In this document: positions 1 to 64,000 of the stretch, piece after piece
Layout of the letters: each line of letters starts with the position of its first letter
Position numbering within the stretch: the stretch's first letter is position 1
Assembly (NCBI RefSeq): GCF_000426545.1
Contig: NZ_KE384536.1
Coordinates: forward strand, 62,001-126,000
Direction: 5' to 3'
DNA length: 64,000 bases
Source: Paenibacillus massiliensis subsp. panacisoli DSM 21345
GTDB taxonomy: Bacteria > Bacillota > Bacilli > Paenibacillales > Paenibacillaceae
The notes under the pieces: generated by a model
Database searches by the model: none
Seen by the model: only the letters and a program-made list of their open reading frames with translations
Told to the model about the DNA's origin: nothing
Position numbers and translations under genes: made by a program

Positions 1-519
1 CGCGGAGAAGGGCTCATCCATCAGTAGGATTTCTGGCTCTGTGGACAGGGCCCTTGCAATCGCTGCTCGTTGTTGCATCCCACCACTTAGCTGCCAGGGG
101 TAGTGATTGCCAAAGGAGCCCAGCCCCACCATACTCAACAGCTCATCTGCCCTGCGATACCGCTCCGCCTTCCCCACCCCGCCCATCTCCAATGGGAGGG
201 CGATATTGTCTCGTACCTTGCGCCAGTCATAGAGCACAGGATTCTGAAAGACAATGCCATATTTGTGCGCCAGCCGAGCTTCGGTAGCAGAGCCCCCTGC
301 AATCAGCACTTCGCCGGAGGTGGGCTGTTGAAGATCAGCCATGATGCGTAGCAGTGTGGTCTTCCCACACCCAGAGGGACCGAGCAGGGATACGAATTCA
401 CCTTTACCTACACTCAGACTAACCTCCTGTAATGCAAGCACTTCCTTCTGATCACTCTGGTACTTCATCGTCACACGATCCATTACAATTTCAGGAGCCA
501 TGCCCTCTGACCGATTCAA
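1..519 (-). CDS. ABC transporter ATP-binding protein, nitrate/sulfonate/taurine type (C-terminus off the window)
   Basis: This is the N-terminal about 170 residues of a cytoplasmic ABC ATPase that would energise uptake of a nitrate-, sulfonate- or taurine-like substrate. Reading the minus strand shows a Walker A motif (GPSGCGKTT), a Q-loop (VFQNPVLYDWRKV), the ABC signature (LSGGMQQRAAIARAL) and Walker B (ILLMDEPFSA), where the window ends. The Q-loop with DWR and the SGGMQQR signature are typical of the SsuB/TauB/NrtD group. I chose the TTG at 519 because AGGAGG lies 7 bases upstream; an in-frame ATG at 501 has no such site. The permease and binding protein expected beside it are not in the window, so the substrate is unknown. 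Confidence 0.85.
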   Translation of the reverse strand, partial: MNRSEGMAPEIVMDRVTMKYQSDQKEVLALQEVSLSVGKGEFVSLLGPSGCGKTTLLRIMADLQQPTSGEVLIAGGSATEARLAHKYGIVFQNPVLYDWRKVRDNIALPLEMGGVGKAERYRRADELLSMVGLGSFGNHYPWQLSGGMQQRAAIARALSTEPEILLMDEPFSA

Positions 520-917
520 CAGGAGTCCTCCTTTCTCCAGCTGCAATTACATACATGTTTGCTTTTCTTACATTGTATAGAACAACATATCCTTCTTCAT
601 TAGACAGCAAGTCAAAAATACAGCCCCTTGGCCAGTCACATTGTCTAGTCCCTTCTGATGCAAAGCATTGATGGGTTATATCTCGGTGTTTTTATATAAC
701 ATTGGCCGATATATAGCTGTTATATAGTTCTAGTAAACCTCTGTTTGGAATAGAGGATACTGTGGTGAATCCATGCGATGCAGTAGATGCCTCAATCCAC
801 ATGCAAAAGAACCCCACCGCCTAATAGCAGAAGGGTCCATCCTTTTATCTTGCTTTTATTTCGCTCTATTAGTTTGTTCTTATACTTTGCCCTGCCCACA
901 CTGATTCCCCAGTAAGC
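520..917. other. Intergenic stretch without a recognised gene
   Basis: About 400 bases lie between the start of the ABC ATPase gene and the end of the YitT-family gene, both read leftwards. The sequence is AT-rich with only short open frames that lack ribosome binding sites. It presumably holds the ATPase gene's promoter and the end of the YitT transcript, but I could not pick out a convincing promoter or terminator. Confidence 0.5.
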
Positions 918-1757
918 TCAGGAATTCTGAAGATCCACAAAGCCCTTACCGAATACATCCCGCACATCATGAATCGTTATAAAAGCCTCATGATCTGTCG
1001 CCTTTACAATTTTCTTAAGCATAGCAATCTCTTGCTTACTCACTACAATATATAGAATGTCCATGGAAGACTTCGTGTAATATCCGCGACCACTTAGCAC
1101 CGTCACGCCTCGATCCATCTGCTTATTCACCATTTCGGCAATTCGGTCCTGCTCCTTGGATATAATCGTCACTGCTTTGGTCGGATTCAAGCCTGCAATC
1201 ACGAACTCCATGACCTTGGTCGCAACGAATAGCATAATAATGGTGAACATCAATCGCTCTGGTCCAATTATGAAATAAGAGGACGCCGCAACGATCACAT
1301 CGCAGAATAGCAGTGCATAGCTAATATTCCAATCCCAGTATTTATTCATGAACTTCGCTATAATGACTGTCCCTGCTGTCGTGCCTCCTACCCGCACAAT
1401 CAATCCGATGCCCAGTCCAATAATTGCACCACCAAAGATCGCGTTCACCATCAGATCACTGGAGACAATCCGCCACCCTTCCGTCAGATGAAGGAACAAC
1501 GAATGAAAGGAGACTGCAAGCACGGTGTATACGACCGTTCGCTTTGGAAGGAACCGATAGCCAACCGCCAGCAGGAGCATATTGATAATCAGGCTCGTCC
1601 AGCCTGGCGACCATTCCAGCAAATAATACAAAATAATCGTAACCCCTACCACGCCACCTTCGCCAAATTCATGGGGAATGATGAACACATTAATTCCAAG
1701 CGCAAAAGCAAGGGCGCCCACCATAATGATCAATACATCTGTAATTGTTCTTCTCAT
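918..1757 (-). CDS. YitT family membrane protein
   Basis: A 279-residue integral membrane protein of the YitT (DUF161 plus DUF2179) family, whose transported substrate, if any, is not established. About five or six hydrophobic segments occupy residues 1-170, with the family-type glycine-rich stretch around GGAIIGLGIGLIVRVGGTT. A cytoplasmic C-terminal domain of about 80 residues (KAVTIISKEQDRIAEMV through the end) is the DUF2179 region. Length and domain order match the family. It stands alone, with its own flanking intergenic regions, so the neighbours say nothing about its role. The start is an ATG with a modest purine-rich stretch upstream. Confidence 0.85.
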   Translation of the reverse strand: MRRTITDVLIIMVGALAFALGINVFIIPHEFGEGGVVGVTIILYYLLEWSPGWTSLIINMLLLAVGYRFLPKRTVVYTVLAVSFHSLFLHLTEGWRIVSSDLMVNAIFGGAIIGLGIGLIVRVGGTTAGTVIIAKFMNKYWDWNISYALLFCDVIVAASSYFIIGPERLMFTIIMLFVATKVMEFVIAGLNPTKAVTIISKEQDRIAEMVNKQMDRGVTVLSGRGYYTKSSMDILYIVVSKQEIAMLKKIVKATDHEAFITIHDVRDVFGKGFVDLQNS

Positions 1758-2052
1758 GCGTTACAGCCTACTCTCCCGAATTGTTCTATGAGCATGACCC
1801 GGGAAAGCCTATTACTTCGTGTCATGACCACACCTACATCTAATCATGGATCGCCAAACCTCTCAAGCAGTTGTGCTACCATGCTAACAGTTTAACCGAT
1901 TAAAGGCGTTGTCCCCCTTGAGCCCAGCAACAGAAAGGAAGCGTTACAGGAGACCCATTTTTGTGTAAAATCCCCAAAGAGTATCGTCATACCTTCCATT
2001 ATCTGATATCATTGAATTGTTTCCATTGATATTGGTACGGGAGGTATTCGTA

Positions 2053-2409
2053 TTGAATTTGTACAACATCAGCAAGAAGAGCCAAATGGATGCACGTGAA
2101 CTGATGCTACTGGATTCTGAGCTCAAGCGTCAGGGCAAGAATATGGTCGTAGCTTATATTCTGTGGTATTTCCTCGGTATGTTCGGGGGCCATCGCTTCT
2201 ATATGGGCAAGACGGGCAGCGCCGTTGCACAGTTGATCCTGAGTCTTACCGTTATCGGCATGATCGTTACTACGGTCTGGTGGATCGTAGATGCATTTCT
2301 GCTTCACACCTGGGTCCGTGAGCATAATGCGGTGATTGAGGACCGCTTGATTGACGAGATCTCAATGCAAGGCTCCTATCCTCCTCCACCGCCTTCACCT
2401 TACCTATGA
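2053..2409 (+). CDS. TM2 domain-containing protein (first of a pair)
   Basis: A small membrane protein of about 118 residues with a TM2 domain: two hydrophobic helices joined by a short turn. The diagnostic features are a charged N-terminal stretch, then AYILWYFLGMFGGHRFYMG (the family GxHRFYxG motif), then a second helix ending in WWIVDAFLL. A short C-terminal tail ends in a proline run (PPPPPSP). I chose the TTG at 2053 because GGGAGGT lies 7 bases before it; an upstream ATG at 2017 lacks such a site. It overlaps the next gene by ATGA, so the two are co-transcribed and probably translationally coupled. TM2 proteins have no settled biochemical function in bacteria. Confidence 0.8.
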   Translation: MNLYNISKKSQMDARELMLLDSELKRQGKNMVVAYILWYFLGMFGGHRFYMGKTGSAVAQLILSLTVIGMIVTTVWWIVDAFLLHTWVREHNAVIEDRLIDEISMQGSYPPPPPSPYL

Positions 2410-2873
2410 AGCTGAGTCGGAGTGATCTGACGGTCAATGAGCTGCTGATCCTCAACGGTGCCCTGAGGGATCATGAGAAATCACTTGCTTTAGGGTATCT
2501 GATGCTCATTGGTGGTCATTTGGGTGTCCATCGTTTTTATGTCAAGAGAATCGCAACTGGCATTATTCAATTGATTCTATTCATCCTCGCCATGATTAGC
2601 TATGTTGTTATGCTATTCGCAATGGAGTTCATTGAGACTACCTCGAGCGGATTGGCTTGGTTCCTAGGAAGTCTGATACCACTGATACTATTCGGTGGTG
2701 CTCTGACCATCTGGGTCATCGTGGATCTGTTCTTGCTGCCAGGCATGATTCGCAATTGGAATGCCAAGGTTGAGGAAGATATTCTACGGGAAATCTACCA
2801 GCATCGGCTGAACACACAGACCCATGCAGGGCCAGAGAACGGGTATACGCCAGCACCCCAAAGTCCTTTGTGA
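2406..2873 (+). CDS. TM2 domain-containing protein (second of a pair)
   Basis: A 155-residue membrane protein homologous to its upstream neighbour: a charged start, a first helix with the family glycine-histidine turn (GGHLGVHRFYVKR), then hydrophobic helices ending in a VIVDLFLLPG segment. It has an additional hydrophobic stretch (about residues 70-100) between the two TM2 helices that the first copy lacks. The ATG sits inside the stop codon of the preceding gene, which points to translational coupling, so the pair may work as a heteromer; that is inference. A strong hairpin terminator follows about 30 bases after the stop. Confidence 0.82.
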   Translation: MKLSRSDLTVNELLILNGALRDHEKSLALGYLMLIGGHLGVHRFYVKRIATGIIQLILFILAMISYVVMLFAMEFIETTSSGLAWFLGSLIPLILFGGALTIWVIVDLFLLPGMIRNWNAKVEEDILREIYQHRLNTQTHAGPENGYTPAPQSPL

Positions 2874-2903
2874 CCCGAATCAGCAGATAGGCGAACGCAT
2901 GCA

Positions 2904-2945
2904 AAAGAGCCTTCAAGCGCACGTAAGTGTACTCGAAGGCTCTTT
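2904..2945 (+). terminator. Rho-independent terminator after the TM2 pair
   Basis: An 11-base perfect inverted repeat (AAAGAGCCTTC at 2904-2914 and GAAGGCTCTTT at 2935-2945) encloses a 20-base loop. It carries A and T runs on opposite sides and could also serve the minus-strand ydjO transcript from the right. Confidence 0.75.
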
Positions 2946-3013
2946 AAGTATATAGCAATGCGTTCAGACGCCGTATAACTCCAAATGGATAATAGCTATA
3001 AGCGGATGATAGT

Positions 3014-3226
3014 CTAGTGCTTGTTATTGCTAAAGCTGTTATTTACGAGCACGCAAAGCTTCTTCTCGCCTTTTTCCATAGGTGAGCCGCAAAGAGAACA
3101 AGAAGGCTGTACGTCGAAGGAGAAGTTATCTCTCATCCACCCATTACAGCTCTCGCTGGTACAAGACCAGACCACTGTAATTTCTTCTATTGTCTCTTCC
3201 ATAGGTTTTTTGCGCGAATTGTACAT
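3014..3226 (-). CDS. ydjO: YdjO-like cold-inducible zinc-ribbon protein
   Basis: A 70-residue cytoplasmic protein resembling the Bacillus YdjO family, reported as cold-induced but of unknown mechanism. It begins MYNSRKKPMEE and has a CTSESCNGWMRDNF segment and a CSLCGSPMEKG segment: two cysteine pairs that look like a small zinc ribbon. I chose the internal ATG at 3226, which has AGAGGGGA just upstream, over a longer frame whose extra 29 residues do not look like family sequence. It lies immediately downstream of a cold-shock protein gene on the same strand, separated by that gene's terminator, so a shared cold response is plausible. Confidence 0.82.
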   Translation of the reverse strand: MYNSRKKPMEETIEEITVVWSCTSESCNGWMRDNFSFDVQPSCSLCGSPMEKGEKKLCVLVNNSFSNNKH

Positions 3227-3405
3227 GAACGTCCCCTCTTTCCTCAAGATAAAATGTAATGAAGAAGAAAACTCGTTTAACGTACGGCTTTGCTCTGCAA
3301 CTAAGAAAGACATCCCTTGATGTCCTTCGCAGAAGAAAGATCGCGTTAGGCGATGCTTATTCTTACAATATTGGAAGACAAATCTCGGATGTCTATAGTC
3401 TCGTT

Positions 3406-3436
3406 AAAAAAAATGCCCCAAACAAAGTTCGGGGCA
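3406..3436 (-). terminator. Terminator of the cold-shock gene
   Basis: Read on the minus strand, a TGCCCC stem pairs with GGGGCA around a short loop and is followed by eight T residues, a textbook intrinsic terminator. It lies about 12 bases after the stop codon of the cold-shock gene. Confidence 0.85.
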
Positions 3437-3447
3437 GCATGGCAGAA

Positions 3448-3648
3448 TTACAGTTTTACAACGTTCTCAGCTTGTGGTCCGCGGCTTCCTTCAACTACGT
3501 TGAACTCAACGCGTTGGCCTTCGTCCAAAGTTTTGAAACCGTCGCCTTGGATTGCGCTGAAGTGTACGAATACATCGTTTCCACCTTCAACTTCGATGAA
3601 TCCAAAACCTTTTTCTGCGTTAAACCATTTTACTGTTCCTGTTTGCAT
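3448..3648 (-). CDS. CspA-family cold-shock protein
   Basis: A 66-residue single cold-shock domain that binds single-stranded RNA and DNA and melts mRNA structure at low temperature. RNP1 is seen as KGFGFIEV (about residues 12-19) and RNP2 as VFVHFSAI (about 26-33); the protein ends in the usual PQAENVVKL. The length is exactly that expected for Bacillus CspB-type proteins. The start is the ATG at 3648, which has a GGAGGTG ribosome binding site at proper spacing; an in-frame ATG 27 bases upstream would add nine non-conserved residues. A roughly 130-base 5' leader precedes it, as is usual for cold-shock genes that are regulated through leader structure. Confidence 0.95.
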
Positions 3649-4010
3649 GGGAACACCTCCAAAATTTATATACATGACCTTTATTTTTATTCAAAATAAA
3701 AATTCACATATTGCACAAGGTTATACCTCTAAACAATAACCCTCTACAATATGCGAATTCGCTAATTCAGGTCATTTCTTAGCTCTTATTATAGCACAGC
3801 TTCAGTCGAATTACCAGCTATCTGCGCAGTATATTTCTAAATTTTGTTTGTTTTAGCACAGCATACAAATCAAAGGGAGGCGTGCATGACAGTCACTACT
3901 TTTTAAGGACACTGCCCTGCCTCCTCCCTTAATGCTTCCCCTTTCATGTCACATCTATACATGATAATCTGGTTCACCAGCCAACTTTATTCATGCCTTC
4001 TTGCCTAGCG
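3649..4010. other. Leader and promoter region of the cold-shock gene, and gap to the NlpC/P60 gene
   Basis: These 362 bases hold the AT-rich 5' leader of the cold-shock transcript up to its promoter near 3788, then about 200 bases before the end of the leftward NlpC/P60 gene. I see no gene in it. Confidence 0.5.
3788..3796 (-). promoter_or_regulatory. Probable cold-shock gene promoter (extended -10)
   Basis: On the minus strand, TGCTATAAT is a perfect -10 hexamer with the TGn extension that allows weak -35 elements; the -35 (TGGTAA) is poor. It would start transcription near 3781, giving a leader of about 130 bases, the length common for cold-shock mRNAs. Confidence 0.5.
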
Positions 4011-4982
4011 TTAATCCAGCACCCGTCTGGCGAACAAAAATCTTCCCTTCCAGTAATCGTCCAGCTCACTCATGGTAACGCCAGGGTCACCATACGTCTG
4101 GAGAATCCGATTGTTGCCCGCATAGATCCCAACATGCCCGACGGTGTTATTGCTGTCATAGCGACCCGGGGTGTAGAAGAACAGCAGATCTCCCGTCTTC
4201 AGCTCCCCAAGCTGCACTCGCCGTCCAACTCCTGCCTGTGAGATGGAGGTACGTGGCAGTTCAACACCAAAATGTGAAAACACATATTGTACAAAAGAGG
4301 AGCAGTCGAATGTGCGTTTATCGCTATAATCTCCTGCACCGAATTCATATGGAGTGCCCATGAACTTCTTCCCGTAGGAAATAAGCTCCTGCTTCTCAGC
4401 CTCAGTATCCAGATTAGATCCACCACGCGACATTGCCCCCATACGACCATCCGCCCCAGAATACGGGAGTCCCGGGAGACTCTTACTCCGTATACGAGTT
4501 CCTGCACTCTGAGGCTCTACAACGATTGAAGCCCGTGATGCATCCCAGTGCATAGGAGTATTCAGCAAAGCCGACATCGCCTGTACCGTCAGATGTGGGG
4601 TGCCCCCTAACATGCGAGGTGCATGTGGCAGCTCCACCGTCTGATCACCTGTTCGGGCTGATGGAGTATTCATCTGCACCGTATAATTCGGATCTGTAGC
4701 CCCGATGATGTAGTGGTCTCCAGTCTGATGCAGCTTCATATTCATCGCCTGTACTGTAGGCTGGAGCGGCACCCATACACGTCCTGCCTGATCCTTATAG
4801 ACATTCAGCTTATGCGCTCCTGCCTTGCCTGCCAGCCTTAGCTGAGCTGATTCAGCGACTGGGGAGGATGTATGCACTAGGTCCTTGCGAAAAGCTTGAT
4901 CCATACAACCAGCAACCGATAACAATAGAGCTGTCCCTAATATCGTACTTCCCATCCAGCGCCCCAACTCACGATAGTTCAT
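4011..4982 (-). CDS. NlpC/P60 family cell-wall endopeptidase, lipoprotein
   Basis: A 323-residue extracellular lipoprotein predicted to cleave peptide crosslinks of peptidoglycan. The N-terminus has a hydrophobic signal with a lipobox-like LSVAGC (Cys26). Residues about 45-160 hold two repeats resembling the copper-amine-oxidase-like stalk domain common in Paenibacillus surface proteins (VWVPLQPTVQAM and TPHLTVQAMSALLN). The C-terminal NlpC/P60 domain (from about 195) carries the catalytic cysteine in TFDCSSFVQYVF (Cys227), and the histidine in VGHVGIYAG (His283), with the GDLLFF strand between. It is a lone gene. Anchoring by lipid rather than by SH3 or LysM wall-binding domains suggests it acts close to the membrane. 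Confidence 0.88.
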   Translation of the reverse strand: MNYRELGRWMGSTILGTALLLSVAGCMDQAFRKDLVHTSSPVAESAQLRLAGKAGAHKLNVYKDQAGRVWVPLQPTVQAMNMKLHQTGDHYIIGATDPNYTVQMNTPSARTGDQTVELPHAPRMLGGTPHLTVQAMSALLNTPMHWDASRASIVVEPQSAGTRIRSKSLPGLPYSGADGRMGAMSRGGSNLDTEAEKQELISYGKKFMGTPYEFGAGDYSDKRTFDCSSFVQYVFSHFGVELPRTSISQAGVGRRVQLGELKTGDLLFFYTPGRYDSNNTVGHVGIYAGNNRILQTYGDPGVTMSELDDYWKGRFLFARRVLD

Positions 4983-5191
4983 ACAGTGTTAACTCCTTTT
5001 CCAATTCAGATATGGATTAGGATGAACGCAAGTACACGTTTTATGCGTCTCTTTTCAGTTGTTTTTTATCCCCGTTTCATCTAATCCTAAGGTTGGGTAG
5101 GTATAGTAACGATATGAACAAGACAACCCCGAATCCAATTTCCCAATGATCAACGTAAGAGTAATGATAGGACGGGGAGAAGGAGAGTTCT

Positions 5192-5575
5192 ATGAATTTG
5201 AAAAGACTATTATTATTTAGCACCCTTGCCTTGGCACTTGCCCTTGGTGAGACACAGGGAAGCACTGCTCAGGCCAAGACCGCCGAGCCTTTGACCGACG
5301 CCAGCACCACGGTATCTGCCAGCAGAGATCTGGTTCAAATATTGAAGTTAAGATCGGATGAAGAGCTGTACTACGAATTATATGATGGAAAGACATTAGC
5401 TGACATTGCTGATCGTCAGGGTGCAGATGTACAACAGGTTATTGATCATCAGGTAAATGAGCTGGCTGAACAGCTGAAGCAACGTCTTCACAACGGTGAA
5501 ATTACACAGGAGCAATACGAGGCACATATGCAGGAGCTGCAGGAAGTCATCACCAACAGTGTATATGGACTGTAA
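5192..5575 (+). CDS. Small secreted protein of unknown function
   Basis: A 127-residue protein with a signal peptide (MNLKRLLLFSTLALALALG) and probable cleavage after the AQA at about residue 28. The mature part is charged and helical, with a repeated pattern GKTLADIADRQGADVQQVI and NGEITQEQYEAHMQEL. It resembles the DUF2680/YckD-like or SHOCT-like small secreted proteins of Bacillota, but I cannot place it firmly. A GGAGAAGGAGAG ribosome binding site lies before the ATG. It is monocistronic, followed by a strong hairpin. Confidence 0.75.
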   Translation: MNLKRLLLFSTLALALALGETQGSTAQAKTAEPLTDASTTVSASRDLVQILKLRSDEELYYELYDGKTLADIADRQGADVQQVIDHQVNELAEQLKQRLHNGEITQEQYEAHMQELQEVITNSVYGL

Positions 5576-5594
5576 CTTCCCCCACACATATCAA

Positions 5595-5636
5595 GAGGTG
5601 ATCCCGATCAACTGGTCGTTGAACGCGGATCACCTC
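5595..5636 (+). terminator. Hairpin terminator after the small secreted protein
   Basis: A perfect 10-base inverted repeat (GAGGTGATCC at 5595-5604 and GGATCACCTC at 5627-5636) lies about 20 bases after the stop. The following T tract is interrupted (TCTCTAC), so termination may be incomplete. Confidence 0.6.
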
Positions 5637-5695
5637 TCTACAGACACCTACATAGACAGCATTTGAAAATAGTGATGCTATTTCTTGCTTCTTAT

Positions 5696-5881
5696 TTACT
5701 TCTTATTTTTTCTACCCTCCAGCTTATCGTGAATGCTCAGTAGAATACCTATAATGGTCGAGCCGTAGAAATACCATGATCCAGCATCAGGACCCTCGAG
5801 AATATGTATTCCCGCAATGCCCAGAATCCAGCTTAACAGCATTACCACAATGAAGGTCCCTATAATGTAGAGAAAAACCAT
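5696..5881 (-). CDS. Small two-helix membrane protein of unknown function
   Basis: A 61-residue protein with two hydrophobic helices (residues about 3-22 and 35-50) and a basic C-terminus (KLEGRKNKK). The ATG at 5881 is preceded by GGGAGGG, which supports this start over a longer frame. I do not recognise a family. It sits about 70 bases downstream of another small membrane-protein gene on the same strand, so the two may form an operon. Confidence 0.65.
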   Translation of the reverse strand: MVFLYIIGTFIVVMLLSWILGIAGIHILEGPDAGSWYFYGSTIIGILLSIHDKLEGRKNKK

Positions 5882-5953
5882 GACACCCTCCCTTCCTGTA
5901 ACGCTTATCCACAATACCATTCAGAATACATCGACCATCCACAGAATCCAAAA

Positions 5954-6214
5954 TCACAGTCCTTTTCTTAATTCCCTATAAGAGCGAACAAGCAAGATCA
6001 GGCTGACAGCAACCAAGAGGAGCATGTTCAGTGTTCTTATATATAAAGAGTACCCGATCATCACGATCGTCAGCAATATAGAAGCACAGAACTGTACCTG
6101 TGTGCTGCTTAATTCTCTCTTGTATAGGATTCGCCCAATCCATTTGATCGCGAAAATCGCAAGGAATGCGTACACAAGGCACATTCCCATAATTATTAGA
6201 ATTGCTAGAGTCAT
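5954..6214 (-). CDS. Small three-helix membrane protein of unknown function
   Basis: An 86-residue protein consisting almost entirely of three hydrophobic helices (about residues 3-27, 41-60 and 62-76) with a basic end (RSYRELRKGL). GGTGGAGG lies a few bases before the ATG. No family is recognised. It precedes the other small membrane protein on the same strand. Such pairs are common in Paenibacillus and could be holin-like or stress-related, but nothing in the sequence settles this. Confidence 0.65.
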   Translation of the reverse strand: MTLAILIIMGMCLVYAFLAIFAIKWIGRILYKRELSSTQVQFCASILLTIVMIGYSLYIRTLNMLLLVAVSLILLVRSYRELRKGL

Positions 6215-6327
6215 CGTCCTCCACCTATCTTAATGAGGATTTCTCAGTCGCTAAGGGTTACAAATCATTTAAGAATCAGACAACCTGGCAGTAGCATAAG
6301 GATAACCTAAAACGGCCGAGGTGAAGA

Positions 6328-6519
6328 ATGGATCAAAATTTCAAGATATACGTGATCACTTCCTCCGATATCAAACGCTTCATTATCATGGAGATGGTGA
6401 TTGGGTCGATCACTTATACTGTCGCTATGCATTTTCTCCACAACGCCATCCTGGCTGGTATCGGAAGCTGGGCTGGAACAGAGGGCATCAAAAAATTAAG
6501 AATTCTAATGCCGCTCTGA
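6328..6519 (+). CDS. Small hypothetical protein
   Basis: A 63-residue protein with a moderately hydrophobic middle (IIMEMVIGSITYTVAMHFL) and a basic tail. The ATG has GAGGTGAAG directly upstream and a clear intrinsic terminator follows at 6553, which together argue for a real transcription unit. I do not recognise the family. It is too short and its composition too plain to rule out a spurious frame. Confidence 0.5.
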   Translation: MDQNFKIYVITSSDIKRFIIMEMVIGSITYTVAMHFLHNAILAGIGSWAGTEGIKKLRILMPL

Positions 6520-6552
6520 ATACAACTACAAACAACAGCCTATATGGGGCGC

Positions 6553-6582
6553 AAAGGCCGCTTACACACAAGCGGTCTTTTG
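6553..6582 (+). terminator. Rho-independent terminator
   Basis: AAAGGCCGCTT (6553-6563) pairs with AAGCGGTCTTT (6570-6580) through 11 pairs including one G-T wobble, with a six-base loop and a short T run. It ends the small plus-strand transcript. Confidence 0.75.
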
Positions 6583-6697
6583 CAATGTTCTGTTTTCCGA
6601 GCAGCGGTAGCTTTCCAAGCTCACAGCACTCTCATAGCATACTCATTGTACCTCACATCGTACCTCATTAGAAGTATCATGACAACCTCACATCGGA

Positions 6698-7786
6698 TTA
6701 CTCAGCCGAGTACCTCTGATGTAGTGGCGATGCTGCCTCCTCGACATACAGCCTTCTGGATGGATAAGCAAGTCGCACCCCCTCCTCCTCCAGAATCTGC
6801 AGGATCATGAAATTCATCTCTTGCCGGACAGCCAGATGCTCTGCCCACACAGTCGATTTCGTGAAAAAGTACAGCAAAATTCCCAGACTACTCTCCTGAA
6901 AATCGGTGAAACGCACCATGATCATCGCCGGGTCAATCTTCTCATCGGTTCGAAGCGCCTGGTCGATTCGTGTCACAGCACGCTCTAAAGCCTTGCGATC
7001 CGTATCGAGGGCAACTCCTAACGTAAAAGTAATACGCCGCTTCCCCATTCGACTCCAATTCGTGATCGGCTGATCCGCCAGGGTAGCGTTGGGCACGGTT
7101 ACGACGGAATCTGCGAAGGTACGTATCTTGGAGCTGCGGAAGGTAATATCCTCGACAACTCCCTCAATACTGGGTGTCATAATCCAATCCCCTTTGGAAA
7201 AGGGCTTCTCCAAAATAATAACTACGCCCGCCAGCATATTGCCCAGAGTCTCCTTAGCTGCGAGCGCTACGGCCAGACTGCCCAGCCCCATGCCTGCTAC
7301 GAGGCCATTGATACTGAAGCCCCATTCGGCCCCGATGGCCGTGACCATCAGTACAATGACAACAAAACGTAGCAGCTTGGATAAGAAGGGAATCAGCATG
7401 CTGCTCTCATCGATGCCAACTCTTCGGCTAATCCCTTCCAACAGTGCGGAGGAGGAGGCCGTCATATTGTAGATTCCCCACCCAACCAGGAAGATGCCAA
7501 TACTTCGACTAACCCGGTTCAGTCCCCACATCCAGCCCCAATCGGCGGGTACAAAATAACGAATCGCAAGGTACACTCCAATTAGTACGAAGAGATTACG
7601 CAAGGGCTTCTCAAAGGCCTCAGCCCACTTGAGGATTCCACCATTCGTATTCAGTCGACGTCGCAGCAGAGAAAACAGATAGCTCGTAAAGAGCTTCCGA
7701 AATAATAGAAATAACAACAGGATGCCTACCGATACTCCCGCATCGATCCATCTGATCTCGTCAAAAAAGTGAAATATAGTATTCAT
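6698..7786 (-). CDS. Mechanosensitive ion channel, MscS family
   Basis: A membrane channel of about 362 residues that opens under membrane tension and releases solutes on hypo-osmotic shock. Four hydrophobic segments lie in residues 15-200, followed by the pore-lining helix with the alternating Gly/Ala pattern (GLVAGMGLGSLAVALAAKETLGNMLAG) and the beta domain (KGDWIMTPSIEGVVEDITFRSS, then VTVPNATLADQPITNWSR). The C-terminal part is longer than in YggB-type channels and resembles the YkuT/YbdG-like soluble domain. An in-frame TTG at 7798 is an alternative start; the ATG at 7786 fits the G-rich upstream stretch better. Monocistronic. Confidence 0.9.
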   Translation of the reverse strand: MNTIFHFFDEIRWIDAGVSVGILLLFLLFRKLFTSYLFSLLRRRLNTNGGILKWAEAFEKPLRNLFVLIGVYLAIRYFVPADWGWMWGLNRVSRSIGIFLVGWGIYNMTASSSALLEGISRRVGIDESSMLIPFLSKLLRFVVIVLMVTAIGAEWGFSINGLVAGMGLGSLAVALAAKETLGNMLAGVVIILEKPFSKGDWIMTPSIEGVVEDITFRSSKIRTFADSVVTVPNATLADQPITNWSRMGKRRITFTLGVALDTDRKALERAVTRIDQALRTDEKIDPAMIMVRFTDFQESSLGILLYFFTKSTVWAEHLAVRQEMNFMILQILEEEGVRLAYPSRRLYVEEAASPLHQRYSAE

Positions 7787-7995
7787 GATAATCAGCAACC
7801 CCCGCCTTCAAAAAAAATAAAGGGTCAGTGTATCATATCATCACAGCACTTGTCGAATAAGACAAAGAGCATGCATCCGGGACCGAGCTTTAACTAGATC
7901 CACCTTGACGGATCTACCTTAGCCGGACTACCCATTGCTATGCTCTGAGCGTAATGACCCACAGGGGGCTCCATTTAAGCTAATTATATTTTAGT

Positions 7996-8547
7996 CTAAT
8001 TGGTTAGTAGTCCATCAAACTGCCAGGCTCCGCCCCCTGACCGAACGAACTGAAAGTTAAGTGCCGCATTTCCCTCTGAACCCTCAGTTGTAGACACTCT
8101 TGCCATAAACAGTACCGCATGACTCTCATCCGTCTGTTCGAAGCCACGGAATTCCAGCTCAGCCAAGCCAAGACCGCTCAGAAGTGCAACTTCAGTTGGA
8201 GCTTCGGCTTGCTCATTACGAACAATAAGCATATTCTTATCTTGAGATACCTCTACATTGCTAGAGGATACAGAAGCGATATAATCATAGTCCTTATCAT
8301 CCATTGCGGTGATCAGCCGGAAGGTCATATTCAGTGTCTCTCTGAGGACACCATCAACAGCTTTGTCAGCTTCCTTGCTCTGCTCCAGCTGCTCCTGCAG
8401 CTTGGCATTATCCTGTTGGAGCTGCTCCAGAGCGGCTGTATCAGTACCCTCTGCTGGCTGGCTACCAGTCGACTCAGACGAAGGCCCCGCATTACTGCAT
8501 GCAGACAACAACACGACTAAAAATAGCATAATAAGATTTTTCTTCAT
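7996..8547 (-). CDS. Putative lipoprotein with coiled coil
   Basis: A 183-residue extracellular lipoprotein of unknown function. The signal peptide ends in the lipobox LLSAC (Cys17). A serine/glycine-rich spacer is followed by a predicted coiled coil (about residues 37-65, LEQLQQDNAKLQEQLEQSKE). The remaining 115 residues alternate strand-like and helical segments and resemble a cystatin/NTF2-like fold (ITAMDDKDYDYIASVSS, then VLFMARVSTTEG and NFQFVRSGGGAWQFDGLLTN). A GGAGGTATATA ribosome binding site precedes the ATG. Alone in its transcript. Confidence 0.78.
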   Translation of the reverse strand: MKKNLIMLFLVVLLSACSNAGPSSESTGSQPAEGTDTAALEQLQQDNAKLQEQLEQSKEADKAVDGVLRETLNMTFRLITAMDDKDYDYIASVSSSNVEVSQDKNMLIVRNEQAEAPTEVALLSGLGLAELEFRGFEQTDESHAVLFMARVSTTEGSEGNAALNFQFVRSGGGAWQFDGLLTN

Positions 8548-8591
8548 TATATACCTCCTTTTTCTAGGGATATTTTAACATACGAGCATAA

Positions 8592-8627
8592 CAAAAAGGA
8601 TTAAGAACTCGTAAGTTCTTAATCCTT
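8592..8627 (-). terminator. Strong terminator of the amidase gene
   Basis: AAGGATTAAGAACT (8596-8609) and AGTTCTTAATCCTT (8614-8627) form a perfect 14-base stem with a four-base loop. On the minus strand it ends in five Ts, so it terminates the amidase transcript. Confidence 0.85.
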
Positions 8628-8677
8628 TCTATTTTGTCCCTCCGCTACGTTTGTTCCGACTGCTTCAAAGCTGTGGT

Positions 8678-9253
8678 CTATTCAATAGGTGGCAGCGTAT
8701 TAACGAAGCTTCTGATACCGCTCGCAATCGCCTGTGCACACTTCTGCTTGTTCGCTACCAATGTGCTGCGATCAGATGCGGCATCAATGAACAGCAGCTC
8801 TGGCAGAATCGCCCAAGCCTTGGTGTTCTTAGGATCAATGACATAGATATTAGTGCCGTTACGCCCGCTAGGTGCCTTCTTCACCCCACGGTTAGCCTTA
8901 CCCAGAGAGCCTACCAGAGCATTATTCACATATCTCGCCAGCGATGCTGTGTTACTGCTTGCGTTATCGTGAATCCATGTCTCGAATCCTGTACCACCGC
9001 CCGCATTCACATGGAGACTCACGAAGATCGACGCCCCAAAATCATTAGAAGCCTTGGAGCGAGCGGCTAGCTGCGGGAAAGTATCCGTCGTACGGCTCAT
9101 TTGTACCGTAGCACGCGATTTTTCAAGCTCTGTTTTCAGAAACTTTCCGACTTCCAGTACGATATCTGCTTCCTCATAACCCCCACCGACTGCACCTGGA
9201 TCAGAACCTCCGTGACCTGGATCAATAAAAATTTTGTACCCTTTGAGTGGCAT
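8678..9253 (-). CDS. N-acetylmuramoyl-L-alanine amidase, family 3
   Basis: A 191-residue zinc amidase that cuts the bond between muramic acid and the stem peptide of peptidoglycan. The zinc ligands are seen in IDPGHGGSDPGAVG (His), GGYEEADIVLEV (Glu) and FVSLHVNAG (His); the catalytic glutamate is in AILPELLFIDAASD. There is no signal peptide and no wall-binding domain, so this is a bare catalytic unit as in sporulation or germination amidases and prophage lysins. The start at MPLKGYKIF is supported by a GAAAGGGTG site. A large 18-bp inverted repeat sits just upstream of this site. A strong terminator follows. Confidence 0.9.
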   Translation of the reverse strand: MPLKGYKIFIDPGHGGSDPGAVGGGYEEADIVLEVGKFLKTELEKSRATVQMSRTTDTFPQLAARSKASNDFGASIFVSLHVNAGGGTGFETWIHDNASSNTASLARYVNNALVGSLGKANRGVKKAPSGRNGTNIYVIDPKNTKAWAILPELLFIDAASDRSTLVANKQKCAQAIASGIRSFVNTLPPIE

Positions 9254-9266
9254 AAGACCAACACCC

Positions 9267-9312
9267 TTTCCTATATAAGTGAAGTGGATGACCCCTTCAC
9301 TTATATAGGAAA
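9267..9312. repeat. 18-bp perfect inverted repeat upstream of the amidase
   Basis: The left arm at 9267-9284 (TTTCCTATATAAGTGAAG) and the right arm at 9295-9312 are perfectly complementary, with a 10-base loop. It lies 14 bases before the amidase start, and one arm includes the AGGAAA beside the ribosome binding site. It could be a translation-blocking hairpin or a dimeric repressor site. Confidence 0.85.
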
Positions 9313-9351
9313 TATTGGTGCATGCTTTACAACCTGTGCAGCGAATAAATA

Positions 9352-9380
9352 CAAAAAGGACCACACCTAGTGCGGTCCTT
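9352..9380 (-). terminator. Terminator of pyruvate kinase
   Basis: On the minus strand, AAGGACCGCAC pairs with GTGTGGTCCTT around a three-base loop and is followed by TTTTTGT. It lies 35 bases after the pyk stop codon. Confidence 0.85.
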
Positions 9381-9414
9381 ACTGCTAATGACATCTTTAA
9401 TAAGTAAAGATCAG

Positions 9415-10830
9415 CTATACCTTCAATACCTTGATCAGGTTCGTATTTCCTGTCTGACCAATGGGTACACCTGCGGACAGGACAATCGTATCTCCCTGCT
9501 GGATATAGCCAGTCTTAATGGCATTCCGGGTGGAGGATTCGAACATCTCATCCGTCGTCGCTACCTTGTCGCCCTTTACCGGAATTACACCGGAGAGGAG
9601 ACAGATTTTGGCCAGCACTTCTTCATGCTGAGTAACTGCGATAATCGGAGCTTCTGGGCGGTATTTGGATACCATACGCGCAGTGAAGCCACTCTCTGTA
9701 GAAGTGATAATCGCCTTGGCGTTCAGCTCAAGCGAAGCACTCACTGTACTTTGACTGATAATCTGCGTAATATCTGTAGCCTGCTGAGCACGCTTCTTGT
9801 CGAACTGCTCACGATAGTCAATGATAGACTCTGCTTTTCTCGCAATGCTTGCCATCGTCTTCACGGACGGGATTGGATATTTACCCGCTGCGGATTCGCC
9901 AGACAGCATCACGACATCGGCCCCCTGTACAACTGCGTTGAATACGTCACTGACTTCAGCGCGTGTAGGACGCGGGTTCACCTGCATCGACTCCAGCATG
10001 TGTGTAGCTACGATAACCGGCTTGCCTGCCAGATTGCATTTGTCGATCATTTCCTTCTGCATCATAGGTACTTCTTCAATCGGCACCTCTACCCCGAGGT
10101 CACCACGGGCAACCATGATGCCGTCCGAAGCTTCGATAATCGCATCCAGATTTCTCATGCCCTCTTCATTCTCAATCTTGGAGATGATCTGTACATGACC
10201 CGCATTATGCTTCTCCAGAATGGCACGAATCTCACGGATATCCTCTGCTTTTCTTACGAAGGATGCTGCAATAATCTCGACCTTATTCTCGATGCCGAAC
10301 TGAATATGCATGACATCACGCTCTGTCACCCCTGGTAGAGAGGTAGCAATGCCTGGCAGGTTAACGCCCTTACGCGGCTTCAGGTTAGCTCCGCTAACGA
10401 TGTTACAGCGGATCTCCGTGCCTTCAACAGCTTGTACTGTCAAATCTACCAGACCATCGTCGATCAGGATGCGGTCTCCAGCCTTCACGTCCTTCGTCAG
10501 ATCAGGATAGTTCACGGAGATGCGATCAGAATCACCCAGAATCTCCTCTGTCGTCAGCGTCACTTCATTTCCGGTCTTCAGCTCACAAGAGGCTTCCTTA
10601 AGCTTACCGATCCGAACCTCGGGTCCCTTGATATCCATCATAATAGGTACAAAAGTATTCAGCTCTGCGGCGGCCTGACGGACACTCTCCATCCGCTTGA
10701 CATGCTCGTCCAGCTCCCCGTGAGCCATATTTAAACGGGCCACAGTCATCCCCGCCTGTATCATTTCTTTCAGTACGGGTACTGTGTCACTTGCCGGACC
10801 AATTGTACAAATAATTTTTGTTTTTTGCAT
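9415..10830 (-). CDS. pyk: Pyruvate kinase
   Basis: A 471-residue cytoplasmic enzyme that converts phosphoenolpyruvate and ADP to pyruvate and ATP, the last step of glycolysis. It begins MQKTKIICTIGPASD and shows the ARLNMAHGELDEH substrate loop, the IMMDIKGPEVRIG strand, the active-site lysine motif IISKIENEEGMRNLDAII, and the GIMVARGDLGVEVP and VVMLSGESAAGKYP signatures. The C-terminal regulatory domain ends the protein. It lacks the extra PEP-utiliser-like C-terminal domain that makes Bacillus and Geobacillus enzymes about 585 residues, so it may be a second, shorter isozyme. It is a single gene, not next to pfkA. Confidence 0.95.
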   Translation of the reverse strand: MQKTKIICTIGPASDTVPVLKEMIQAGMTVARLNMAHGELDEHVKRMESVRQAAAELNTFVPIMMDIKGPEVRIGKLKEASCELKTGNEVTLTTEEILGDSDRISVNYPDLTKDVKAGDRILIDDGLVDLTVQAVEGTEIRCNIVSGANLKPRKGVNLPGIATSLPGVTERDVMHIQFGIENKVEIIAASFVRKAEDIREIRAILEKHNAGHVQIISKIENEEGMRNLDAIIEASDGIMVARGDLGVEVPIEEVPMMQKEMIDKCNLAGKPVIVATHMLESMQVNPRPTRAEVSDVFNAVVQGADVVMLSGESAAGKYPIPSVKTMASIARKAESIIDYREQFDKKRAQQATDITQIISQSTVSASLELNAKAIITSTESGFTARMVSKYRPEAPIIAVTQHEEVLAKICLLSGVIPVKGDKVATTDEMFESSTRNAIKTGYIQQGDTIVLSAGVPIGQTGNTNLIKVLKV

Positions 10831-11033
10831 GGATGCAAATCCTCCTTGATCACATTTTGCAATCTTTTGATCTCAATCGCTTCCGCTCCAGAGAACAAAT
10901 ATGATACAGACGTAGGTAATTACTACGCCTGATCTATTGCTTGTGGAGATCGCGCTTGGATGTGTGCAAAATGCTCTGATTATTTGTCGCTTCTTGTCTA
11001 TTGTAGCCTTACTCGTGTATGGAAACTATGAAA

Positions 11034-11095
11034 TATAGTACAGCTTTTGAACTATAGTACAGTATACTGGAACAGTAGTAGCCATGTTCTATAAT
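11034..11095 (+). promoter_or_regulatory. Direct-repeat operator and -10 element before an AraC gene
   Basis: TATAGTACAG occurs at 11034-11043 and again at 11053-11062, a 19-base period close to the one helical-turn-pair spacing typical of AraC-family half-sites. A TATAAT follows at 11090-11095. The arrangement suggests autoregulation of the downstream AraC gene. Confidence 0.45.
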
Positions 11096-11162
11096 AGCCT
11101 GATTAACATCCATGAATGATCTTCACGCAACATCGTTCACCGAGAGGAGGATGAGGGACGAA

Positions 11163-11996
11163 ATGCTTGAATTAACAGCGGTTAGACAGGACCACGGCAC
11201 CGAATGGTATGAATCCGCGCCCAAAGGGAGTGAGCTATGCCAACTGGTCGTCCTGACATTTGGAAAATGTGTATATTGGGTGAAGGATCAGAAATATATT
11301 CTCGATAAGGGTGACATTTTATACATTCCTACAGGTGTATCTTATTATGGCAAAAGTATCCCTACCTTGTTCCACACCAAGTATGTCGTATTATGGAAGC
11401 CTCTTCTGCATACAACCTTCATAGAAAGGGAAGAGGAGAGTAAGGGAATGACACGGGTGGATGCCTTAACCTTGCCTCTGTTACTACTGCCATCTCCACT
11501 TCATCTCAAGCCCGGATGCTACGATCTGATCCATGAGCGAATCAAGCTTGCGCAGCAGCATTGGTCGGATCGGCCACCCTATTATCGGATTATGGCGGCA
11601 ACGTTATGTATGGAGGCCCTCATTCATTTGAATATGGAGTGGGATCGCGGTGAAGTGACGCCAGAGCACCATCGCCATGTAGACCGTATGAAGGAATACA
11701 TTCAGATTCACTATCGCAAGAGAATTACCAAGGATGAGCTTGGGGACGTCATTCAAAAATCTCCTGGCTATGCGGCTACCTTGCTGCGGCGAGTAACGGG
11801 CCGAACCATCAGTGAGCATGTCCATAGTCAACGGATCAAGACAGCCACCTATATGTTGACCGAATCGAGACTGAGCATCGCGGAGATCGCCGAATATGTG
11901 GGTTATAGTGATGTCTCTTATTTTTACCGGATATTCAAGCGGCATATGGGACATCCCCCATCCGAGATTCTTCACCAGCGCTCCAATGTTCAGTGA
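11163..11996 (+). CDS. AraC family transcriptional regulator
   Basis: A DNA-binding regulator of about 277 residues. The N-terminal half is a cupin-like sensor (KYILDKGDILYIPTGVSYYG), the usual sugar-binding pocket of the family. The C-terminal 100 residues hold the two helix-turn-helix motifs: ITKDELGDVIQKSPGYAATLLRRVTGRTISEHV and LSIAEIAEYVGYSDVSYFYRIFKRHMGHPPSE. I prefer the ATG at 11163 (GAGGG five bases before); ATGs at 11151 and 11112 are alternatives. It points towards the GH4 gene and shares the intergenic space with it, but the two are convergent, so its target is uncertain. Confidence 0.88.
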   Translation: MLELTAVRQDHGTEWYESAPKGSELCQLVVLTFGKCVYWVKDQKYILDKGDILYIPTGVSYYGKSIPTLFHTKYVVLWKPLLHTTFIEREEESKGMTRVDALTLPLLLLPSPLHLKPGCYDLIHERIKLAQQHWSDRPPYYRIMAATLCMEALIHLNMEWDRGEVTPEHHRHVDRMKEYIQIHYRKRITKDELGDVIQKSPGYAATLLRRVTGRTISEHVHSQRIKTATYMLTESRLSIAEIAEYVGYSDVSYFYRIFKRHMGHPPSEILHQRSNVQ

Positions 11997-12011
11997 CAGA
12001 CTATAGGCTAT

Positions 12012-12052
12012 AAAAAAAACAGATCGCAGTACCTAACGTACCTTGATCTGTT
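12012..12052 (-). terminator. Terminator of the GH4 glycosidase gene
   Basis: AACAGATC (12018-12025) pairs with GATCTGTT (12045-12052), and read on the minus strand the hairpin is followed by a run of Ts (the A tract at 12012-12019). It fits the end of the leftward glycosidase transcript. Confidence 0.65.
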
Positions 12053-12137
12053 ATCTCATTCATCGGCATTCAAGTAGCTCTATTGAGAGTTGGCTTGACC
12101 ACACCGTATAAGAGGTGGCTCAATTCCATAAAATCGT

Positions 12138-13643
12138 TTATTGTTCTACCTTCTCACGATCCTTGCCTTTATCCGACTCTCCTGCATTCTTGCTGGCGGC
12201 CTCACGATCCTGCTGCATCTCCTCTACTGTCTTCACCTTGAGGCGGGCAGCACCATTATAATTCTTTGTCGAGATGAGATTCCCCGCCGCCAGCCGTTGC
12301 TCTGCCGCAGCAATAGCTTCACTATACTGCGGTAGCCATTGAGCCTGGGCAACGAGCATCTCATCAACCATCTGCCAGATTTCCTTAGGGTTACACACCG
12401 CTCCTACGAGCGGGTCCATCATAAAGGCCTGACGCAGCAATTGATCATCCCCACGTACAGCCGCTTCTACGGCCAGACGTTGAACCGAAATGCTCACATT
12501 GCACACAGCGGCTGGGCCCAGTGGCAATTCCCCTACATATGGCATGGATATACCATTGCGATCTACATATCCAGGTGCCTCGATAATAGCATCATCAGGC
12601 AGGTTAGTGATGATCCCGTTGTTAATCGTGTTGAAATGACCGCGATACACCCGTCCCGTTTCCAGCCCTTCGATAATATAGGAGCCATGCTCCTGACCTC
12701 GCTTTTCTGGAAGGAATCGCATTGGCTCCTCCTTCATCCAGTTCGGGAAATCCGTCTCGAACCAGTTGCGTCCTTCGGTGCATACCCGCAGGTATCCTCC
12801 CGTCTCCCCATTAATCCAGCTGCCCAGATCGATCCAATCCTGTATCTCTTCCGGACGTTTACGGTACCAAGGTACGTATTCACTCAGATGACCGTTAGAT
12901 TCGGTACTGTAATAACCGAAGCGGCGCAGCATGTCAATACGCACTTTCTCTGTACGACTGAATTCCGGGTGTCGCTCGAACGCCCCCAGCAATCCGGCGG
13001 TTAGATCCTTGCCCTCATGCGAGGCCTTGATATACCACGTCTGATGGTTAATGCCTGCGCAGACAATATTTACGTCATCCATCTCCAGACCATATACCTC
13101 CGCAATCTGGCGGTGTCCATGCTGAACGCCGTGACATAGACCAATCGTGCGCACGCCACCGTACTTATTGCACGCCCATGTCAGCATCGCCATCGGATTC
13201 GCGTAGTTAAGTAACAACACATCCGGTGCACTCAGCTCGCGTATGTCCTTGCAGATGTTCAGCATCTCGGCGATACCGCGCTGACCATACATGATACCGC
13301 CAGCACACAGCGTATCCCCAACACATTGATCGACTCCATATTTCAGCGGGATATCCACATCGGTTGCAAAAGCTTCCAGTCCGCCCACACGAATGGTACA
13401 AAATACATACTTCGCATCCTTCAGTGCTTCTCGTCGATCCGTCGTCGCTTGAATCACAATATTCAGGCCATTCTCATGAATGTCTCGCTGGCATAACTCT
13501 GTCACCATGTCCAGATTTTTCTGGTGAATGTCGCAGAACGCCACCTCAACATTGCTGAATTCCGGCACAGATAACAGATCCCGCAGCAGCCCTCTCGTGA
13601 ATCCGACGCTGCCAGCCCCAATAAAAGCCACCTTAAAAGACAT
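12138..13643 (-). CDS. Glycoside hydrolase family 4, alpha-galactosidase/alpha-glucosidase type
   Basis: A 501-residue intracellular glycosidase of the unusual NAD- and metal-dependent GH4 family, which cleaves by oxidation and elimination. The N-terminus has the Rossmann motif FIGAGSVGFTRG. The metal-binding region shows NYANPMAMLTWA, GLCHGVQHG with the ligand cysteine, and AGINHQTWY with the ligand histidine. Melibiases I know carry CHSV at this site, so CHGV leaves the sugar specificity open between galactose, glucose and uronic acids. The start at 13643 has GGGAGG upstream. The C-terminal 25 residues are rich in Lys and Glu. An AraC regulator lies directly upstream on the same strand. Confidence 0.87.
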   Translation of the reverse strand: MSFKVAFIGAGSVGFTRGLLRDLLSVPEFSNVEVAFCDIHQKNLDMVTELCQRDIHENGLNIVIQATTDRREALKDAKYVFCTIRVGGLEAFATDVDIPLKYGVDQCVGDTLCAGGIMYGQRGIAEMLNICKDIRELSAPDVLLLNYANPMAMLTWACNKYGGVRTIGLCHGVQHGHRQIAEVYGLEMDDVNIVCAGINHQTWYIKASHEGKDLTAGLLGAFERHPEFSRTEKVRIDMLRRFGYYSTESNGHLSEYVPWYRKRPEEIQDWIDLGSWINGETGGYLRVCTEGRNWFETDFPNWMKEEPMRFLPEKRGQEHGSYIIEGLETGRVYRGHFNTINNGIITNLPDDAIIEAPGYVDRNGISMPYVGELPLGPAAVCNVSISVQRLAVEAAVRGDDQLLRQAFMMDPLVGAVCNPKEIWQMVDEMLVAQAQWLPQYSEAIAAAEQRLAAGNLISTKNYNGAARLKVKTVEEMQQDREAASKNAGESDKGKDREKVEQ

Positions 13644-13783
13644 GTCTAATATCCTCCCGCATCCGAAGACTGTGCCTCGGCTAATGATGTGTCGCTTATG
13701 GAGACATTGTAGCAACAACCGCGGGAGAGTCGTTATCAAAATCATGACCTATTCAAGTATATAATGTCAAAAATCCTAACTTC

Positions 13784-14911
13784 CTACTCAGGATACTGTC
13801 TGACCTGCCGCTCCATAGAAGTGCGATATTCCACAGGAGCAAGCCCCGTATACTTTTTGAATAGCATATGAAAATACTGCCGACTGCCCACGCCCACGTA
13901 ATCAGAGATATCTGAGACCTGAATGTCGGTTTGCTGCAGCAGCATTTTCGCTTTTTCCATGCGTAGAGTCGTCAGATAATTCGTGGGTGTTAGACCTGTA
14001 TGTTTACGAAAAATACGATGTAAATACCCTGGATGCAAATTGACAGCAGAGGCGATGTCCTTCATCTGAATGCTGCGGTCCATATTTTGATGCATGAACT
14101 CCACGCACCGTTTGACATACGATTCAGTCTGGTCTAGCGTGCTCCTACTCTGTTCGATATACAGGCGGGCGACTCTCACCAGCAACTGGATGAACAATGT
14201 ACGAACCAATGTACCCTGCTCGGGCAACTGCAGATTACGAGCCTCTCGTGGGCGAACCCGTTCCCCCTGATCCAGAACGCGAGGTATAATGGGCACTGCA
14301 TCGGCAGGCTTGGAGGTGAGCATTGTATCAGAATAAGGACTAGCGAAAGGACTGGGTACCCGATCAGACAGGAGACTCGGCTCGTCACTACCCACGGAGC
14401 TGGCTGCGGAACGGAATCTCGCCTCAGCAATCAGCCCCCGTTGATCCAACTCCAGCACGAGACTCTTCAAAATGTGGTACACCTCCTCAGGGTCGGACAG
14501 CACTACATACGGTGCCGCGCTGTTCAGCAATTCCTCCACTTCTTCCTCCTCAAGTGCGAGCTGACGAATGGACGGCTTGTCTGGTGATACCTTCGCAAAG
14601 CCAAATTCCACATTGAGCATCCGGCAGGGAACACCATCCTCAACCAGCAGACGATGCGGTACGCCTGCATCCAGAAGGATGAATTGTCCCTTTTTCAACA
14701 CGGCCTGCTCCACTATTCCATTCTCCATCTTCACGTCTACCCTGCACGTACCAGAGATGATGTACATGATTTCGGTAGAGTCATGTTCATGGTAGGACAT
14801 ACGGTAGTTGCTCCACTGCTTGTAATAATAGGCGTAGAATCGTGGGCCATAGTCCTCTCTGCGTAAATCATTCTGGAATAGACTTCCCGTCCTTCTGTCC
14901 TGGTGATTCAC
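13784..14911 (-). CDS. AraC family transcriptional regulator
   Basis: A regulator of 375 residues from the GTG at 14911, which has AAGGGAGGG eight bases upstream; an in-frame ATG at 14929 overlaps that site and is less likely. The N-terminal cupin sensor shows the HDSTEIMYIISGTCRVDV and KGQFILLDAGVPHRL strands. A long variable linker (about residues 175-245, Ser/Pro/Arg-rich) separates it from two helix-turn-helix motifs (IQMKDIASAVNLHPGYLHRIF and IQVSDISDYVGVGSRQYFHMLF). It lies 140 bases upstream of the GH4 gene on the same strand and is the likely regulator of that gene. Confidence 0.9.
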   Translation of the reverse strand: MNHQDRRTGSLFQNDLRREDYGPRFYAYYYKQWSNYRMSYHEHDSTEIMYIISGTCRVDVKMENGIVEQAVLKKGQFILLDAGVPHRLLVEDGVPCRMLNVEFGFAKVSPDKPSIRQLALEEEEVEELLNSAAPYVVLSDPEEVYHILKSLVLELDQRGLIAEARFRSAASSVGSDEPSLLSDRVPSPFASPYSDTMLTSKPADAVPIIPRVLDQGERVRPREARNLQLPEQGTLVRTLFIQLLVRVARLYIEQSRSTLDQTESYVKRCVEFMHQNMDRSIQMKDIASAVNLHPGYLHRIFRKHTGLTPTNYLTTLRMEKAKMLLQQTDIQVSDISDYVGVGSRQYFHMLFKKYTGLAPVEYRTSMERQVRQYPE

Positions 14912-15056
14912 AGGTGTCCCTCCCTTCATATCCCTTCATTTAGCCTAGCCTACAATATTCTTGCATCCTATATCCGAACTTTACTTTAACTTTTATTCTG
15001 GATCAAGAATCGGTCCGCGACGGAACCTCAAGCTACACTATAAAAATATCGACAGC

Positions 15057-15080
15057 AAAAGAGCCCGCTATAGCGGACTC
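15057..15080 (-). terminator. Terminator of the Gfo/Idh/MocA gene
   Basis: On the minus strand GAGTCCGC pairs with GCGGGCTC (one wobble) around TATA and is followed by TTTTGC. It lies 35 bases after the oxidoreductase stop. Confidence 0.7.
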
Positions 15081-15114
15081 CCTGTTGGCTATCAAATAAA
15101 GTGTTCTCTTCTCG

Positions 15115-16410
15115 TCATGACCAGCGAATCAGATCATCCACCTGTACTGGCTGTCCTGTACGGATCGAGCGATTGGCCGCGATCCCTGTTAGTATGGACC
15201 AAGCCCCATCCTGATGAGAGGCGGCCCGCTGGAAGCGATCCTCCAGTGGCTCTCCGAAGATATCCTGCAGCAGCAATGGGTCGCCGCCGCCGTGTCCTCC
15301 AGCTTGCTCCACAATCTCCACATCATACGGCTCGGCATCAATCGGATAGACACGAATGTGCTTGGACTTCAAGGCTCCTTCGTCCGCCTTCTCCCCGCCA
15401 GAGTTCACATACGATTTCTCCGTGATCCGCACCTCGATGCGTCCCTTCGTGCCGTTAAATACGATAATGAAGCCTTCCCACGGCATATAGGCATTTAATG
15501 TGTAGTTCATAACAGCCTTGTTCCGGTATTTCACCATGACATGCATGCTGTCTTCAATGCTGATATTATCGCCAAATACACTCTGATCACGCAGATAGCC
15601 ATCCTCGTGCTCCGCATCCAGGTACATTTGCTTCAATCGCTCGTTCCGATCCAGATGCAGTGCGAACGGGTCATTCTCTGCAGCCTTACTACCATAAGCC
15701 CGGCTATAGAACTCAGTCACGCCCCGCTTCTCAGCATTCTCCTTGCCATAGAAACGCAGGTCGCCTTGGGCGTACACGGTCGCAGGCTTGGAACCGAGCC
15801 AGAAGTTCATCAGGTCGAAATGATGCGTAGACTTGTGGACGAGCAATCCACCGCTATTGCGCTTGTCACGATGCCATCTGCGGAAGTAGTCCGCCCCATG
15901 CTCCGTATTCAGCAGCCACTCAAAGTTCACCGAGATGACCTCGCCGATCACATCATCCATAATCAGCTCACGAATCTTCGTATTATGCGGAGCATAGCGA
16001 TAATTGAAGGTCACGCGTAGCTTGCGCCCTGTGCGCTCCACGGCATCCAGAATGGCCTGACACTTCTCCTCATCCACCGTCATCGGCTTCTCGGAGATCA
16101 CGTCGCAGCCCAGCTCCATCGCACGAATAATGTAGTCATGATGTGTTCGGTCCACTGTCGTTACCAGCACGACATCTGGCTTCACCTCCGCAATCATGCG
16201 TTCGAACTCATGTGCCTTATAGGTAGGCACTGTATGGTATTGATATTTATCCGCCAGCAAATGGTTCGCAAAATCCATGCGTGTCTGATTCACATCACAA
16301 AGCGCCACGAGCTCGGAGGTCTCTTGAAAGGTCGTAACCAATTCACCATAAAAAAACTCCGCTCTTCCACCGGTTCCTACAATCGCATAGCTCTTCTTCG
16401 TCAAGATCAT
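15115..16410 (-). CDS. Gfo/Idh/MocA family NAD(P)-dependent oxidoreductase
   Basis: A 431-residue cytoplasmic sugar or inositol oxidoreductase. The Rossmann domain begins SYAIVGTGGRAEF and includes the DVVLVTTVDRTHHDYI strand and the conserved lysine motif DVISEKPMTVDEEKC (EKP). The C-terminal substrate domain holds the HKSTHHFDLMNFWLG motif with the catalytic-type histidine. Substrate cannot be told from sequence. The start is the ATG at 16410 after GAGGAG. It is transcribed divergently from an AraC regulator at 16622, with a 210-base shared control region, which suggests that regulator controls it. Confidence 0.9.
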   Translation of the reverse strand: MILTKKSYAIVGTGGRAEFFYGELVTTFQETSELVALCDVNQTRMDFANHLLADKYQYHTVPTYKAHEFERMIAEVKPDVVLVTTVDRTHHDYIIRAMELGCDVISEKPMTVDEEKCQAILDAVERTGRKLRVTFNYRYAPHNTKIRELIMDDVIGEVISVNFEWLLNTEHGADYFRRWHRDKRNSGGLLVHKSTHHFDLMNFWLGSKPATVYAQGDLRFYGKENAEKRGVTEFYSRAYGSKAAENDPFALHLDRNERLKQMYLDAEHEDGYLRDQSVFGDNISIEDSMHVMVKYRNKAVMNYTLNAYMPWEGFIIVFNGTKGRIEVRITEKSYVNSGGEKADEGALKSKHIRVYPIDAEPYDVEIVEQAGGHGGGDPLLLQDIFGEPLEDRFQRAASHQDGAWSILTGIAANRSIRTGQPVQVDDLIRWS

Positions 16411-16621
16411 CACAGCTCCTCTGATTGGGCTGACAGGCTGCCCTGTCCAGCTGACATTGATTAACTTGACTCCATTTTATAGTATAAGAAATATCATTTT
16501 CTAAGCATTTATTAGCCCTTTGAGCTATAATTATGCATATCTTAACCAATCAACACGCCCAAATGATAGCGCTTAATATTTTACTTTTTGCCAAGCTCAT
16601 TCGTTAACGAGAGGAGCCTTT

Positions 16622-17446
16622 ATGCATACCGACTATCTATTTGAAATTGAGCAGGTCAGGCGTACAGAGCAGTTCGATATGATGACTGACCATTTCCATG
16701 ATTCGTACGAGATTTACTATTTGCTGGACGGTGAGCGATATTATTATATTCATAACCGCCTATATGCCTTGCAGGCCGGCGATCTGATTGTCATTAATAA
16801 AAACGAACTTCATCGCACCACGAACAAAGGACCGGCGGGACACGAGCGTATACTGATCAACTTCGATGACCGTTTCATACGTAAGGCACTGGATATCCAT
16901 CAGGATAGCCAGCCACTGCTCCCGAACCAGAACTTCCTTCTCCGCCCCGATTCGAGAGAACAGGAGGCCATCCGGGAGATGATGTCAGCCATGCTGCGGG
17001 AGCAAGTGCAGGAGCTTTCCTTCAAGCTGCTCTGTCAGCAGTCTCTTCTTGTCCAGCTTCTGATACTGATTCGGCGCATTCAGGCTGCGGGTCACTCGCC
17101 GATCATCCCCGAACGAAGCGAGAAGCAAGAGCGTGTGTACGAGATTATCGAGCATTTAAATCAGGAATACACCCGCCGCCTGACACTCGAAGACATTGCG
17201 GATGTCTTTTACATCAGTAGTCCGTACCTCTGTCGAATCTTCAAGGAGACCACCGGGTTCACGGTCATTGAGTATTTGAATTATGTCCGCATTCGCCAGG
17301 CACAGGAGTTGCTGCGTGAGACCAGCTGGCGAGTAACCCGCATCGCTGAGAGCACAGGCTTCGACAGCATCGCCCATTTCGGAAGAGTGTTCAAGCAAAT
17401 GACCAATCGTACGCCGTTGCAATACCGCAAGCAATACCAGATTTAG
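16622..17446 (+). CDS. AraC family transcriptional regulator
   Basis: A 274-residue sugar-responsive activator. The N-terminal cupin domain carries HFHDSYEIYYLLDGERYYY and LQAGDLIVINKNELHRT; the C-terminal DNA-binding domain has RRLTLEDIADVFYISSPYLCRIFKE and RVTRIAESTGFDSIAHFGRVFKQM. GAGAGGAG lies upstream of the ATG. The gene diverges from the Gfo/Idh/MocA oxidoreductase; an AGCGCTTAA motif near 16568 lies between the two. The expected role is activation of the divergent gene, but only the arrangement supports it. Confidence 0.9.
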   Translation: MHTDYLFEIEQVRRTEQFDMMTDHFHDSYEIYYLLDGERYYYIHNRLYALQAGDLIVINKNELHRTTNKGPAGHERILINFDDRFIRKALDIHQDSQPLLPNQNFLLRPDSREQEAIREMMSAMLREQVQELSFKLLCQQSLLVQLLILIRRIQAAGHSPIIPERSEKQERVYEIIEHLNQEYTRRLTLEDIADVFYISSPYLCRIFKETTGFTVIEYLNYVRIRQAQELLRETSWRVTRIAESTGFDSIAHFGRVFKQMTNRTPLQYRKQYQI

Positions 17447-17656
17447 TGCGAAAGGGTTGCTCCAGTGTAGAAATCACCGCTTACCGCTTACAGGTCCCCC
17501 TACACAATTGTGCAGGGACAATCAGGCGCTTCCCAGGCATTTACAAGCCTTTCTACCCATATGAAGGAGGATACATATTCTGTAAAATAGTTTAGATGAG
17601 CATAGCAGTTCAATACCATTTTTGTACAGCATGAGAAGCGAAAGGTTGTGTAAGCC

Positions 17657-18472
17657 GTGAATATTGATAATCCTCCCGTTCGGACGTACTCCTGGGTGCG
17701 CCGGTTGCTGGAATATCTCATCGCCTTCACTTTGCTTTTGATCCCGGCAGGAGCAACCTTCCTGTCATCCTGGTCTATGCCAGCGGAGTATACGCAGCCC
17801 TCTCCCTCCATCCCCGTCTCTGAGGTCGGCGTGCAGGGAAGTGTTCACTTTGCAGTCGTCGAGGGCGGATATACCGACAGTCTCATCGAGCGCTTGTTTG
17901 TGTATATGAATTACGATGGCGATTATCGCGATATTGCCTTTGAAGAAGTAGAAGCAGAGAGCTCCGAGGAGTATGCCGACGAATATCTGGAGACCGAAAC
18001 CATGACATATACGCTGGAGCAGGCTGTCCATGCAGCTGCGGAACTAAATGAAAACGAAGCTACCTATGAGCATGAGACTGATCCCGAGGTGGAAGCGCAA
18101 AGGCTGAGTGAGCTAATGGAGCAGTTGGAGGGCTTCTATGGCAACTCGCTGGGCCTGATGGTGGCCGTAGGCTTGTATGAGGAAGAGAATGATATCGACT
18201 TTTCCAAGGGGGGCACCCTTAAAATCTCGGGTACGGGTACCATGGAGGAGGATGGCTGGGTCGGTTCTATAGGAGGCCTGGAACAGAAGCTAATTGCCGC
18301 TGAAACTGAAGACGTGGACATCTTCTTCGTCCCTGCTGATTATGAATGGTGGGGTGAGGACAGTAACGAAGCTGAAGCGGAACGGGTTAAGAAGGAACGG
18401 AATTTGCAATTCAAGATCGTCCCGGTGGAATCCTTATATGAAGCCATCGATTATTTATTGTATGAGACATAG
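17657..18472 (+). CDS. Membrane-anchored Lon-like (S16) serine protease, YlbL-type without PDZ
   Basis: A 271-residue protein that I read as a short relative of the Bacillus YlbL/SdrC proteases. One N-terminal transmembrane helix (about residues 15-36) is followed by an extracellular part that opens with GSVHFAVVEGGYTDSL. The C-terminal S16 fold shows the catalytic serine in GNSLGLMVAV (Ser164), the GTGTMEEDGWVGSIGGL strand pair and the catalytic lysine in GGLEQKLIAA (Lys211); the Ser-Lys distance of 47 fits the family. The PDZ domain normally found between these parts is replaced by a very acidic helical region (residues 97-150). The start is a GTG with a weak ribosome site. It is followed by a membrane protein gene after 12 bases. 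Confidence 0.72.
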   Translation: MNIDNPPVRTYSWVRRLLEYLIAFTLLLIPAGATFLSSWSMPAEYTQPSPSIPVSEVGVQGSVHFAVVEGGYTDSLIERLFVYMNYDGDYRDIAFEEVEAESSEEYADEYLETETMTYTLEQAVHAAAELNENEATYEHETDPEVEAQRLSELMEQLEGFYGNSLGLMVAVGLYEEENDIDFSKGGTLKISGTGTMEEDGWVGSIGGLEQKLIAAETEDVDIFFVPADYEWWGEDSNEAEAERVKKERNLQFKIVPVESLYEAIDYLLYET

Positions 18473-18484
18473 GAGGGCATCAGC

Positions 18485-19153
18485 TTGAGACAGGACATCA
18501 GCTTTCCGTCGCGAATGATCGGCGGCATCCATCAGAAACTACTCCTTGTGGCTGTGATTATCAGCCTTATCATGGTGGGCATGAACGTAGTGTATGCCTT
18601 TAATTACGATTGGTACTACGATGAGGTATACAAGTGGGATGAAGCGGCGATCGTCTTCCAGCAGGTGCTTAACTTCATTCTCATCATCACCTACCTGATC
18701 TGGCTTACCCGAGTTCATCAGGCCATGAAGCTCAAATTCAGGTACTATCCTATTACTCCCATCATGGGCCTCGTGCGAATGATTCCATTCATTCATCTAT
18801 GGGGAATTATTGATACCTACATGCGTCTGTCCCTCTTCTTCCGTAAAATTCCGCAGCTGGAGAAGCGGGGAAGACTGGTTAAGGCAACGTTGATCATGAT
18901 GTTCAGCCTGTTGCTGATCGTATCTTTTCTTAACTTCTTCGTGACGGCACACGACCCCGATGATATATGGATGCCGATTAGTTATATGGCGGATGCCCTC
19001 TTAGTGATCTCATATTATGTGATGACTAGATTGGTCAGCTCTGCTCTGTCCTTGCTGTTCGTCATCCCTGAGAGCGAGGAATTCGACTATAACCCGGCTT
19101 ATGAGGCTGCTTTGGCATATAACCAGCAGCAGTATGTACAGGAGAAGCATTGA
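18485..19153 (+). CDS. DUF4328 family membrane protein
   Basis: A 222-residue integral membrane protein with about five or six hydrophobic segments, resembling the DUF4328 family (conserved TYLIWLTRVHQAMK and IPFIHLWGIIDTY). The function is unknown. The TTG start at 18485 has AGGAGGG eight bases upstream and lies only 12 bases after the protease gene's stop, so the two are almost certainly co-transcribed. It may be a partner or substrate of the Lon-like protease, which is inference from position only. Confidence 0.78.
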   Translation: MRQDISFPSRMIGGIHQKLLLVAVIISLIMVGMNVVYAFNYDWYYDEVYKWDEAAIVFQQVLNFILIITYLIWLTRVHQAMKLKFRYYPITPIMGLVRMIPFIHLWGIIDTYMRLSLFFRKIPQLEKRGRLVKATLIMMFSLLLIVSFLNFFVTAHDPDDIWMPISYMADALLVISYYVMTRLVSSALSLLFVIPESEEFDYNPAYEAALAYNQQQYVQEKH

Positions 19154-19239
19154 GTAGCAGTGGGTGCGAGCACCCATAGTAAGTCTGATAAAGATCTGCA
19201 ATTACATTCCCTGAAATTTATTTCAGAGAGGATAATTTT

Positions 19240-19572
19240 ATGAAACGAAAGCATTGGATAGGGTTAGTTGCTTCAGTACTCGTTCTAATTTTAACAATTG
19301 GGATCATTAACAAGGCGATTATTAATCATACTCAAAACAAAGTACTAGACTACCTTACAGAGGTTAAAAAATACAAAATGACTGAAATATCCTCAATTGA
19401 AACCTCTATAAGTAAGGCGCCATTGGTTGGCTCAGAAGTTATATTTAAAGATGAGACGAATGCCAGATATTTTTATAAGGTAGCAGATGGTATAGTTGTT
19501 CAGTATGGACAAGCTCCTGTTCATGGAGTCGATGATGGGAAATATACCTACAAGCACAAAGAGAATAAATAG
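19240..19572 (+). CDS. DUF3139 domain-containing small membrane protein
   Basis: A 110-residue protein with one N-terminal transmembrane helix (about residues 7-27) and an extracellular domain of about 80 residues that fits the DUF3139 pattern (VLDYLTEVKKYKMTEISSIE, then FKDETNARYFYKV). Function unknown. AGAGAGGAT lies before the ATG. Its base composition is more AT-rich than its neighbours. A strong terminator follows. Confidence 0.75.
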   Translation: MKRKHWIGLVASVLVLILTIGIINKAIINHTQNKVLDYLTEVKKYKMTEISSIETSISKAPLVGSEVIFKDETNARYFYKVADGIVVQYGQAPVHGVDDGKYTYKHKENK

Positions 19573-19629
19573 AATAATCACAGTATTACGGATGTGGATA
19601 GGATGTACGACAAGGTATTCGTATAAGAA

Positions 19630-19677
19630 AAAAAGCTGTGCCTTCAGGATTCATCTTCCTGGCTGGCACAGCTTTTT
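19630..19677. terminator. Strong bidirectional terminator
   Basis: AAAAAGCTGTGCC (19630-19642) and GGCACAGCTTTTT (19665-19677) form a perfect 13-base stem with a further CAGGA/TCCTG helix in the loop. A and T tracts on both sides let it serve the DUF3139 gene from the left and the beta-galactosidase gene from the right. Confidence 0.85.
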
Positions 19678-19755
19678 CGGTCTTAACTTACGGGGGAACT
19701 CATTAAATGCACAGGCGCCTTATCCCGAGGAAATTTTCGGGAATCTCCTGCTGTA

Positions 19756-22700
19756 TTAGACACGCTTAATATAGAATTCATACTCCAGCGATTGGTCGGA
19801 CTTGATCCGATATTCATCATGCACTGGTGCACCCCAGCTATCGTCGCCGCCTACACCCATCTGTCTGGCAGCCACAGTGACCACTGTATAGTGAACAGGA
19901 GGCAGCTCATACAGGTGTGCAGCACTTTCCAGCTCGAACGCAGTATAAGGGGAGATGTTGCACTCTACAGGAGCGCTTGATGGAGCCTGAATACGCAGGC
20001 CACGACCCAGATCATCCGTTACATCGACTCTGCGAACTCCTGTACGGTTACCGGATTCCTGTGGTACTACATAACCAGACACATTGTCCGCTGCCTCATT
20101 ACTGAACACACCCAGTCTTGCTCCAAAAGCACGATCTGTATAGTTCTCATCAGGTCCCATAGCATACCAGTTCAGATGATGATACTCTGCTGGCACCTTG
20201 AAGGACAAGCCGAAGATTGGAAGGTCTGCAAGGCCTGCAACCCCGTCATACTTGGAATTCACTTTGATGCTGCCATCGCCATATACCGTGTAAGCTACGG
20301 TAACCTGTACATCCTCGTGAATGTTCAGACGATAGCTGAATGTTACAGTCACAGCTCCTTCAGCCTGAGTCAGCTCGACTGCTGTACATTTGCGTGTCAG
20401 ACTCGCCGCGAACCAGCCACCTGCCTCGAAGCCCCAAGCCGCTCCACGGTCGTTGTCTGTCGTCGCACGCCAGAAGAGCGGTGCCGGAGGAACGGAGATG
20501 AATTCGCGTCCTTCATAACGCAGTGAGGTCAGGCTACCTGCTCCCTTGGAGAACATGATGCTGAAGCCTTTGCCGTGCACGCCAATGTTCACGTCGCCTT
20601 CTACTACACGAAGCGCACCTGCTGGTACAGCCGTTTGTGACTGAACTTCCACCTGGAAGATATGCTGTCCGAACGCTACTTCATGTCCAGCAGCAGCCCA
20701 CAGCGTGGATTCCTTCAGAACGAGAGCCGTATGGATCACGTATTCGCCAGACTCTTCATCCACAGCTGGAAGCTCATAGGAGACGCGTCCTTCACTTTGT
20801 GCTGCAACGTCCACCGCTGTCCGACCAGTGAATACCTCAGCACCTTCCTTGAACAACGTGTACACCAGTTCATAATCCTGCGTGCCTTCGAACAGGTTCT
20901 CGTTCACGATTGTTACCCCGGTGCGATCTGGTTGAAGCTTGATGTTCTGATAAAGGAACTTAACCTCCTGCATCTTCGGAGATTCTGTACGATCCGCGTA
21001 CACAATACCATCTGTACAGAAGCCATAGTCAGTCGGACGATCATCATAGTCACCGCCGTAAGCAAGGTACTCCTCGCCATAACGATTCTTCTTCATGACA
21101 GCCTGGTCAATATAATCCCAGATGAAGCCACCTTGGTAGAGCTCGTATTTGTTCTCAAGCTCGGTGTATTTATGCATTCCGCCAACCGAGTTCCCCATGG
21201 CATGCATGTACTCGCAGCTAATATAAGGCTTTTGCGGGTCATTGTTCAGGTATTCCTCAATATCCGTTACCTTCGCATACATGCGGCTCTCCATATCACT
21301 GCTGGCATCGTAGTCCCGGTTGTGGAATACGCCTTCATAATGCACTAGACGACTTGGATCGGCTGTACGGAAATAATTAGCTACATTCAGAATAACCTCA
21401 CCAGCGTAGGATTCATTACCACAGGACCAGATCAGGATGGACGGATGATTTTTGTCGCGCTCCACCATGGATATAGCCCGATCCATAACAATACCCTGCC
21501 ATTCTGGCAGATTGCCTGGAATGTTCCAGGAAGGCTCTACTGCGCCTAGCTTCTGCCAGGAGCCGTGTGTCTCCAGGTTCATCTCGTCAATCACGTATAC
21601 TCCATACTCATCGCACAGCTCGTACCAGAGCGTCTGGTTCGGATAATGGGAGGTACGGACCGCATTCATATTGTTCTTCTTAAGTGTCTTGATATCCCAT
21701 AGCATATCCTCAGCCGTAATGGTACGCCCAGTACGACAATTGAATTCATGGCGGTTCACACCCTTGAATACGATTCGTTTGCCGTTAATGCACATAACCT
21801 TATTAATCATTTCGAATCTGCGGAAGCCGACGCGCTGCGGAATGACTTCCATCAGGTCGCCTTGGTTGTTGTAGACCTCGATGTACAAGGTATAGAGATA
21901 AGGATTCTCTGCGCTCCACTTGGATACTTGATCCAGCTCCGTGCTCAACGTGAGCTTACCATCTGCGAAGCTTCCTTCCAGCTTGGCTACACTGTCACCG
22001 TCTGCGTTCTGTACATCCACGACAGCCTTACCTTGCTGCTCTGCTGACTCCAGACGCAGGCTCAACTCCAGCAGACCTTGCACATAAGCATCATCCAAGC
22101 TAGCCTTCACAGCTACATCTCTCACATGCACTGCTGGAACGCTATACAGATATACATCTCTGAAAATACCGGAGAAGCGCCAGAAATCCTGATCCTCCAG
22201 CCATGCACCTGTGCTGCGTTGGTAGACTTCTACTGCCAGCTTGTTCTCTCCCGCTTGCAGATATGGAGTCAGATCGAAGTCGGATGGAGTGAAGCTATCC
22301 TCGCCATAGCCGACGAATTGTCCGTTAAGCCATACATAGAAGGCCGTCTCCACACCTTGGAAGGAAATATAGACAGGTCCGGGCTGCAGGGATGTAGGAA
22401 CCTCAAAATAAGTGATATAGCTGCCTACTGGATTATAATCTGTCGTAATCTCTGGTGGACGCACATCGCTTAGACCGTCCCATGGGTACATCGTATTCAC
22501 ATATTGCATCTGGCCGTAGCCTTGCGTCTGAATATGTCCTGGCACCTGAATGTCTCCCCAGCCACCGCAATCAAACTCTGGTGTATAGAAGCTCTCAGGG
22601 CGACTGCCAGGATTCACCGCATAGTTGAATTTCCAATTACCATTCAAGCTGTGACGCCAGCTCATGTCACCGCGCTTCTTGGCCTCAGCCAACGTCTTGT

Positions 22701-22800
22701 AATAACGATGGTCGGAATAGGCCGACAAGCGATTCACTGCAAATACACTAGTATCCGTAAGCCAGCTCAAGCTAGGTGTTGTTGATGATTTCATAAGCAC
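19756..22800 (-). CDS. lacZ: Beta-galactosidase, glycoside hydrolase family 2 (LacZ type)
   Basis: A cytoplasmic enzyme of about 1,014 residues that hydrolyses terminal beta-galactosides. Five domains run in the LacZ order: jelly-roll (MSWRHSLNGNWKFNYAV onward), two immunoglobulin-like domains around a TIM barrel, and the C-terminal Bgal_small_N domain (RATTDNDRGAAWGFE). In the barrel I see GVNRHEFNCRTGR, the acid/base glutamate in CGNESYAGE (codon at 21414, residue 461-463 by start chosen), and the nucleophile in ISCEYMHAMGNS (about residue 528-530). The start is either GTG at 22800 or ATG at 22794, after GGGAGG. There is no signal peptide, so its substrate enters through the upstream ABC transporter. 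Confidence 0.96.
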   Translation of the reverse strand: MLMKSSTTPSLSWLTDTSVFAVNRLSAYSDHRYYKTLAEAKKRGDMSWRHSLNGNWKFNYAVNPGSRPESFYTPEFDCGGWGDIQVPGHIQTQGYGQMQYVNTMYPWDGLSDVRPPEITTDYNPVGSYITYFEVPTSLQPGPVYISFQGVETAFYVWLNGQFVGYGEDSFTPSDFDLTPYLQAGENKLAVEVYQRSTGAWLEDQDFWRFSGIFRDVYLYSVPAVHVRDVAVKASLDDAYVQGLLELSLRLESAEQQGKAVVDVQNADGDSVAKLEGSFADGKLTLSTELDQVSKWSAENPYLYTLYIEVYNNQGDLMEVIPQRVGFRRFEMINKVMCINGKRIVFKGVNRHEFNCRTGRTITAEDMLWDIKTLKKNNMNAVRTSHYPNQTLWYELCDEYGVYVIDEMNLETHGSWQKLGAVEPSWNIPGNLPEWQGIVMDRAISMVERDKNHPSILIWSCGNESYAGEVILNVANYFRTADPSRLVHYEGVFHNRDYDASSDMESRMYAKVTDIEEYLNNDPQKPYISCEYMHAMGNSVGGMHKYTELENKYELYQGGFIWDYIDQAVMKKNRYGEEYLAYGGDYDDRPTDYGFCTDGIVYADRTESPKMQEVKFLYQNIKLQPDRTGVTIVNENLFEGTQDYELVYTLFKEGAEVFTGRTAVDVAAQSEGRVSYELPAVDEESGEYVIHTALVLKESTLWAAAGHEVAFGQHIFQVEVQSQTAVPAGALRVVEGDVNIGVHGKGFSIMFSKGAGSLTSLRYEGREFISVPPAPLFWRATTDNDRGAAWGFEAGGWFAASLTRKCTAVELTQAEGAVTVTFSYRLNIHEDVQVTVAYTVYGDGSIKVNSKYDGVAGLADLPIFGLSFKVPAEYHHLNWYAMGPDENYTDRAFGARLGVFSNEAADNVSGYVVPQESGNRTGVRRVDVTDDLGRGLRIQAPSSAPVECNISPYTAFELESAAHLYELPPVHYTVVTVAARQMGVGGDDSWGAPVHDEYRIKSDQSLEYEFYIKRV

Positions 22801-23003
22801 ATGATCCTCCCGATTCTACTTGAATTAACGTTTTAGTTGCCTGGACATAGTCAAAGACCTGGCAAACAAGTCCTGTCACGCAAAGCCCTCATTCCAGAGC
22901 CATATCATGCCAAGACCTGTCAGCCAAGTCTCTTCCAGCAAGGTTATACTTCGTCATTTTGCATAATTCGATGTCACACGCACCGTTTCCTATCTAGGAA
23001 ACC

Positions 23004-23828
23004 TTATTTTACAGAACCGATCATACCTGCTACGAAATGCTTCTGCATGATGAAGAATACAATTGCTGTTGGCAGCGTTGAAATGACGATCGCCGTCATG
23101 ATGACACCATAGTCTGGAGTGTAGCTGGATCCCAGATTGGAGATCAGAATCGGAATCGTTCGGTTCTCAGGCGTCTGGAGCACAACGAGTGGCCACAGAT
23201 AGTTGTTCCAGCTCGACATGAAGGTAATGATTGCAGCTGCTGCATAGGTGGTCTTCATTGTAGGCACATAAACCTTGAAGAAGAGCCCTAGCTCTGACAG
23301 ACCGTCAATCCGCCCTGCCTCCAGCAGGTCCTTAGGGAACATCTTGGAGTTCTGACGGAAAAAGAAGATCAGGAATGCCGTTGTGATTGTAGGAATCACT
23401 GCCGCTGCCAGCGTATCAATACCGATGGCTGGAGCAAAGTTCGAAATCTGACCGAACATACGATACAAAGGAATCATAATGGCGGCGAATGGAATCATCA
23501 TGGACAACAGCAAAATATTAAATACGATATCCTTCGCCTTGCTGCGGTACACCTCAAAGCCATAGCCTGCAAGGGAACCAATCAGCAGGGAGAGAATCGT
23601 AGTGCTGATCGCCACTTGGGCTGAGTTCCCAAGTGCAGGCAAAATATCTACCGAGCCAAACAGCTCACGCAGGTTCTCGAACAGATACGAGCCTGGCAGC
23701 AATTTTCCTCTTGTTACATCAACAGATGGGTTCGTAGTACTGACAATCATCCACAGGAACGGGAATATGGAGACAAAGGCCGCCACACTCAGGAACAGAT
23801 ACGCGAAAAATTTCTTTGTCTTAGCCAT
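23004..23828 (-). CDS. Carbohydrate ABC transporter permease, MalG type
   Basis: A 274-residue inner-membrane permease with six hydrophobic helices and the cytoplasmic EAA loop (DLLEAGRIDGLSELGLFFKVYVP) that docks the shared ATPase. The N-terminus is short, as in MalG/LacG proteins. Its ATG overlaps the stop codon of the preceding permease gene (TAATG), so they are translationally coupled. It ends 200 bases before the beta-galactosidase gene on the same strand. As in most Bacillota systems of this class no ATPase gene lies in the operon; a genome-wide MsmX-like ATPase is expected. Confidence 0.93.
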   Translation of the reverse strand: MAKTKKFFAYLFLSVAAFVSIFPFLWMIVSTTNPSVDVTRGKLLPGSYLFENLRELFGSVDILPALGNSAQVAISTTILSLLIGSLAGYGFEVYRSKAKDIVFNILLLSMMIPFAAIMIPLYRMFGQISNFAPAIGIDTLAAAVIPTITTAFLIFFFRQNSKMFPKDLLEAGRIDGLSELGLFFKVYVPTMKTTYAAAAIITFMSSWNNYLWPLVVLQTPENRTIPILISNLGSSYTPDYGVIMTAIVISTLPTAIVFFIMQKHFVAGMIGSVK

Positions 23829-24721
23829 TATTTTTTATCACCTGCCACTTTAAACTGGATGAACGACAGAATAATGATCATAATCACGATGGAGTAGGAT
23901 ACTGTCGCTGCATAACCGAAATCGGACGAGTACTTGAAGGACAAGTTATAGATGTACTGGGAAATCGACAACGTCGCATTCGCCGGTCCACCCTTCGTAA
24001 TGTTCATGACCTCGTCGAAGAGCTGCAAAGTACCGATTGTCGAAGTGATCGATGTGAACAAGATAATTGGCTTCAACAAAGGAACCGTAATGTTGAAGAA
24101 TTGACGCGTAGCAGAAGCACCATCAATCTTGGCTGCTTCATAAATAGATGGGTCAATGTTCTGCAACCCTGAGAGATAGAAGATCATGTTATAACCAGTC
24201 CAGCGCCAGGTAATCGCAAGGATAATTGTTACTTTGGCCCAGAAAGGATCGGTCAGCCATTGAATGGGCTCACTGACCAGATGAACATTCATGAGGAACG
24301 AGTTGACCAACCCATTGTTGCTGAACAGGTATTTGAACACAACGGAGTAGGCAACCAGCGAAGTGATACAAGGCAGGAATATTGCAGTCCGGAAAAAGCC
24401 TTTGAACTTCAAATTCCGATCATTAAGCAACACTGATATGAATAATGACAGAAGAATCATCAACGGAACTTGAATGATTAGGTAAATAAAAGTATTCTTC
24501 ACAGCGGTAATGAACACCGTATCGGTGAACAGCCGCTTGTAGTTATCAATGCCATTGAACGACATTCTCGCTCCCGTGCCTGTCTGGAAAGACAGGAACA
24601 ACGCCTGAATCATCGGGTAAAAATAGAAAATGAAGATCATTAGCACAGCCACCAGAATGAACAGCCATCCTGTCATATCCGTCTTCCAGCGTCCGCCCTG
24701 AGCCGTCTTCGCTGATCTCAT
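23828..24721 (-). CDS. Carbohydrate ABC transporter permease, MalF type
   Basis: A 297-residue sugar permease with six main transmembrane helices and the EAA loop (SIYEAAKIDGASATRQFFNITVP). A basic N-terminal tail precedes the first helix. AGAGGAG lies upstream of the ATG. It forms the channel with the MalG-type permease that overlaps its stop codon, and takes substrate from the binding protein encoded 130 bases upstream. With the GH2 enzyme in the same operon the likely substrates are beta-galactosides or galacto-oligosaccharides, comparable to the GanPQ transporter of Bacillus subtilis. Confidence 0.93.
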   Translation of the reverse strand: MRSAKTAQGGRWKTDMTGWLFILVAVLMIFIFYFYPMIQALFLSFQTGTGARMSFNGIDNYKRLFTDTVFITAVKNTFIYLIIQVPLMILLSLFISVLLNDRNLKFKGFFRTAIFLPCITSLVAYSVVFKYLFSNNGLVNSFLMNVHLVSEPIQWLTDPFWAKVTIILAITWRWTGYNMIFYLSGLQNIDPSIYEAAKIDGASATRQFFNITVPLLKPIILFTSITSTIGTLQLFDEVMNITKGGPANATLSISQYIYNLSFKYSSDFGYAATVSYSIVIMIIILSFIQFKVAGDKK

Positions 24722-24770
24722 ATGCTTTCAACTCCTCTTGTCCCTTATATATCCTTTATCCTATCGACTC

Positions 24771-24822
24771 AGCAAGCGCGTAAAACCTTGTGCCAGAAGC
24801 GTCCAAGGTTTTACGCATTGCT
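24771..24822 (-). promoter_or_regulatory. Hairpin between binding-protein and permease genes
   Basis: GCGTAAAACCTTG (24778-24790) pairs perfectly with CAAGGTTTTACGC (24804-24816), extended by AGCAA/TTGCT with a small bulge. No T tract follows on the minus strand (AAGCGC then TTGCT), so this looks like an mRNA-stabilising or attenuating stem that keeps binding-protein mRNA more abundant than permease mRNA. Confidence 0.6.
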
Positions 24823-24855
24823 ATAATTTATCTCTCTAGCAGGTAAAGTCAGTTA

Positions 24856-26139
24856 TTATTTCAACTGAGCTTCAGCCTGAGCCTGCGCATCTTTCAGAGC
24901 GGTATCAAGATCTGTGCCGCCCAAGTAGCTTTGTACCGCTACAGCCATGATATCTTCAATAGCGTAAGTGTGAAGGCCATAGTTTACTCTTGGAACACTT
25001 TGACTCCATTTAGCAAAGTCAGTGTAGATTTTTTGATTGCTGAAGAATGCATCTTCTGCGTCATAAGCGGATCCTGTAGAAGCTGCATTCAGTGATCCTA
25101 CAACACCAATATCAGTAAGCAGCTTTTGGTACATTTGCGGATCAGAGCCGAAAGTTTGTGTCATAAAGTCAGCCGCTGTATCAGAACCATCCATATTCAA
25201 TACATACCAGGAGCTACCTCCCAGGTTGGAAGCATTTACAGAATCAGCATTGTTCGTCAAGCGAGGGAACGGTGCTACAGCCCATTTTCCACTTTGGGAA
25301 GCCTCAGCCTTGATGGAAGCTACAAACCAGTTACCTGTCGGTACAGATGCTACATCGCCACTGTTAACTTTAGCTACAAATTGTGCCCAGTCAGCATGGG
25401 AATCAATGATGTTTGCATCCATCATTTTCTTGTAAGTCTCCATAGCTTCCTTCAGAGCAGGATTGTCTGCCAGATCCGGAGTCTTACCGTCATCCTTCAT
25501 GTACCATTTACCAGCAGATTGTGCCATCATGCGCAGGATACCAAGGTCTTTAGGATCTTGAGTCAGCATGAATTTGCCAGTTTTCTCTTTTACTTTTTTA
25601 CCGATCTCGATGTACTGATCCCAAGTGATATCTTGCAGATCATCCATTGTGTAGCCAGCTTCTTGCAGGTAGTCGGTTCTCACGAACAGACCTGTAACAC
25701 CGGAGTCAAACGGGATACCATATTGCTTGCCATCCAGGCTTGTTGCTCCGATCTTGTAATCTGCAAAATCTTCAGGCTTAATCTTATCACTCATGTCACG
25801 GAAGGAATCCGTGTAGGACTGCAGGAAGTTCTGTGCACGTTGGTCCTCAATCAGAACGATGTTCGGCAGACCCTTAGTTGTACCAGAATTCAGACCTGTG
25901 TTCAGCTTTTGAACGATGTCATCCTGAGCATTCTCAATGATATTGATGGTTACATCTGGATGCTTGGATACATATAGTTCTTTAGCCACTTCAAGTGCGG
26001 CAACGTTAAAGTTACGGTCCCATGCCCAAATTGTAATCTCTTTCTTGCTCGGATCCGATGCGGCGCTTTCATTAGAACCACTGGAACAAGCAGAGAGCAC
26101 CAGCATGGCTGCGAACAATAGCAAAATCACCTTTTTCAA
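24856..26139 (-). CDS. Extracellular sugar-binding lipoprotein of an ABC transporter
   Basis: A solute-binding lipoprotein of about 427 residues, family 1. The signal peptide ends in the lipobox LVLSACSSG, and the mature protein has the family pattern: KKEITIWAWDRNFN, then the hinge strand NIVLIEDQRAQNFL and YGIPFDSGVTGLFVRTDYL. It captures the galactoside for the two permeases downstream. Both candidate starts are TTG codons; I chose 26139, nine bases after an AGGGG, over 26148, which has no spacing. CcpA-like palindromes lie in the 200-base upstream region, suggesting catabolite repression. Confidence 0.92.
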   Translation of the reverse strand: MKKVILLLFAAMLVLSACSSGSNESAASDPSKKEITIWAWDRNFNVAALEVAKELYVSKHPDVTINIIENAQDDIVQKLNTGLNSGTTKGLPNIVLIEDQRAQNFLQSYTDSFRDMSDKIKPEDFADYKIGATSLDGKQYGIPFDSGVTGLFVRTDYLQEAGYTMDDLQDITWDQYIEIGKKVKEKTGKFMLTQDPKDLGILRMMAQSAGKWYMKDDGKTPDLADNPALKEAMETYKKMMDANIIDSHADWAQFVAKVNSGDVASVPTGNWFVASIKAEASQSGKWAVAPFPRLTNNADSVNASNLGGSSWYVLNMDGSDTAADFMTQTFGSDPQMYQKLLTDIGVVGSLNAASTGSAYDAEDAFFSNQKIYTDFAKWSQSVPRVNYGLHTYAIEDIMAVAVQSYLGGTDLDTALKDAQAQAEAQLK

Positions 26140-26177
26140 TGCATTCAACCCCTGATCTTTATATTTTTTGTGCTACC

Positions 26178-26222
26178 TGCAAGCGCTTAACACAAATTGA
26201 TAATTCGTTGAAAGCGTTTGCT
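26178..26222 (-). promoter_or_regulatory. Two AAGCGCTT-like boxes (cre-like) before the binding-protein gene
   Basis: GCAAGCGCTTAAC at about 26179-26191 and TGAAAGCGTTTGCT at 26209-26222 both carry the CcpA/LacI-family core. The second matches the catabolite-responsive consensus at all but the last base. They lie 40-75 bases upstream of the gene, where they could repress its promoter. Confidence 0.55.
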
Positions 26223-26356
26223 GTTGATATATAAATTCTAGCACTTCCGTTTCACAACCTGTTAGGAATATCTTTGTCTGGATTTGTTCAATTATTGTGT
26301 AATCGTTACCAAGGTACCGCTTTCATTAGTAATATCTTTGGATTGTAGTAATTTTT

Positions 26357-28129
26357 TTATTCGATTTGCGGCAATGTAATTTTAACCTTTGTCCCCTCAC
26401 CCTTCGTGCTGGAGATAGCAACACCATATTGCTCCCCATACAACAAAGCAATTCTATTATTCACATTCTGCACGCCGATGCCAGTGAACAGCTGGCGCTT
26501 GCTCTTCGGATTGGGCAGCTCTCCTTGGTTCGAAAGCTCATCCATACCATCCCCGTTATCGACTACTTCTATAATCAGGCGATCACGATCCGACGAGACC
26601 AGAATATAGATGGTACCACCAGGCTTCTCATTAAAGGCGTGGAAGAAGGCATTCTCAATGAAAGGCTGAATAATCAACTTGGGCACCTGAAAGTGCATGC
26701 AATCCGGGGCCACAAAATAGTTGACCTTGATTCGGTCCCCATAGCGCACATGATTGATGAAGACGTAGTTCTTCATATTCACCAGTTCCTGCTCAATCGT
26801 AATCGTCTCGCTGACGTTGCTGATGGTATTCTGAAGCAGGGAAATCAATGCATTGATCGTCTCGGAGGCCGTCTCCTTATTGCCGCGCTGTACCAGCATC
26901 TTGATCGAGGCAAGCGTATTATAGAGGAAATGCGGATTAATCTGACGCTGTAACGCAGCCAGCTCTGCATTGCGCACTTCTTTTTGCGTCTCCATAAGTT
27001 TCTGGATGTAATCGTTCAGCTCGTCCAACATGTAATTGTACGCCCTGCCTAGTTCCTTTACCTCATAGCTGCCAGATACGTCAATATAATTGTGGAAATC
27101 CTTCTCCGTAATACGCGACATCTGCCGCACAAGACGGGTCAGTGAATTCGTCAGTCGCTGAGAAATCAGGAAGACCAGCAGAACAGCAATCCCTACAATG
27201 GCTAGACAGATCAAGAGAATAGAATTCACATCAATAATCTGTCCGGCCGCTACCTGACGATCAATCAGATTGACCAGATAAAAGTCGTACGCAGGAATAT
27301 ACGTGGACAGCACAATATACTCGGTGCCCATGAAGTCTGCATTCTTGTATTTCAGATTGTCGCTGCGAATCTCGGACGCATATTCCCTCAGCTCAACTGA
27401 ATATTGCCCAATGAGCTCATCACGATTACTCGATACGACGCGCCCTTGAGCATTCAGTACAACAATATCATTGCCTGCACTGGTGAAATTGGTATAGAAC
27501 TGCTTAAAGTCCTGCTCTCGAATCGCTACATAAATTCCACCATAGAGGACACCTGTCGTACGCTCCATCAGTGCCTTGGAGGCCACGATAAAGTGGTCGT
27601 TCAGATCCCCCCATTGTTCTTCATCATACTGGTACATCACACGTCTGGGATGCTCCATCGTCTTGGTGATAATAGAATAATCATCCTCTGACGGAATCGG
27701 CAGACTCCAATACGTCTGGCCTGTAGAAGAAATACGTCCATTCCTCCCAGTGACCAGTATCTTCACATTATAGGCATCCACATTTGAATTAATCTGATCC
27801 ATTTGTTGACCCATATTGAAAAAGGAACGGCTGGTCGTAGTGGAATCCGAGGGCCCCTCTGTCAGAAAGTTCTTCACTGTAAGGCTCTGTCCTGCCTGGC
27901 TTGCAGCATTCACGATCGTATCATTGAATGATTCGAAGCTGCTACGGATCTGGGTCAGGATCTTGGAATTGGTGATGCTGAAGGTATCAATGAAGAGTCG
28001 CTCAGACATACGAATCGTAACTAATGAGGTCAGTACACTGACCGTAATAATACTGATGACTGTAACGATAAAGATCTGATTGAACAGCCCATTATACTTC
28101 CATCGTGCAAAAAAATTTTTCATGCTCAT
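26357..28129 (-). CDS. Sensor histidine kinase, YesM type
   Basis: A 590-residue membrane kinase. Two transmembrane helices (about residues 17-37 and 300-320) flank an extracellular Cache-like sensor domain. A HAMP region follows, then the His_kinase domain with the phosphorylated histidine in NPHFLYNTLASIKMLV (around residue 400) and the ATPase with the N-box (FIENAFFHAF), DNGDGM and GIGVQNVNNRI. It partners the response regulator whose gene overlaps it by four bases upstream. Such YesMN pairs sense sugars outside the cell, and this one most likely controls the adjoining galactoside transporter operon. Confidence 0.94.
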   Translation of the reverse strand: MSMKNFFARWKYNGLFNQIFIVTVISIITVSVLTSLVTIRMSERLFIDTFSITNSKILTQIRSSFESFNDTIVNAASQAGQSLTVKNFLTEGPSDSTTTSRSFFNMGQQMDQINSNVDAYNVKILVTGRNGRISSTGQTYWSLPIPSEDDYSIITKTMEHPRRVMYQYDEEQWGDLNDHFIVASKALMERTTGVLYGGIYVAIREQDFKQFYTNFTSAGNDIVVLNAQGRVVSSNRDELIGQYSVELREYASEIRSDNLKYKNADFMGTEYIVLSTYIPAYDFYLVNLIDRQVAAGQIIDVNSILLICLAIVGIAVLLVFLISQRLTNSLTRLVRQMSRITEKDFHNYIDVSGSYEVKELGRAYNYMLDELNDYIQKLMETQKEVRNAELAALQRQINPHFLYNTLASIKMLVQRGNKETASETINALISLLQNTISNVSETITIEQELVNMKNYVFINHVRYGDRIKVNYFVAPDCMHFQVPKLIIQPFIENAFFHAFNEKPGGTIYILVSSDRDRLIIEVVDNGDGMDELSNQGELPNPKSKRQLFTGIGVQNVNNRIALLYGEQYGVAISSTKGEGTKVKITLPQIE

Positions 28130-29682
28130 TCCCTTTTCCCATTCAGATAACGCCTTCTATACTGGCTGGGCGAGAAGCCCATCAGCTTCTTGAATACCTT
28201 GGTAAAATAGCTGTGATCCGAGTAACCCACTCGGCTGCTGATCTCCGAGATAGAATGATCATCATTGCGCAGCATCGTAGCTGCTTTCTCAACCCTGACT
28301 TTATTCAAATATTCGCTAAAGCCCTCTTTATTATGAGCCGTGAAATAGCTGGACAGGTATGAAGGATTGAAATGAAAATGATGCGCTAGCGAAGTCAGAC
28401 TGAGCGGTTGATCGTAATGCTCTTCAATATACTCCAGCAGCTTCTTCATCCCACTGTTGCCATGCTGCTGCGCATCGGCGATCTCCCTCTTCACATCGTT
28501 CAGGAATGACTGTAGCAAGCCTTTCGCCTCATCCACATGAACTGCTTCATCAATGGACTTAAAATAAGAATACTTGGCGGATTCCAGCGCATGTGTATCA
28601 TATTCCAGATTACCCAATAGAATCGTAATATTGAATATGGTATTACTAATGAAGGATTTGAATTCGAAAGGTGGTGCTTCATAATGCTCTGACAGCATAT
28701 CCAGATGCTGATTCAGCAGCTCAAAGGCTCTATCGAATTGCCCCCGCTTCATCTCCTCAGTGAATAGCCTCAGATTAAAGGTTCCCGCCGGTTCCGTTGG
28801 AGATAGCATCTCCTCTTCCAGCAATATGTACTGGTCAGGGAAATAAAATTTGGCGTCAATCAGCTTCTTCAGACGGTTCTGGAACACTTCACCTACCTGA
28901 TTGATTGAATCAAACAGCGAGGTAACAGCCCATACCAGTGTCGGCGCATGCTCCGCTCGATCATCGGCAAGCTCCTTCAAAGAGTGGACTAGCTCCGGAT
29001 AAGCCTCCTGCTCAAGATTAGCCAGGTATATATCAAGTCCAGAGGTATTCTCTGCTGATTGATATACAGTACACATCTGAGAATCCAGTACGTCGACAAG
29101 CTGCAACCCCAGTTCGGAGCCAGAATGCTGCAAATAAGTGCGCCCCCCGAGTACACCAATAAGACAGAAGCTCGTGAATGCAAAGCTGTTCGCAGCCAGA
29201 GCAGAGGCCTCGTCCGGTTCATATCCAGATAACAGCTTGTCTACGATCCGTTCTACAGATATATTGCCATCCCCTGCTTGGGCGCCATATTGAATAGAGG
29301 GAATCTTACGCGCAGTGCGCTTTAATGTCTCCAGAAGCTCCTGGGTCTCCAGCTTAGGCTTCAAGATATAGTCAGCCACACCGCTCTGGAAGGTGGAACG
29401 TACATAGCTGAATTCACCATAACTGCTTAGTACAATGACCTCCATGTCCGGGTAACGCTGCTTCACGATTCGGGTCAGCTCTTCACCATCCAGGACAGGC
29501 ATTACAATATCTGTAATAATAATATGAGGTCGCAGCTGCTCGATCATCTCCAATGCCTCACGACCGTTGGAGGCCTCACCGACGATCTGGAAACCGTGGT
29601 CTTCCCAATCCAGATGGTGCTTGATTCCTTGTCTGACCAATATTTCATCATCCACAATAAGAATCTTACAAAGTTGTTCCAT
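28126..29682 (-). CDS. Response regulator with AraC DNA-binding domain, YesN type
   Basis: A 518-residue cytoplasmic regulator. The receiver domain begins CKILIVDDEILVRQG and has the phosphorylated aspartate in IIITDIVMPVLDG (Asp58) and the conserved lysine in YILKPK. A middle region of about 250 residues has no clear motif, as usual for this class. The C-terminus has the two AraC helix-turn-helix motifs (LSLTSLAHHFHFNPSYLSSYF and HSISEISSRVGYSDHSYFTKVFKK). I prefer the ATG at 29682 after GGAGGT. It overlaps the kinase gene (ATGA), so the kinase and regulator are made together. Confidence 0.94.
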   Translation of the reverse strand: MEQLCKILIVDDEILVRQGIKHHLDWEDHGFQIVGEASNGREALEMIEQLRPHIIITDIVMPVLDGEELTRIVKQRYPDMEVIVLSSYGEFSYVRSTFQSGVADYILKPKLETQELLETLKRTARKIPSIQYGAQAGDGNISVERIVDKLLSGYEPDEASALAANSFAFTSFCLIGVLGGRTYLQHSGSELGLQLVDVLDSQMCTVYQSAENTSGLDIYLANLEQEAYPELVHSLKELADDRAEHAPTLVWAVTSLFDSINQVGEVFQNRLKKLIDAKFYFPDQYILLEEEMLSPTEPAGTFNLRLFTEEMKRGQFDRAFELLNQHLDMLSEHYEAPPFEFKSFISNTIFNITILLGNLEYDTHALESAKYSYFKSIDEAVHVDEAKGLLQSFLNDVKREIADAQQHGNSGMKKLLEYIEEHYDQPLSLTSLAHHFHFNPSYLSSYFTAHNKEGFSEYLNKVRVEKAATMLRNDDHSISEISSRVGYSDHSYFTKVFKKLMGFSPSQYRRRYLNGKRE

Positions 29683-29768
29683 GACCACACCTCCAGCCCA
29701 TATTAGGCATCTCTATCTATTGTACCAAGATCAACGCCAACCATTGCAAGAAAATACATTCATTTTTA

Positions 29769-29782
29769 CGAAAGCGCTTCCA
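29769..29782 (-). promoter_or_regulatory. cre-like site before the two-component operon
   Basis: CGAAAGCGCTTCCA matches the catabolite-responsive consensus in 12 of 14 positions and lies about 90 bases upstream of the response-regulator start. It has the same AAGCGCTT core as the boxes at 26179 and 63854. Confidence 0.55.
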
Positions 29783-29952
29783 TTTAATGGTCACTAGACC
29801 TTATTGCACATGAATTTCGAAACTGAATCATATCTTACCATAGGTAACTAAATGGGGCAAAATCAAATTTTATTGCCCTTTAGCCATGCCTCCTACCATG
29901 AATTGTGACTCAAATCACATATTACTGCGCTACATCCCTTTATAATAACAAA

Positions 29953-29967
29953 TGATAATGATTCTCA
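29953..29967 (+). promoter_or_regulatory. Fur box
   Basis: TGATAATGATTCTCA matches the 7-1-7 Fur consensus TGATAATnATTATCA at all but one base. It begins six bases after a perfect TATAAT, so iron-loaded Fur would cover the transcription start. It predicts iron-repressed expression of the NEAT-SLH gene and possibly more of the island. Confidence 0.88.
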
Positions 29968-30037
29968 TTATTAAAAAACATACGCTGGCCGCAGCTTTGT
30001 CATCCAATACATAATCGGGCAAGGAAGGAGCTCACCA

Positions 30038-30055
30038 ATGGACGAGATCGTCTAG
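30038..30055 (+). other. Five-codon leader reading frame
   Basis: ATG-GAC-GAG-ATC-GTC-TAG is preceded by AAGGAAGGAG at ideal spacing, a better ribosome site than that of the following gene. It may be a translated leader peptide or just a relic; it is too short to judge by content. Confidence 0.35.
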
Positions 30056-30122
30056 CAGCAAGAGCCAGCAGCAAGAGTACATGAATGAATTATTTCAATT
30101 ATATCTAACAGGGGGACAGGGA

Positions 30123-32636
30123 ATGAACCAGAAGGTAAAAGCTTGGCTCAGCGGGTGTATGACAGCCATCTTGGCACTCGCAATGGTGCCTGCGCCCATA
30201 TACGGCGACAGCATCGTTGACGGTGCTGGAATTCAGGCTGCCGAAGCTAACGAGCAATTTTCACAAGAAGCTGCTAGTCCAGAGACATTCGAATCTCCCG
30301 TAGATTCTGTAAACTCAGCGACTTATGCAGTGAAAGATAACAAGGATTCCATGTCGTCCATAGCCTCCGTCACCGAGGTAACCTACACCGTTCCTGCAGA
30401 CGGGCTATACACGGTCGATGTGTATGGCTGGCACGCTACCAGAGACGCTGCTTCCATGATGGGTGGTGCGCTCGACAGAAAAGCCACGCTTAAGGTCGAG
30501 GACGGACAAATACTCGCTTCCATTAAGTTCGTGAAGACGAGCATCATGGGAATCGAGGTTACAGGCGACTCCATCAGCGAGGTGTGGCCTGAGCCAGAAG
30601 GAGCCACAGAGCTAGGGACTGGAGTCAAGGGTACGGTTCATCCCGAGGAACAAAGCCAGACTTACCAGTTCCCACTCAAGTCTGTGGAGATGCCGAAGCT
30701 CGCTATGTATGTCGGAGCGCCGCTGAATAGCGTTCAGCATATTCGTTTGAAATTCGACCTGAATACACTGACCCCGATACAAGATGATGAAGAGCCAGGA
30801 GAACAACCAGGAGAGAATCCTGCAGAGCCCGATCTTGAAGCCGTACCAGATAGACAGCTTCAAGCCGTTGAGGGCACCATTTCCATTGCTCCTGGGGATC
30901 TGGAGGGTCTGAACAAATCATCTACACTGGGACTGGTCTTCGATGATATCATCATCGTCTTCCCTGCCCGTCAGCTGCAAGAGTTTCTGGACCAAAATAA
31001 TGGTGCCAGACTTCAATTAAAATGGAGTCCCTCCACTAGCGAGACCCTAAAGGAGATTAAGGGTGCATTAAATAGCAAAGATCTCATTATTTCATCCTTT
31101 GACCTCCAATTGGAAGTCGTCAATCATGAGGAAGTTGTGACCCCAATTAGCGGGCTTGGCGGACGCACCAAGATTATAGCGTCCCTAAGTCAACAGCAGG
31201 CTTCCCAACTGTTCACATCAACTAGCAGCAAGCTCTACTATTACGATCCTGCTGCTGGAAGCCTGGAGGACATGAACGCCAGCTTTAACCAAGATGCACG
31301 GACCGCATCCTTCTATACGGATCATTTCAGCACCTATTCCATCGTTGGACATAATCCAAGTGGATCACAGGGCGGAGGCAAGCTTGATCCGGCTAATCTG
31401 CCGGATGGAGAATACACCATCAAGGGTAGAGCTCTGAAAGAATACTCCGATGAGTCATCCTTAAGCAATTCGCTGATCTCCAACCCAATTGGTATTGAGG
31501 TCAGAGGAGGTCATTTAACAGCCATTCTAGTCATGAAGGGCAGTGAAGCCTTCCCACTCAAGGAGGTTCAAGGCCTGTGGTACGAGAACAAGGAGAATGA
31601 ATTCGAGGAAATTCCACTGGAATATAACGCATCCAGCAATAGTATCGTGGCGAGATTCTCCTTAACAAGCTTGATGACAGCCCAGAAGATGCAAGTCTCG
31701 GTACCTAATATTCTTCCAGATAAGCCAATCTTCCGTCTGGTATTCGACCTGTCCTCTCTTCAGGAGGGGGCCAAGTCCAATATGCCTGACAGCTCTGCGG
31801 TGACATCATACTTGATTAAAGCGACAGCAGATCAAGGCGGGAAGATCACTCCGGAAGGCGAAGTAAGCGTCGCTATCCATGAGAACAAGAGCTTTGAGAT
31901 TACAGCCGACGAGGGCTACCTTCTCAAGGATGTGCTCGTGAATGACAAATCTGTCGGAGCAGTGAGTAGCTATACCTTCGAAAAAGTAACCAGCAACGCT
32001 ACCATTCATGCCGTGTTTGAGAAGAAGACTGCAGAAGTGAATGAAGCAGAGGCAACCACCGAAGAAGGTGCAAGCCCGCTCACATCCTCCTTCGTCGATA
32101 CGCAGGGTCACTGGGCCGAGAGCTATATCCAGCTTGTAGTGTCCAAAGGGTTATTCAAGGGAACTGACGAACAACATTTCAGCCCGGATGCCACGTTATC
32201 TCGAGGCATGCTACTTACGCTGTTAGGGCGGCTTCAGGGGCCAAGTGCCGAGAGCTATACCTATACAGCTTTCAAGGATGTGCCTTTGAATCAGTACTAC
32301 ACGACGTATATTACCTGGGCAGTGGATAAAGGCATCGTGCAAGGGGCCGGTAACGGTCTATTCCACCCTGATCAAGCGATTACCCGTCAGGAGCTTGCAG
32401 TGATCATGGCCAGCTATCTGAAGCATGCCAAGCTGCAGCCTTCTCTAACAGAGCAGTCTCCTGTATTCAGCGATCAGAAGGAAATATCGACTTGGGCACA
32501 GGAAAGTGCCTTGCTGACCGTGAGATCTGGACTGCTGGAGACGAATGATCAAGGTCAATTCTCTCCAAAGGCTACTCTAAGCAGAGCTGAGGCAGCTAAG
32601 CTTCTGGCGCTTCTACTTGAACTGACAGGACAATAA
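30123..32636 (+). CDS. NEAT and SLH domain surface protein (heme capture)
   Basis: An 837-residue secreted protein that probably takes heme from host or environmental hemoproteins and is held on the wall through S-layer homology domains. Order: signal peptide (1-28), NEAT-like domain 1 (about 82-220), a Pro/Glu linker and an unclassified strand-rich region ending DHFSTYSIVGH (226-410), NEAT domain 2 (about 420-545, LPDGEYTIKGRALKEYSD onward), an InlB-like bacterial repeat (562-636), and three SLH repeats (655-837; FVDTQGHWAESYI, FKDVPLNQYYTTYI, FSDQKEISTWAQ). Neither NEAT domain has the usual heme-ligating YxxxY near its last strand. The ATG at 30123 follows GGGGGACAGGG. A Fur box lies 160 bases upstream. 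Confidence 0.88.
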   Translation: MNQKVKAWLSGCMTAILALAMVPAPIYGDSIVDGAGIQAAEANEQFSQEAASPETFESPVDSVNSATYAVKDNKDSMSSIASVTEVTYTVPADGLYTVDVYGWHATRDAASMMGGALDRKATLKVEDGQILASIKFVKTSIMGIEVTGDSISEVWPEPEGATELGTGVKGTVHPEEQSQTYQFPLKSVEMPKLAMYVGAPLNSVQHIRLKFDLNTLTPIQDDEEPGEQPGENPAEPDLEAVPDRQLQAVEGTISIAPGDLEGLNKSSTLGLVFDDIIIVFPARQLQEFLDQNNGARLQLKWSPSTSETLKEIKGALNSKDLIISSFDLQLEVVNHEEVVTPISGLGGRTKIIASLSQQQASQLFTSTSSKLYYYDPAAGSLEDMNASFNQDARTASFYTDHFSTYSIVGHNPSGSQGGGKLDPANLPDGEYTIKGRALKEYSDESSLSNSLISNPIGIEVRGGHLTAILVMKGSEAFPLKEVQGLWYENKENEFEEIPLEYNASSNSIVARFSLTSLMTAQKMQVSVPNILPDKPIFRLVFDLSSLQEGAKSNMPDSSAVTSYLIKATADQGGKITPEGEVSVAIHENKSFEITADEGYLLKDVLVNDKSVGAVSSYTFEKVTSNATIHAVFEKKTAEVNEAEATTEEGASPLTSSFVDTQGHWAESYIQLVVSKGLFKGTDEQHFSPDATLSRGMLLTLLGRLQGPSAESYTYTAFKDVPLNQYYTTYITWAVDKGIVQGAGNGLFHPDQAITRQELAVIMASYLKHAKLQPSLTEQSPVFSDQKEISTWAQESALLTVRSGLLETNDQGQFSPKATLSRAEAAKLLALLLELTGQ

Positions 32637-32760
32637 GCTTGACGGTAAGAGCAATGTCTATCATCGTACTTTCACAGAAGACGGAATCGTCTGGCTGAAG
32701 CTTTTCTTGCGATAATCGAATGGTCCAGCTCCGCTGAAAATTATAAATTCTATTATCTTC

Positions 32761-32795
32761 AAAAAGGCCATTCCGAATATGGGATGGCCCCTTTT
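32761..32795 (+). terminator. Terminator after the first NEAT-SLH gene
   Basis: GGCCATTCC and GGGATGGCC pair across a five- to six-base loop, flanked by A5 and followed by CCTTTTC. It lies 125 bases after the stop and separates this gene from the ABC pair. Confidence 0.7.
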
Positions 32796-32801
32796 CACAC
32801 T

Positions 32802-32845
32802 AATGGAGTTAGTTGCTTGAACTCCATTTTACCCTTTTGTATATG
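32802..32845 (+). promoter_or_regulatory. Hairpin overlapping a probable sigma-A promoter
   Basis: AATGGAGTT and AACTCCATT (32802-32810 and 32820-32828) form a 9-base stem. A TTGAAC at 32817-32822 is followed after exactly 17 bases by TATATG at 32840-32845, a good -35/-10 pair. The -35 lies in the stem's right arm. This would give the ABC genes their own start. Confidence 0.5.
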
Positions 32846-32884
32846 TTCATTCTATGAATTCAATCCTAATAGGAGGTGTACACT

Positions 32885-35068
32885 GTGAAGGCGATCTATG
32901 TCGGGCTTGGCTTTTTCTTTTTTTGTCTCGGCGCGGTAGGTGCTGTGCTGCCATTACTTCCTACCACCCCCTTCTTACTATTATCCGCTTTCTTTTTCGC
33001 CAAGGGCTCTGACCGGTTCAACCGTTGGTTCACATCTACCAAGCTGTACAAAAATCATCTGGAGAACTTCCTCCAGACTCGTTCCATGAAGCTGCGTGCC
33101 AAGATTGTAACTGTGGGCTTCGCATCCTGCATGCTCGCGATTCCCTTCATCCTTACCGATTCGATATGGGTACGTGGCGTGATTCTACTGATCGTCGTGT
33201 TCAAATATTACTACTTCATATTCCAGATTAAGACGGAGCGACCGCAGCAAAACACAACAGCACAGGCTGCTTCGGAAGCAGCCCCTGCGCCTAAGCGCTC
33301 CAAAATGATGGATGGCCGATTGCTGTCCATGGTCGCGCATTCACGCAAATACATAGCACTTGGCGTATTCACGAACTGGATCGGTCTCCTGGCTAACATT
33401 TGCGCGATCATAACCGTCGCTACCATGCTGCAATACGCTTGGGACGGGAGATTGTCGAGCAGCTTCACGTTTACGGCCTGCCTCATCATTGCCGGGGCAA
33501 TCGCCATTCGTCTGGTCTGCGCGTATATCTCCAGCCTGCTCTCATGGCGGGCCTCCAATAATGCCAAGCACACCCTGCGCGCCAGACTCTATAGCAAGCT
33601 TCTCCGATTAGGATCTGGTTACACAGAGCAGACCTCCACCGCCGGAGCTGTTCAGGTCGCTGTAGAGGGAGTTGAGCAGCTGGAGCATTATTTTGGACGT
33701 TACATGCCACAGCTGTTCTATAGTCTGCTTGCCCCTCTTACGCTGTTCGTCACATTATCGTTCATTAGCTTCAAGTCAGCACTGATTCTATTGATCTGTG
33801 TACCGCTCATCCCCATGTCAATCATTGCTATTATGAAATTCGCCAAAAAGTTGTTCAGCAAGTATTGGGGCAGCTACGTCAACCTTGGCAACAGCTTCCT
33901 GGAGAACCTTCAGGGACTGACAACCCTGAAAATCTATGCAGCTGATGAGCAGCGACATGAGGAGATGAATACGTCTGCGGAGAACTTCCGGCAGATCACC
34001 ATGCGCGTACTACGGATGCAGCTGAACTCGGTAGCTCTCATGGACATAATTGCTTTTGGCGGAGCTGGAATCGGGGTCATCATTGCAGCCACTGAATTCG
34101 CAGCTGGACGGATTCCATTATGGGGAGCCCTGACCGTCATGCTGCTTTCTGCGGAATTCTTCATTCCGCTGCGACTCTTAGGATCATACTTCCATATCGC
34201 CATGAACGGCATGGCAGCCAGTGACAAGATTTTCGAGCTGCTCGCTCTTGAAGAGCGGACATCAGGGAATGCAGAAATCCGTGACGGAAGCATTCGTATG
34301 GAGCAACTAAGCTTCTCTTATGCTGACCAAAAATCTTCAGATCAGGATCAGACCAAGAACACGACGCTTCGTGATGTCAGTCTCAACATTCCGCAAGGAA
34401 GCCTGACAGCGCTAGTCGGTAAGTCCGGATCAGGCAAAAGCACACTGGCTGCACTAATGATGGGCTCGGCAAGCGGCTATGAAGGACGTCTGCTTGTGGG
34501 TGGTAGTGAAATGAGAGACATCTCTGAGCGTACAGTCATGCAGCGAATTACTTTGGTGAGTCTGGGCAGCTATATCTTCAAGGGCACGGTAGAAGACAAT
34601 CTGCGGATGGGAGCCCCTGCTGCAACTGAAGACGCCATGCTTCAGGCACTGGCCCAAGTGAATCTGAGAGACTTCGTTCTATCCCAGGGTGGACTTGGTT
34701 ACGAGCTTGAGGAGCAGGGGGCCAATCTCTCAGGTGGGCAACGTCAACGGCTTGCTCTGGCCCGAGCTCTGCTGTATGACAGTGAAGTGTATATATTCGA
34801 TGAAGCTACCTCCAACATTGATGTAGAAAGTGAAGAGAAGATCATGGAGGTTATTCACAATCTGGTGGGCCGCAAAACCGTCATCCTGATCTCACATCGA
34901 CTAGCAAATGTAGTTCGTGCTGATTGCATTCATGTCCTCTCTGAGGGGCAGCTGGTAGAGAGCGGCACACATGAAGAGCTGCTGCGACAACATGGTCATT
35001 ATGCAGCACTGTTCAACAGCCAGCAGGAAATCGAGCAATATGTCTCAGGAGGAATGGTGTATGCGTAG
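32885..35068 (+). CDS. DUF454 (YbaN-like) domain fused to a CydD-type ABC exporter
   Basis: A 727-residue membrane protein made of two normally separate units. Residues 1-115 are a DUF454/YbaN domain (GLGFFFFCLGAVGAVLPLLP, TTPFLLLSAFFFAKGSDRFN, then the LLIVVFKYYYFIF helix). After a linker of about 30 residues rich in Ala and Gln comes a six-helix ABC exporter membrane domain (about 155-440) and an ATPase with Walker A LVGKSGSGKST, signature LSGGQRQRLALARALL and Walker B VYIFDEAT. The GTG at 32885 has AGGAGG eight bases upstream. It overlaps the next ABC gene by eight bases, so the two form a heterodimer. Resemblance is to CydDC exporters of thiols and heme-linked processes. The heme island context suggests heme or porphyrin handling. 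Confidence 0.88.
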   Translation: MKAIYVGLGFFFFCLGAVGAVLPLLPTTPFLLLSAFFFAKGSDRFNRWFTSTKLYKNHLENFLQTRSMKLRAKIVTVGFASCMLAIPFILTDSIWVRGVILLIVVFKYYYFIFQIKTERPQQNTTAQAASEAAPAPKRSKMMDGRLLSMVAHSRKYIALGVFTNWIGLLANICAIITVATMLQYAWDGRLSSSFTFTACLIIAGAIAIRLVCAYISSLLSWRASNNAKHTLRARLYSKLLRLGSGYTEQTSTAGAVQVAVEGVEQLEHYFGRYMPQLFYSLLAPLTLFVTLSFISFKSALILLICVPLIPMSIIAIMKFAKKLFSKYWGSYVNLGNSFLENLQGLTTLKIYAADEQRHEEMNTSAENFRQITMRVLRMQLNSVALMDIIAFGGAGIGVIIAATEFAAGRIPLWGALTVMLLSAEFFIPLRLLGSYFHIAMNGMAASDKIFELLALEERTSGNAEIRDGSIRMEQLSFSYADQKSSDQDQTKNTTLRDVSLNIPQGSLTALVGKSGSGKSTLAALMMGSASGYEGRLLVGGSEMRDISERTVMQRITLVSLGSYIFKGTVEDNLRMGAPAATEDAMLQALAQVNLRDFVLSQGGLGYELEEQGANLSGGQRQRLALARALLYDSEVYIFDEATSNIDVESEEKIMEVIHNLVGRKTVILISHRLANVVRADCIHVLSEGQLVESGTHEELLRQHGHYAALFNSQQEIEQYVSGGMVYA

Positions 35069-36719
35069 AAGTGGTCTGAACATTATGTCGAGACTCATAG
35101 TATTGCTTGGGCCACTGATTCCCGTCATGCTGGTTACCGTAGTACTTGGGGTACTAGGCTTTCTCGTAGCTATAGCCATTACGGTACTAGGCGGCTATCT
35201 GTTGCTCTATGGCATCGGACTTGGTGACGGCTCCCTGCAGCCTGGCTATATCATGCTCGCTATAGCGGCATGCGCTGTTCTGCGCGGGCTGCTGCGATAT
35301 GGTGAACAGCTGAGCGGCCACTACATTGCCTTCAAGCTGCTCGCGGTGCTGAGAGACAAAGTCTTTCATGCCTTGCGCAGACTTGCGCCAGCCAAGCTTG
35401 AAGGGCGGGATAAGGGCAATCTGATTGCCGTCATCACTACCGATATTGAGCTGCTTGAAGTATTTTACGCGCATACGATTGCTCCCATCGTGATTGGAAT
35501 CACGACATCGTTGATCATGACCTTATTCATCGCCACCTATCACAGTACACTGGCATGGATTGCTGTCGCTGCCTATATCACGGTCGGACTGATTATTCCT
35601 GTCGTGACCTCAAGAATGGCCAAACGCCAGGGCATGGAGTACCGGAATAGCTTCGGCGTACTTAGCAGCTACTTCCTGGAAAGTCTGCGTGGCATGAAGG
35701 AATCCATTCAATATGACCAGGGAGAGGCTCGGATGCAGCGCATCACCGCTATGACTGAGGACCTGGAGAAGAAGCAAAAAACACTCAAGAAGCATGAGGG
35801 TGTTACACGTGCACTCTCCGAGTCAGCCGTGCTCGGCTTCTCCTTCATTCTGCTGCTCGTGGCTCTTCAGCTTCAATCAACAGGAGCGCTGGGTTATAGT
35901 GGTGTGCTAATACCGACCATTGCCCTCTTCAGCTCCTTCGGCCCTGTCGTGGCGCTCAGCCAGCTGTCGAACAATCTGCTGCAGACCTTTGCCAGCGGAG
36001 AACGGCTGCTTCAGCTATTGGATGAGGAAGAGACTCTTAAAGAGGTAACCACCGGAAGCGAGCCACCTTTCACTGGCGCGAAATGGGATCGCATCAACTT
36101 CACGTATGACGGAGCTCCCGTGCTGAATGACATTCATATTCCTGTGAATCGCAGCCGCATCCTGGGGATTACAGGGAAAAGCGGTTCAGGCAAATCTACG
36201 CTGCTCAAGCTGTTAATGCGCTTCTACGATCCTCAATCCGGCTCCGTCCAGATCGCGGGCCAAGATATTCGTACAGTGAATACGGCAGCTCTACGAAATT
36301 TGCAAAGCTATGTCACACAGGATACCTTCCTGTTCAATGATACGATCGAGGCCAACATCCGTATCGGAAGGGCAAACGCGACTCCCGAACAGATCGAAGC
36401 CGCAGCCCGCAAAGCATCTGTACATGACTTCATCATGTCCCTACCAGAAGGCTATCAGACGAAGGTTGGAGAGCTTGGAGAGCGCTTGTCTGGTGGAGAG
36501 AAGCAACGAATTGGTCTGGCACGTGCCTTCGTTCGTGAGGCACCACTCATGCTGCTGGATGAGCCAACCAGTAATCTGGATGGCTTCAACGAAGCTGTCA
36601 TCCTCCGAGCCCTGAACCAGGAGCGTGCAGGGAGGACCATTGTCCTCGTCTCCCACCGTGCTTCTACAATGAGCATTGCTGACGAGGTACATCATATTGA
36701 TAATGGAAGAGTGTCCTAA
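35061..36719 (+). CDS. CydC-type ABC exporter, partner of the DUF454-ABC protein
   Basis: A 552-residue exporter half with six transmembrane helices (residues about 10-310) and an ATPase carrying Walker A ITGKSGSGKSTLLKLL, a Q-loop YVTQDTFLFNDTIEANI, signature LSGGEKQRIGLARAFV and Walker B LMLLDEPTSNLD with the D-loop. The ATG at 35061 has AGGAGG eight bases before it, inside the last codons of the upstream ABC gene; longer frames would run into that gene. A CydC-like second half to match the CydD-like first. The substrate is not evident. Its stop is followed after three bases by the YgbA-like gene. Confidence 0.9.
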   Translation: MRRSGLNIMSRLIVLLGPLIPVMLVTVVLGVLGFLVAIAITVLGGYLLLYGIGLGDGSLQPGYIMLAIAACAVLRGLLRYGEQLSGHYIAFKLLAVLRDKVFHALRRLAPAKLEGRDKGNLIAVITTDIELLEVFYAHTIAPIVIGITTSLIMTLFIATYHSTLAWIAVAAYITVGLIIPVVTSRMAKRQGMEYRNSFGVLSSYFLESLRGMKESIQYDQGEARMQRITAMTEDLEKKQKTLKKHEGVTRALSESAVLGFSFILLLVALQLQSTGALGYSGVLIPTIALFSSFGPVVALSQLSNNLLQTFASGERLLQLLDEEETLKEVTTGSEPPFTGAKWDRINFTYDGAPVLNDIHIPVNRSRILGITGKSGSGKSTLLKLLMRFYDPQSGSVQIAGQDIRTVNTAALRNLQSYVTQDTFLFNDTIEANIRIGRANATPEQIEAAARKASVHDFIMSLPEGYQTKVGELGERLSGGEKQRIGLARAFVREAPLMLLDEPTSNLDGFNEAVILRALNQERAGRTIVLVSHRASTMSIADEVHHIDNGRVS

Positions 36720-36722
36720 ATT

Positions 36723-37070
36723 ATGGGTAATGGGAATAATCGTATCGCATCTGAGAAATACATTGTAGAGAAGATGATTATTGTCTTTTGCCGCGGACAC
36801 AGACATTCGAGTAACCGTTCCAGTCTATGTCCCGAGTGCAACGAGTTGCTGAGTTACGCCCACAAGCGTCTCGATCAATGCCGATTCGGAGAATCCAAGA
36901 GCTTTTGCGAGCAATGTCCCATTCATTGCTACTCACGCCAGATGAGAGCCCGGATCAAGGAGGTTATGCGTTATTCAGGGCCGCGGATGTTGCTCTACCA
37001 TCCAGGTCTAGCCCTCAAGCACATGGCCTCAAGCACCTTGTACCGACTCAGACAACGAAGGAGCATATGA
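36723..37070 (+). CDS. YgbA-like nitrous-oxide-stimulated-promoter family protein
   Basis: A 115-residue cytoplasmic protein that fits the YgbA family, linked in enterobacteria to nitrosative stress. The conserved core is present: MIIVFCRGHRH, LCPECNELLSYAHKRLDQC, FGESKSFCEQCPIHCY and MRYSGPRMLLYHP. Seven cysteines (23, 36, 39, 53, 62, 65, 69) are spaced like a metal or iron-sulfur site. The ATG lies three bases after the ABC gene's stop with a weak ribosome site, so it is probably translated by coupling. Finding it inside a heme operon suggests a role in iron or heme redox chemistry, which is inference. Confidence 0.82.
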   Translation: MGNGNNRIASEKYIVEKMIIVFCRGHRHSSNRSSLCPECNELLSYAHKRLDQCRFGESKSFCEQCPIHCYSRQMRARIKEVMRYSGPRMLLYHPGLALKHMASSTLYRLRQRRSI

Positions 37071-37098
37071 AGACAATTGCTACGTGCTGGGGAACCAT

Positions 37099-37178
37099 GA
37101 ACGGACAACTAAGCTAAACAACGAATAACCGAGCCATGCAACGAATAATTAAGCCACGTAACAAAAAACTGAGCTACG
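37099..37178 (+). repeat. Four imperfect 20-bp tandem repeats
   Basis: Units start at 37099, 37119, 37139 and 37159, each of the form nAACgnAnAAcynAGCyAnn; units two and three are nearly identical in their first ten bases (CAACGAATAA). They lie in the leader of the second NEAT-SLH gene and end 27 bases before its start. Confidence 0.65.
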
Positions 37179-37204
37179 CACACAATCGAAAGGAGAATAC
37201 AAAC

Positions 37205-38443
37205 ATGTTCACAAGCCATAGAAGGAACACGCGCTGGGGTGCCACGATCATCTGCTCTTTGGCAGCAACGCTCATATGGTCGGGTATTGCAGCACCAACG
37301 ACCACGGCAATTGCATCGGCATCTAATGCCCAAGCGGTGACCTCATTGGAGGACGGGCTCTACACCATCTCTGCTCAAGCACTCAAGGAGAATAGCGACG
37401 ATGTATCCATGAGCAACGCACTGATCTCCAGAACCGTACTGCAGATCGAGAATGGACAGCCCTCCGCTATCCTTCTTCTGCAGGGGAATGCCTATATTCC
37501 GCTAAAAGAGGTAAAAGGGCTGTGGTATCAGGATGCTACAGGCAGCTTCAAGGAGATTCCACTGCTATTTAACGAGAGTACCAATTCGATTGAAGCTGTC
37601 GTCCCTCTGCAAAGCATAGAAAAGCCGCAGCGCATGCAGGTCTCCGTCCCCTTCATCATGGGAGAGGAGAAGCCCACATTCCGCCTGAGCCTGGATACGA
37701 CCTCACTGCAGACAAAGGCTGCAACCACTGAAAAGACTAATGAGAAGGCTAATGATAAGGAAGCGTCTAATGCAGCAGCTACCGTTGAGACTGGTAAAGG
37801 GGCTGTGAAAGAGGCTGTACATGAGAATGTAAAAGAAACGGGTAAAGAAGCTCCCGTAGCGACCAGCTCACAGGTATTCTCAGATATGCAAGGACATTGG
37901 GCCCAACAGGAGGTCGCCGTAGTCACCTTTCTGGGGTTGTTCAACGGTACCGATGCGACACACTTCAGCCCCGAGCAATCCGTCACGCGTGGCATGCTGG
38001 CTACTGTGCTCGGCAGACACGCAGGTGTCGAGTCTACCTCAACACCTGCCTCTTCCTTTACCGATGTACCTGCCGGGAAGTATTATACGAGCTATGTATC
38101 CTGGGCTGCTGAGCGTGGGCTCGTCAAAGGCACAGGTCAGGGCTTGTTTGCACCTGAACGTCCTGTCACCCGCGAGGAAGCAGCTGTGATTATCGCGGCC
38201 TATATGAAGGATACGGGAATCTCGTTGACTGCGCAGGCTGAGGGGCAGACTCGGCCTGTGTATGAGGATGACTCTGAGATCAGCTCCTGGGCAACAACAC
38301 AGGTACAACAGCTGCTACAGGCCGGGATCATGACCAGCAAGGATGATCAGCATTTTGCACCGAAGACACCAGCTACTCGTGCCGAGATCGCCAGCATGCT
38401 AACCAAGGGGTTGAACCTTGACTCCACTGGAAAGCAGGAATAA
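37205..38443 (+). CDS. Second NEAT and SLH domain surface protein
   Basis: A 412-residue secreted protein, a shorter paralogue of the first NEAT-SLH protein. Signal peptide to about residue 40 (AIASA), one NEAT domain (about 48-163) and a Lys/Glu/Ala-rich linker (165-220), then three SLH repeats (VFSDMQGHWAQQE, FTDVPAGKYYTSYVSW, and SEISSWATTQVQQLL). The NEAT domain is closely related to NEAT 2 of the first protein (shared ALKE-S-D, KEVKGLWY versus KEVQGLWY, MQVSVP, KPxFRL), and likewise lacks YxxxY. AAAGGAG precedes the ATG at 37205. The stop overlaps closely with the next gene (three bases apart). It probably passes heme on from, or works in parallel with, the larger protein. Confidence 0.88.
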   Translation: MFTSHRRNTRWGATIICSLAATLIWSGIAAPTTTAIASASNAQAVTSLEDGLYTISAQALKENSDDVSMSNALISRTVLQIENGQPSAILLLQGNAYIPLKEVKGLWYQDATGSFKEIPLLFNESTNSIEAVVPLQSIEKPQRMQVSVPFIMGEEKPTFRLSLDTTSLQTKAATTEKTNEKANDKEASNAAATVETGKGAVKEAVHENVKETGKEAPVATSSQVFSDMQGHWAQQEVAVVTFLGLFNGTDATHFSPEQSVTRGMLATVLGRHAGVESTSTPASSFTDVPAGKYYTSYVSWAAERGLVKGTGQGLFAPERPVTREEAAVIIAAYMKDTGISLTAQAEGQTRPVYEDDSEISSWATTQVQQLLQAGIMTSKDDQHFAPKTPATRAEIASMLTKGLNLDSTGKQE

Positions 38444-38446
38444 CGG

Positions 38447-39439
38447 ATGTCCAGGCGATATTTCACTTCAATCGTCACAGTAGGCTTGGCCTGCATGCTG
38501 CTTGTGGTGATAGGTCCGCTATTCGGAGGTACAGCGACTGCCGCTGGGCTGGATAAAGGACTATACCTTTTGGACAACAAGACTTATTACACGAATCCAG
38601 ACACGGGCAAGGTAGATGATGGCGGTGACACCTCCATTGGTAACGGCATGAGCCGGAATGTCACCTACTCCAAGTCCCTGCTGGAGGTTCGAGACGGCAA
38701 GTACCTGGTCACGCTGAGAATGAAGATGATCTCGTATATTAGCAAGGTTACTATTCATGTTCAGAAGTCCAAGGGGGACGGGGATGCTTACTCTCCTGTA
38801 TCGTTCAAAATTACCGGAGAGAACAAGGCAGAGGATACCCGCGACTATCAATTCGAGGTCAGTGACCCGACCCTGTTCATCAAGCCAGTCATCTATGTGG
38901 AGCCTATGGGGCGTGATGTCGTGTATTTCGTCAGCCTGCTTGAGGATTCAGCTCAGCCAGACAATGGGTCCTTCCAAGCCTATAACCAGACTAGCAAGCA
39001 GCAAACGTCCGCGGCTGAGCCAGATCTACCGCAAGGAATCAGTATAGAGTCGAGCGACAATTCGGTTAGTCACAACAAGTCCGCTGCCTCAACTTCTGGT
39101 TCAACGGCTAACACCAAATCTGGGAATAGCGGTACCCCTCAGGGGGACTCATCTTCGGAACACAAGACTGACAAGAATGACAAGGCTGGTAAAACAGATA
39201 AAGCAGGAGACGCGTCTTCCAAGCAAAAGCAAAATGCGACTCCAGCACTTCCAAGTGAAGGGAAGCAATCGACAGCCGGTACAGTCAACTCAGCCAATAC
39301 AGCCAGTCAAGCTAATAAGGAAAAGCAATCCGTACCAACGGCGGCCAGCGCTTCCTCCTCAACATCAGGCGCAGAAGCTCAGGACTCCACTGATCTGACT
39401 GCTAACAAAGCTCACTCCTCTGCCCAGCAAGCTTTCTGA
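38447..39439 (+). CDS. Shp-like heme-binding surface protein (N-terminal part, frameshifted before its anchor)
   Basis: A 330-residue reading frame with a signal peptide (1-32), then a domain of about 150 residues matching the streptococcal Shp heme-carrier fold: LDKGLYLLDNKTYYTNPDTG, GNGMSRNVTYSKSLLEVRDG and YVEPMGRDVVYFVSLL. Shp uses two methionines as heme ligands, and the GMSRN and PMGRD methionines are candidates here. A long Ser/Thr/Ala/Lys-rich stalk follows (from about 185). The frame stops at 39437-39439, and the missing C-terminal stalk and membrane anchor continue in another frame (39399-39812). In Shp the anchor is needed to hold the carrier at the membrane, so this product would be secreted unless the shift is corrected. 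Confidence 0.8.
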   Translation: MSRRYFTSIVTVGLACMLLVVIGPLFGGTATAAGLDKGLYLLDNKTYYTNPDTGKVDDGGDTSIGNGMSRNVTYSKSLLEVRDGKYLVTLRMKMISYISKVTIHVQKSKGDGDAYSPVSFKITGENKAEDTRDYQFEVSDPTLFIKPVIYVEPMGRDVVYFVSLLEDSAQPDNGSFQAYNQTSKQQTSAAEPDLPQGISIESSDNSVSHNKSAASTSGSTANTKSGNSGTPQGDSSSEHKTDKNDKAGKTDKAGDASSKQKQNATPALPSEGKQSTAGTVNSANTASQANKEKQSVPTAASASSSTSGAEAQDSTDLTANKAHSSAQQAF

Positions 39440-39812
39440 GCAACAGGCCCCTGAGCAACATACTGAGAGCGGAGACACGAATCCGGCAGGTGAACCCAGC
39501 TCATCTGCCGAGCAGATGGATGCAGCCGCCAAAGACGGAACTGTCGCCAACGAGCAGGCAACTGAAGGAGTAGCAGCACCCATAGCGACAGATATCATTG
39601 CATCCGGGGCAGACGTTAGCGATGATGAAGTAGGAATCGTAGAGTTCGATCAGAACGGTGCCCGTCAGAATGAGCGTGCTGCCTCTGCAACGGAGAAAGA
39701 AGGTAGTGGAAGTGGATCACTGCTCTCCATGCCCGCACTGCTACTAGTACTGCTTGCAGTATGTGCAGCAGGCCTGTATTTAATGAAGTTAATGAAGCTG
39801 CGGAAGAAGTAA
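39399..39812 (+). pseudogene. Out-of-frame C-terminal stalk and membrane anchor of the Shp-like protein
   Basis: This frame is open from 39399 (after a stop at 39396) and overlaps the end of the Shp-like frame. It encodes a stalk of the same composition (SEQQAPEQHTESGDTNP, AEQMDAAAKDGTVANE) and ends in a transmembrane helix (LLSMPALLLVLLAVCAAGLYL in two adjacent parts) with a basic tail KLMKLRKK. No ribosome binding site lies before its internal ATG at 39516, so it is a detached piece of the upstream gene. One base too many or too few between 39399 and 39437 would explain it. A sequencing error, a fixed mutation or phase variation are all possible. Confidence 0.75.
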
Positions 39813-39899
39813 CAGACTGGGAATTCAGATGATTTATCTTGTGAGATACAGCTAGAAAAAAACTGGAGCGGAGTTGTCCAGCTAAGGAGTCGGAATGAC

Positions 39900-40793
39900 G
39901 TGTTGAAGAAACGAATAACCCTCTTCCTGTGTGCCGCCATGTTGGCGATGCTTCCCGCCTGTGCAGTACGCGCCAAAACAGATTCAAATGCTGAAAGTAC
40001 ACAACAGACGCGGATTATTAGCACCTCAGCGGCATTATGTATGATACTGGATAAGCTGGAGCTTGACCTGGTAGGCGTACCGGACACTGCCTTCACTCTG
40101 CCTGAGCGCTACAAGGACTCTGTTCAGATTGGGCAGCCCATGACACCCGATCTGGAGATCATTAAGTCCCTACGCCCGACAGATGTGATCAGCCCAAACA
40201 CCCTGCAATATGATCTGAAGCCCCAATACGAAGCCATCCAAGTACCCGCTACATTCGTGAATCTGGGAAGTGTCGAGGGTATGCTGAAGAGCACCGAGCA
40301 GCTCGGGGTAAAGTATGATCGCACGAAGCAGGCTGAGGTGCTACGACAGCAATTTGAGGCGTACATGGCAGAGCTGCGCACAGATATCGCAGATCAAGCC
40401 AAACCAAAGGTGCTCATACTAATGGGTCTTCCAGGCTCGTATATGGTTGCTACTGAAAAATCCTATGCCGGCAATCTGGTCAAGCTGGCTGGTGGAGATA
40501 ATGTGCTGAAGGATCAGGAAGAGGCATTGTTAACACTCAACACGGAGGCCCTCTCCAAGCTTGATCCGGATATTATTCTGCGCACCTCCCATGCCATGCC
40601 AGAAATGGTGCAAGAGATGTTCCGTGAGGAATTTGCCACAAGTGATATCTGGAAGCATTTTAGAGCCGTGCAGGCTGGTAACGTATACGATCTGAGCAAT
40701 GAACGCTTCGGCATGAGCGCCAACCTGAACTACCAGGAAGCGCTGGATGAATTGAGAACGATATTCTACGGAGAGCCTGCGCATGAATCATAG
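39900..40793 (+). CDS. isdE: Heme-binding lipoprotein of an ABC importer (IsdE/HtsA type)
   Basis: A 297-residue membrane-anchored substrate-binding protein that takes heme from the surface carriers and delivers it to the permease. The lipobox is LAMLPAC (Cys21). The class III fold has two lobes joined by a long helix. Both heme ligands known for IsdE (Met78 and His229) have counterparts here: Met81 in IGQPMTPDLEIIKSLRPT and His231 in LRTSHAMPEMVQEMF. The GTG at 39900 has AAGGAG ten bases upstream. The permease gene overlaps its end by 11 bases. Confidence 0.92.
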   Translation: MLKKRITLFLCAAMLAMLPACAVRAKTDSNAESTQQTRIISTSAALCMILDKLELDLVGVPDTAFTLPERYKDSVQIGQPMTPDLEIIKSLRPTDVISPNTLQYDLKPQYEAIQVPATFVNLGSVEGMLKSTEQLGVKYDRTKQAEVLRQQFEAYMAELRTDIADQAKPKVLILMGLPGSYMVATEKSYAGNLVKLAGGDNVLKDQEEALLTLNTEALSKLDPDIILRTSHAMPEMVQEMFREEFATSDIWKHFRAVQAGNVYDLSNERFGMSANLNYQEALDELRTIFYGEPAHES

Positions 40794-41775
40794 TCTCACA
40801 CTGAAAAGGAAACTTGCCCACTGCATTGCGCTGACTGTACTACTTATTATTCTGGTGGGCATAGCCGTGAATCTGGGTAGCATCCAGGTGACGTATTCGG
40901 AGCTGTTCAGGGGACTATTCATCGAATATAACGAGATGGTAGAGATTATATATGATCTGCGCTTTCCGCGAATCATCATCTCCCTGCTGTCTGGAGCCGC
41001 ATTAGCGGTATCTGGCGTACTGCTGCAGGCCGTTATGAAGAATCCCTTGGCTGATCCCGGTATTATAGGGATTTCCAGTGGTGCGAATCTAACAGCCGTG
41101 ATCGTGATTATGTGGTTCCCTCAACTGTACTTTCTCAGCCCCCTGTTCGCCTTTATCGGCGGGGTGGCTGCCTGCGCTCTCGTCTTCCTCTTCTCCTGGC
41201 GTGGTGGCTTTCAGGCGCTGCAGATTATTTTGACTGGTATTGCAATCCATGCCGTCTTCACTGGATTACTGGATGCGCTAGGGTATATGACCGGGGGCAA
41301 ACAGAGCATCGTCATGTCGATGGTGCGATCCAATATTTCCATGAAGACCTGGGATGATGTCCGAACGCTGGCTTATTATGTGCCCCCTGGCTTGTTATTA
41401 GCATTCTTCACGATTCGTTATTGTAATCTGCTGGGGCTGGAAGAGAAAGTCATTCGTAATCTCGGCGTACGTGTAGCCAGTGTTAGACTGTGTGTATCAG
41501 CCGTAGCTGTGCTGCTGGCGAGCATCTCCACAGCTGTGGCGGGTACGATGGCCTTCGTCGGCCTGATTGCCCCACATATTGCTCGCCTGTTGGTAGGCTC
41601 TAACCATAAGTGGCTCATTCCATTCTCGATCCTACTTGGGAGCTTCACCGTACTGCTGGCTGATACGCTTGGCCGTTATGTAGCAAGACCTTATGAAATT
41701 CCCGCTTCCATTGTTATGGCTGTTCTGGGTGGTCCCTTCTTCATCTTCCTGCTCTGGAGGAAGACCCGGAGATAA
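40783..41775 (+). CDS. FecCD-type heme ABC transporter permease
   Basis: A 330-residue permease with about ten transmembrane helices of the BtuC/FecCD fold. Family landmarks include LRFPRIIISLLSGAALAVSGVLLQ in the first third, NPLADPGIIGISSGANL, and the cytoplasmic coupling region GTMAFVGLIAPHIARLLVG. It would import heme from the IsdE-like lipoprotein whose gene it overlaps. The matching ATPase gene, normally next, is absent: only a terminator and non-coding sequence follow, so an ATPase encoded elsewhere must be used. Confidence 0.93.
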   Translation: MNHSLTLKRKLAHCIALTVLLIILVGIAVNLGSIQVTYSELFRGLFIEYNEMVEIIYDLRFPRIIISLLSGAALAVSGVLLQAVMKNPLADPGIIGISSGANLTAVIVIMWFPQLYFLSPLFAFIGGVAACALVFLFSWRGGFQALQIILTGIAIHAVFTGLLDALGYMTGGKQSIVMSMVRSNISMKTWDDVRTLAYYVPPGLLLAFFTIRYCNLLGLEEKVIRNLGVRVASVRLCVSAVAVLLASISTAVAGTMAFVGLIAPHIARLLVGSNHKWLIPFSILLGSFTVLLADTLGRYVARPYEIPASIVMAVLGGPFFIFLLWRKTRR

Positions 41776-41873
41776 AGGGCAGAAATACGAAACTGCTGGC
41801 ACTTTTAATGTTTTGAACAAAACAATCTGAAGCAGTTCATCCCTTCGTTCGTTTGGCTCGATACGTCAAAATT

Positions 41874-41916
41874 AAAAGGATCATCGTTTCTCGTCGAGAA
41901 GCGGCGATCCTTTTTT
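41874..41916 (+). terminator. Terminator of the heme island
   Basis: AAAAGGATC (41874-41882) pairs with GATCCTTTT (41906-41914), with an inner TTCTC/GAGAA helix in the loop and six Ts after it. It ends the permease transcript. Confidence 0.8.
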
Positions 41917-42163
41917 CCACTTATTCAAAATCCCCATTCATAGTATCCCACAGTCGCTCTAGTACTTACTTTCCTCGTAAAAATGAAGGCCGTCATCCTA
42001 TATTCCGAATACTTGTTCCCCTTGCAACCTCAATAGCTGGTATAATATCAAGTAATTATATTCAACTCGATCAGGTTAACTACGCTTGACCAACTATAAT
42101 TTAGATCAAGTTCATATCTTGATTGCCTATCACCAGATTTGAAGATTAGGGGATTACCTTACC
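41917..42163 (+). other. Non-coding gap before the SWIM gene
   Basis: With the terminator this completes a 388-base gap after the permease. It is AT-rich and presumably holds the promoter of the SWIM/SNF2 pair. I find no ATPase fragment or other gene. Confidence 0.5.
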
Positions 42164-43783
42164 ATGAGTACACATTCAGAAAGGAATCTAACGGAACAGC
42201 ATTGGCATACCTTAATTCGTCAGGTAGCTGATACCTTCGACGATCTTACCATTAAGCGTGGCTTCTCTCTATTTACCCAGGGGCGGATTAAGGAGATTGA
42301 ATATCCTCCTGGATTGATCTGCGCAGTCGTGGACGATAAGGAGCCTCAAGAGGTTGTCATACAGCTGAACACCGTTGAGCAGAGCCGCTGTACCTGCGGT
42401 ATAGAGGGCTGCAAGCACATGATTGCTGCACTGCTAGGCTATACGAAGGCTCACGAGGGGCCTATCCCTGCCATTGTCAATGCAGGCATAAGCCCTTCTG
42501 CAAGAAAAGGCCAGCTGACGGAGGGCAATACTGTTGTTGTGGATCTGGCAGAGCGCCCCATACCGACATGGCACGAATTGTTTCGTCAATGCACAGCCTC
42601 CTTCCGGTTGCATGCACCTGACGGATTGATGATTCATGAAGCGGTAAATTCTATCCTAAGACTGCAGCCCCAATGGTCGTACCAGATGGAGCGATTGTAT
42701 CTTCTTCATGCACGCCTGTATGTGCTGGAGCAGCTTATTCGCCCTCTTCATGAGCGCGGTCGGTCGGCGCCTTACCATATTAGTTATCATTTGCAGGTAG
42801 CGATGGACGATCAGAGTACCTTGATTATGCAGATGCTTAAGGAACCCCTGGAGAGCGTTACGGAGGCGGATCGCTCCTACTATCTACCACGCCTAGACGA
42901 GACACTAGACTACCTGCGGCGCCTACTGCTGATTGAGCCTGTGCAGATTCAGTTATACTCGGACTTCTACGACTTGTTCTGGCAGCAGTGGCTAAGACCG
43001 CAATGGATTGATTCATCTAAGGGCACCATGACACTTAAGCCGATGGAAATGGAGCTGGCACAGCTCGAAGCAGCCTATGAGGTGGCTGGGAGTACACGCT
43101 CAGCATCACGACTCCAATTGGCCCAGAGCCGCATGTTCTGGGGAATGCAGCAGGATGAGCAGGCTAGACAATTACTGCAGGACGCCGCTCAAGCCAGAGA
43201 AGCTGCTGGAAGACAGCTGCTGCGCTACCTGGGGGAGCTCCAGCAGAGTGCAAGCTGGCTCCAATTACAGGAGTGGCTACTTGCTTTCCCACCCCAGTCA
43301 GGCTCAAGTCTACTGCGCTCAAGTCAGCTCAAGGTGTATGCATCGTACTGGGAGGAGGTTCTCCTCCATCACCCGGAAGCAGAGCAACAGATGTGGAGCA
43401 CGCTGGCTGGCCTGCCAGGCAAGGGAAAAGCGTTGTACACTGAATTGCTGCACACGCATAGAGAATGGAGACGCTGGATTGACTTCCAGCTCAGCACAGG
43501 TGCCGAGCCGCTGGATTATCGAGTGAGCATGCTTCAGCCTATAGAGAAGGATGCCCCTGAATTACTTCTTCCCTGGTATCATCAGGCTGTCGAGCGCTAC
43601 ATTGTCCAGAAGAACCGAACCTGCTACAAGGCTGCAGTCAAGCTTATGAAAAGATTGTCCAAGCTCTACACCAAGCTGAAGCGGACAGAGCGATGGGATG
43701 ATTTCTTGGCTGCCTTCCTTAATCGTCACAGTCGTCTTCGGGCGCTGCAGGAAGAGCTGCGCAAGAGCAAATTACTCTCTTAG
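42164..43783 (+). CDS. SWIM zinc-finger protein
   Basis: A 539-residue cytoplasmic protein with an N-terminal SWIM finger: CTCGIEGCKHMIAALLGY gives the CxCx(n)CxH ligands at Cys76, Cys78, Cys83 and His85. The remaining 440 residues are helical and leucine-rich without a recognised catalytic motif. Such proteins are regularly encoded next to SNF2-type helicases in Bacillota, as here (48-base gap to the next gene), and are thought to guide or regulate that helicase on nucleic acid. The ATG is preceded by a poor ribosome site. Confidence 0.88.
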   Translation: MSTHSERNLTEQHWHTLIRQVADTFDDLTIKRGFSLFTQGRIKEIEYPPGLICAVVDDKEPQEVVIQLNTVEQSRCTCGIEGCKHMIAALLGYTKAHEGPIPAIVNAGISPSARKGQLTEGNTVVVDLAERPIPTWHELFRQCTASFRLHAPDGLMIHEAVNSILRLQPQWSYQMERLYLLHARLYVLEQLIRPLHERGRSAPYHISYHLQVAMDDQSTLIMQMLKEPLESVTEADRSYYLPRLDETLDYLRRLLLIEPVQIQLYSDFYDLFWQQWLRPQWIDSSKGTMTLKPMEMELAQLEAAYEVAGSTRSASRLQLAQSRMFWGMQQDEQARQLLQDAAQAREAAGRQLLRYLGELQQSASWLQLQEWLLAFPPQSGSSLLRSSQLKVYASYWEEVLLHHPEAEQQMWSTLAGLPGKGKALYTELLHTHREWRRWIDFQLSTGAEPLDYRVSMLQPIEKDAPELLLPWYHQAVERYIVQKNRTCYKAAVKLMKRLSKLYTKLKRTERWDDFLAAFLNRHSRLRALQEELRKSKLLS

Positions 43784-43831
43784 TCACCATCAGGATTATA
43801 TTCTTCACATAAATAAGGATGCGATCAGAGT

Positions 43832-46800
43832 ATGGAGTTTAATTCAGTTATAGATACCATGACGGTGCACGTGCATATGACCGAATATGGCGATGCCCTT
43901 ATATATGGTCAGGATGGCTTACAGCGGCCCTTGGAGGGCATGGTGCTCAAGCAGCGTCTCTTCGCATGGGACGAGACATCCTATTACGGGACGGAGCTAG
44001 GGGTTCAGCAGGCTGGAGATACAGAGATTGTTCTACTTCCTGCGGAGCAGGTGCTTCCGTTCTTCGCGGCTGGGGCTTGGCCAGTCCACATCGAATGGCA
44101 TTGGAACGAGGATGCCACCCGATTACAGCGGCTGGCCCCTCTGCTAATAGGCTGCTTGAGAGCAGGTCATTATGCTCCTGATCTACAGAGCTTTCGAAAC
44201 GGCTCTCTTCACTGGTCACCCGATCCCAAGGCACTGAAGCCTTCAGAGCGAAGCCTAGTGAAGGAATTAAGAGTGAAGCGGAAAGAAGTCGAGCAACAAG
44301 ACTCCGGCTTCGCCCAAGGCATCCTCGCTGCCTTCTCAGCCAGCGTATTTCATGAATGCTATGGTACGCAGGAGCAAGCAGCAGATCTTCGCCGTGATTA
44401 CCCGGCATTGTTCGCGACGGAGGGTGTATGGGAAGGTATGGATGAGCAGACCTGGCTAGCTCATATTGGTTGGACAGCAGAGACCATGCCATTCCGACCA
44501 CTTCTGCAGCTGCTGGAGCCCATCATCGAGAGCGAAATGACGGACGCTGATATGTCTGAAGCGAATTCTGTTGACACCGCTCATCCTGAGCCCGAATGGC
44601 ACCTGCAGTTGGTGCTTCAGGCCATACACGATCACGCAGAGCTATACCCGGTATGGCTGGATAGAGATGGACAGGCCCACGGCTCCTGGCCCGAGCTATG
44701 GACTGCAACGATACGTGAGCGCTCAGAGAGCTGGACGCAACGAATTCAAGCTTGTCTGCCTGGAATTACCCAGCAGGCCATTGAACGTGCTGAAGGTTCG
44801 TCCATACTGGACAAGCCGCTGAGCAACCTGGAGGCCTGGCAGTTCCTGACGGTCGACAGCAAGCGATTGCTGGAGAGCGGCTGGCAAGTATTGCTGCCGG
44901 CCTGGTGGGAGGCCGCTTCACGACGCAAACCGCGGCTTCGTGCCAAGCTGCAGGAGGGTGAGGGTGAAGCCCGTGGACGCTCCTTCTTCGGACTGAACAG
45001 CCTGATTGAATTCGACTGGCGTATCGCAATCGGTGAGCAGGAGCTATCTGAGGAGGATTTCGCAGCCCTGGTCGCTCGTAACGAGCGGCTCGTCCGCTTC
45101 CGTGAGCAATGGATTCCACTCGATCCCGCTCTGCTGGAGCAGATTCGTCAGGCTATGCGAAGCATGAATCGCAAACGCGGGTTATCGTTCCAGGATGTGC
45201 TCCAGCTGCAACTACGCGGCGGTTATATCAGGATCGCATCCGAGGGCGAGACAGAGGCAAGCGACGGTACTGAGGATGCATCCCGGCTGCAGCTGGAGGT
45301 GGAGCTGAATGATCATCTGCAGCAGGTGATCGAGCGGCTCACCCAGCAGTCAGACTGGCCGCTCTTGCCTGCTCCGAGTGGACTACAGGCTGAGCTGCGC
45401 TCCTACCAGCTGCAAGGCTTCTCGTGGATGGCATATATGCGTTCTCTAGGCCTTGGTGGATGTCTGGCGGACGATATGGGTCTCGGCAAGACCATTCAGT
45501 TCATTACCTATCTCTTGCATGTCAAAGAGACCCGACAGGCCGCCCTATCATCTGCTGACCATGGCAAGAGACATGAAGCTACATCTGATGAAGCTCAGAT
45601 AACGGATACCAGTCAGAGGACTCGCCCTTCTCAGACGACGGAAGCAGAGTACAATAGCACATCTCTACCTTCTTGGCTGGCCGAACATGCTGAGCCGGGC
45701 GCCTCACTTCTGATCTGCCCGACCTCTGTACTTGGGAACTGGCAAAAGGAGCTACAGCGCTTCGCACCCTCTCTGAGAATAATGCTTCACTATGGGAGCG
45801 GGAGAGCCAAGGATGCCGAATTTGCTACTACGGTTGCAAGTGCCGATATTGTGCTTACCTCCTTCGCCACGGCTGCCCTTGATCAGGAGCTGCTGCAGAA
45901 GTTCACTTGGGAGTCGCTCTGTCTGGATGAAGCACAAAATATCAAGAACGCTCAGACCCGTCAATCCGCAGCTGTTCGTACCTTTCCTGCCAAGCACCGT
46001 ATTGCCTTGACGGGCACACCGATTGAGAATCGGTTGGCGGAGCTATGGTCCATCTATGACTTTGCTAATCCAGGCTATCTGGGTAGCGCACAGGCCTTCC
46101 AGAACCGATTCGCAAAGGCGATCGAGAAGGACGGAGACGAGCATAAGACAGCAGAGCTGCAGAAGCTCGTACAGCCCTTCATGCTCCGGCGCAAGAAGAA
46201 GGACCCTACCATTCAATTGGACCTGCCTGACAAAAATGAAATGAAGACCTACATTCACCTGACGCCAGAGCAGAGCGCACTCTATGATCAGACTGTGCGT
46301 GAACTGATGTCCCAGGTTCAGGTGCTGGAGGGAATGAAGCGCAAGGGTGCCATTCTCTCAGCTCTTACGAAGCTAAAGCAGCTGTGCAACCACCCTGTAC
46401 TGCTGACCAAGGAAGACATCTCCTCCACCATGTCTGGTGCTACTAGCCTAACCGAAGTGGAGCAGGAGATGAATGACGCTGCAATGATTGCCCGCTCATC
46501 CAAGCTGGAACGCCTCCTCGGCATGGTGCAGGAGCTACGGGAAGCGGATGAGCGCTGTCTGATCTTCACGCAATATTTAGGGATGGGCAATATACTACAA
46601 CAGATATTGCAGCGTGTTCTCGGTGAGCCAGTGCTGTATCTGCACGGCGGCACCTCGAAGAAAGCCCGTGACCGAATGATTGATGAGTTCCAGTCTGATG
46701 CTCTCCCCCCCTCAACACGCCCTGCCGTATTCATCCTGTCGATCAAGGCAGGCGGGGTCGGCTTGAATCTGACGGCTGCCAATCATGTCTTTCATTTCGA

Positions 46801-47065
46801 TCGCTGGTGGAACCCGGCTGTCGAGAACCAGGCGACCGACCGTGCGTACCGAATGGGCCAGACCAAGGACGTTCAGGTGCACAAATTCATTGCCTTGGGC
46901 ACGCTCGAAGAACGTATTGACGAGATGCTTGAGAGCAAGCAGCAGCTTAGTGAGCATATCATCTCCAGCTCCGAGGGCTGGATTACGGAGCTTACAACCG
47001 AAGAGCTGGGCGAGCTCATTACGCTCCGCAAGGATTGGACAGCCTCAGACGCCTCAAGGCCTTGA
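43832..47065 (+). CDS. SNF2-family DEAD/DEAH helicase
   Basis: A 1,077-residue Swi2/Snf2-like ATPase, a double-stranded DNA translocase. The first 480 residues form the bacterial SNF2-associated region. The motor shows motif I in ADDMGLGKTIQFITYLL (about residue 548), an insert of about 45 Ser/Thr-rich residues, motif II DEAQNIKNA (about 698), motif III LTGTPIENRLAELWSIYDF, and in the second lobe IFTQYLGMG, YLHGGTSKKARDRMID, LSIKAGGVGLNLTAAN and motif VI ATDRAYRMGQTK (about 1002). It pairs with the upstream SWIM protein. In RapA-like roles it could act on stalled polymerase or DNA repair; the sequence does not decide. Confidence 0.94.
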   Translation: MEFNSVIDTMTVHVHMTEYGDALIYGQDGLQRPLEGMVLKQRLFAWDETSYYGTELGVQQAGDTEIVLLPAEQVLPFFAAGAWPVHIEWHWNEDATRLQRLAPLLIGCLRAGHYAPDLQSFRNGSLHWSPDPKALKPSERSLVKELRVKRKEVEQQDSGFAQGILAAFSASVFHECYGTQEQAADLRRDYPALFATEGVWEGMDEQTWLAHIGWTAETMPFRPLLQLLEPIIESEMTDADMSEANSVDTAHPEPEWHLQLVLQAIHDHAELYPVWLDRDGQAHGSWPELWTATIRERSESWTQRIQACLPGITQQAIERAEGSSILDKPLSNLEAWQFLTVDSKRLLESGWQVLLPAWWEAASRRKPRLRAKLQEGEGEARGRSFFGLNSLIEFDWRIAIGEQELSEEDFAALVARNERLVRFREQWIPLDPALLEQIRQAMRSMNRKRGLSFQDVLQLQLRGGYIRIASEGETEASDGTEDASRLQLEVELNDHLQQVIERLTQQSDWPLLPAPSGLQAELRSYQLQGFSWMAYMRSLGLGGCLADDMGLGKTIQFITYLLHVKETRQAALSSADHGKRHEATSDEAQITDTSQRTRPSQTTEAEYNSTSLPSWLAEHAEPGASLLICPTSVLGNWQKELQRFAPSLRIMLHYGSGRAKDAEFATTVASADIVLTSFATAALDQELLQKFTWESLCLDEAQNIKNAQTRQSAAVRTFPAKHRIALTGTPIENRLAELWSIYDFANPGYLGSAQAFQNRFAKAIEKDGDEHKTAELQKLVQPFMLRRKKKDPTIQLDLPDKNEMKTYIHLTPEQSALYDQTVRELMSQVQVLEGMKRKGAILSALTKLKQLCNHPVLLTKEDISSTMSGATSLTEVEQEMNDAAMIARSSKLERLLGMVQELREADERCLIFTQYLGMGNILQQILQRVLGEPVLYLHGGTSKKARDRMIDEFQSDALPPSTRPAVFILSIKAGGVGLNLTAANHVFHFDRWWNPAVENQATDRAYRMGQTKDVQVHKFIALGTLEERIDEMLESKQQLSEHIISSSEGWITELTTEELGELITLRKDWTASDASRP

Positions 47066-47084
47066 GAACTCGAGGATTGATATT

Positions 47085-47192
47085 GGCATTTTGCATAAAT
47101 CCGATTGTTTCCGCTACAGATTCGTCTGCAATCGACACCATGTCCTGCCAGACCTTAACGAATGGTTATGGATTTATGCAAAATGCCTTTTT
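47085..47192 (+). ncRNA. Candidate three-way-junction structured RNA or element with terminator tail
   Basis: An 18-base perfect outer stem (GGCATTTTGCATAAATCC at 47085-47102 and its complement at 47170-47187) encloses two further helices: GATTG/CAATC (47103-47107 and 47129-47133) capped by CAGA-TTCG-TCTG, a stable UUCG tetraloop hairpin; and ACCAT/ATGGT (47137-47141 and 47162-47166) with an inner GTC/GAC. Five Ts follow. It begins 20 bases after the helicase stop. It could be that gene's terminator, a processed RNA, or a small mobile palindromic element; the inner helices exceed what termination needs. Confidence 0.55.
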
Positions 47193-47570
47193 AATTTGTG
47201 AAAAATGCTTGTTCCTTCATGATCATGGTGATGCTTGATTTACAAAATTGTATTATTTTCAGCACAGGACTATATGTATATAGTTCCATTTGGGTTGCGT
47301 ACACCGATCGCTTCGCTATTCAGTTGTTCAACCTTTATTTCCTCTAACAACGGCAACCTGTCGTACAATATTCCCTATACTTCTTCAGATCACTTCAAGT
47401 GAACAGGTATCTCATGATTTTGTGACAAATTTCGCACCATGCAACATATAAAGTCGATGAATTGATTACAAAAGTGTTGTTTGTAGAATCTTGTTTTGTT
47501 GCCGCTCCACTCAGTAAAATGTTAAGAGATTGATATTTTCATATTTTGTCATTTGGAAAGGAGCATCTCC
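47193..47570 (+). other. AT-rich leader region before the efflux operon
   Basis: About 380 bases with no credible gene. The base composition is clearly more AT-rich than the flanking genes. It should contain the promoter of the TolC-like gene; TTGATA and TATTTT-like elements near 47530 are too weak to call. Confidence 0.5.
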
Positions 47571-48782
47571 ATGAAACATCAACCAGCCGCAGCCGTGCTG
47601 CTGCTGTCGTTGTCCGCTGCCCTCAGTATGCCGTCAGCTGTCGGGGCCGCCGGGGGTTCCACATCTACAGCTCCCCTTGGCACGGAAGCAGCCTTATCTA
47701 CCTCATCCCAACAAGCCAATACTACTGCACCCACTTCTACAACACAGACAGTCAACAGCAGTAACAACGCCCAGCAACAGGATCTGACTCTGGAGCAGGC
47801 TAACATATGGGCCCAGGCCAACAGCTACACTTTGAAGACAGCCGCACAGGACCTTGAACGCAAAGACCTCGAGCTGAAAAAGAGCATCGATGCTTTGGGA
47901 TACATACAGCAACCCTCCAATCTGGAAGAGTCGGATTCCTCCGCCAACAATTCTGCCTGGAGAGACTACACCTCTGCCAATCTTTCCTATCTATCAGCCA
48001 AGAAGCAGTCCGAATTTGAGAAAGATAAGGTCTATGCTCAGACTATGAAAACCTACTATGGGATCTTCACAGCCGAGAATCAGGTCCTTGTCGCCCAAGA
48101 GTCTGTTCAGATCGCCAAGCTGGAGGAGCGGATTGCCATTGCCAAGCTGGCCCGTGGGCTAATCTCGGAGAAGAGCAAGATCGATAGCACGAAAGCACGA
48201 TCCGATGCGGAGCTGACGCTGGAGCAGCGCAAGACCGATCTGCAGAAGGCCAAGGATGAGCTGAATACCTTGATGAACAAGCCCAAAGGTACGTCATTCA
48301 ACCTTGTGGATCATCCAGTCTATAAGGAACCAGAGCCTATGAATGTGGAGACACATATCACAGGGCTGCTCAAAGATAACCCAACGATCTGGCAGCTGCA
48401 GGACGCCGTCAAGAATGCAGAAATTACGCTGCGTTATTACAATTTTCAGGGCACCGCCGAGGACTATGAACTGGTCAAGCTGGATCTGAAAAATGCCAAC
48501 GAGGCCCTGACCAACGGCAAGGATAATTTTGCCGAATCGGTAAGATCTCTATACACCACGCTGCAGGATGAACAGAAAAAATACGTACAGCTGCACGAAG
48601 ATCTGGAGATTGCCCAAGCTGACTTGGTGCTGGCTCAGAAGAAATGGGAGCGCGGCATGATCGTAGAGCTGGAGCTCATCAAAGCCCGCTTGAGCGTGGA
48701 GCAGTTGAAGCAGCAGATTAACGATCTGGCCATTGGGCTGATTCAGTCCAACTATACCTTGAACAAACCTTGGAGCAGCTAA
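47571..48782 (+). CDS. TolC family protein
   Basis: A 403-residue secreted protein with a signal peptide (1-27, ending VGAAGG) and a Ser/Thr/Gln-rich spacer. It has the long paired helices of TolC-type proteins: LTLEQANIWAQANSYTLKTA with a first coiled coil, and a second half that repeats the pattern with ENAEITLRY-like and EDLEIAQADLVLAQKKWERG segments. TolC normally forms a channel in the outer membrane, which this organism lacks. It heads an operon with an adaptor and a MacB-like ABC transporter. The ATG at 47571 has AAAGGAG upstream; the in-frame ATG at 47553 has no site. It may act as a wall-spanning scaffold. Confidence 0.85.
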   Translation: MKHQPAAAVLLLSLSAALSMPSAVGAAGGSTSTAPLGTEAALSTSSQQANTTAPTSTTQTVNSSNNAQQQDLTLEQANIWAQANSYTLKTAAQDLERKDLELKKSIDALGYIQQPSNLEESDSSANNSAWRDYTSANLSYLSAKKQSEFEKDKVYAQTMKTYYGIFTAENQVLVAQESVQIAKLEERIAIAKLARGLISEKSKIDSTKARSDAELTLEQRKTDLQKAKDELNTLMNKPKGTSFNLVDHPVYKEPEPMNVETHITGLLKDNPTIWQLQDAVKNAEITLRYYNFQGTAEDYELVKLDLKNANEALTNGKDNFAESVRSLYTTLQDEQKKYVQLHEDLEIAQADLVLAQKKWERGMIVELELIKARLSVEQLKQQINDLAIGLIQSNYTLNKPWSS

Positions 48783-48785
48783 CCC

Positions 48786-48908
48786 ATGCTTCCGAAGTGA
48801 GTTTTTGTACGAGAACGATACAGAAGTAAAGCTCACAAAACTAACTAAGTCTATGCTTCCGAAGCGAGTTTTGTACGAAAGTATTCAGGAAGTAAAGCTC
48901 ACAAAACT
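48786..48908 (+). repeat. Two tandem copies of a 57-bp repeat
   Basis: The units at 48786-48842 and 48853-48908 begin ATGCTTCCGAAG and end AAGCTCACAAAACT, differing at about ten positions. Each carries AGTTTTGT early and ACAAAACT at its end, so each can fold into a hairpin. They fill the gap between the TolC-like and adaptor genes, the second ending 19 bases before the adaptor start. Confidence 0.85.
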
Positions 48909-48927
48909 TTTAGGAGAGGAACCAGAC

Positions 48928-50388
48928 ATGTCAGAGAATCAAATGAACAACGCATTACAGCAGCTACGGAAGAAACGCCGGAAGAAATGGATCATCAGTG
49001 CCATCGTGGTACTAGCACTTGGTGGCGGTGGAGCCGCCGTATATAGCTCCATGGGCAAGTCTGATGAGCCAGCTATGATGGCCATTCCCAATGAATCCAT
49101 TATTGTTGAACGCGGTGACATCACCGAGACCCTGTCTGTGACGGGAACGGTCAAAGCCTCCAAGGAAGTGAACTTGAACTTCAACAGCACCAGTACAGAC
49201 AAGCTGGCTGAGGTCAATGTCAAGATCGGAGATCAGGTGAAGCAAGGACAGCTGCTAGGTCGGCTAAATGATACAGAAGCCAAGCTGCAGATTCAGAACG
49301 CCGAGGATGCCCTCCGCATGGCCCGCTCCAAGCTTGCGGATGCCACGAAGGGCCCGAAGGAGACCGAGGTGGAGCTGCAGGAAATGAACGTGCAGAAGGC
49401 TGCGAAGGCACTGGAGACCGCGAAGAGCAGCTATGAGCTGCAGGAGGCCGAGAATCAGCTCAAGACAGCCAAGAGCGACCTGGAGATGGCACGCAAGACC
49501 TACGAGGATCAAAAGTTCCTGAGCGATTCAGGAGCGATCTCCGCCAAGGAGATGACAGAGGCCGAGCAGGCCTGGGAGAAAGCCCAGGCCAGCTATGACA
49601 CAACTGAGCTGCAGATGCGCAAGACTCGCGATCAGATCGAGAGCAGCATTGAGGATGCAGAGATGTCCTATCGCACAGCCCTGCTGGAGCTGAAGAAACT
49701 GAAAGATCCACCAGAGAAGGATACGCTTGAGAATCTGCAAATCGACATCAGCCGCGCTGAGACAGATCTGGAGCAGAAGCGCAGCGAGCTGAACAAGCTG
49801 CAGATTACGGCACCTTGGGACGGTGTCATCCTGAAGGTCAATGGTGATGTGGGCACGAGCCCGACAGCTCCATTCATCGTGATGAACAACTCCAACTCCA
49901 GTGACCTGAAGGTAGCGACCAAGATCAACCAGAGTGACATCGTGAAGGTGAAAACGGGACAAAAGGCCATTTTGACGACGACGGCTTATCCTGGCGAGGA
50001 ATTCGAGGGAACCGTCACCTTCATCTCACCAGAAGTCTCTGCAGATGAGGGCGTGAATGCTTATGCCGCTGAGTTATCCATCACGAATTCGGACAACAAG
50101 CTGAAGACGGGGATGATTATGAATATTGCTGTTGAGCTCAGCAAGGTCGAGAATGTCCTGTTCGTACCCGTAACAGCCATCCAATCCGACGGAGGAGCAG
50201 ACGGGGTCTATGTCGCCGCTGATCCATCCAATACGTCTGCCTATGAATTCAAGCCGGTAGAGCTGGGACTCTACACGACGGACCGTGTAGAATTAAAGTC
50301 GGGCGTAAATGAGGGAGATACGGTCGTCATCCCTGCACCAGGCGGCGCTGGCATGATGGATGGCTCGGCAGGAGCGGTCTTCCCATGA
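48928..50388 (+). CDS. Membrane-fusion (HlyD/MacA-like) efflux adaptor
   Basis: A 486-residue adaptor anchored by one N-terminal transmembrane helix (about residues 20-42) and otherwise extracellular. The lipoyl/barrel-sandwich half-motifs flank a coiled-coil hairpin of about 150 residues (MARSKLADATKGPKETEVEL to MRKTRDQIESSIEDAEM). The beta-barrel follows with GVILKVNGDVGTSPTAPFIV, and the C-terminal membrane-proximal domain ends in GDTVVIPAPGG. The hairpin is of the length that reaches a TolC-like partner. The ATG at 48928 has GGAGAGG upstream. The ATPase gene overlaps its stop by ATGA. It is comparable to YknX of Bacillus subtilis. Confidence 0.92.
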   Translation: MSENQMNNALQQLRKKRRKKWIISAIVVLALGGGGAAVYSSMGKSDEPAMMAIPNESIIVERGDITETLSVTGTVKASKEVNLNFNSTSTDKLAEVNVKIGDQVKQGQLLGRLNDTEAKLQIQNAEDALRMARSKLADATKGPKETEVELQEMNVQKAAKALETAKSSYELQEAENQLKTAKSDLEMARKTYEDQKFLSDSGAISAKEMTEAEQAWEKAQASYDTTELQMRKTRDQIESSIEDAEMSYRTALLELKKLKDPPEKDTLENLQIDISRAETDLEQKRSELNKLQITAPWDGVILKVNGDVGTSPTAPFIVMNNSNSSDLKVATKINQSDIVKVKTGQKAILTTTAYPGEEFEGTVTFISPEVSADEGVNAYAAELSITNSDNKLKTGMIMNIAVELSKVENVLFVPVTAIQSDGGADGVYVAADPSNTSAYEFKPVELGLYTTDRVELKSGVNEGDTVVIPAPGGAGMMDGSAGAVFP

Positions 50389-51104
50389 GTGCAGTAATGG
50401 AGATTCGAAATCTGAAGAAAATCTATCACGTGGGTGATCAGGAAATCCACGCGCTCAGGGACGTAAGTATGTCCATTCAAGAAGGGGAATTCGTAGCGGT
50501 CATGGGACCGTCCGGCTCCGGGAAATCCACGATGATGAATGTGATGGGCTGTCTGGATTCGCCTACATCCGGTGAATTCTATCTGGATGGATACTCCATT
50601 CTGGACGCGCGTGAATATGAGCTGGCACATATCCGCAATGAGAAGATCGGCTTCGTCTTCCAAAAGTTCCACCTGCTTCCCCGCTCGACAGCTCTTGCAA
50701 ATGTGGAGCTGCCTCTGCTCTACGCGGGCGTGTCCGCCCGAGAGCGGCGTGAACGAGCCATTGAGGCGCTCGCGAGTGTCGGACTGGCCGAGCGAATGTA
50801 CAATAAGCCCAATGAGCTATCTGGCGGACAGCAGCAGCGTGTCTCCATTGCCAGAGCGCTTGTCGCCAATCCCGTAATTCTGCTCGCTGATGAACCGACC
50901 GGAGCGCTGGATTCGCGGACAAGCCGCGAGATTATGGAGATTTTCCAGGATCTCAACGATCACGGGAAGACGATTATATTGGTCACGCATGATATTGAGG
51001 TGTCGGAGTACGCCAAGCGGCTGGTTCACTTTCGCGACGGGCAGATTGAACAGGATCATCCGGTAGAGAACCGGAGATTCGCGCGAAAGGAAGTGGTGGA
51101 GTGA
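50385..51104 (+). CDS. MacB-type ABC transporter ATPase
   Basis: A 239-residue cytoplasmic ATPase of the LolD/MacB group: Walker A GPSGSGKSTMMNVMG, Q-loop VFQKFHLLPRSTALANV, signature LSGGQQQRVSIARALV and Walker B ILLADEPTGALDSRTS. It powers the permease encoded next, with which it overlaps by four bases (GTGA), and is itself coupled to the adaptor gene. Such systems are mechanotransmitters for antimicrobial peptides, toxins or lipoproteins; YknY is the closest Bacillus parallel. Confidence 0.95.
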   Translation: MSAVMEIRNLKKIYHVGDQEIHALRDVSMSIQEGEFVAVMGPSGSGKSTMMNVMGCLDSPTSGEFYLDGYSILDAREYELAHIRNEKIGFVFQKFHLLPRSTALANVELPLLYAGVSARERRERAIEALASVGLAERMYNKPNELSGGQQQRVSIARALVANPVILLADEPTGALDSRTSREIMEIFQDLNDHGKTIILVTHDIEVSEYAKRLVHFRDGQIEQDHPVENRRFARKEVVE

Positions 51105-52312
51105 GTTTCCTCGAGACGATTCGTGTAGCACTGAGCAGTCTGCGCAGTAATCTGCTCCGTACGATCCTGACGATGCTGGGGATCATCATCGGGATCGGTG
51201 CGGTGATTGCCATCATGGCCATTGGCCGTGGAACATCCGCCAGCATCACGAAGGAGATCAACGGACTAGGCAGTAATCTGCTCATGATCTATCCGTACGC
51301 ACCCTTCGACGAGAACAACTGGATGACGATGGCCCAGCCCAAAAACTTCACCCTTGAAGATGCAAAGGGCATGGAGAAGCTTCCCTCTGTTGCTGATGTA
51401 GCGCCTAGTGCCATGAATTCAGCCAAAGCCTCCTGGAAGCGACAAGTCGTAGATGCTCAGGTTGAGGCTACTACCGAGTCCTTTTACCGTGTCAAAAAGC
51501 TCTCACTGAAGTACGGACGCACCTTCACCCATCACGAGGTGGACAATCGCATGAACGTTATCATCCTGGGCTCCGATGCAGCACAGTCGCTCTTCGGACA
51601 AGCAGCCTCTACCGCTGTAGGACAGACGATCCAGCTCAAGGATATTCCGTTCAAGGTGGTCGGTGTAATGAATCCAGCCAATAGCGCACGCAGCTATACG
51701 AACAATCAGGTCTACATTCCCCTTACGACAGGGATGAACATGTTCGGCCATATGAATATTCAGGAAATGAATGCCTCCGCTATCGCCTTCGACAAGATCG
51801 ATCAGGCCAAGGAGGAGATTAGGCAGCTGCTGCGTAGCAGTCATAAGCTGAAGCCTGAGGAGCAAGATGACTTCCAGTTCATGACGCAATCAGAGATCAT
51901 GCAAATGTCCTCTGGTGTCAACGATACGATGAATCTGCTGCTGCTTGGTGTGGCTGGTATTGCACTCGTCATCGGCGGGGTCGGCATTATGAACATCATG
52001 CTGGTATCCGTAACCGAGCGTACGCGGGAGATCGGTATCCGCAAGGCGATTGGAGCAAGGCGCAGCAATATTCTGACCCAATTCCTGACCGAGTCGGTCT
52101 TCATCAGTCTGATTGGCGGCTTGATTGGGATTGGTACCGGGATTGGCGCAGCCAAGATGCTGCAGAAGTTCGCGGGTATGCCGATTGAATTCTCGTATGA
52201 GCCAATTATCTATGCCTTTACCAGCTGTGTGCTGGTCGGAGTAGTCTTCGGCGTATATCCGGCACTTAAGGCTTCCAAGCTCAAGCCGATCGACGCGCTT
52301 CGTTATGAATAG
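51101..52312 (+). CDS. MacB/FtsX-type ABC transporter permease
   Basis: A 403-residue permease with four transmembrane helices: one at the N-terminus (ILTMLGIIIGIGAVIAIMA) and three at the C-terminus, separated by an extracellular MacB periplasmic-core domain of about 220 residues. The family motifs GGVGIMNIMLVSVTERTREIG and IRKAIGARRSNILTQFL are present. The GTG start overlaps the ATPase stop. With the adaptor and TolC-like protein it would form a four-gene export system resembling YknWXYZ or MacAB-TolC. The substrate is unknown. Confidence 0.95.
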   Translation: MSFLETIRVALSSLRSNLLRTILTMLGIIIGIGAVIAIMAIGRGTSASITKEINGLGSNLLMIYPYAPFDENNWMTMAQPKNFTLEDAKGMEKLPSVADVAPSAMNSAKASWKRQVVDAQVEATTESFYRVKKLSLKYGRTFTHHEVDNRMNVIILGSDAAQSLFGQAASTAVGQTIQLKDIPFKVVGVMNPANSARSYTNNQVYIPLTTGMNMFGHMNIQEMNASAIAFDKIDQAKEEIRQLLRSSHKLKPEEQDDFQFMTQSEIMQMSSGVNDTMNLLLLGVAGIALVIGGVGIMNIMLVSVTERTREIGIRKAIGARRSNILTQFLTESVFISLIGGLIGIGTGIGAAKMLQKFAGMPIEFSYEPIIYAFTSCVLVGVVFGVYPALKASKLKPIDALRYE

Positions 52313-52370
52313 GATGATATGCGGACTGATTCAGGCAGCAACATGATGAATGTCCACTTCGTGCAAACGA

Positions 52371-52403
52371 GCCTTAAAGATCACTCTTAAGCCTGATTTT
52401 TTA
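52371..52403 (+). terminator. Weak terminator after the efflux operon
   Basis: GCTTAAGAG-type pairing between CTTAA (52373-52377) and TTAAG (52387-52391) is followed by TTTTTT at 52397-52402. The stem is short, so this is a modest call. Confidence 0.4.
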
Positions 52404-52550
52404 TACTAAAATTAAGTACATACCGTCTCTTGGTAAAATGGAAGTACGACTGGCCATTTACACGGGGACGGTTTCTTGGCGTATAGGTCTTGTGTATACA
52501 TGGATGTCTACAGAAATTTCAAATCTCTCAAAGATTGGAGGTCTATCATT

Positions 52551-53409
52551 ATGAAAAAATATAGCTACAACGAAAATATCAATATGCTAGAGGTACATCC
52601 TGAATATGTTGAAGCAGGTATACAACATGCGGAGAAAAAAGGATATTCGTCGCTTCGTTTTATAAAATTGGATTATAGTAATTCAGATACAGCCTACACT
52701 TTGGACTTAACACCTTTAAGGGAAAAGGACTTTATTGAGTCAATCTCCATCTCAGATACTTTCAAAATTGCAAAATATGATATTGAAGCTCTCTATACGT
52801 AAGAACCTGAAGAAGTTAACCTGTGAGAATAAGAACATTGTTTTTGATTATTCCAGATTCAACAATCTTGAGGAGCTATACGTTCATTATCATAAGAAAA
52901 GCCAACATTTCTCCACACTGAGCAGCTTGAAGGTTCTAATGCTACACTCTTTTTCTGATCAAGATTGCTCAGCACTCCGTGAATTCAAGAGGTTGGAGAA
53001 GCTCTTTCTAACAGGAGCATCTGTGGAGAATTTAGACGGCTTGGAAGGCTTAGTGAACTTGCAAGTATTTAAATTAAGCTATAGCTCAAAGGTTTCTGAT
53101 GTGACCCCTGCTTTTAAAATTCCCAAGCTAAGCTTGCTCCATATAGAAAAGTGTAAAAATATAAGGGATATCTCTTTGTCTGAGGACAATCATTCGATAG
53201 AGGATCTGTTTGTATCCGAGGTAGACTCTCTATCCTTTATCTCGCAAATGAAAGGACTACAAAAGTTGAAATTCTGGAGCCTGAAAGATGGACAGCTAGC
53301 TCCCATTATCCAAAAAAATCCCCCTTTAGATGAAGTGGACTTCTATCCCAACAAGAGACACTACAGTCATACGAAAGAGGAAATCAATGAAATATTGAAA
53401 GGCAAGTAA
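52551..53409 (+). pseudogene. Leucine-rich-repeat protein gene broken by a frameshift
   Basis: The first frame starts at 52551 (ATG after GGAGG) and reads MKKYSYNENINMLEVHPEYV to DIEALYT, stopping at 52802. The next frame continues without a gap: RKNLKKLTCENKNIVFDYS, then leucine-rich repeats (FNNLEELYVHYH, LSSLKVLMLHSF, FKRLEKLFLTGA, LEGLVNLQVFKLSY, MKGLQKLKFWSL) to 53409. Joining the two near 52795 by skipping one base gives about 285 continuous residues. Composition is more AT-rich than the neighbours, which suggests acquired DNA. LRR proteins of this sort are sometimes immunity proteins beside toxins, but no toxin is here. Confidence 0.72.
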
Positions 53410-53615
53410 GTCTAACCTCCAAACTCCCGTTTACGGCACTATATACCGTGATATCGTGCACAAGTGATTCTTACAATCAGCTGTCTTGATGTGTAGGGTG
53501 CGCCAGATGGGTTAATCCTGAAATAACTTGCTTCAGTGCGTGAAAAAAAGTGCAGCTTGTGCTACAATACATGAATTGTACAGCCTATAACTTCAGGGGG
53601 GTTAATTGAATCACC

Positions 53616-54248
53616 ATGCTCATTATTGGTATCGCCGGCGGCACCGGCTCTGGGAAGACCAGCGTTGCTCGTTCAGTTATTGACCGCCTGGGATCAGGGA
53701 AGGTTACCTTCATCTCTCAGGATAATTATTATAAAGACCAGCCTCACCTCAGCTTCGCGGAGCGCGAACGGACGAACTACGACCATCCCTTCGCTTTTGA
53801 CAACGACTTGCTCATGGAGCACCTGACACAGCTTAAGCAGGGTGAGCCGGCTCACGCACCTATCTATGATTTTACTCGCCATGCACGCTCTACGGAGACG
53901 ATCAAGCTGAAGCCTAACAACATTGTCATTCTGGAAGGGCTTCATGTGTTATCAGATGAGAAGCTCCGTACACTTCTCGATATCAAGGTATTCGTCGATA
54001 CTGATCCTGATGTGCGGATTCTGCGTCGTGTACTCCGTGATATTGAGGAACGCGGGCGGACGATTCAATCCATTCATCAGCAATATCTGACTACCGTCAA
54101 GCCTATGCACGAGGCCTTCATCGAGCCTTCGAAGAAATATGCAGACCTGATTATTCCCGAGGGTGGGCAAAATGAAGTCGGCATTCAGCTGCTGTCCGTG
54201 CTGACCGAGAAGTATCTGACTGGTGATAAAAAGTGGCCTAGCGCCTAA
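53616..54248 (+). CDS. udk: Uridine kinase
   Basis: A 210-residue cytoplasmic kinase that phosphorylates uridine and cytidine with ATP or GTP in pyrimidine salvage. The P-loop is GGTGSGKTSVA (residues 8-18), then the substrate motifs ISQDNYYKDQPHLSF, NYDHPFAFD and PIYDFTRHAR, the Walker B-like IVILEGLHVL, and RRVLRDIEERGRTIQS. Length and motifs match the family well. The ATG is about 15 bases after a GGGGGG, further than usual. A TACAAT -10 lies near 53563. It stands alone. Confidence 0.96.
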   Translation: MLIIGIAGGTGSGKTSVARSVIDRLGSGKVTFISQDNYYKDQPHLSFAERERTNYDHPFAFDNDLLMEHLTQLKQGEPAHAPIYDFTRHARSTETIKLKPNNIVILEGLHVLSDEKLRTLLDIKVFVDTDPDVRILRRVLRDIEERGRTIQSIHQQYLTTVKPMHEAFIEPSKKYADLIIPEGGQNEVGIQLLSVLTEKYLTGDKKWPSA

Positions 54249-54363
54249 ACTGGTTCAACAAGCATAGTTTACTGCAATTTCCGTACAGAAGAGCTGTTTT
54301 CTCCTGATCTCTTCGCAGCATGTATCGTTCATTTCCTATTTTGGCTGTGACATACGAGCTGTG

Positions 54364-54390
54364 AGAGCAGGTAAAAGCATGCTCTTTTTC
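54364..54390 (+). terminator. Terminator of uridine kinase
   Basis: AGAGCA (54364-54369) pairs with TGCTCT (54380-54385), followed by TTTTC. It lies about 115 bases after the udk stop. Confidence 0.6.
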
Positions 54391-54541
54391 CTATTGGGAT
54401 GCCAAGACCTTTACTTCCTAGTCAAAAGCCAAGTAGGATGACTATCCAAAGATGCCTAGACAAAAACAACGGATACTGCTTAATTAGCGTATCCATTGTT
54501 GTAGCGTTGATATATAGTTGGCAGCCTCTATTCGCTTGCCC

Positions 54542-55657
54542 TTACTTGCTGCTTAGACTGAAAAACCCTTCTTCACCACGCAGCTTCGCGAGTGCCTCTG
54601 CAAAGAAATAATCTCCGTAGATGATCGGCACGTTCAGGTACTTCTGCTCTGGGTAATGAACCGTCCCCTTCGTGATGATCCCTTCCTCATCTGCTGGTGA
54701 AGTATACTGCTCGTAGAGTCCCTTAAGGATTCTTTCAGCCGCTTCCTTATATTGCTTGCCCTTGGTCGAATAACGCGCCAGCTCCAGCAATCCACTTGCT
54801 ACAATAGCAGACGCTGATGAATCCCAAGCGATTCGATGCTCCTCGGGAGCACGGAAGTCCCAATACGGCACGATATCATCGCCCAGCTCGGCCAGGAAGA
54901 AGTCTGCTGCTCCTTCGGCCACCTGAAGATCACGCGGATTCCGGGTCCAGCCATAAGAGAGCGCGAAGCCGTACACAGCCCAAGAGGTCCCTCTCGCCCA
55001 TGCTGATCCCGGGGCGTAGCCCTGACCACCATGCTGAATTGGTGTCTGCCCTGGCAGGAACTCCATGACGTGGGAGATGGAGCCGTCACTGCGGACGAAC
55101 TCGCTTGCGACCGTATCGGCATGAGCTACGGCAATCTCTGCGAATCTGGAGTCTCCGCTCTCCGCGGATGCCCAGTGCAGCAACGGTAGATTCATCATGC
55201 TGTCGATAATCGCAACATAACGGGTATCCATGAACGTAGATTCGAAGTTCCAGGCACGAATGAAGCGGCCGCTCAGATGAAAACGAGCCGAGAGAAGATT
55301 CGCCGCTAGCAGCGAGCGCCGTCTTGAGTCCTGCTCTCCAGTCAGTCCGTAGCTGGCTACTCCGCTCAGTAGCCAAATGAATCCAAGATCATGGTCCACA
55401 GCTTCTGTATCATGCAGGCACTCCTCCAATTGTCGCTCACAGCTTGCCAGTATAGGTAGCAGCTCATTACGTTGCTCTGAGCGATAGACGAGCCATAGCA
55501 GTCCGGGCCAGAAGCCCGCTGTCCACCAAGCTGCCTCGCGCTGGTCATAGGCCCCATCCAAGACAACATGCGGGAAGGAATCACTGATTCTTTGAGCCGT
55601 TCGCAGCGTACTATCTACTGTATGCTGCCAGGCAGCATCAATCCAAGTCGAAGTCAA
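54542..55657 (-). CDS. Glycoside hydrolase family 88, unsaturated glucuronyl hydrolase
   Basis: A 371-residue cytoplasmic enzyme that hydrates and releases the unsaturated uronic acid left at oligosaccharide ends by polysaccharide lyases. The two catalytic aspartates of the family are both seen: Asp90 in VDHDLGFIW and Asp152 in AIIDSMMNLPLL. The alpha6/alpha6 barrel helices and the GQGYAPGSAWARGTSWAVYG segment match known members. The start is a TTG at 55657 with AAGGAG nine bases before it. It is followed upstream by DUF2264 and heparinase II/III genes on the same strand, which together would degrade a uronate-containing polymer. Confidence 0.93.
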   Translation of the reverse strand: MTSTWIDAAWQHTVDSTLRTAQRISDSFPHVVLDGAYDQREAAWWTAGFWPGLLWLVYRSEQRNELLPILASCERQLEECLHDTEAVDHDLGFIWLLSGVASYGLTGEQDSRRRSLLAANLLSARFHLSGRFIRAWNFESTFMDTRYVAIIDSMMNLPLLHWASAESGDSRFAEIAVAHADTVASEFVRSDGSISHVMEFLPGQTPIQHGGQGYAPGSAWARGTSWAVYGFALSYGWTRNPRDLQVAEGAADFFLAELGDDIVPYWDFRAPEEHRIAWDSSASAIVASGLLELARYSTKGKQYKEAAERILKGLYEQYTSPADEEGIITKGTVHYPEQKYLNVPIIYGDYFFAEALAKLRGEEGFFSLSSK

Positions 55658-55741
55658 CTCTAATCACTCCTTAATTTGCTAATATAGTCAGCTCTCATAA
55701 GTCATCCTACTTGCCGTTAACTCTAACCATCCCACACGCTA

Positions 55742-57646
55742 TCAACTCGTAGCGTTCTCAGCCAGCACGATCTGAAAGCTAATCTCGCGTCCACTCGCTT
55801 CGATGCGCGCCCATTTGAGCAATCCGTTTCGACAGGCAACGTTCTCCTCCTGGAGTTCAATTACCGCATGTGGGGTGTCACTTGTCACCGTCACCGCCGC
55901 ACCTCTGAACTCATTGGTAATTGTCTGGCCTTCAAGGCGAATATGGCTATGCTCCTGTCCGTCGAAGTGCATTAGCGGTATGATAGCGCCGATAGCTTCA
56001 ACTTCTCCACTCACTTCATAGGTCACGGTAATGCGTCCTGGCTCCTGTCTGTAGCGAGTCAGTACCTCGGATACGCCCTTGAATGGACCGCTCCAGGAGA
56101 GCTCCAGCTCACTGAACTGCTCACCAGCTGCTTCATGCTTCACTTGAACGGCGCCCCCACCGTCCGCGGGATCAATGCCCACGTCCCGATCAAACGGGCT
56201 GGAGCCTTCCAGACCCTCTGCCAGACTGTGCCACTGTCCATCCAAGGTTCGCCAAGCTGGAGCGTAGCTGATGGGAAGAATTTCCCCCTCTCCGTATTCA
56301 GTGAAGCCGCTATCCTTATGTCCCGGTGCAGCCGGACCGATCAGCTCAGGAAGCTGCTGATGCTGGATACGGACGATACCTGGAATATGATAGGGATCAT
56401 TGAGCGAGGTCTGGATGACCATCTGTTGTCCAGGCACCGCAGCCAGGATCGTCTGGAACCAGCCATCCCCGACGAGCACGCGGCTGCCAAGCTCTGCAGG
56501 TATAGGCCGCTCCGGCACATCCACGCCGTCATGCAGGATCGTGTAAGCCAAGGCCGCGGTCGTCCATAGGTTGTAGCAGGTGTGATTGCTGTACACCTCG
56601 AAGCCATGCCGTGCCTCTGGTTCGTAATAGTTGCGGACGATGCGCAAATTCCCCTCAGGTGTAACCCAGCGTCCAATCGCATCCCAGCATAATGCGGCAG
56701 CTCTGCGGAAGGCTCCAGCCAAGGCCACATCTCCCGCTTCGTAGGCAGCTTGAGCCGATGTCGTGAAGGTGAAGGCCGCCGCTGCTTCATTCCATTGATG
56801 CTGTCCGCTTCTTCCCCGCGGTGGGATCATGCCTTGTGGTGACAGCATGAGCAGTGAGCTGAAGGCTCCGCGGGCCAGATGCTTCTCCAGCTCCCCGAGA
56901 CACTCCCCATGATAGCCGGCTCTCAGCATCGTACCAAGATGGTATCTCGTCGCAGCATCATAGGAGAAGGGGCTGTTCGGAAGATTAAGCGGACCATCCT
57001 GGTACAGTCCGAGTGCCGTGAAGCGTGGCAAGTGATAATTACGCAGATAGGTATCCATCCAGCCTGCCTCAGATGCCATTCCTTCCAGATAGCGAACATA
57101 TTCGCCGGAGATCATAATGGCGTTCCAGTTAATCATCCGATTCGGATTCTTCATATGGCTCATGGTGAACCGATAGTACTCCTCTGGCTGAATCTGTTGC
57201 AGTTGCTCATGCCAATGAGCTGCACGCTCAGGCAGCCGTGTCTTGAGCAGTCGGTAAGCCCCCATAATCATGACTGGAAAGAAATCGGGGTGCTCGTCGG
57301 GAGCGGTGCGAGTCACCACGCTCTGGATGCTGCTCTCCAGTGCCGAGGCTGCGGATTCCAGCAGCTCTGTTCTCCCCTCATTTACTAGCACTGCCGCGGC
57401 AAGTGCATAACAAGGCGTAGAGTAGTATCGCTCCTGATCCGAATAGGGGTCAATAACAGCCCCGTGCTGATCCTGGTGCCGCTTATAGGCGTTGACCAAG
57501 CCTTCAAGTAATGCCAGCTTCCGCTGACGATCCCAGCCACTGGATACAGACTCCTCAGTCGAGGATAGTGCTGTGAGGTATTCCTGCGCCTGGACTGACC
57601 ATGGGTAATCCTCTCGGGTAACTTCTGTCACATGCTTCATCGTCAT
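55742..57646 (-). CDS. DUF2264 domain-containing protein
   Basis: A 634-residue cytoplasmic protein with a DUF2264 domain, predicted to form an alpha/alpha toroid like many polysaccharide lyases and hydrolases. Recognisable segments are YYRFTMSHMKNPNRMINWNA, SPFSYDAATRYHLGTMLRAG, LSPQGMIPPRGRSGQHQW and the C-terminal beta-rich part from about residue 380. No signal peptide. The ATG has GAAGGAG upstream. DUF2264 genes often accompany rhamnogalacturonan or uronide clusters, and here it sits between GH88 and heparinase II/III genes. Its reaction has not, to my knowledge, been fixed. Confidence 0.85.
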   Translation of the reverse strand: MTMKHVTEVTREDYPWSVQAQEYLTALSSTEESVSSGWDRQRKLALLEGLVNAYKRHQDQHGAVIDPYSDQERYYSTPCYALAAAVLVNEGRTELLESAASALESSIQSVVTRTAPDEHPDFFPVMIMGAYRLLKTRLPERAAHWHEQLQQIQPEEYYRFTMSHMKNPNRMINWNAIMISGEYVRYLEGMASEAGWMDTYLRNYHLPRFTALGLYQDGPLNLPNSPFSYDAATRYHLGTMLRAGYHGECLGELEKHLARGAFSSLLMLSPQGMIPPRGRSGQHQWNEAAAAFTFTTSAQAAYEAGDVALAGAFRRAAALCWDAIGRWVTPEGNLRIVRNYYEPEARHGFEVYSNHTCYNLWTTAALAYTILHDGVDVPERPIPAELGSRVLVGDGWFQTILAAVPGQQMVIQTSLNDPYHIPGIVRIQHQQLPELIGPAAPGHKDSGFTEYGEGEILPISYAPAWRTLDGQWHSLAEGLEGSSPFDRDVGIDPADGGGAVQVKHEAAGEQFSELELSWSGPFKGVSEVLTRYRQEPGRITVTYEVSGEVEAIGAIIPLMHFDGQEHSHIRLEGQTITNEFRGAAVTVTSDTPHAVIELQEENVACRNGLLKWARIEASGREISFQIVLAENATS

Positions 57647-57913
57647 AACCGCTCCTTCGTGAGCTTTTTGTTGCTTTGCATGGCACCATGCAAAGGGTGG
57701 TGATACTTATCTGCTTGGGCAAAAAGTTGTATACTTATCTATTTGCTTTATCTATTTACCTTTTCTATCTCGTCTTCAATATTTGCATTGTTGAAATATT
57801 CATTGGTAATACATAGGATTCACGCTGGCGAGTCTGGGTCCAAGCTGATCGTCATGCACTAATCGTCATGCACCAATTGCCAGGTCCAGGCTCAATCATC
57901 CGCTGCAAATCGC

Positions 57914-59899
57914 TCAAATCGCCCGAATCGTCATATTCATCTCCCAAGTCTCAACCATCGGCTGCCCTGATCTTGCCGGGTCAGCAGGCCCGCTTACTCC
58001 ACTCCTTGTTATGGCAGTAACGTAGAAGGTAAAGAGCCGCCCGTCATGATCCAGATGCGCTACCGGGGTAACCTCCACCTTGGATTGCTCTCCATCATAA
58101 GTGAGTTCAACCTCTGCCTTGCTTCCTGTCCAGCATATGCTGCTAGCAGTCACTTCAGGCCGATGACAGCTAATGAATCGCTCTTCTACCTCCAGCGGTG
58201 CCGCAGAACCTGTATAGGTGAATACATCCCGAATCGTCAGTGAGGCCATTGCAGGGGGATGTTGCGGCCCCGACGCTGCATGTGAGGTGTATTTTCCCTG
58301 CTTGGTCAGGGCAGCATCATTTCCGTTCGCACCCGTAAGCACATCTCCCGAATCCGCACGATCTCCACGCCTCGTGTCAGGCTCTGCACATTTCCAATCC
58401 AGAGAGCGGATATACGATTGCAGCCCATCCACCTCGTATGCTGCCGTCAGATCTAATGCGATAGAGCTGCTACAGGGCTCATGCTGCACATTCAGGACGA
58501 TGCTGGCTGCCTGCGTGCCCGAGTGCTGGACCTGTCCGTTAATGATGGGCACAGAATGATAACGTGACGATATATTCACAATCTCATCACGCTGGTCTGA
58601 GAAGTACGCCTTCGTGTACACGCCCGCTCCAAGGTCGCACAGGATGTTCTCTCCTCCAGCATGCACGGTCACATGGCCCAGATCGTTATGATTGTGTGGC
58701 TCGTCGTTGTGTCCCCCTTTGACGGCCATACCTGCAGTCAGTCTCTCGCCTTGCGAGTTCTCCAAGATACCTCTCGTAATAAGCCAGGCCAGCTCCGGCA
58801 AGTAATGGCTCTCTGTAGCCTGTGCCCGTCCCAGAGCCTCTTCCTTCGTCCACAGCAGGTTACGTGAGACGTGACACCATCTGTAGCAAGGATCCTCGCC
58901 AAAAGCCGGAACCGTGAGCGGGAGCGAATAACGATGCTGTATACGTACGGATAGTCTGGACAGCAACCCTGAAGGAAGAAGCTCGATCTCGCCACTATCC
59001 GAGAAGTTCGCGGATATACCATCAGCAAAGTGAATACGCTCAGGGAACAAGGCAATCTCAGCAATCTTTGGTTGGCTTAATAGATCCAGCCTGCCATCCG
59101 TATATTCATATAGCAGATCGCCGAAATACACATAGTAACCGAACCCGTATACCCAATACCCCAGCCCTTCAGCACATCCGCCATCATGACCGTATCCGCT
59201 TACAAAGCAGGCCATTGATCCACACACTCTGCTCAATATCCGCTCTAGTCTGGCTCGATCCTGCACGAGCAGCAATGCGGCAATGCCCGCAGCTCCTGCG
59301 CAGACTGCCGCCCAGTTATGCGTCGCCTGCTCCCAGTGAAACGGGACAGGACCCTCGAAGGCTGGACGCAGCACCCTCCGGTCCACCTCATAACGAATTC
59401 TTCGAACCAGCTCAGGACTTAGCTGATCCTCCAACCAGACCGCAATCTCGGCCAGAGCCTGCGCTGTCTCTGCGGCCATCAGATCGACCGTCGTGCTGAC
59501 ACTGCTAATATCCTGGGTGGAGGATACATGCGCGGGAAGGCTCCAGGTGAATTCCTCACAAATGTCCCATAGCATATCCTCCAGCGGTGCGATCAGCTCT
59601 TCACTATTCTCCAACAAGCTGCTCAATGCCAGACTCGCCAGACGGCGTCTCCGTTCGAAGTAAGCCTCCTGATAGTTCGTCCGGTCACCCGTCTCAGCGA
59701 ATAGCCGATACAGGGAGTAGGTCAGGCGAGGTGGCACGCTGTGGGCATCCTGGTGAGCCATTTCCCTGACTTCGTTCGTTAATGCTTGCAATACATCCGC
59801 TCTGCCTATCATCTCCCAGCGCTCTCTGTTCTTCATGACAGGGAACGAAGCGGGAGGTCCATCCTGCAGGGCCTGACGTATCTCGGCAGACGTGAACAT
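57914..59899 (-). CDS. Heparinase II/III family polysaccharide lyase
   Basis: A 661-residue protein with the heparinase II/III two-domain plan: an alpha/alpha toroid (about residues 1-370) and a beta-sandwich catalytic part. The conserved block GGHNDEPHNHNDLGHVTVH with the active histidines, then LCDLGAGVYTKAYFSDQRD with the catalytic-type tyrosine, and SRYHSVPIINGQ are all present. A beta-elimination product of it would be the substrate of the neighbouring GH88 enzyme. No signal peptide, so it acts on oligosaccharides taken up by the ABC transporter. The ATG has AGGAGG eight bases upstream. Acts on an unknown uronic-acid glycan. Confidence 0.9.
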   Translation of the reverse strand: MFTSAEIRQALQDGPPASFPVMKNRERWEMIGRADVLQALTNEVREMAHQDAHSVPPRLTYSLYRLFAETGDRTNYQEAYFERRRRLASLALSSLLENSEELIAPLEDMLWDICEEFTWSLPAHVSSTQDISSVSTTVDLMAAETAQALAEIAVWLEDQLSPELVRRIRYEVDRRVLRPAFEGPVPFHWEQATHNWAAVCAGAAGIAALLLVQDRARLERILSRVCGSMACFVSGYGHDGGCAEGLGYWVYGFGYYVYFGDLLYEYTDGRLDLLSQPKIAEIALFPERIHFADGISANFSDSGEIELLPSGLLSRLSVRIQHRYSLPLTVPAFGEDPCYRWCHVSRNLLWTKEEALGRAQATESHYLPELAWLITRGILENSQGERLTAGMAVKGGHNDEPHNHNDLGHVTVHAGGENILCDLGAGVYTKAYFSDQRDEIVNISSRYHSVPIINGQVQHSGTQAASIVLNVQHEPCSSSIALDLTAAYEVDGLQSYIRSLDWKCAEPDTRRGDRADSGDVLTGANGNDAALTKQGKYTSHAASGPQHPPAMASLTIRDVFTYTGSAAPLEVEERFISCHRPEVTASSICWTGSKAEVELTYDGEQSKVEVTPVAHLDHDGRLFTFYVTAITRSGVSGPADPARSGQPMVETWEMNMTIRAI

Positions 59900-60316
59900 G
59901 CATTCTTCCTCCTTAATCTTGAGGTTATGCCCCCATTATACTCGGCTTGTTCTTGCTGCAGATGGAACATATTTTTCTTTTCACAAAGCTTTTTGACTTA
60001 TCTATAGAAGCTATTGCGTTCATTGCCATAAAAGCTACCGGTGTACACCATCTTCTGAGCTTGATTAGACCTTGATTTCTTGGCCCAAATGGGTCTATAT
60101 CAAGCATCCTTCTATTCCTGCGGCGCACAGTCGCGCACAAAAATTCCAAAACTGAAAAATATATTTCATGTATGGACACCCCTCCCTGCCTACAATGTGG
60201 AGTATAGAGCAAGCGCTGAGCTGTCCCTGGCACAACACATTGGGACCAGGCACAGACGCTGCAGCGCAGATGCGTAATGAACTCATTTGCTAAATTCTAT
60301 AGAGAGAGGGATGACT
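59900..60316. other. Divergent control region of the uronide locus
   Basis: These 417 bases separate the leftward heparinase/DUF2264/GH88 genes from the rightward transporter genes. Short frames inside have no ribosome sites. It should contain both promoters, but I could not identify elements with confidence. Confidence 0.5.
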
Positions 60317-61270
60317 ATGAAAGGGAATCGCAACACGGCCGCGGCAGAAACACAACAGACCGGATGGCGCAAAACAAAGGTCCGTTCAGCTGGTCAAAAC
60401 GGCAAAGAAACACTCATGGGATATCTATTTGTCGGTCCGATGCTGGCTGGCTTATTCGTATTCACACTCATTCCGATTCTGGCTACAATCGTTCTGAGCT
60501 TGACGGACTGGAACTTCGTCGCCGGATTGGACAGGATCAAATTCGTGGGTCTGGACAACTTTATTAAATTAACGAAGGACCCGTTGTTCATTCAATCCTT
60601 AGTTAATAACCTGCTGCTCCTGATCGTCATTCCGGTCACCATGATTGTCTCGCTGGTGCTGGCCGTCGTACTGAACAAGCAGGTATTCCTGAAAGGGATG
60701 TTCAAGGTCATTTTCTTCATGCCTTACATCTCCAGCGTAGTAGCTGTAGCTATCGTATATCAAGTATTGTTCCACCCTTCCTACGGACCAGTGAACCAGT
60801 TCCTGATGTCCCTCGGAATGAGCAGCCCGCCGAAATGGCTTGCTGATCCGAACTTCGCTCTGATCTCAGTCATGATGATCAACGTCTGGACTAGTATCGG
60901 ATTCTACATGATCCTCTATCTGGCAGGATTGCAGAACATTCCGAAGGACCTGTATGAGTCCGCTGATATTGATGGAGCCAATGCTTTCCACAAATTCAGA
61001 TTCATTACGGTTCCTATGCTGTCACCAACATCGTTCTTCCTGCTGGTAACTGGTGTCATCTCTACATTCCGGATCTTCGATCTGATCAAGGTCCTCACCG
61101 AGGGCGGACCAGCTGGCTCCACCTCCGTAATGGTGTACTATCTCTACGACACAGCATTCGTGAATCTGAAGACCGGCTATGCTTCATCCATGGGGATTGT
61201 CCTGCTGCTCATGGTACTGGCGATTACGGGTATTCAATGGGTCGCACAGAAGAAATGGGTCAATTACTAA
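60317..61270 (+). CDS. Carbohydrate ABC transporter permease, MalF/LplB type
   Basis: A 317-residue sugar permease with six transmembrane helices and the EAA loop (DLYESADIDGANAFHKFRFITVP). A basic N-terminal tail of about 35 residues precedes the first helix (GYLFVGPMLAGLFVFTLIP). The ATG at 60317 has GAGAGAGGG six bases upstream; ATG 60311 is an alternative. It is followed after 21 bases by its MalG-type partner. Together they import a uronate-containing oligosaccharide for the divergent enzymes. No ATPase is encoded. Confidence 0.92.
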   Translation: MKGNRNTAAAETQQTGWRKTKVRSAGQNGKETLMGYLFVGPMLAGLFVFTLIPILATIVLSLTDWNFVAGLDRIKFVGLDNFIKLTKDPLFIQSLVNNLLLLIVIPVTMIVSLVLAVVLNKQVFLKGMFKVIFFMPYISSVVAVAIVYQVLFHPSYGPVNQFLMSLGMSSPPKWLADPNFALISVMMINVWTSIGFYMILYLAGLQNIPKDLYESADIDGANAFHKFRFITVPMLSPTSFFLLVTGVISTFRIFDLIKVLTEGGPAGSTSVMVYYLYDTAFVNLKTGYASSMGIVLLLMVLAITGIQWVAQKKWVNY

Positions 61271-61291
61271 TGAGGCTCCAAGGGAGGGAAC

Positions 61292-62137
61292 ATGTCTATG
61301 CTACAATCGATTAAAGGGCAGGCCGGCAAGCTGATCATGACCGTGATTATGCTGATTATCGGAATCATATTCCTGATGCCATTCATCTGGATGCTATCCA
61401 CATCCTTCAAGATCGAAGCGGATGTCTTCAAATATCCAATCGAATGGATTCCGACGACCTGGAACGCCATTCAGAACTATTCACAGGTATGGGCCGGGAA
61501 TTATCCCTTCGCTCTGTACTATTGGAACACCATTAAGGTAACGCTGCTCACGACGGCGATCTCGGTGATCGTGTCCAGTATGGCGGCTTATGGATTCTCC
61601 AAAATCCAGTTCCGTGGACGGGAGTTCCTCTTCCTGATCGTCCTGTCCACCTACATGATCCCGGCACAGGCGATTCTCGTACCACAGTTCATCCTGTACC
61701 GCTGGCTCGGCCTGTTCGACAGCCATCTGGGACTCATCATGCTGGGTAGCTTCAGTGTTATGGGGACGTTCATGCTGCGTCAGTTCTTCCTGGGGATTAA
61801 TCAGGAGTTCATCGAGGCAGCCAAGATTGACGGTGCGGGCCATATTCGGATCTTCGCTCAGATTGCGTTCCCGCTCGTACGTCCATCCATTGCAACCTAT
61901 GCAATCCTGCGTTTCATCTGGACGTGGAACGACTATCAGAATCCGCTGATCTTCCTGCGCTCCGACCATCTGTACACACTGCAGCTCGGTATTAATAAAT
62001 TCGCCGATGCGTACGGGCAATATTACTCTCTGATTATGGCCGGGGCCGTATCCGCCATCATTCCACTGCTCATTATGTTCATCATCGGACAGAAGCAGGT
62101 TATTGAAGGCATCGCACTTGGCGGCGTTAAGGGATGA
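61292..62137 (+). CDS. Carbohydrate ABC transporter permease, MalG/LplC type
   Basis: A 281-residue sugar permease with six transmembrane helices and the EAA loop (EFIEAAKIDGAGHIRIFAQIAFP), ending in the usual KQVIEGIALGGVKG. GGGAGGG precedes the ATG. It is co-transcribed with the upstream permease and probably with the binding protein 150 bases downstream. The binding protein following the permeases is the reverse of the galactoside locus order. Confidence 0.93.
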   Translation: MSMLQSIKGQAGKLIMTVIMLIIGIIFLMPFIWMLSTSFKIEADVFKYPIEWIPTTWNAIQNYSQVWAGNYPFALYYWNTIKVTLLTTAISVIVSSMAAYGFSKIQFRGREFLFLIVLSTYMIPAQAILVPQFILYRWLGLFDSHLGLIMLGSFSVMGTFMLRQFFLGINQEFIEAAKIDGAGHIRIFAQIAFPLVRPSIATYAILRFIWTWNDYQNPLIFLRSDHLYTLQLGINKFADAYGQYYSLIMAGAVSAIIPLLIMFIIGQKQVIEGIALGGVKG

Positions 62138-62236
62138 CAACTTTAACAACGAATAAAGTTACATGAAGTCAAAATATTTTGCTTTTTAAAAAGATAGTTG
62201 CATGTCGCATGTCAGTGCAAATGATAGGATGATCAA

Positions 62237-62250
62237 TGTAAGCGTTTCAT
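62237..62250 (+). promoter_or_regulatory. cre-like box before the second binding-protein gene
   Basis: TGTAAGCGTTTCAT matches the catabolite-responsive consensus in its first eleven positions. It lies 40 bases upstream of the binding-protein start, in the same relative place as the boxes at the galactoside locus. Confidence 0.5.
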
Positions 62251-62289
62251 CCATTATAAAGAAAGCATACACACAGGGAGGTTATATCC

Positions 62290-63630
62290 ATGAAAAAACG
62301 GCGCTCTGTCTCCATCAGCCTTTGCGCGGTGCTGCTTCTCTCTCTATTACTGACTGCCTGCGGAGGCTCTTCGAATGAGCAAAGCTCCTCCGGGTCTGGT
62401 GAGGGTGGCAATGAACAAGTCACAATCAAATTTTTCCACTGGTACGATGACAAAATCGAGGGCTTCGACAAGCTAATTGCTGAATTCGAGAAGCAACATC
62501 CGAATATTAAAGTAGAATCCGTCGTAGGTGTTCTGAATGACGCCAATGAGACGATGAAGAAGATTGACCTTGCGATCGCCTCTGGCGAAGAGCTGGACGT
62601 TATGATTATGAACAACCCGACTGCTTATGCACAGCGTGCTGCGATTGACGTATTGGAGCCGCTCGATGAGTATCTGGAGAAGGACGGCCTGACCTTCAAC
62701 GATGAATATCAAGTGGACACGGCCATTGATGGCAAGCACTATGCCTTCCCTGGTAAAGTCAATCAATACTTCGTCATGCTGAACAAAGACCAATTGGATG
62801 CAGCAGGCCTGCCTGTACCGACCGAATGGACTTGGGATGAGTATCTCGACTATGCCCAGAAGCTGACCAAGGGTGAAGGCCCTTCCAAGCAATACGGTAC
62901 CTATTTCCACACATGGGTAGACTACTCCATGCTGCCACTGATGGGTCAACTGGAGAACAACAACGTAATCAAGTCTGACGGTACACCGAATGTAGACAAC
63001 GACCTGTTCCGCCAAGGGCTCGCGATTCGTGATCGTGCTGCCAAGGAAGGCTCCGCTGTACCCTATGAGGATACTATTAGCCAGAAGCTGCACTATCGGA
63101 ATGTATTCATGAACGGTCAAGCTAGCATGCTGATGATCGGTTCCTGGATGATTACAGAAGCAGCTGGTAACGGACCGATCAAGCAGAACTTCAAGACAGC
63201 CTTCGCTCCTTATCCGACAGCTAAAGCTGGCGATCCGATTGCCAGTAAGGCTGATGGTGATTTTGTAACTGTATATGCTAAATCCAAGCACAAGGAAGAA
63301 GCCTACACCTTCGCAAAATGGTTCACTACAGAAGGTATGGAGCTGCAAGGTAAATACCTGAACGGCTGGGCTAAATCGGACTCCCAGGCTCTGATTGACA
63401 AGATGACCTCTGGTCCTGATGCAGAGAAGCTGATCGACAAGGAATCCCTGCTGCACGTACTGGATGCCACACAACTGGCTAAAATGTACATCTCCGTACC
63501 TTATCAAGAAGAGCTGGATAAAGCCCTGATGAACGAAATGGAGAAAATGCTGCTGGGTGCCCAGGATCTGGACACAGCCGTCACCAATGCGCAGACCAAC
63601 ATTAAGAACCTGATTAGCGCGAATCAATAG
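62290..63630 (+). CDS. Extracellular sugar-binding lipoprotein of an ABC transporter
   Basis: A 446-residue family 1 solute-binding lipoprotein. The signal peptide ends in LLLTACGGSS. The mature protein begins with a Ser/Gly/Glu linker and the EQVTIKFFHWYDDKIEGFDK strand, and has the hinge motif YAFPGKVNQYFVMLNKDQLD and the WTWDEYLDYAQKLT helix found in the family. It should bind an oligosaccharide for the two permeases upstream. GGGAGG precedes the ATG. A terminator follows, then a sensor kinase that presumably controls this locus. Confidence 0.93.
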   Translation: MKKRRSVSISLCAVLLLSLLLTACGGSSNEQSSSGSGEGGNEQVTIKFFHWYDDKIEGFDKLIAEFEKQHPNIKVESVVGVLNDANETMKKIDLAIASGEELDVMIMNNPTAYAQRAAIDVLEPLDEYLEKDGLTFNDEYQVDTAIDGKHYAFPGKVNQYFVMLNKDQLDAAGLPVPTEWTWDEYLDYAQKLTKGEGPSKQYGTYFHTWVDYSMLPLMGQLENNNVIKSDGTPNVDNDLFRQGLAIRDRAAKEGSAVPYEDTISQKLHYRNVFMNGQASMLMIGSWMITEAAGNGPIKQNFKTAFAPYPTAKAGDPIASKADGDFVTVYAKSKHKEEAYTFAKWFTTEGMELQGKYLNGWAKSDSQALIDKMTSGPDAEKLIDKESLLHVLDATQLAKMYISVPYQEELDKALMNEMEKMLLGAQDLDTAVTNAQTNIKNLISANQ

Positions 63631-63660
63631 CGCACTACATCTTCATAGCTTCATCCCACG

Positions 63661-63692
63661 GATTAGGACCCGCTTATGCGGTGTCCTAATTC
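63661..63692 (+). terminator. Terminator after the second binding-protein gene
   Basis: TTAGGAC (63663-63669) pairs with GTCCTAA (63683-63689), with an inner CGC/GCG helix and TTAT loop. The T tract is short (TTCC). Confidence 0.65.
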
Positions 63693-63913
63693 CTTGCATT
63701 CAGCCAATATTCCATTCTGACCTCTCAAGTACAGTGCCATGAATGCTAGAATTGTCTAGAGACTTGCTTTTCGAAGTGCTCTGCATCGTAATTCACAGGC
63801 GGAATATCAGCCTTCTATGGCCCCTTACAAAAAATTTGGGGTGCATGCCTTTTGGAAGCGCTTTATAATAAAAATAGGAAATGATGCCGAACTACCTGAA
63901 GAGGATGAACAAT
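63693..63913 (+). promoter_or_regulatory. Control region of the second sensor kinase, with an AAGCGCTT box
   Basis: The 220 bases before the kinase gene contain GGAAGCGCTTT at 63854-63864, a box like those before the first two-component operon and binding protein. The kinase start follows about 50 bases later. No clear promoter was chosen. Confidence 0.45.
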
Positions 63914-64000
63914 ATGCTTCGATATATTCGCAACTCCAAGCTGAGACACCAGATTATTTTGACCTCGTTAATATGCCTGATCATTCCCTTTGGGTTTGTC
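63914..64000 (+). CDS. Sensor histidine kinase, YesM type (N-terminus only)
   Basis: The first 29 residues of a membrane protein (MLRYIRNSKLRHQIILTSL, then ICLIIPFGFV) run off the window. A basic start followed at once by a hydrophobic helix, the position after a sugar-binding protein gene and the parallel with the kinase at 26357-28129 point to a YesM-type kinase. GAAGAGGATG lies before the ATG. Only the first transmembrane helix is visible, so the assignment rests mainly on context. Confidence 0.6.
   Translation, partial: MLRYIRNSKLRHQIILTSLICLIIPFGFV

Follow-up and report, generated by a model that had tools for sequence, protein, structure and literature searches.

Heme uptake is usually told as a one-way route to degradation, and the locus described here raises the question of why genes for heme import should stand together with genes for an ABC exporter pair. 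In the window, i.e. the whole stretch of 64,000 nucleotides from Paenibacillus massiliensis subsp. panacisoli DSM 21345 that was analysed, an island at 29904-41914 encodes two NEAT-SLH proteins, a DUF454-CydD fusion, a CydC-like protein, YgbA, Shp, an IsdE-type lipoprotein and a FecCD permease, all on the + strand. The island's nine proteins were annotated by Pfam and NCBIfam profile searches (Table 1). Combining the gene content with ligand residues and regulatory sites, we think it fairly likely that the island is a Shp-type heme-uptake cassette joined to a dedicated CydDC-type heme exporter and placed under Fur- and Fnr-type control.

Table 1. Features of the island and its promoter, in window coordinates
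Feature	Position	Strand	Basis or remark
CRP/Fnr-type palindrome TGTGA-N6-TCACA, perfect	29904..29919	+	centre 29911.5, ~41.5 bases 5' of inferred transcript start
-10 element TATAAT	29941..29946	+	from sequence; start site inferred
Fur box TGATAATGATTCTCA	29953..29967	+	spans inferred transcript start
NEAT-SLH protein 1, 851 aa	30081..32636	+	likely true start 30123, by eye
NEAT A	30399-30770	+	Pfam, NEAT-SLH protein 1
NEAT B	31404-31760	+	Pfam, NEAT-SLH protein 1
SLH x3 of NEAT-SLH protein 1	32088-32615	+	Pfam
RNA hairpin between genes 1 and 2, possible partial terminator	32766..32789	+	-16.4 kcal/mol, z -3.33
DUF454-CydD fusion, 730 aa	32876..35068	+	Pfam, NCBIfam
CydC-like exporter half	34971..36719	+	likely true start 35061, overlapping CydD stop, by eye
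YgbA family (PF11756, YgbA_NO), 115 aa	36723..37070	+	Pfam, NCBIfam
NEAT-SLH protein 2	37136..38443	+	Pfam
NEAT C, Met in both ligand regions	37352-37708	+	NEAT-SLH protein 2
SLH x3 of NEAT-SLH protein 2	37874-38413	+	Pfam
Shp frame, 330 aa, without membrane tail	38447..39439	+	Pfam HemeBinding_Shp
Shp heme-binding domain	38555-38980	+	HemeBinding_Shp 1.5e-44
Shp membrane tail, different frame	39516..39812	+	comparison with P. massiliensis
IsdE-type heme lipoprotein (Peripla_BP_2)	39900..40793	+	Pfam, NCBIfam; lipobox by eye
FecCD-type heme permease, IsdF-like	40783..41775	+	Pfam 2.6e-84
Rho-independent terminator, island end	41874..41914	+	-22.9 kcal/mol, z -6.0; also in terminator scan

The preliminary description of this DNA lacked the DUF454-CydD fusion, the CRP/Fnr-type palindrome, the split of Shp, the missing ATPase and the terminator hairpins. 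The hairpin 3' of gene 1, which was not picked up by the terminator scan, may uncouple the downstream genes from the upstream promoter.

The promoter and its two predicted regulator sites

The near-consensus Fur box of the preliminary description was recovered: TGATAATGATTCTCA matches TGATAATNATTATCA at 13 of its 14 specified bases, and the window has two matches with at most two mismatches (0.35 expected), this one, on the promoter, being the closer. Fur as the sole regulator was set aside after the second, CRP/Fnr-type site was found. The promoter scan reported no sigma-70 promoter at the -10 site and there is no good -35 element, as expected for an activator-dependent promoter. Exact CRP/Fnr-type sites also lie upstream of nirB, adhE, pflB, a flavohemoglobin gene, nrdD and cydA in the same genome; 9 of the 16 such sites inspected there have no textbook anaerobic gene downstream of them. 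A CRP/Fnr-family protein encoded beside adhE, with a C-terminal cysteine cluster recognized by eye, is a candidate for an Fnr that may act at the island site, and the island is probably controlled by iron as well as by oxygen shortage.

Alternatively, the palindrome is a product of chance and Fur alone controls the island. The palindrome is the sole exact match in the window, where 0.10 are expected, and 10 of 100 shuffles contain one; moreover, the site is absent upstream of the corresponding island of Paenibacillus sp. YN15, and the P. massiliensis promoter aligns too closely for constraint to show. A coincidence nevertheless appears unlikely to us given the location of the site at about -41.5 and the recurrence of a near-identical site with a partner Fur box in another genome context: at all 10 of 10 mtl-linked loci, which are near relatives of each other, a stand-alone exporter is preceded by a CRP/Fnr-type site with one mismatch that is paired with a perfect Fur box.

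The uptake proteins and their heme ligands

The profile searches bore out the uptake components proposed earlier, i.e. two NEAT-SLH proteins (two NEAT and three SLH domains in the first, one NEAT and three SLH domains in the second), a Shp-like domain (151.8 bits against a Pfam cut-off of 26.4), an IsdE-like lipoprotein that passes the NCBIfam equivalog (376.1 bits, cut-off 298.65) and a FecCD permease on the same strand. Apart from NEAT and SLH domains, Pfam reports a single weak repeat match in the NEAT-SLH proteins, and the P. massiliensis counterpart of NEAT-SLH protein 1 has 988 aa and two copies of NEAT A. SLH domains in place of sortase anchoring were also confirmed, Pfam detecting no sortase gene in the island. 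A second isd locus, on contig C8 of the same genome, has 10 NEAT domains, a Pfam sortase gene and NPxTG-type tails (by eye). The genome also encodes three pyruvyl transferases, which could modify the wall polymer.

The ligand residues are unevenly kept. NEAT A lacks one of its ligand methionines and NEAT B has lost both, while NEAT C keeps both; Shp keeps Met68 and Met154, which correspond to the axial Met66 and Met153; and IsdE keeps both of its ligand positions, Met81 and His231, M78/H229 in S. aureus numbering. Judged by residues, the ligand set appears complete only in NEAT C, Shp and IsdE, and NEAT A and NEAT B possibly do not bind heme. The Isd-type YxxxY motif occurs in 0 of the 3 island NEATs and in 0 of 73 NEAT domains across Shp loci, compared with 5 of the 10 NEATs of the C8 isd locus. 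In several NEATs of Shp loci methionine replaces YxxxY, a trait lately termed streptococcal. A methionine tally for the Shp-locus NEATs (58/73) was discarded, having come from a loose text rule that is wrong for NEAT A; the absence of YxxxY was retained. Methionine-like last strands are also present in some NEATs of the C8 isd protein and are thus not an exclusive mark of Shp loci. The predicted structure of NEAT C has the NEAT fold (mean pLDDT 89.6), and its best structural matches are tyrosine-type NEATs (IsdX2-N5, Z 17.4; IsdX1, 17.3; Hbp2-N2, 16.9). With Shp reaching only Z 9.6 and the Shr NEATs not among the matches listed, the fold does not settle the ligand type of NEAT C, and we dropped the structure as a Shr/Shp-like match.

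A frame difference separates the island Shp from its membrane tail, the cassette-defining set of lipoprotein, permease and ATPase in one operon lacks its ATPase here, and two NEATs have lost ligands. These features would fit a window copy that is decaying and has lost the heme relay, the C8 isd locus doing the job. Against this, every frame other than that of Shp is open, with 93-99% identity to P. massiliensis, whose Shp is whole as a single continuous frame of 450 aa. Both regulator sites are intact, as are the ligand residues in Shp, IsdE, CydD and CydC, and the frame difference could also be an assembly error. We consider decay unlikely. The importer ATPase gene is absent from the P. massiliensis counterpart as well and is present in the YN15 island. 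A heme relay by the NEAT-SLH proteins, Shp, IsdE and the permease, as previously proposed, is the most likely function of this part of the island.

The exporter pair and its distribution

Pfam and NCBIfam also confirmed the CydDC-like exporter and YgbA protein noted earlier, the first exporter gene being a fusion of DUF454 to CydD. The pair is CydDC-like, with both scores below the NCBIfam cut-offs (CydD 391.7 bits against 435, CydC 319.3 against 329.05). In a tree built without S. pyogenes sequences, CydD and CydC of heme loci each form one clade (20 rows, SH-aLRT 99) apart from the cydAB-linked proteins; the same clade takes in the genes that S. castoreus and S. phocae carry at the siaDE position. 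No cydAB genes are linked to the pair at the locus. Elsewhere in the genome two CydDC pairs adjoin cydA, making the island pair dispensable for that role, and we rejected the idea that it is this genome's cytochrome-bd CydDC. On these sequence comparisons the exporter pair is a distinct clade, separate from cytochrome-bd CydDC and new here.

His440 of DUF454-CydD and His117 of the CydC-like half align with the E. coli heme ligands CydD His312 and CydC His85, reported as heme-binding in the partial text of PMC10374445. Each is kept in 20/20 heme-locus rows and in 3/3 canonical rows, compared with 0/6 (first histidine) and 1/6 (second) in six other exporter rows from the same genome. The heme-propionate contacts of E. 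coli CydC are changed, R81 to Q or H and R136 to H in 20/20 rows.

Export of a thiol reductant is a long-standing proposal for CydDC, and the NCBIfam CydDC models are labelled 'thiol reductant ABC exporter'. The island pair might accordingly ship cysteine or glutathione, which would reduce ferric heme outside and ease its release from hemoproteins or between methionine-type carriers; methionine ligands may take ferrous and ferric heme alike, according to the portion of PMC12796733 consulted. The presence of both heme-binding histidines in all 20 rows speaks against this reading, as do recent E. coli CydDC structures, which argue for a heme substrate (PMC10374445, in part). We judge thiol export improbable and favor heme as the substrate.

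The preliminary description noted a mixture of Isd and Shp elements, and we rejected the reading of this mixture as a chimera unique to the island: a search of named genomes gave 61 Shp loci that share the core, mostly from Clostridia and Peptoniphilus relatives, with NEAT-SLH genes in 23. Their common order is Shp, then an IsdE-type lipoprotein (58 loci), a permease (57) and, usually, an ATPase (54). DUF454 accompanies 31 of them (verified by Pfam in 5/5 loci scanned). CydDC-like genes, called at a threshold of 250 that lies above the maximum of 232 reached by canonical CydDC, occur in 36 of the 61, with two or more in 32, and are lacking in 25, including 9 of the 34 full-length loci. In a control of 418,867 bases of other stretches, only the CydDC pairs for which they were chosen and the island's own pair matched. 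YgbA is a weak marker of the module, being found in 82 of the 392 genomes examined from the order and in only 5 of the 61 Shp loci. Among the same 392 genomes, NEAT genes are found in 16 of 17 with an island-type CydD versus 65 of 375 without. In three genomes (G386, G390 and G295) the exporter pair lies directly 3' of an isd operon, and in ten same-genus genomes it lies apart from the NEAT genes. A class-wide search for Shp, thinly sampled, returned 1 of 398 genomes, the window genome itself. Literature searches found nothing on an import-plus-export module, and the recurrence of the set suggests a common, sparsely researched package.

The position of the exporter beside importers, Streptococcus included, could also mark a pure detoxification valve for surplus imported heme, unrelated to cytochrome assembly. 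S. pyogenes is not known to have a respiratory chain, which we count in favor of a valve. PefCD-like heme exporters are described in other Gram-positive bacteria (PMC4220732, partial text). Conversely, the Fur box suggests expression under scarcity rather than excess, the Fnr-type site suggests low oxygen, and none of the nine island proteins is a regulator by Pfam. We hold the valve to be a possible but rather unlikely explanation, and prefer export that serves cytochromes.

A proposed role and its relation to known systems

From gene content, order, conservation, ligand residues and sites, the order of heme transfer, the direction and substrate of export, both regulators and the purpose may be pictured as follows: (i) the NEAT-SLH proteins would attach non-covalently to the wall via SLH and display or capture heme, (ii) heme would pass from them to Shp, to the IsdE-type lipoprotein and through the FecCD permease to the inside, with energy from an ATPase whose gene lies outside the island, probably that of the isd locus on contig C8, (iii) DUF454-CydD/CydC would take up heme in the cytoplasm or from the inner leaflet and release it at the outer face, and (iv) the exported scavenged heme would most likely feed extracytoplasmic cytochromes and prevent overload. 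None of the island's proteins is an IsdG-type heme oxygenase by Pfam. Fur would repress the promoter when iron is plentiful, and an Fnr-type regulator would activate it at low oxygen, a condition that limits heme synthesis while cytochromes are needed.

The recurrent exporter in an uptake cassette, the kept histidines and, in Paenibacillus, the oxygen-type site make it testable whether scavenged heme serves whole, as a cofactor returned outside. They also provide a candidate role for siaD/siaE of streptococci and chtC2/chtC3 of C. perfringens, which are named without function in the available parts of PMC6593403 and PMC5026354, and the NEAT data cast doubt on methionine-ligated NEAT domains as an S. 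pyogenes peculiarity. More tentatively, heme acquisition in many Bacillota might couple import with export: a distinct CydDC subfamily, with DUF454 and sometimes YgbA, would be a standing partner of Shp/NEAT importers and return scavenged heme across the membrane to be built into cytochromes, with iron and oxygen jointly controlling the process. The methionine-ligated NEAT-Shp relay with which it works would reach far beyond streptococci, in age as well as in distribution.

Among known systems, the Shr-Shp-HtsABC/sia system of S. pyogenes shares with the island a two-methionine Shp, a lipoprotein, a permease and a downstream ABC exporter pair, siaD and siaE, which are putative ABC transporters in the part of PMC6593403 available. 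The island lacks an importer ATPase, SiaFGH and, by Pfam, a Shr-type receptor, whose place is occupied by the NEAT-SLH proteins; unlike sia, it has SLH-anchored NEAT proteins, the DUF454 fusion, YgbA and Fur and Fnr-type sites. The C. perfringens cht operon, likened here by its published description alone, has NEAT proteins, a Fur box, one transcript and two permease/ATPase fusions, chtC2 and chtC3, after the importer (PMC5026354, partial text); NEAT proteins, importer, exporter-like pair and Fur box are thus alike, whereas Cht uses sortase anchoring and the island SLH. The Isd systems of S. aureus, B. anthracis and the C8 locus have NEAT proteins, an IsdE-type lipoprotein and a FecCD permease in common with the island, which is without YxxxY in its NEATs, sortase and an ATPase gene. 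BslK of B. anthracis, a heme protein with one NEAT and three SLH domains (PMC4143258, in part), resembles NEAT-SLH protein 2 in this architecture; BslK passes heme to IsdC, according to the title of Tarlovsky 2010, while the island acceptor is likely Shp and the island NEAT lacks the tyrosine motif. Finally, cytochrome-bd CydDC and the island pair are both heterodimeric ABC exporters with both heme-coordinating histidines, and the island pair differs in its clade, its scores under both NCBIfam cut-offs, its lack of cydAB linkage and its fused or adjacent DUF454.

Island layout and spread of Shp loci

In the window (C10:62001-126000 of a 6.3 Mb genome), the heme genes had been described as lying on a single strand and, indeed, all genes from NEAT2-SLH3 through the FecCD permease run in one direction, in the order NEAT2-SLH3, DUF454-CydD, CydC, YgbA, NEAT-SLH3, Shp, IsdE and FecCD permease (Pfam, NCBIfam). 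A strong terminator is present at the 3' end of the island, and a hairpin downstream of the first gene, coding for NEAT-SLH protein 1, could lower read-through. The closest named genome found, P. massiliensis DSM 16942, contains the complete island in identical order with ~92-99% protein identity. NEAT-SLH protein 1 has 851 aa in the window versus 988 aa in P. massiliensis, and has one copy of NEAT A versus two, reflecting a recent domain gain or loss. Shp is split into two frames (330 and 98 aa) in the window versus a single 450-aa frame in P. massiliensis; the heme-binding part is intact and the membrane tail is separated by the frame difference, which may be a genuine recent change or, alternatively, an assembly fault. 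A second isd locus in the same genome (G000:C8:224-236 kb, L009/L010) encodes 10 NEAT domains, IsdE, permease, ATPase and sortase, and its first NEAT domain is preceded, at a distance of ~13 kb, by a cydA-like gene (C8:211626-212891).

Features of the island and its flanks (window positions)
Feature	Position	Strand	Remark
Two-component gene pair	26357-29688	-	divergent from island; by eye
TGTGA-CTCAAA-TCACA palindrome	29904-29919	+	CRP/Fnr-type
TATAAT	29941-29946	+	
Fur box	29953-29967	+	putative
NEAT A	30399-30770		
Shp	38447-39812		two frames
Unrelated gene	42164		downstream flank

Shp (PF11545) is scarce in relatives, with 3/149 genomes including that of the window, and was found in 1/398 genomes of a class-wide draw. 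Querying named genomes with three Paenibacillus Shp domains aligned to the 2Q7A stretch, we recovered 61 Shp loci (two Paenibacillus, two Streptococcus, many Peptoniphilus and Lachnospiraceae, Geosporobacter, Anaerovirgula, Pelotomaculum and others), a sample in which Shp is present by construction, Peptoniphilus is over-represented and some records are shortened. Scored with HMMs built from the window, Paenibacillus sp. YN15 and the C8 locus, these loci contain IsdE (58/61), permease (57/61) and ATPase (54/61), an additional NEAT protein in 55 and a NEAT-SLH protein in 23. At least one CydDC-like gene is present in 36/61 loci and at least two in 32/61, and none was detected in 25/61 at the threshold used; among the 34 full-length loci, 25 have such genes and nine have none. 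DUF454 is encoded in 31/61 and YgbA in 5/61, calls with which Pfam agreed in 5/5 and 2/2 scanned loci, respectively. In eight loci (L067-L072, L074, L075) Shp is fused to SLH, an alternative mode of SLH anchoring. A flavodoxin-like gene lies downstream of the heme importer in a Peptoniphilus locus (L080:13511-14026), and an iron-dependent repressor family gene lies upstream of a Lachnospiraceae Shp locus (L090:4471-5412).

A CydDC-like exporter associated with heme uptake

The CydDC threshold of 250 lies above the scores of canonical cytochrome-bd CydDC (maximum 232). Applied to 20 other stretches (418,867 bases), it gave no match beyond the island's own pair and the pairs around which those stretches had been selected. 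CydD carries a fused DUF454 in the window, P. massiliensis, YN15 and most stand-alone loci (one long frame in the latter), and DUF454 is a separate gene in genome G386 and in clostridial loci. In an uncultured Clostridiales locus (L100), one 1151-aa chain matches both the CydD and CydC halves.

Searching 392 genomes of the order with the N-terminal half of DUF454-CydD gave 19 matches, 17 to CydD proper and two (G219, G293) to DUF454 only. NEAT domains occur in 16/17 genomes with this CydD versus 65/375 others (Fisher p 4e-11, uncorrected for kinship; ~0.001 with near relatives among the 17 roughly collapsed to 5/6), and in the only one of the 17 without NEAT, G178, the CydD and CydC genes are fragmented. 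The exporter pair is immediately downstream of an isd operon in three genomes (G386, G390, G295). Ten genomes of the window's genus have the pair by itself, downstream of a mannitol operon, with mtlD and mtlA types verified by Pfam in one of the ten. In G293, DUF454 and YgbA genes are adjacent without CydDC (C32:18024-18730), which hints at a functional pair.

Exporter trees were built by a quick method (SH-aLRT support only, midpoint root) from 14 of the 36 Shp loci with CydDC-like genes, picked for spread, five further Paenibacillales pairs (two isd-linked, three mtl-linked), the two cydA-linked pairs and six other exporter rows of the window's genome, and E. coli CydDC. The 20 CydD rows of heme loci form one group (SH-aLRT 99) beside canonical CydD (99); the CydC rows show the same pattern, and the Streptococcus rows have long branches within the heme-locus groups. 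On these sequence trees, the heme-locus exporter is a clade separate from canonical CydDC.

In E. coli CydDC, heme is held between CydC His85 and CydD His312 (PMC10374445). Both positions are His in 20/20 heme-locus rows and 3/3 canonical rows; among the six other exporter rows of the window's genome, His is found at 312 in none and at 85 in one, with one gap. The propionate-side arginines are not conserved in heme-locus rows (R81 to Q/H, R136 to H in 20/20, and R77 being R, K or H). The retained ligand histidines and altered propionate arginines suggest that heme is the likeliest substrate, in a pocket somewhat unlike that of E. coli.

Fur and Fnr-type sites at the promoter

The preliminary description had assigned a Fur box to the island, and we locate this putative site just past TATAAT. 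Assuming a transcript start seven bases past TATAAT, the palindrome is centered at about -41.5, the distance typical of class II activators. At 10/10 stand-alone loci, which are near relatives of each other, CGTGA-N6-TCACA (one mismatch) precedes a perfect Fur box by 42-43 bases, versus a spacing of 49 in the window. At the YN15 island promoter, TATAAT and the Fur box are present and the palindrome is absent.

The window's genome contains 19 exact palindromes versus seven of the reversed pattern. Seven of the 16 inspected lie within ~200 bases before nirB, adhE, pflB, a flavohemoglobin gene, nrdD or cydA (two), the usual Fnr set; the remaining nine, the island's own among them, lie outside it. 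Next to adhE in this genome is a gene of the CRP/Fnr family whose product has a cluster of cysteines at its C terminus. In Geosporobacter and Anaerovirgula, a CRP/Fnr-family gene is found beside the DUF454-CydDC-YgbA genes, and in L063 (5127-5810) and L065 (4143-4829) such a gene lies between the NEAT genes and a divergent DUF454-CydDC-YgbA operon.

Carrier ligands and relation to known systems

Isd NEATs bind heme through a tyrosine of the YxxxY motif. Shr and Shp bind it through methionines, which has been described as a feature of S. pyogenes. In the Shp loci, a text rule applied to the last strand region detected YxxxY in 0/73 NEAT domains that are nearly complete and not part of Shp; eight of the 73 are duplicates, L014 being identical to L062 and L015 to L066, and the 111 domains obtained at a looser cutoff were classified in part. 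The C8 locus of the window's genome has YxxxY in 5/10 domains. Several NEATs of Shp loci carry methionine in this region and in the first helix, e.g. PKVEPMGDEP in Peptoniphilus and VPRGMGE in Pelotomaculum. Among the NEATs of the island, both methionines are retained in NEAT C, the second is leucine in NEAT A and both are leucine in NEAT B. Shp retains its two methionines, and the IsdE-like protein its Met and His. The membrane-proximal carriers thus look competent for heme, and the outermost protein may have a different role, e.g. hemoprotein binding. The predicted NEAT C fold most resembles tyrosine-type NEATs, a similarity that does not discriminate between ligand types.

Shp cassettes, NEAT-SLH proteins and additional ABC exporters of heme operons have each been published; in an open-licence library, we found no paper that combines them or describes the exporter as a family. 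The chief results are the exporter clade with its conserved heme ligands, the promoter with Fur and Fnr-type sites, and the broad lack of the tyrosine motif among NEATs of Shp loci.
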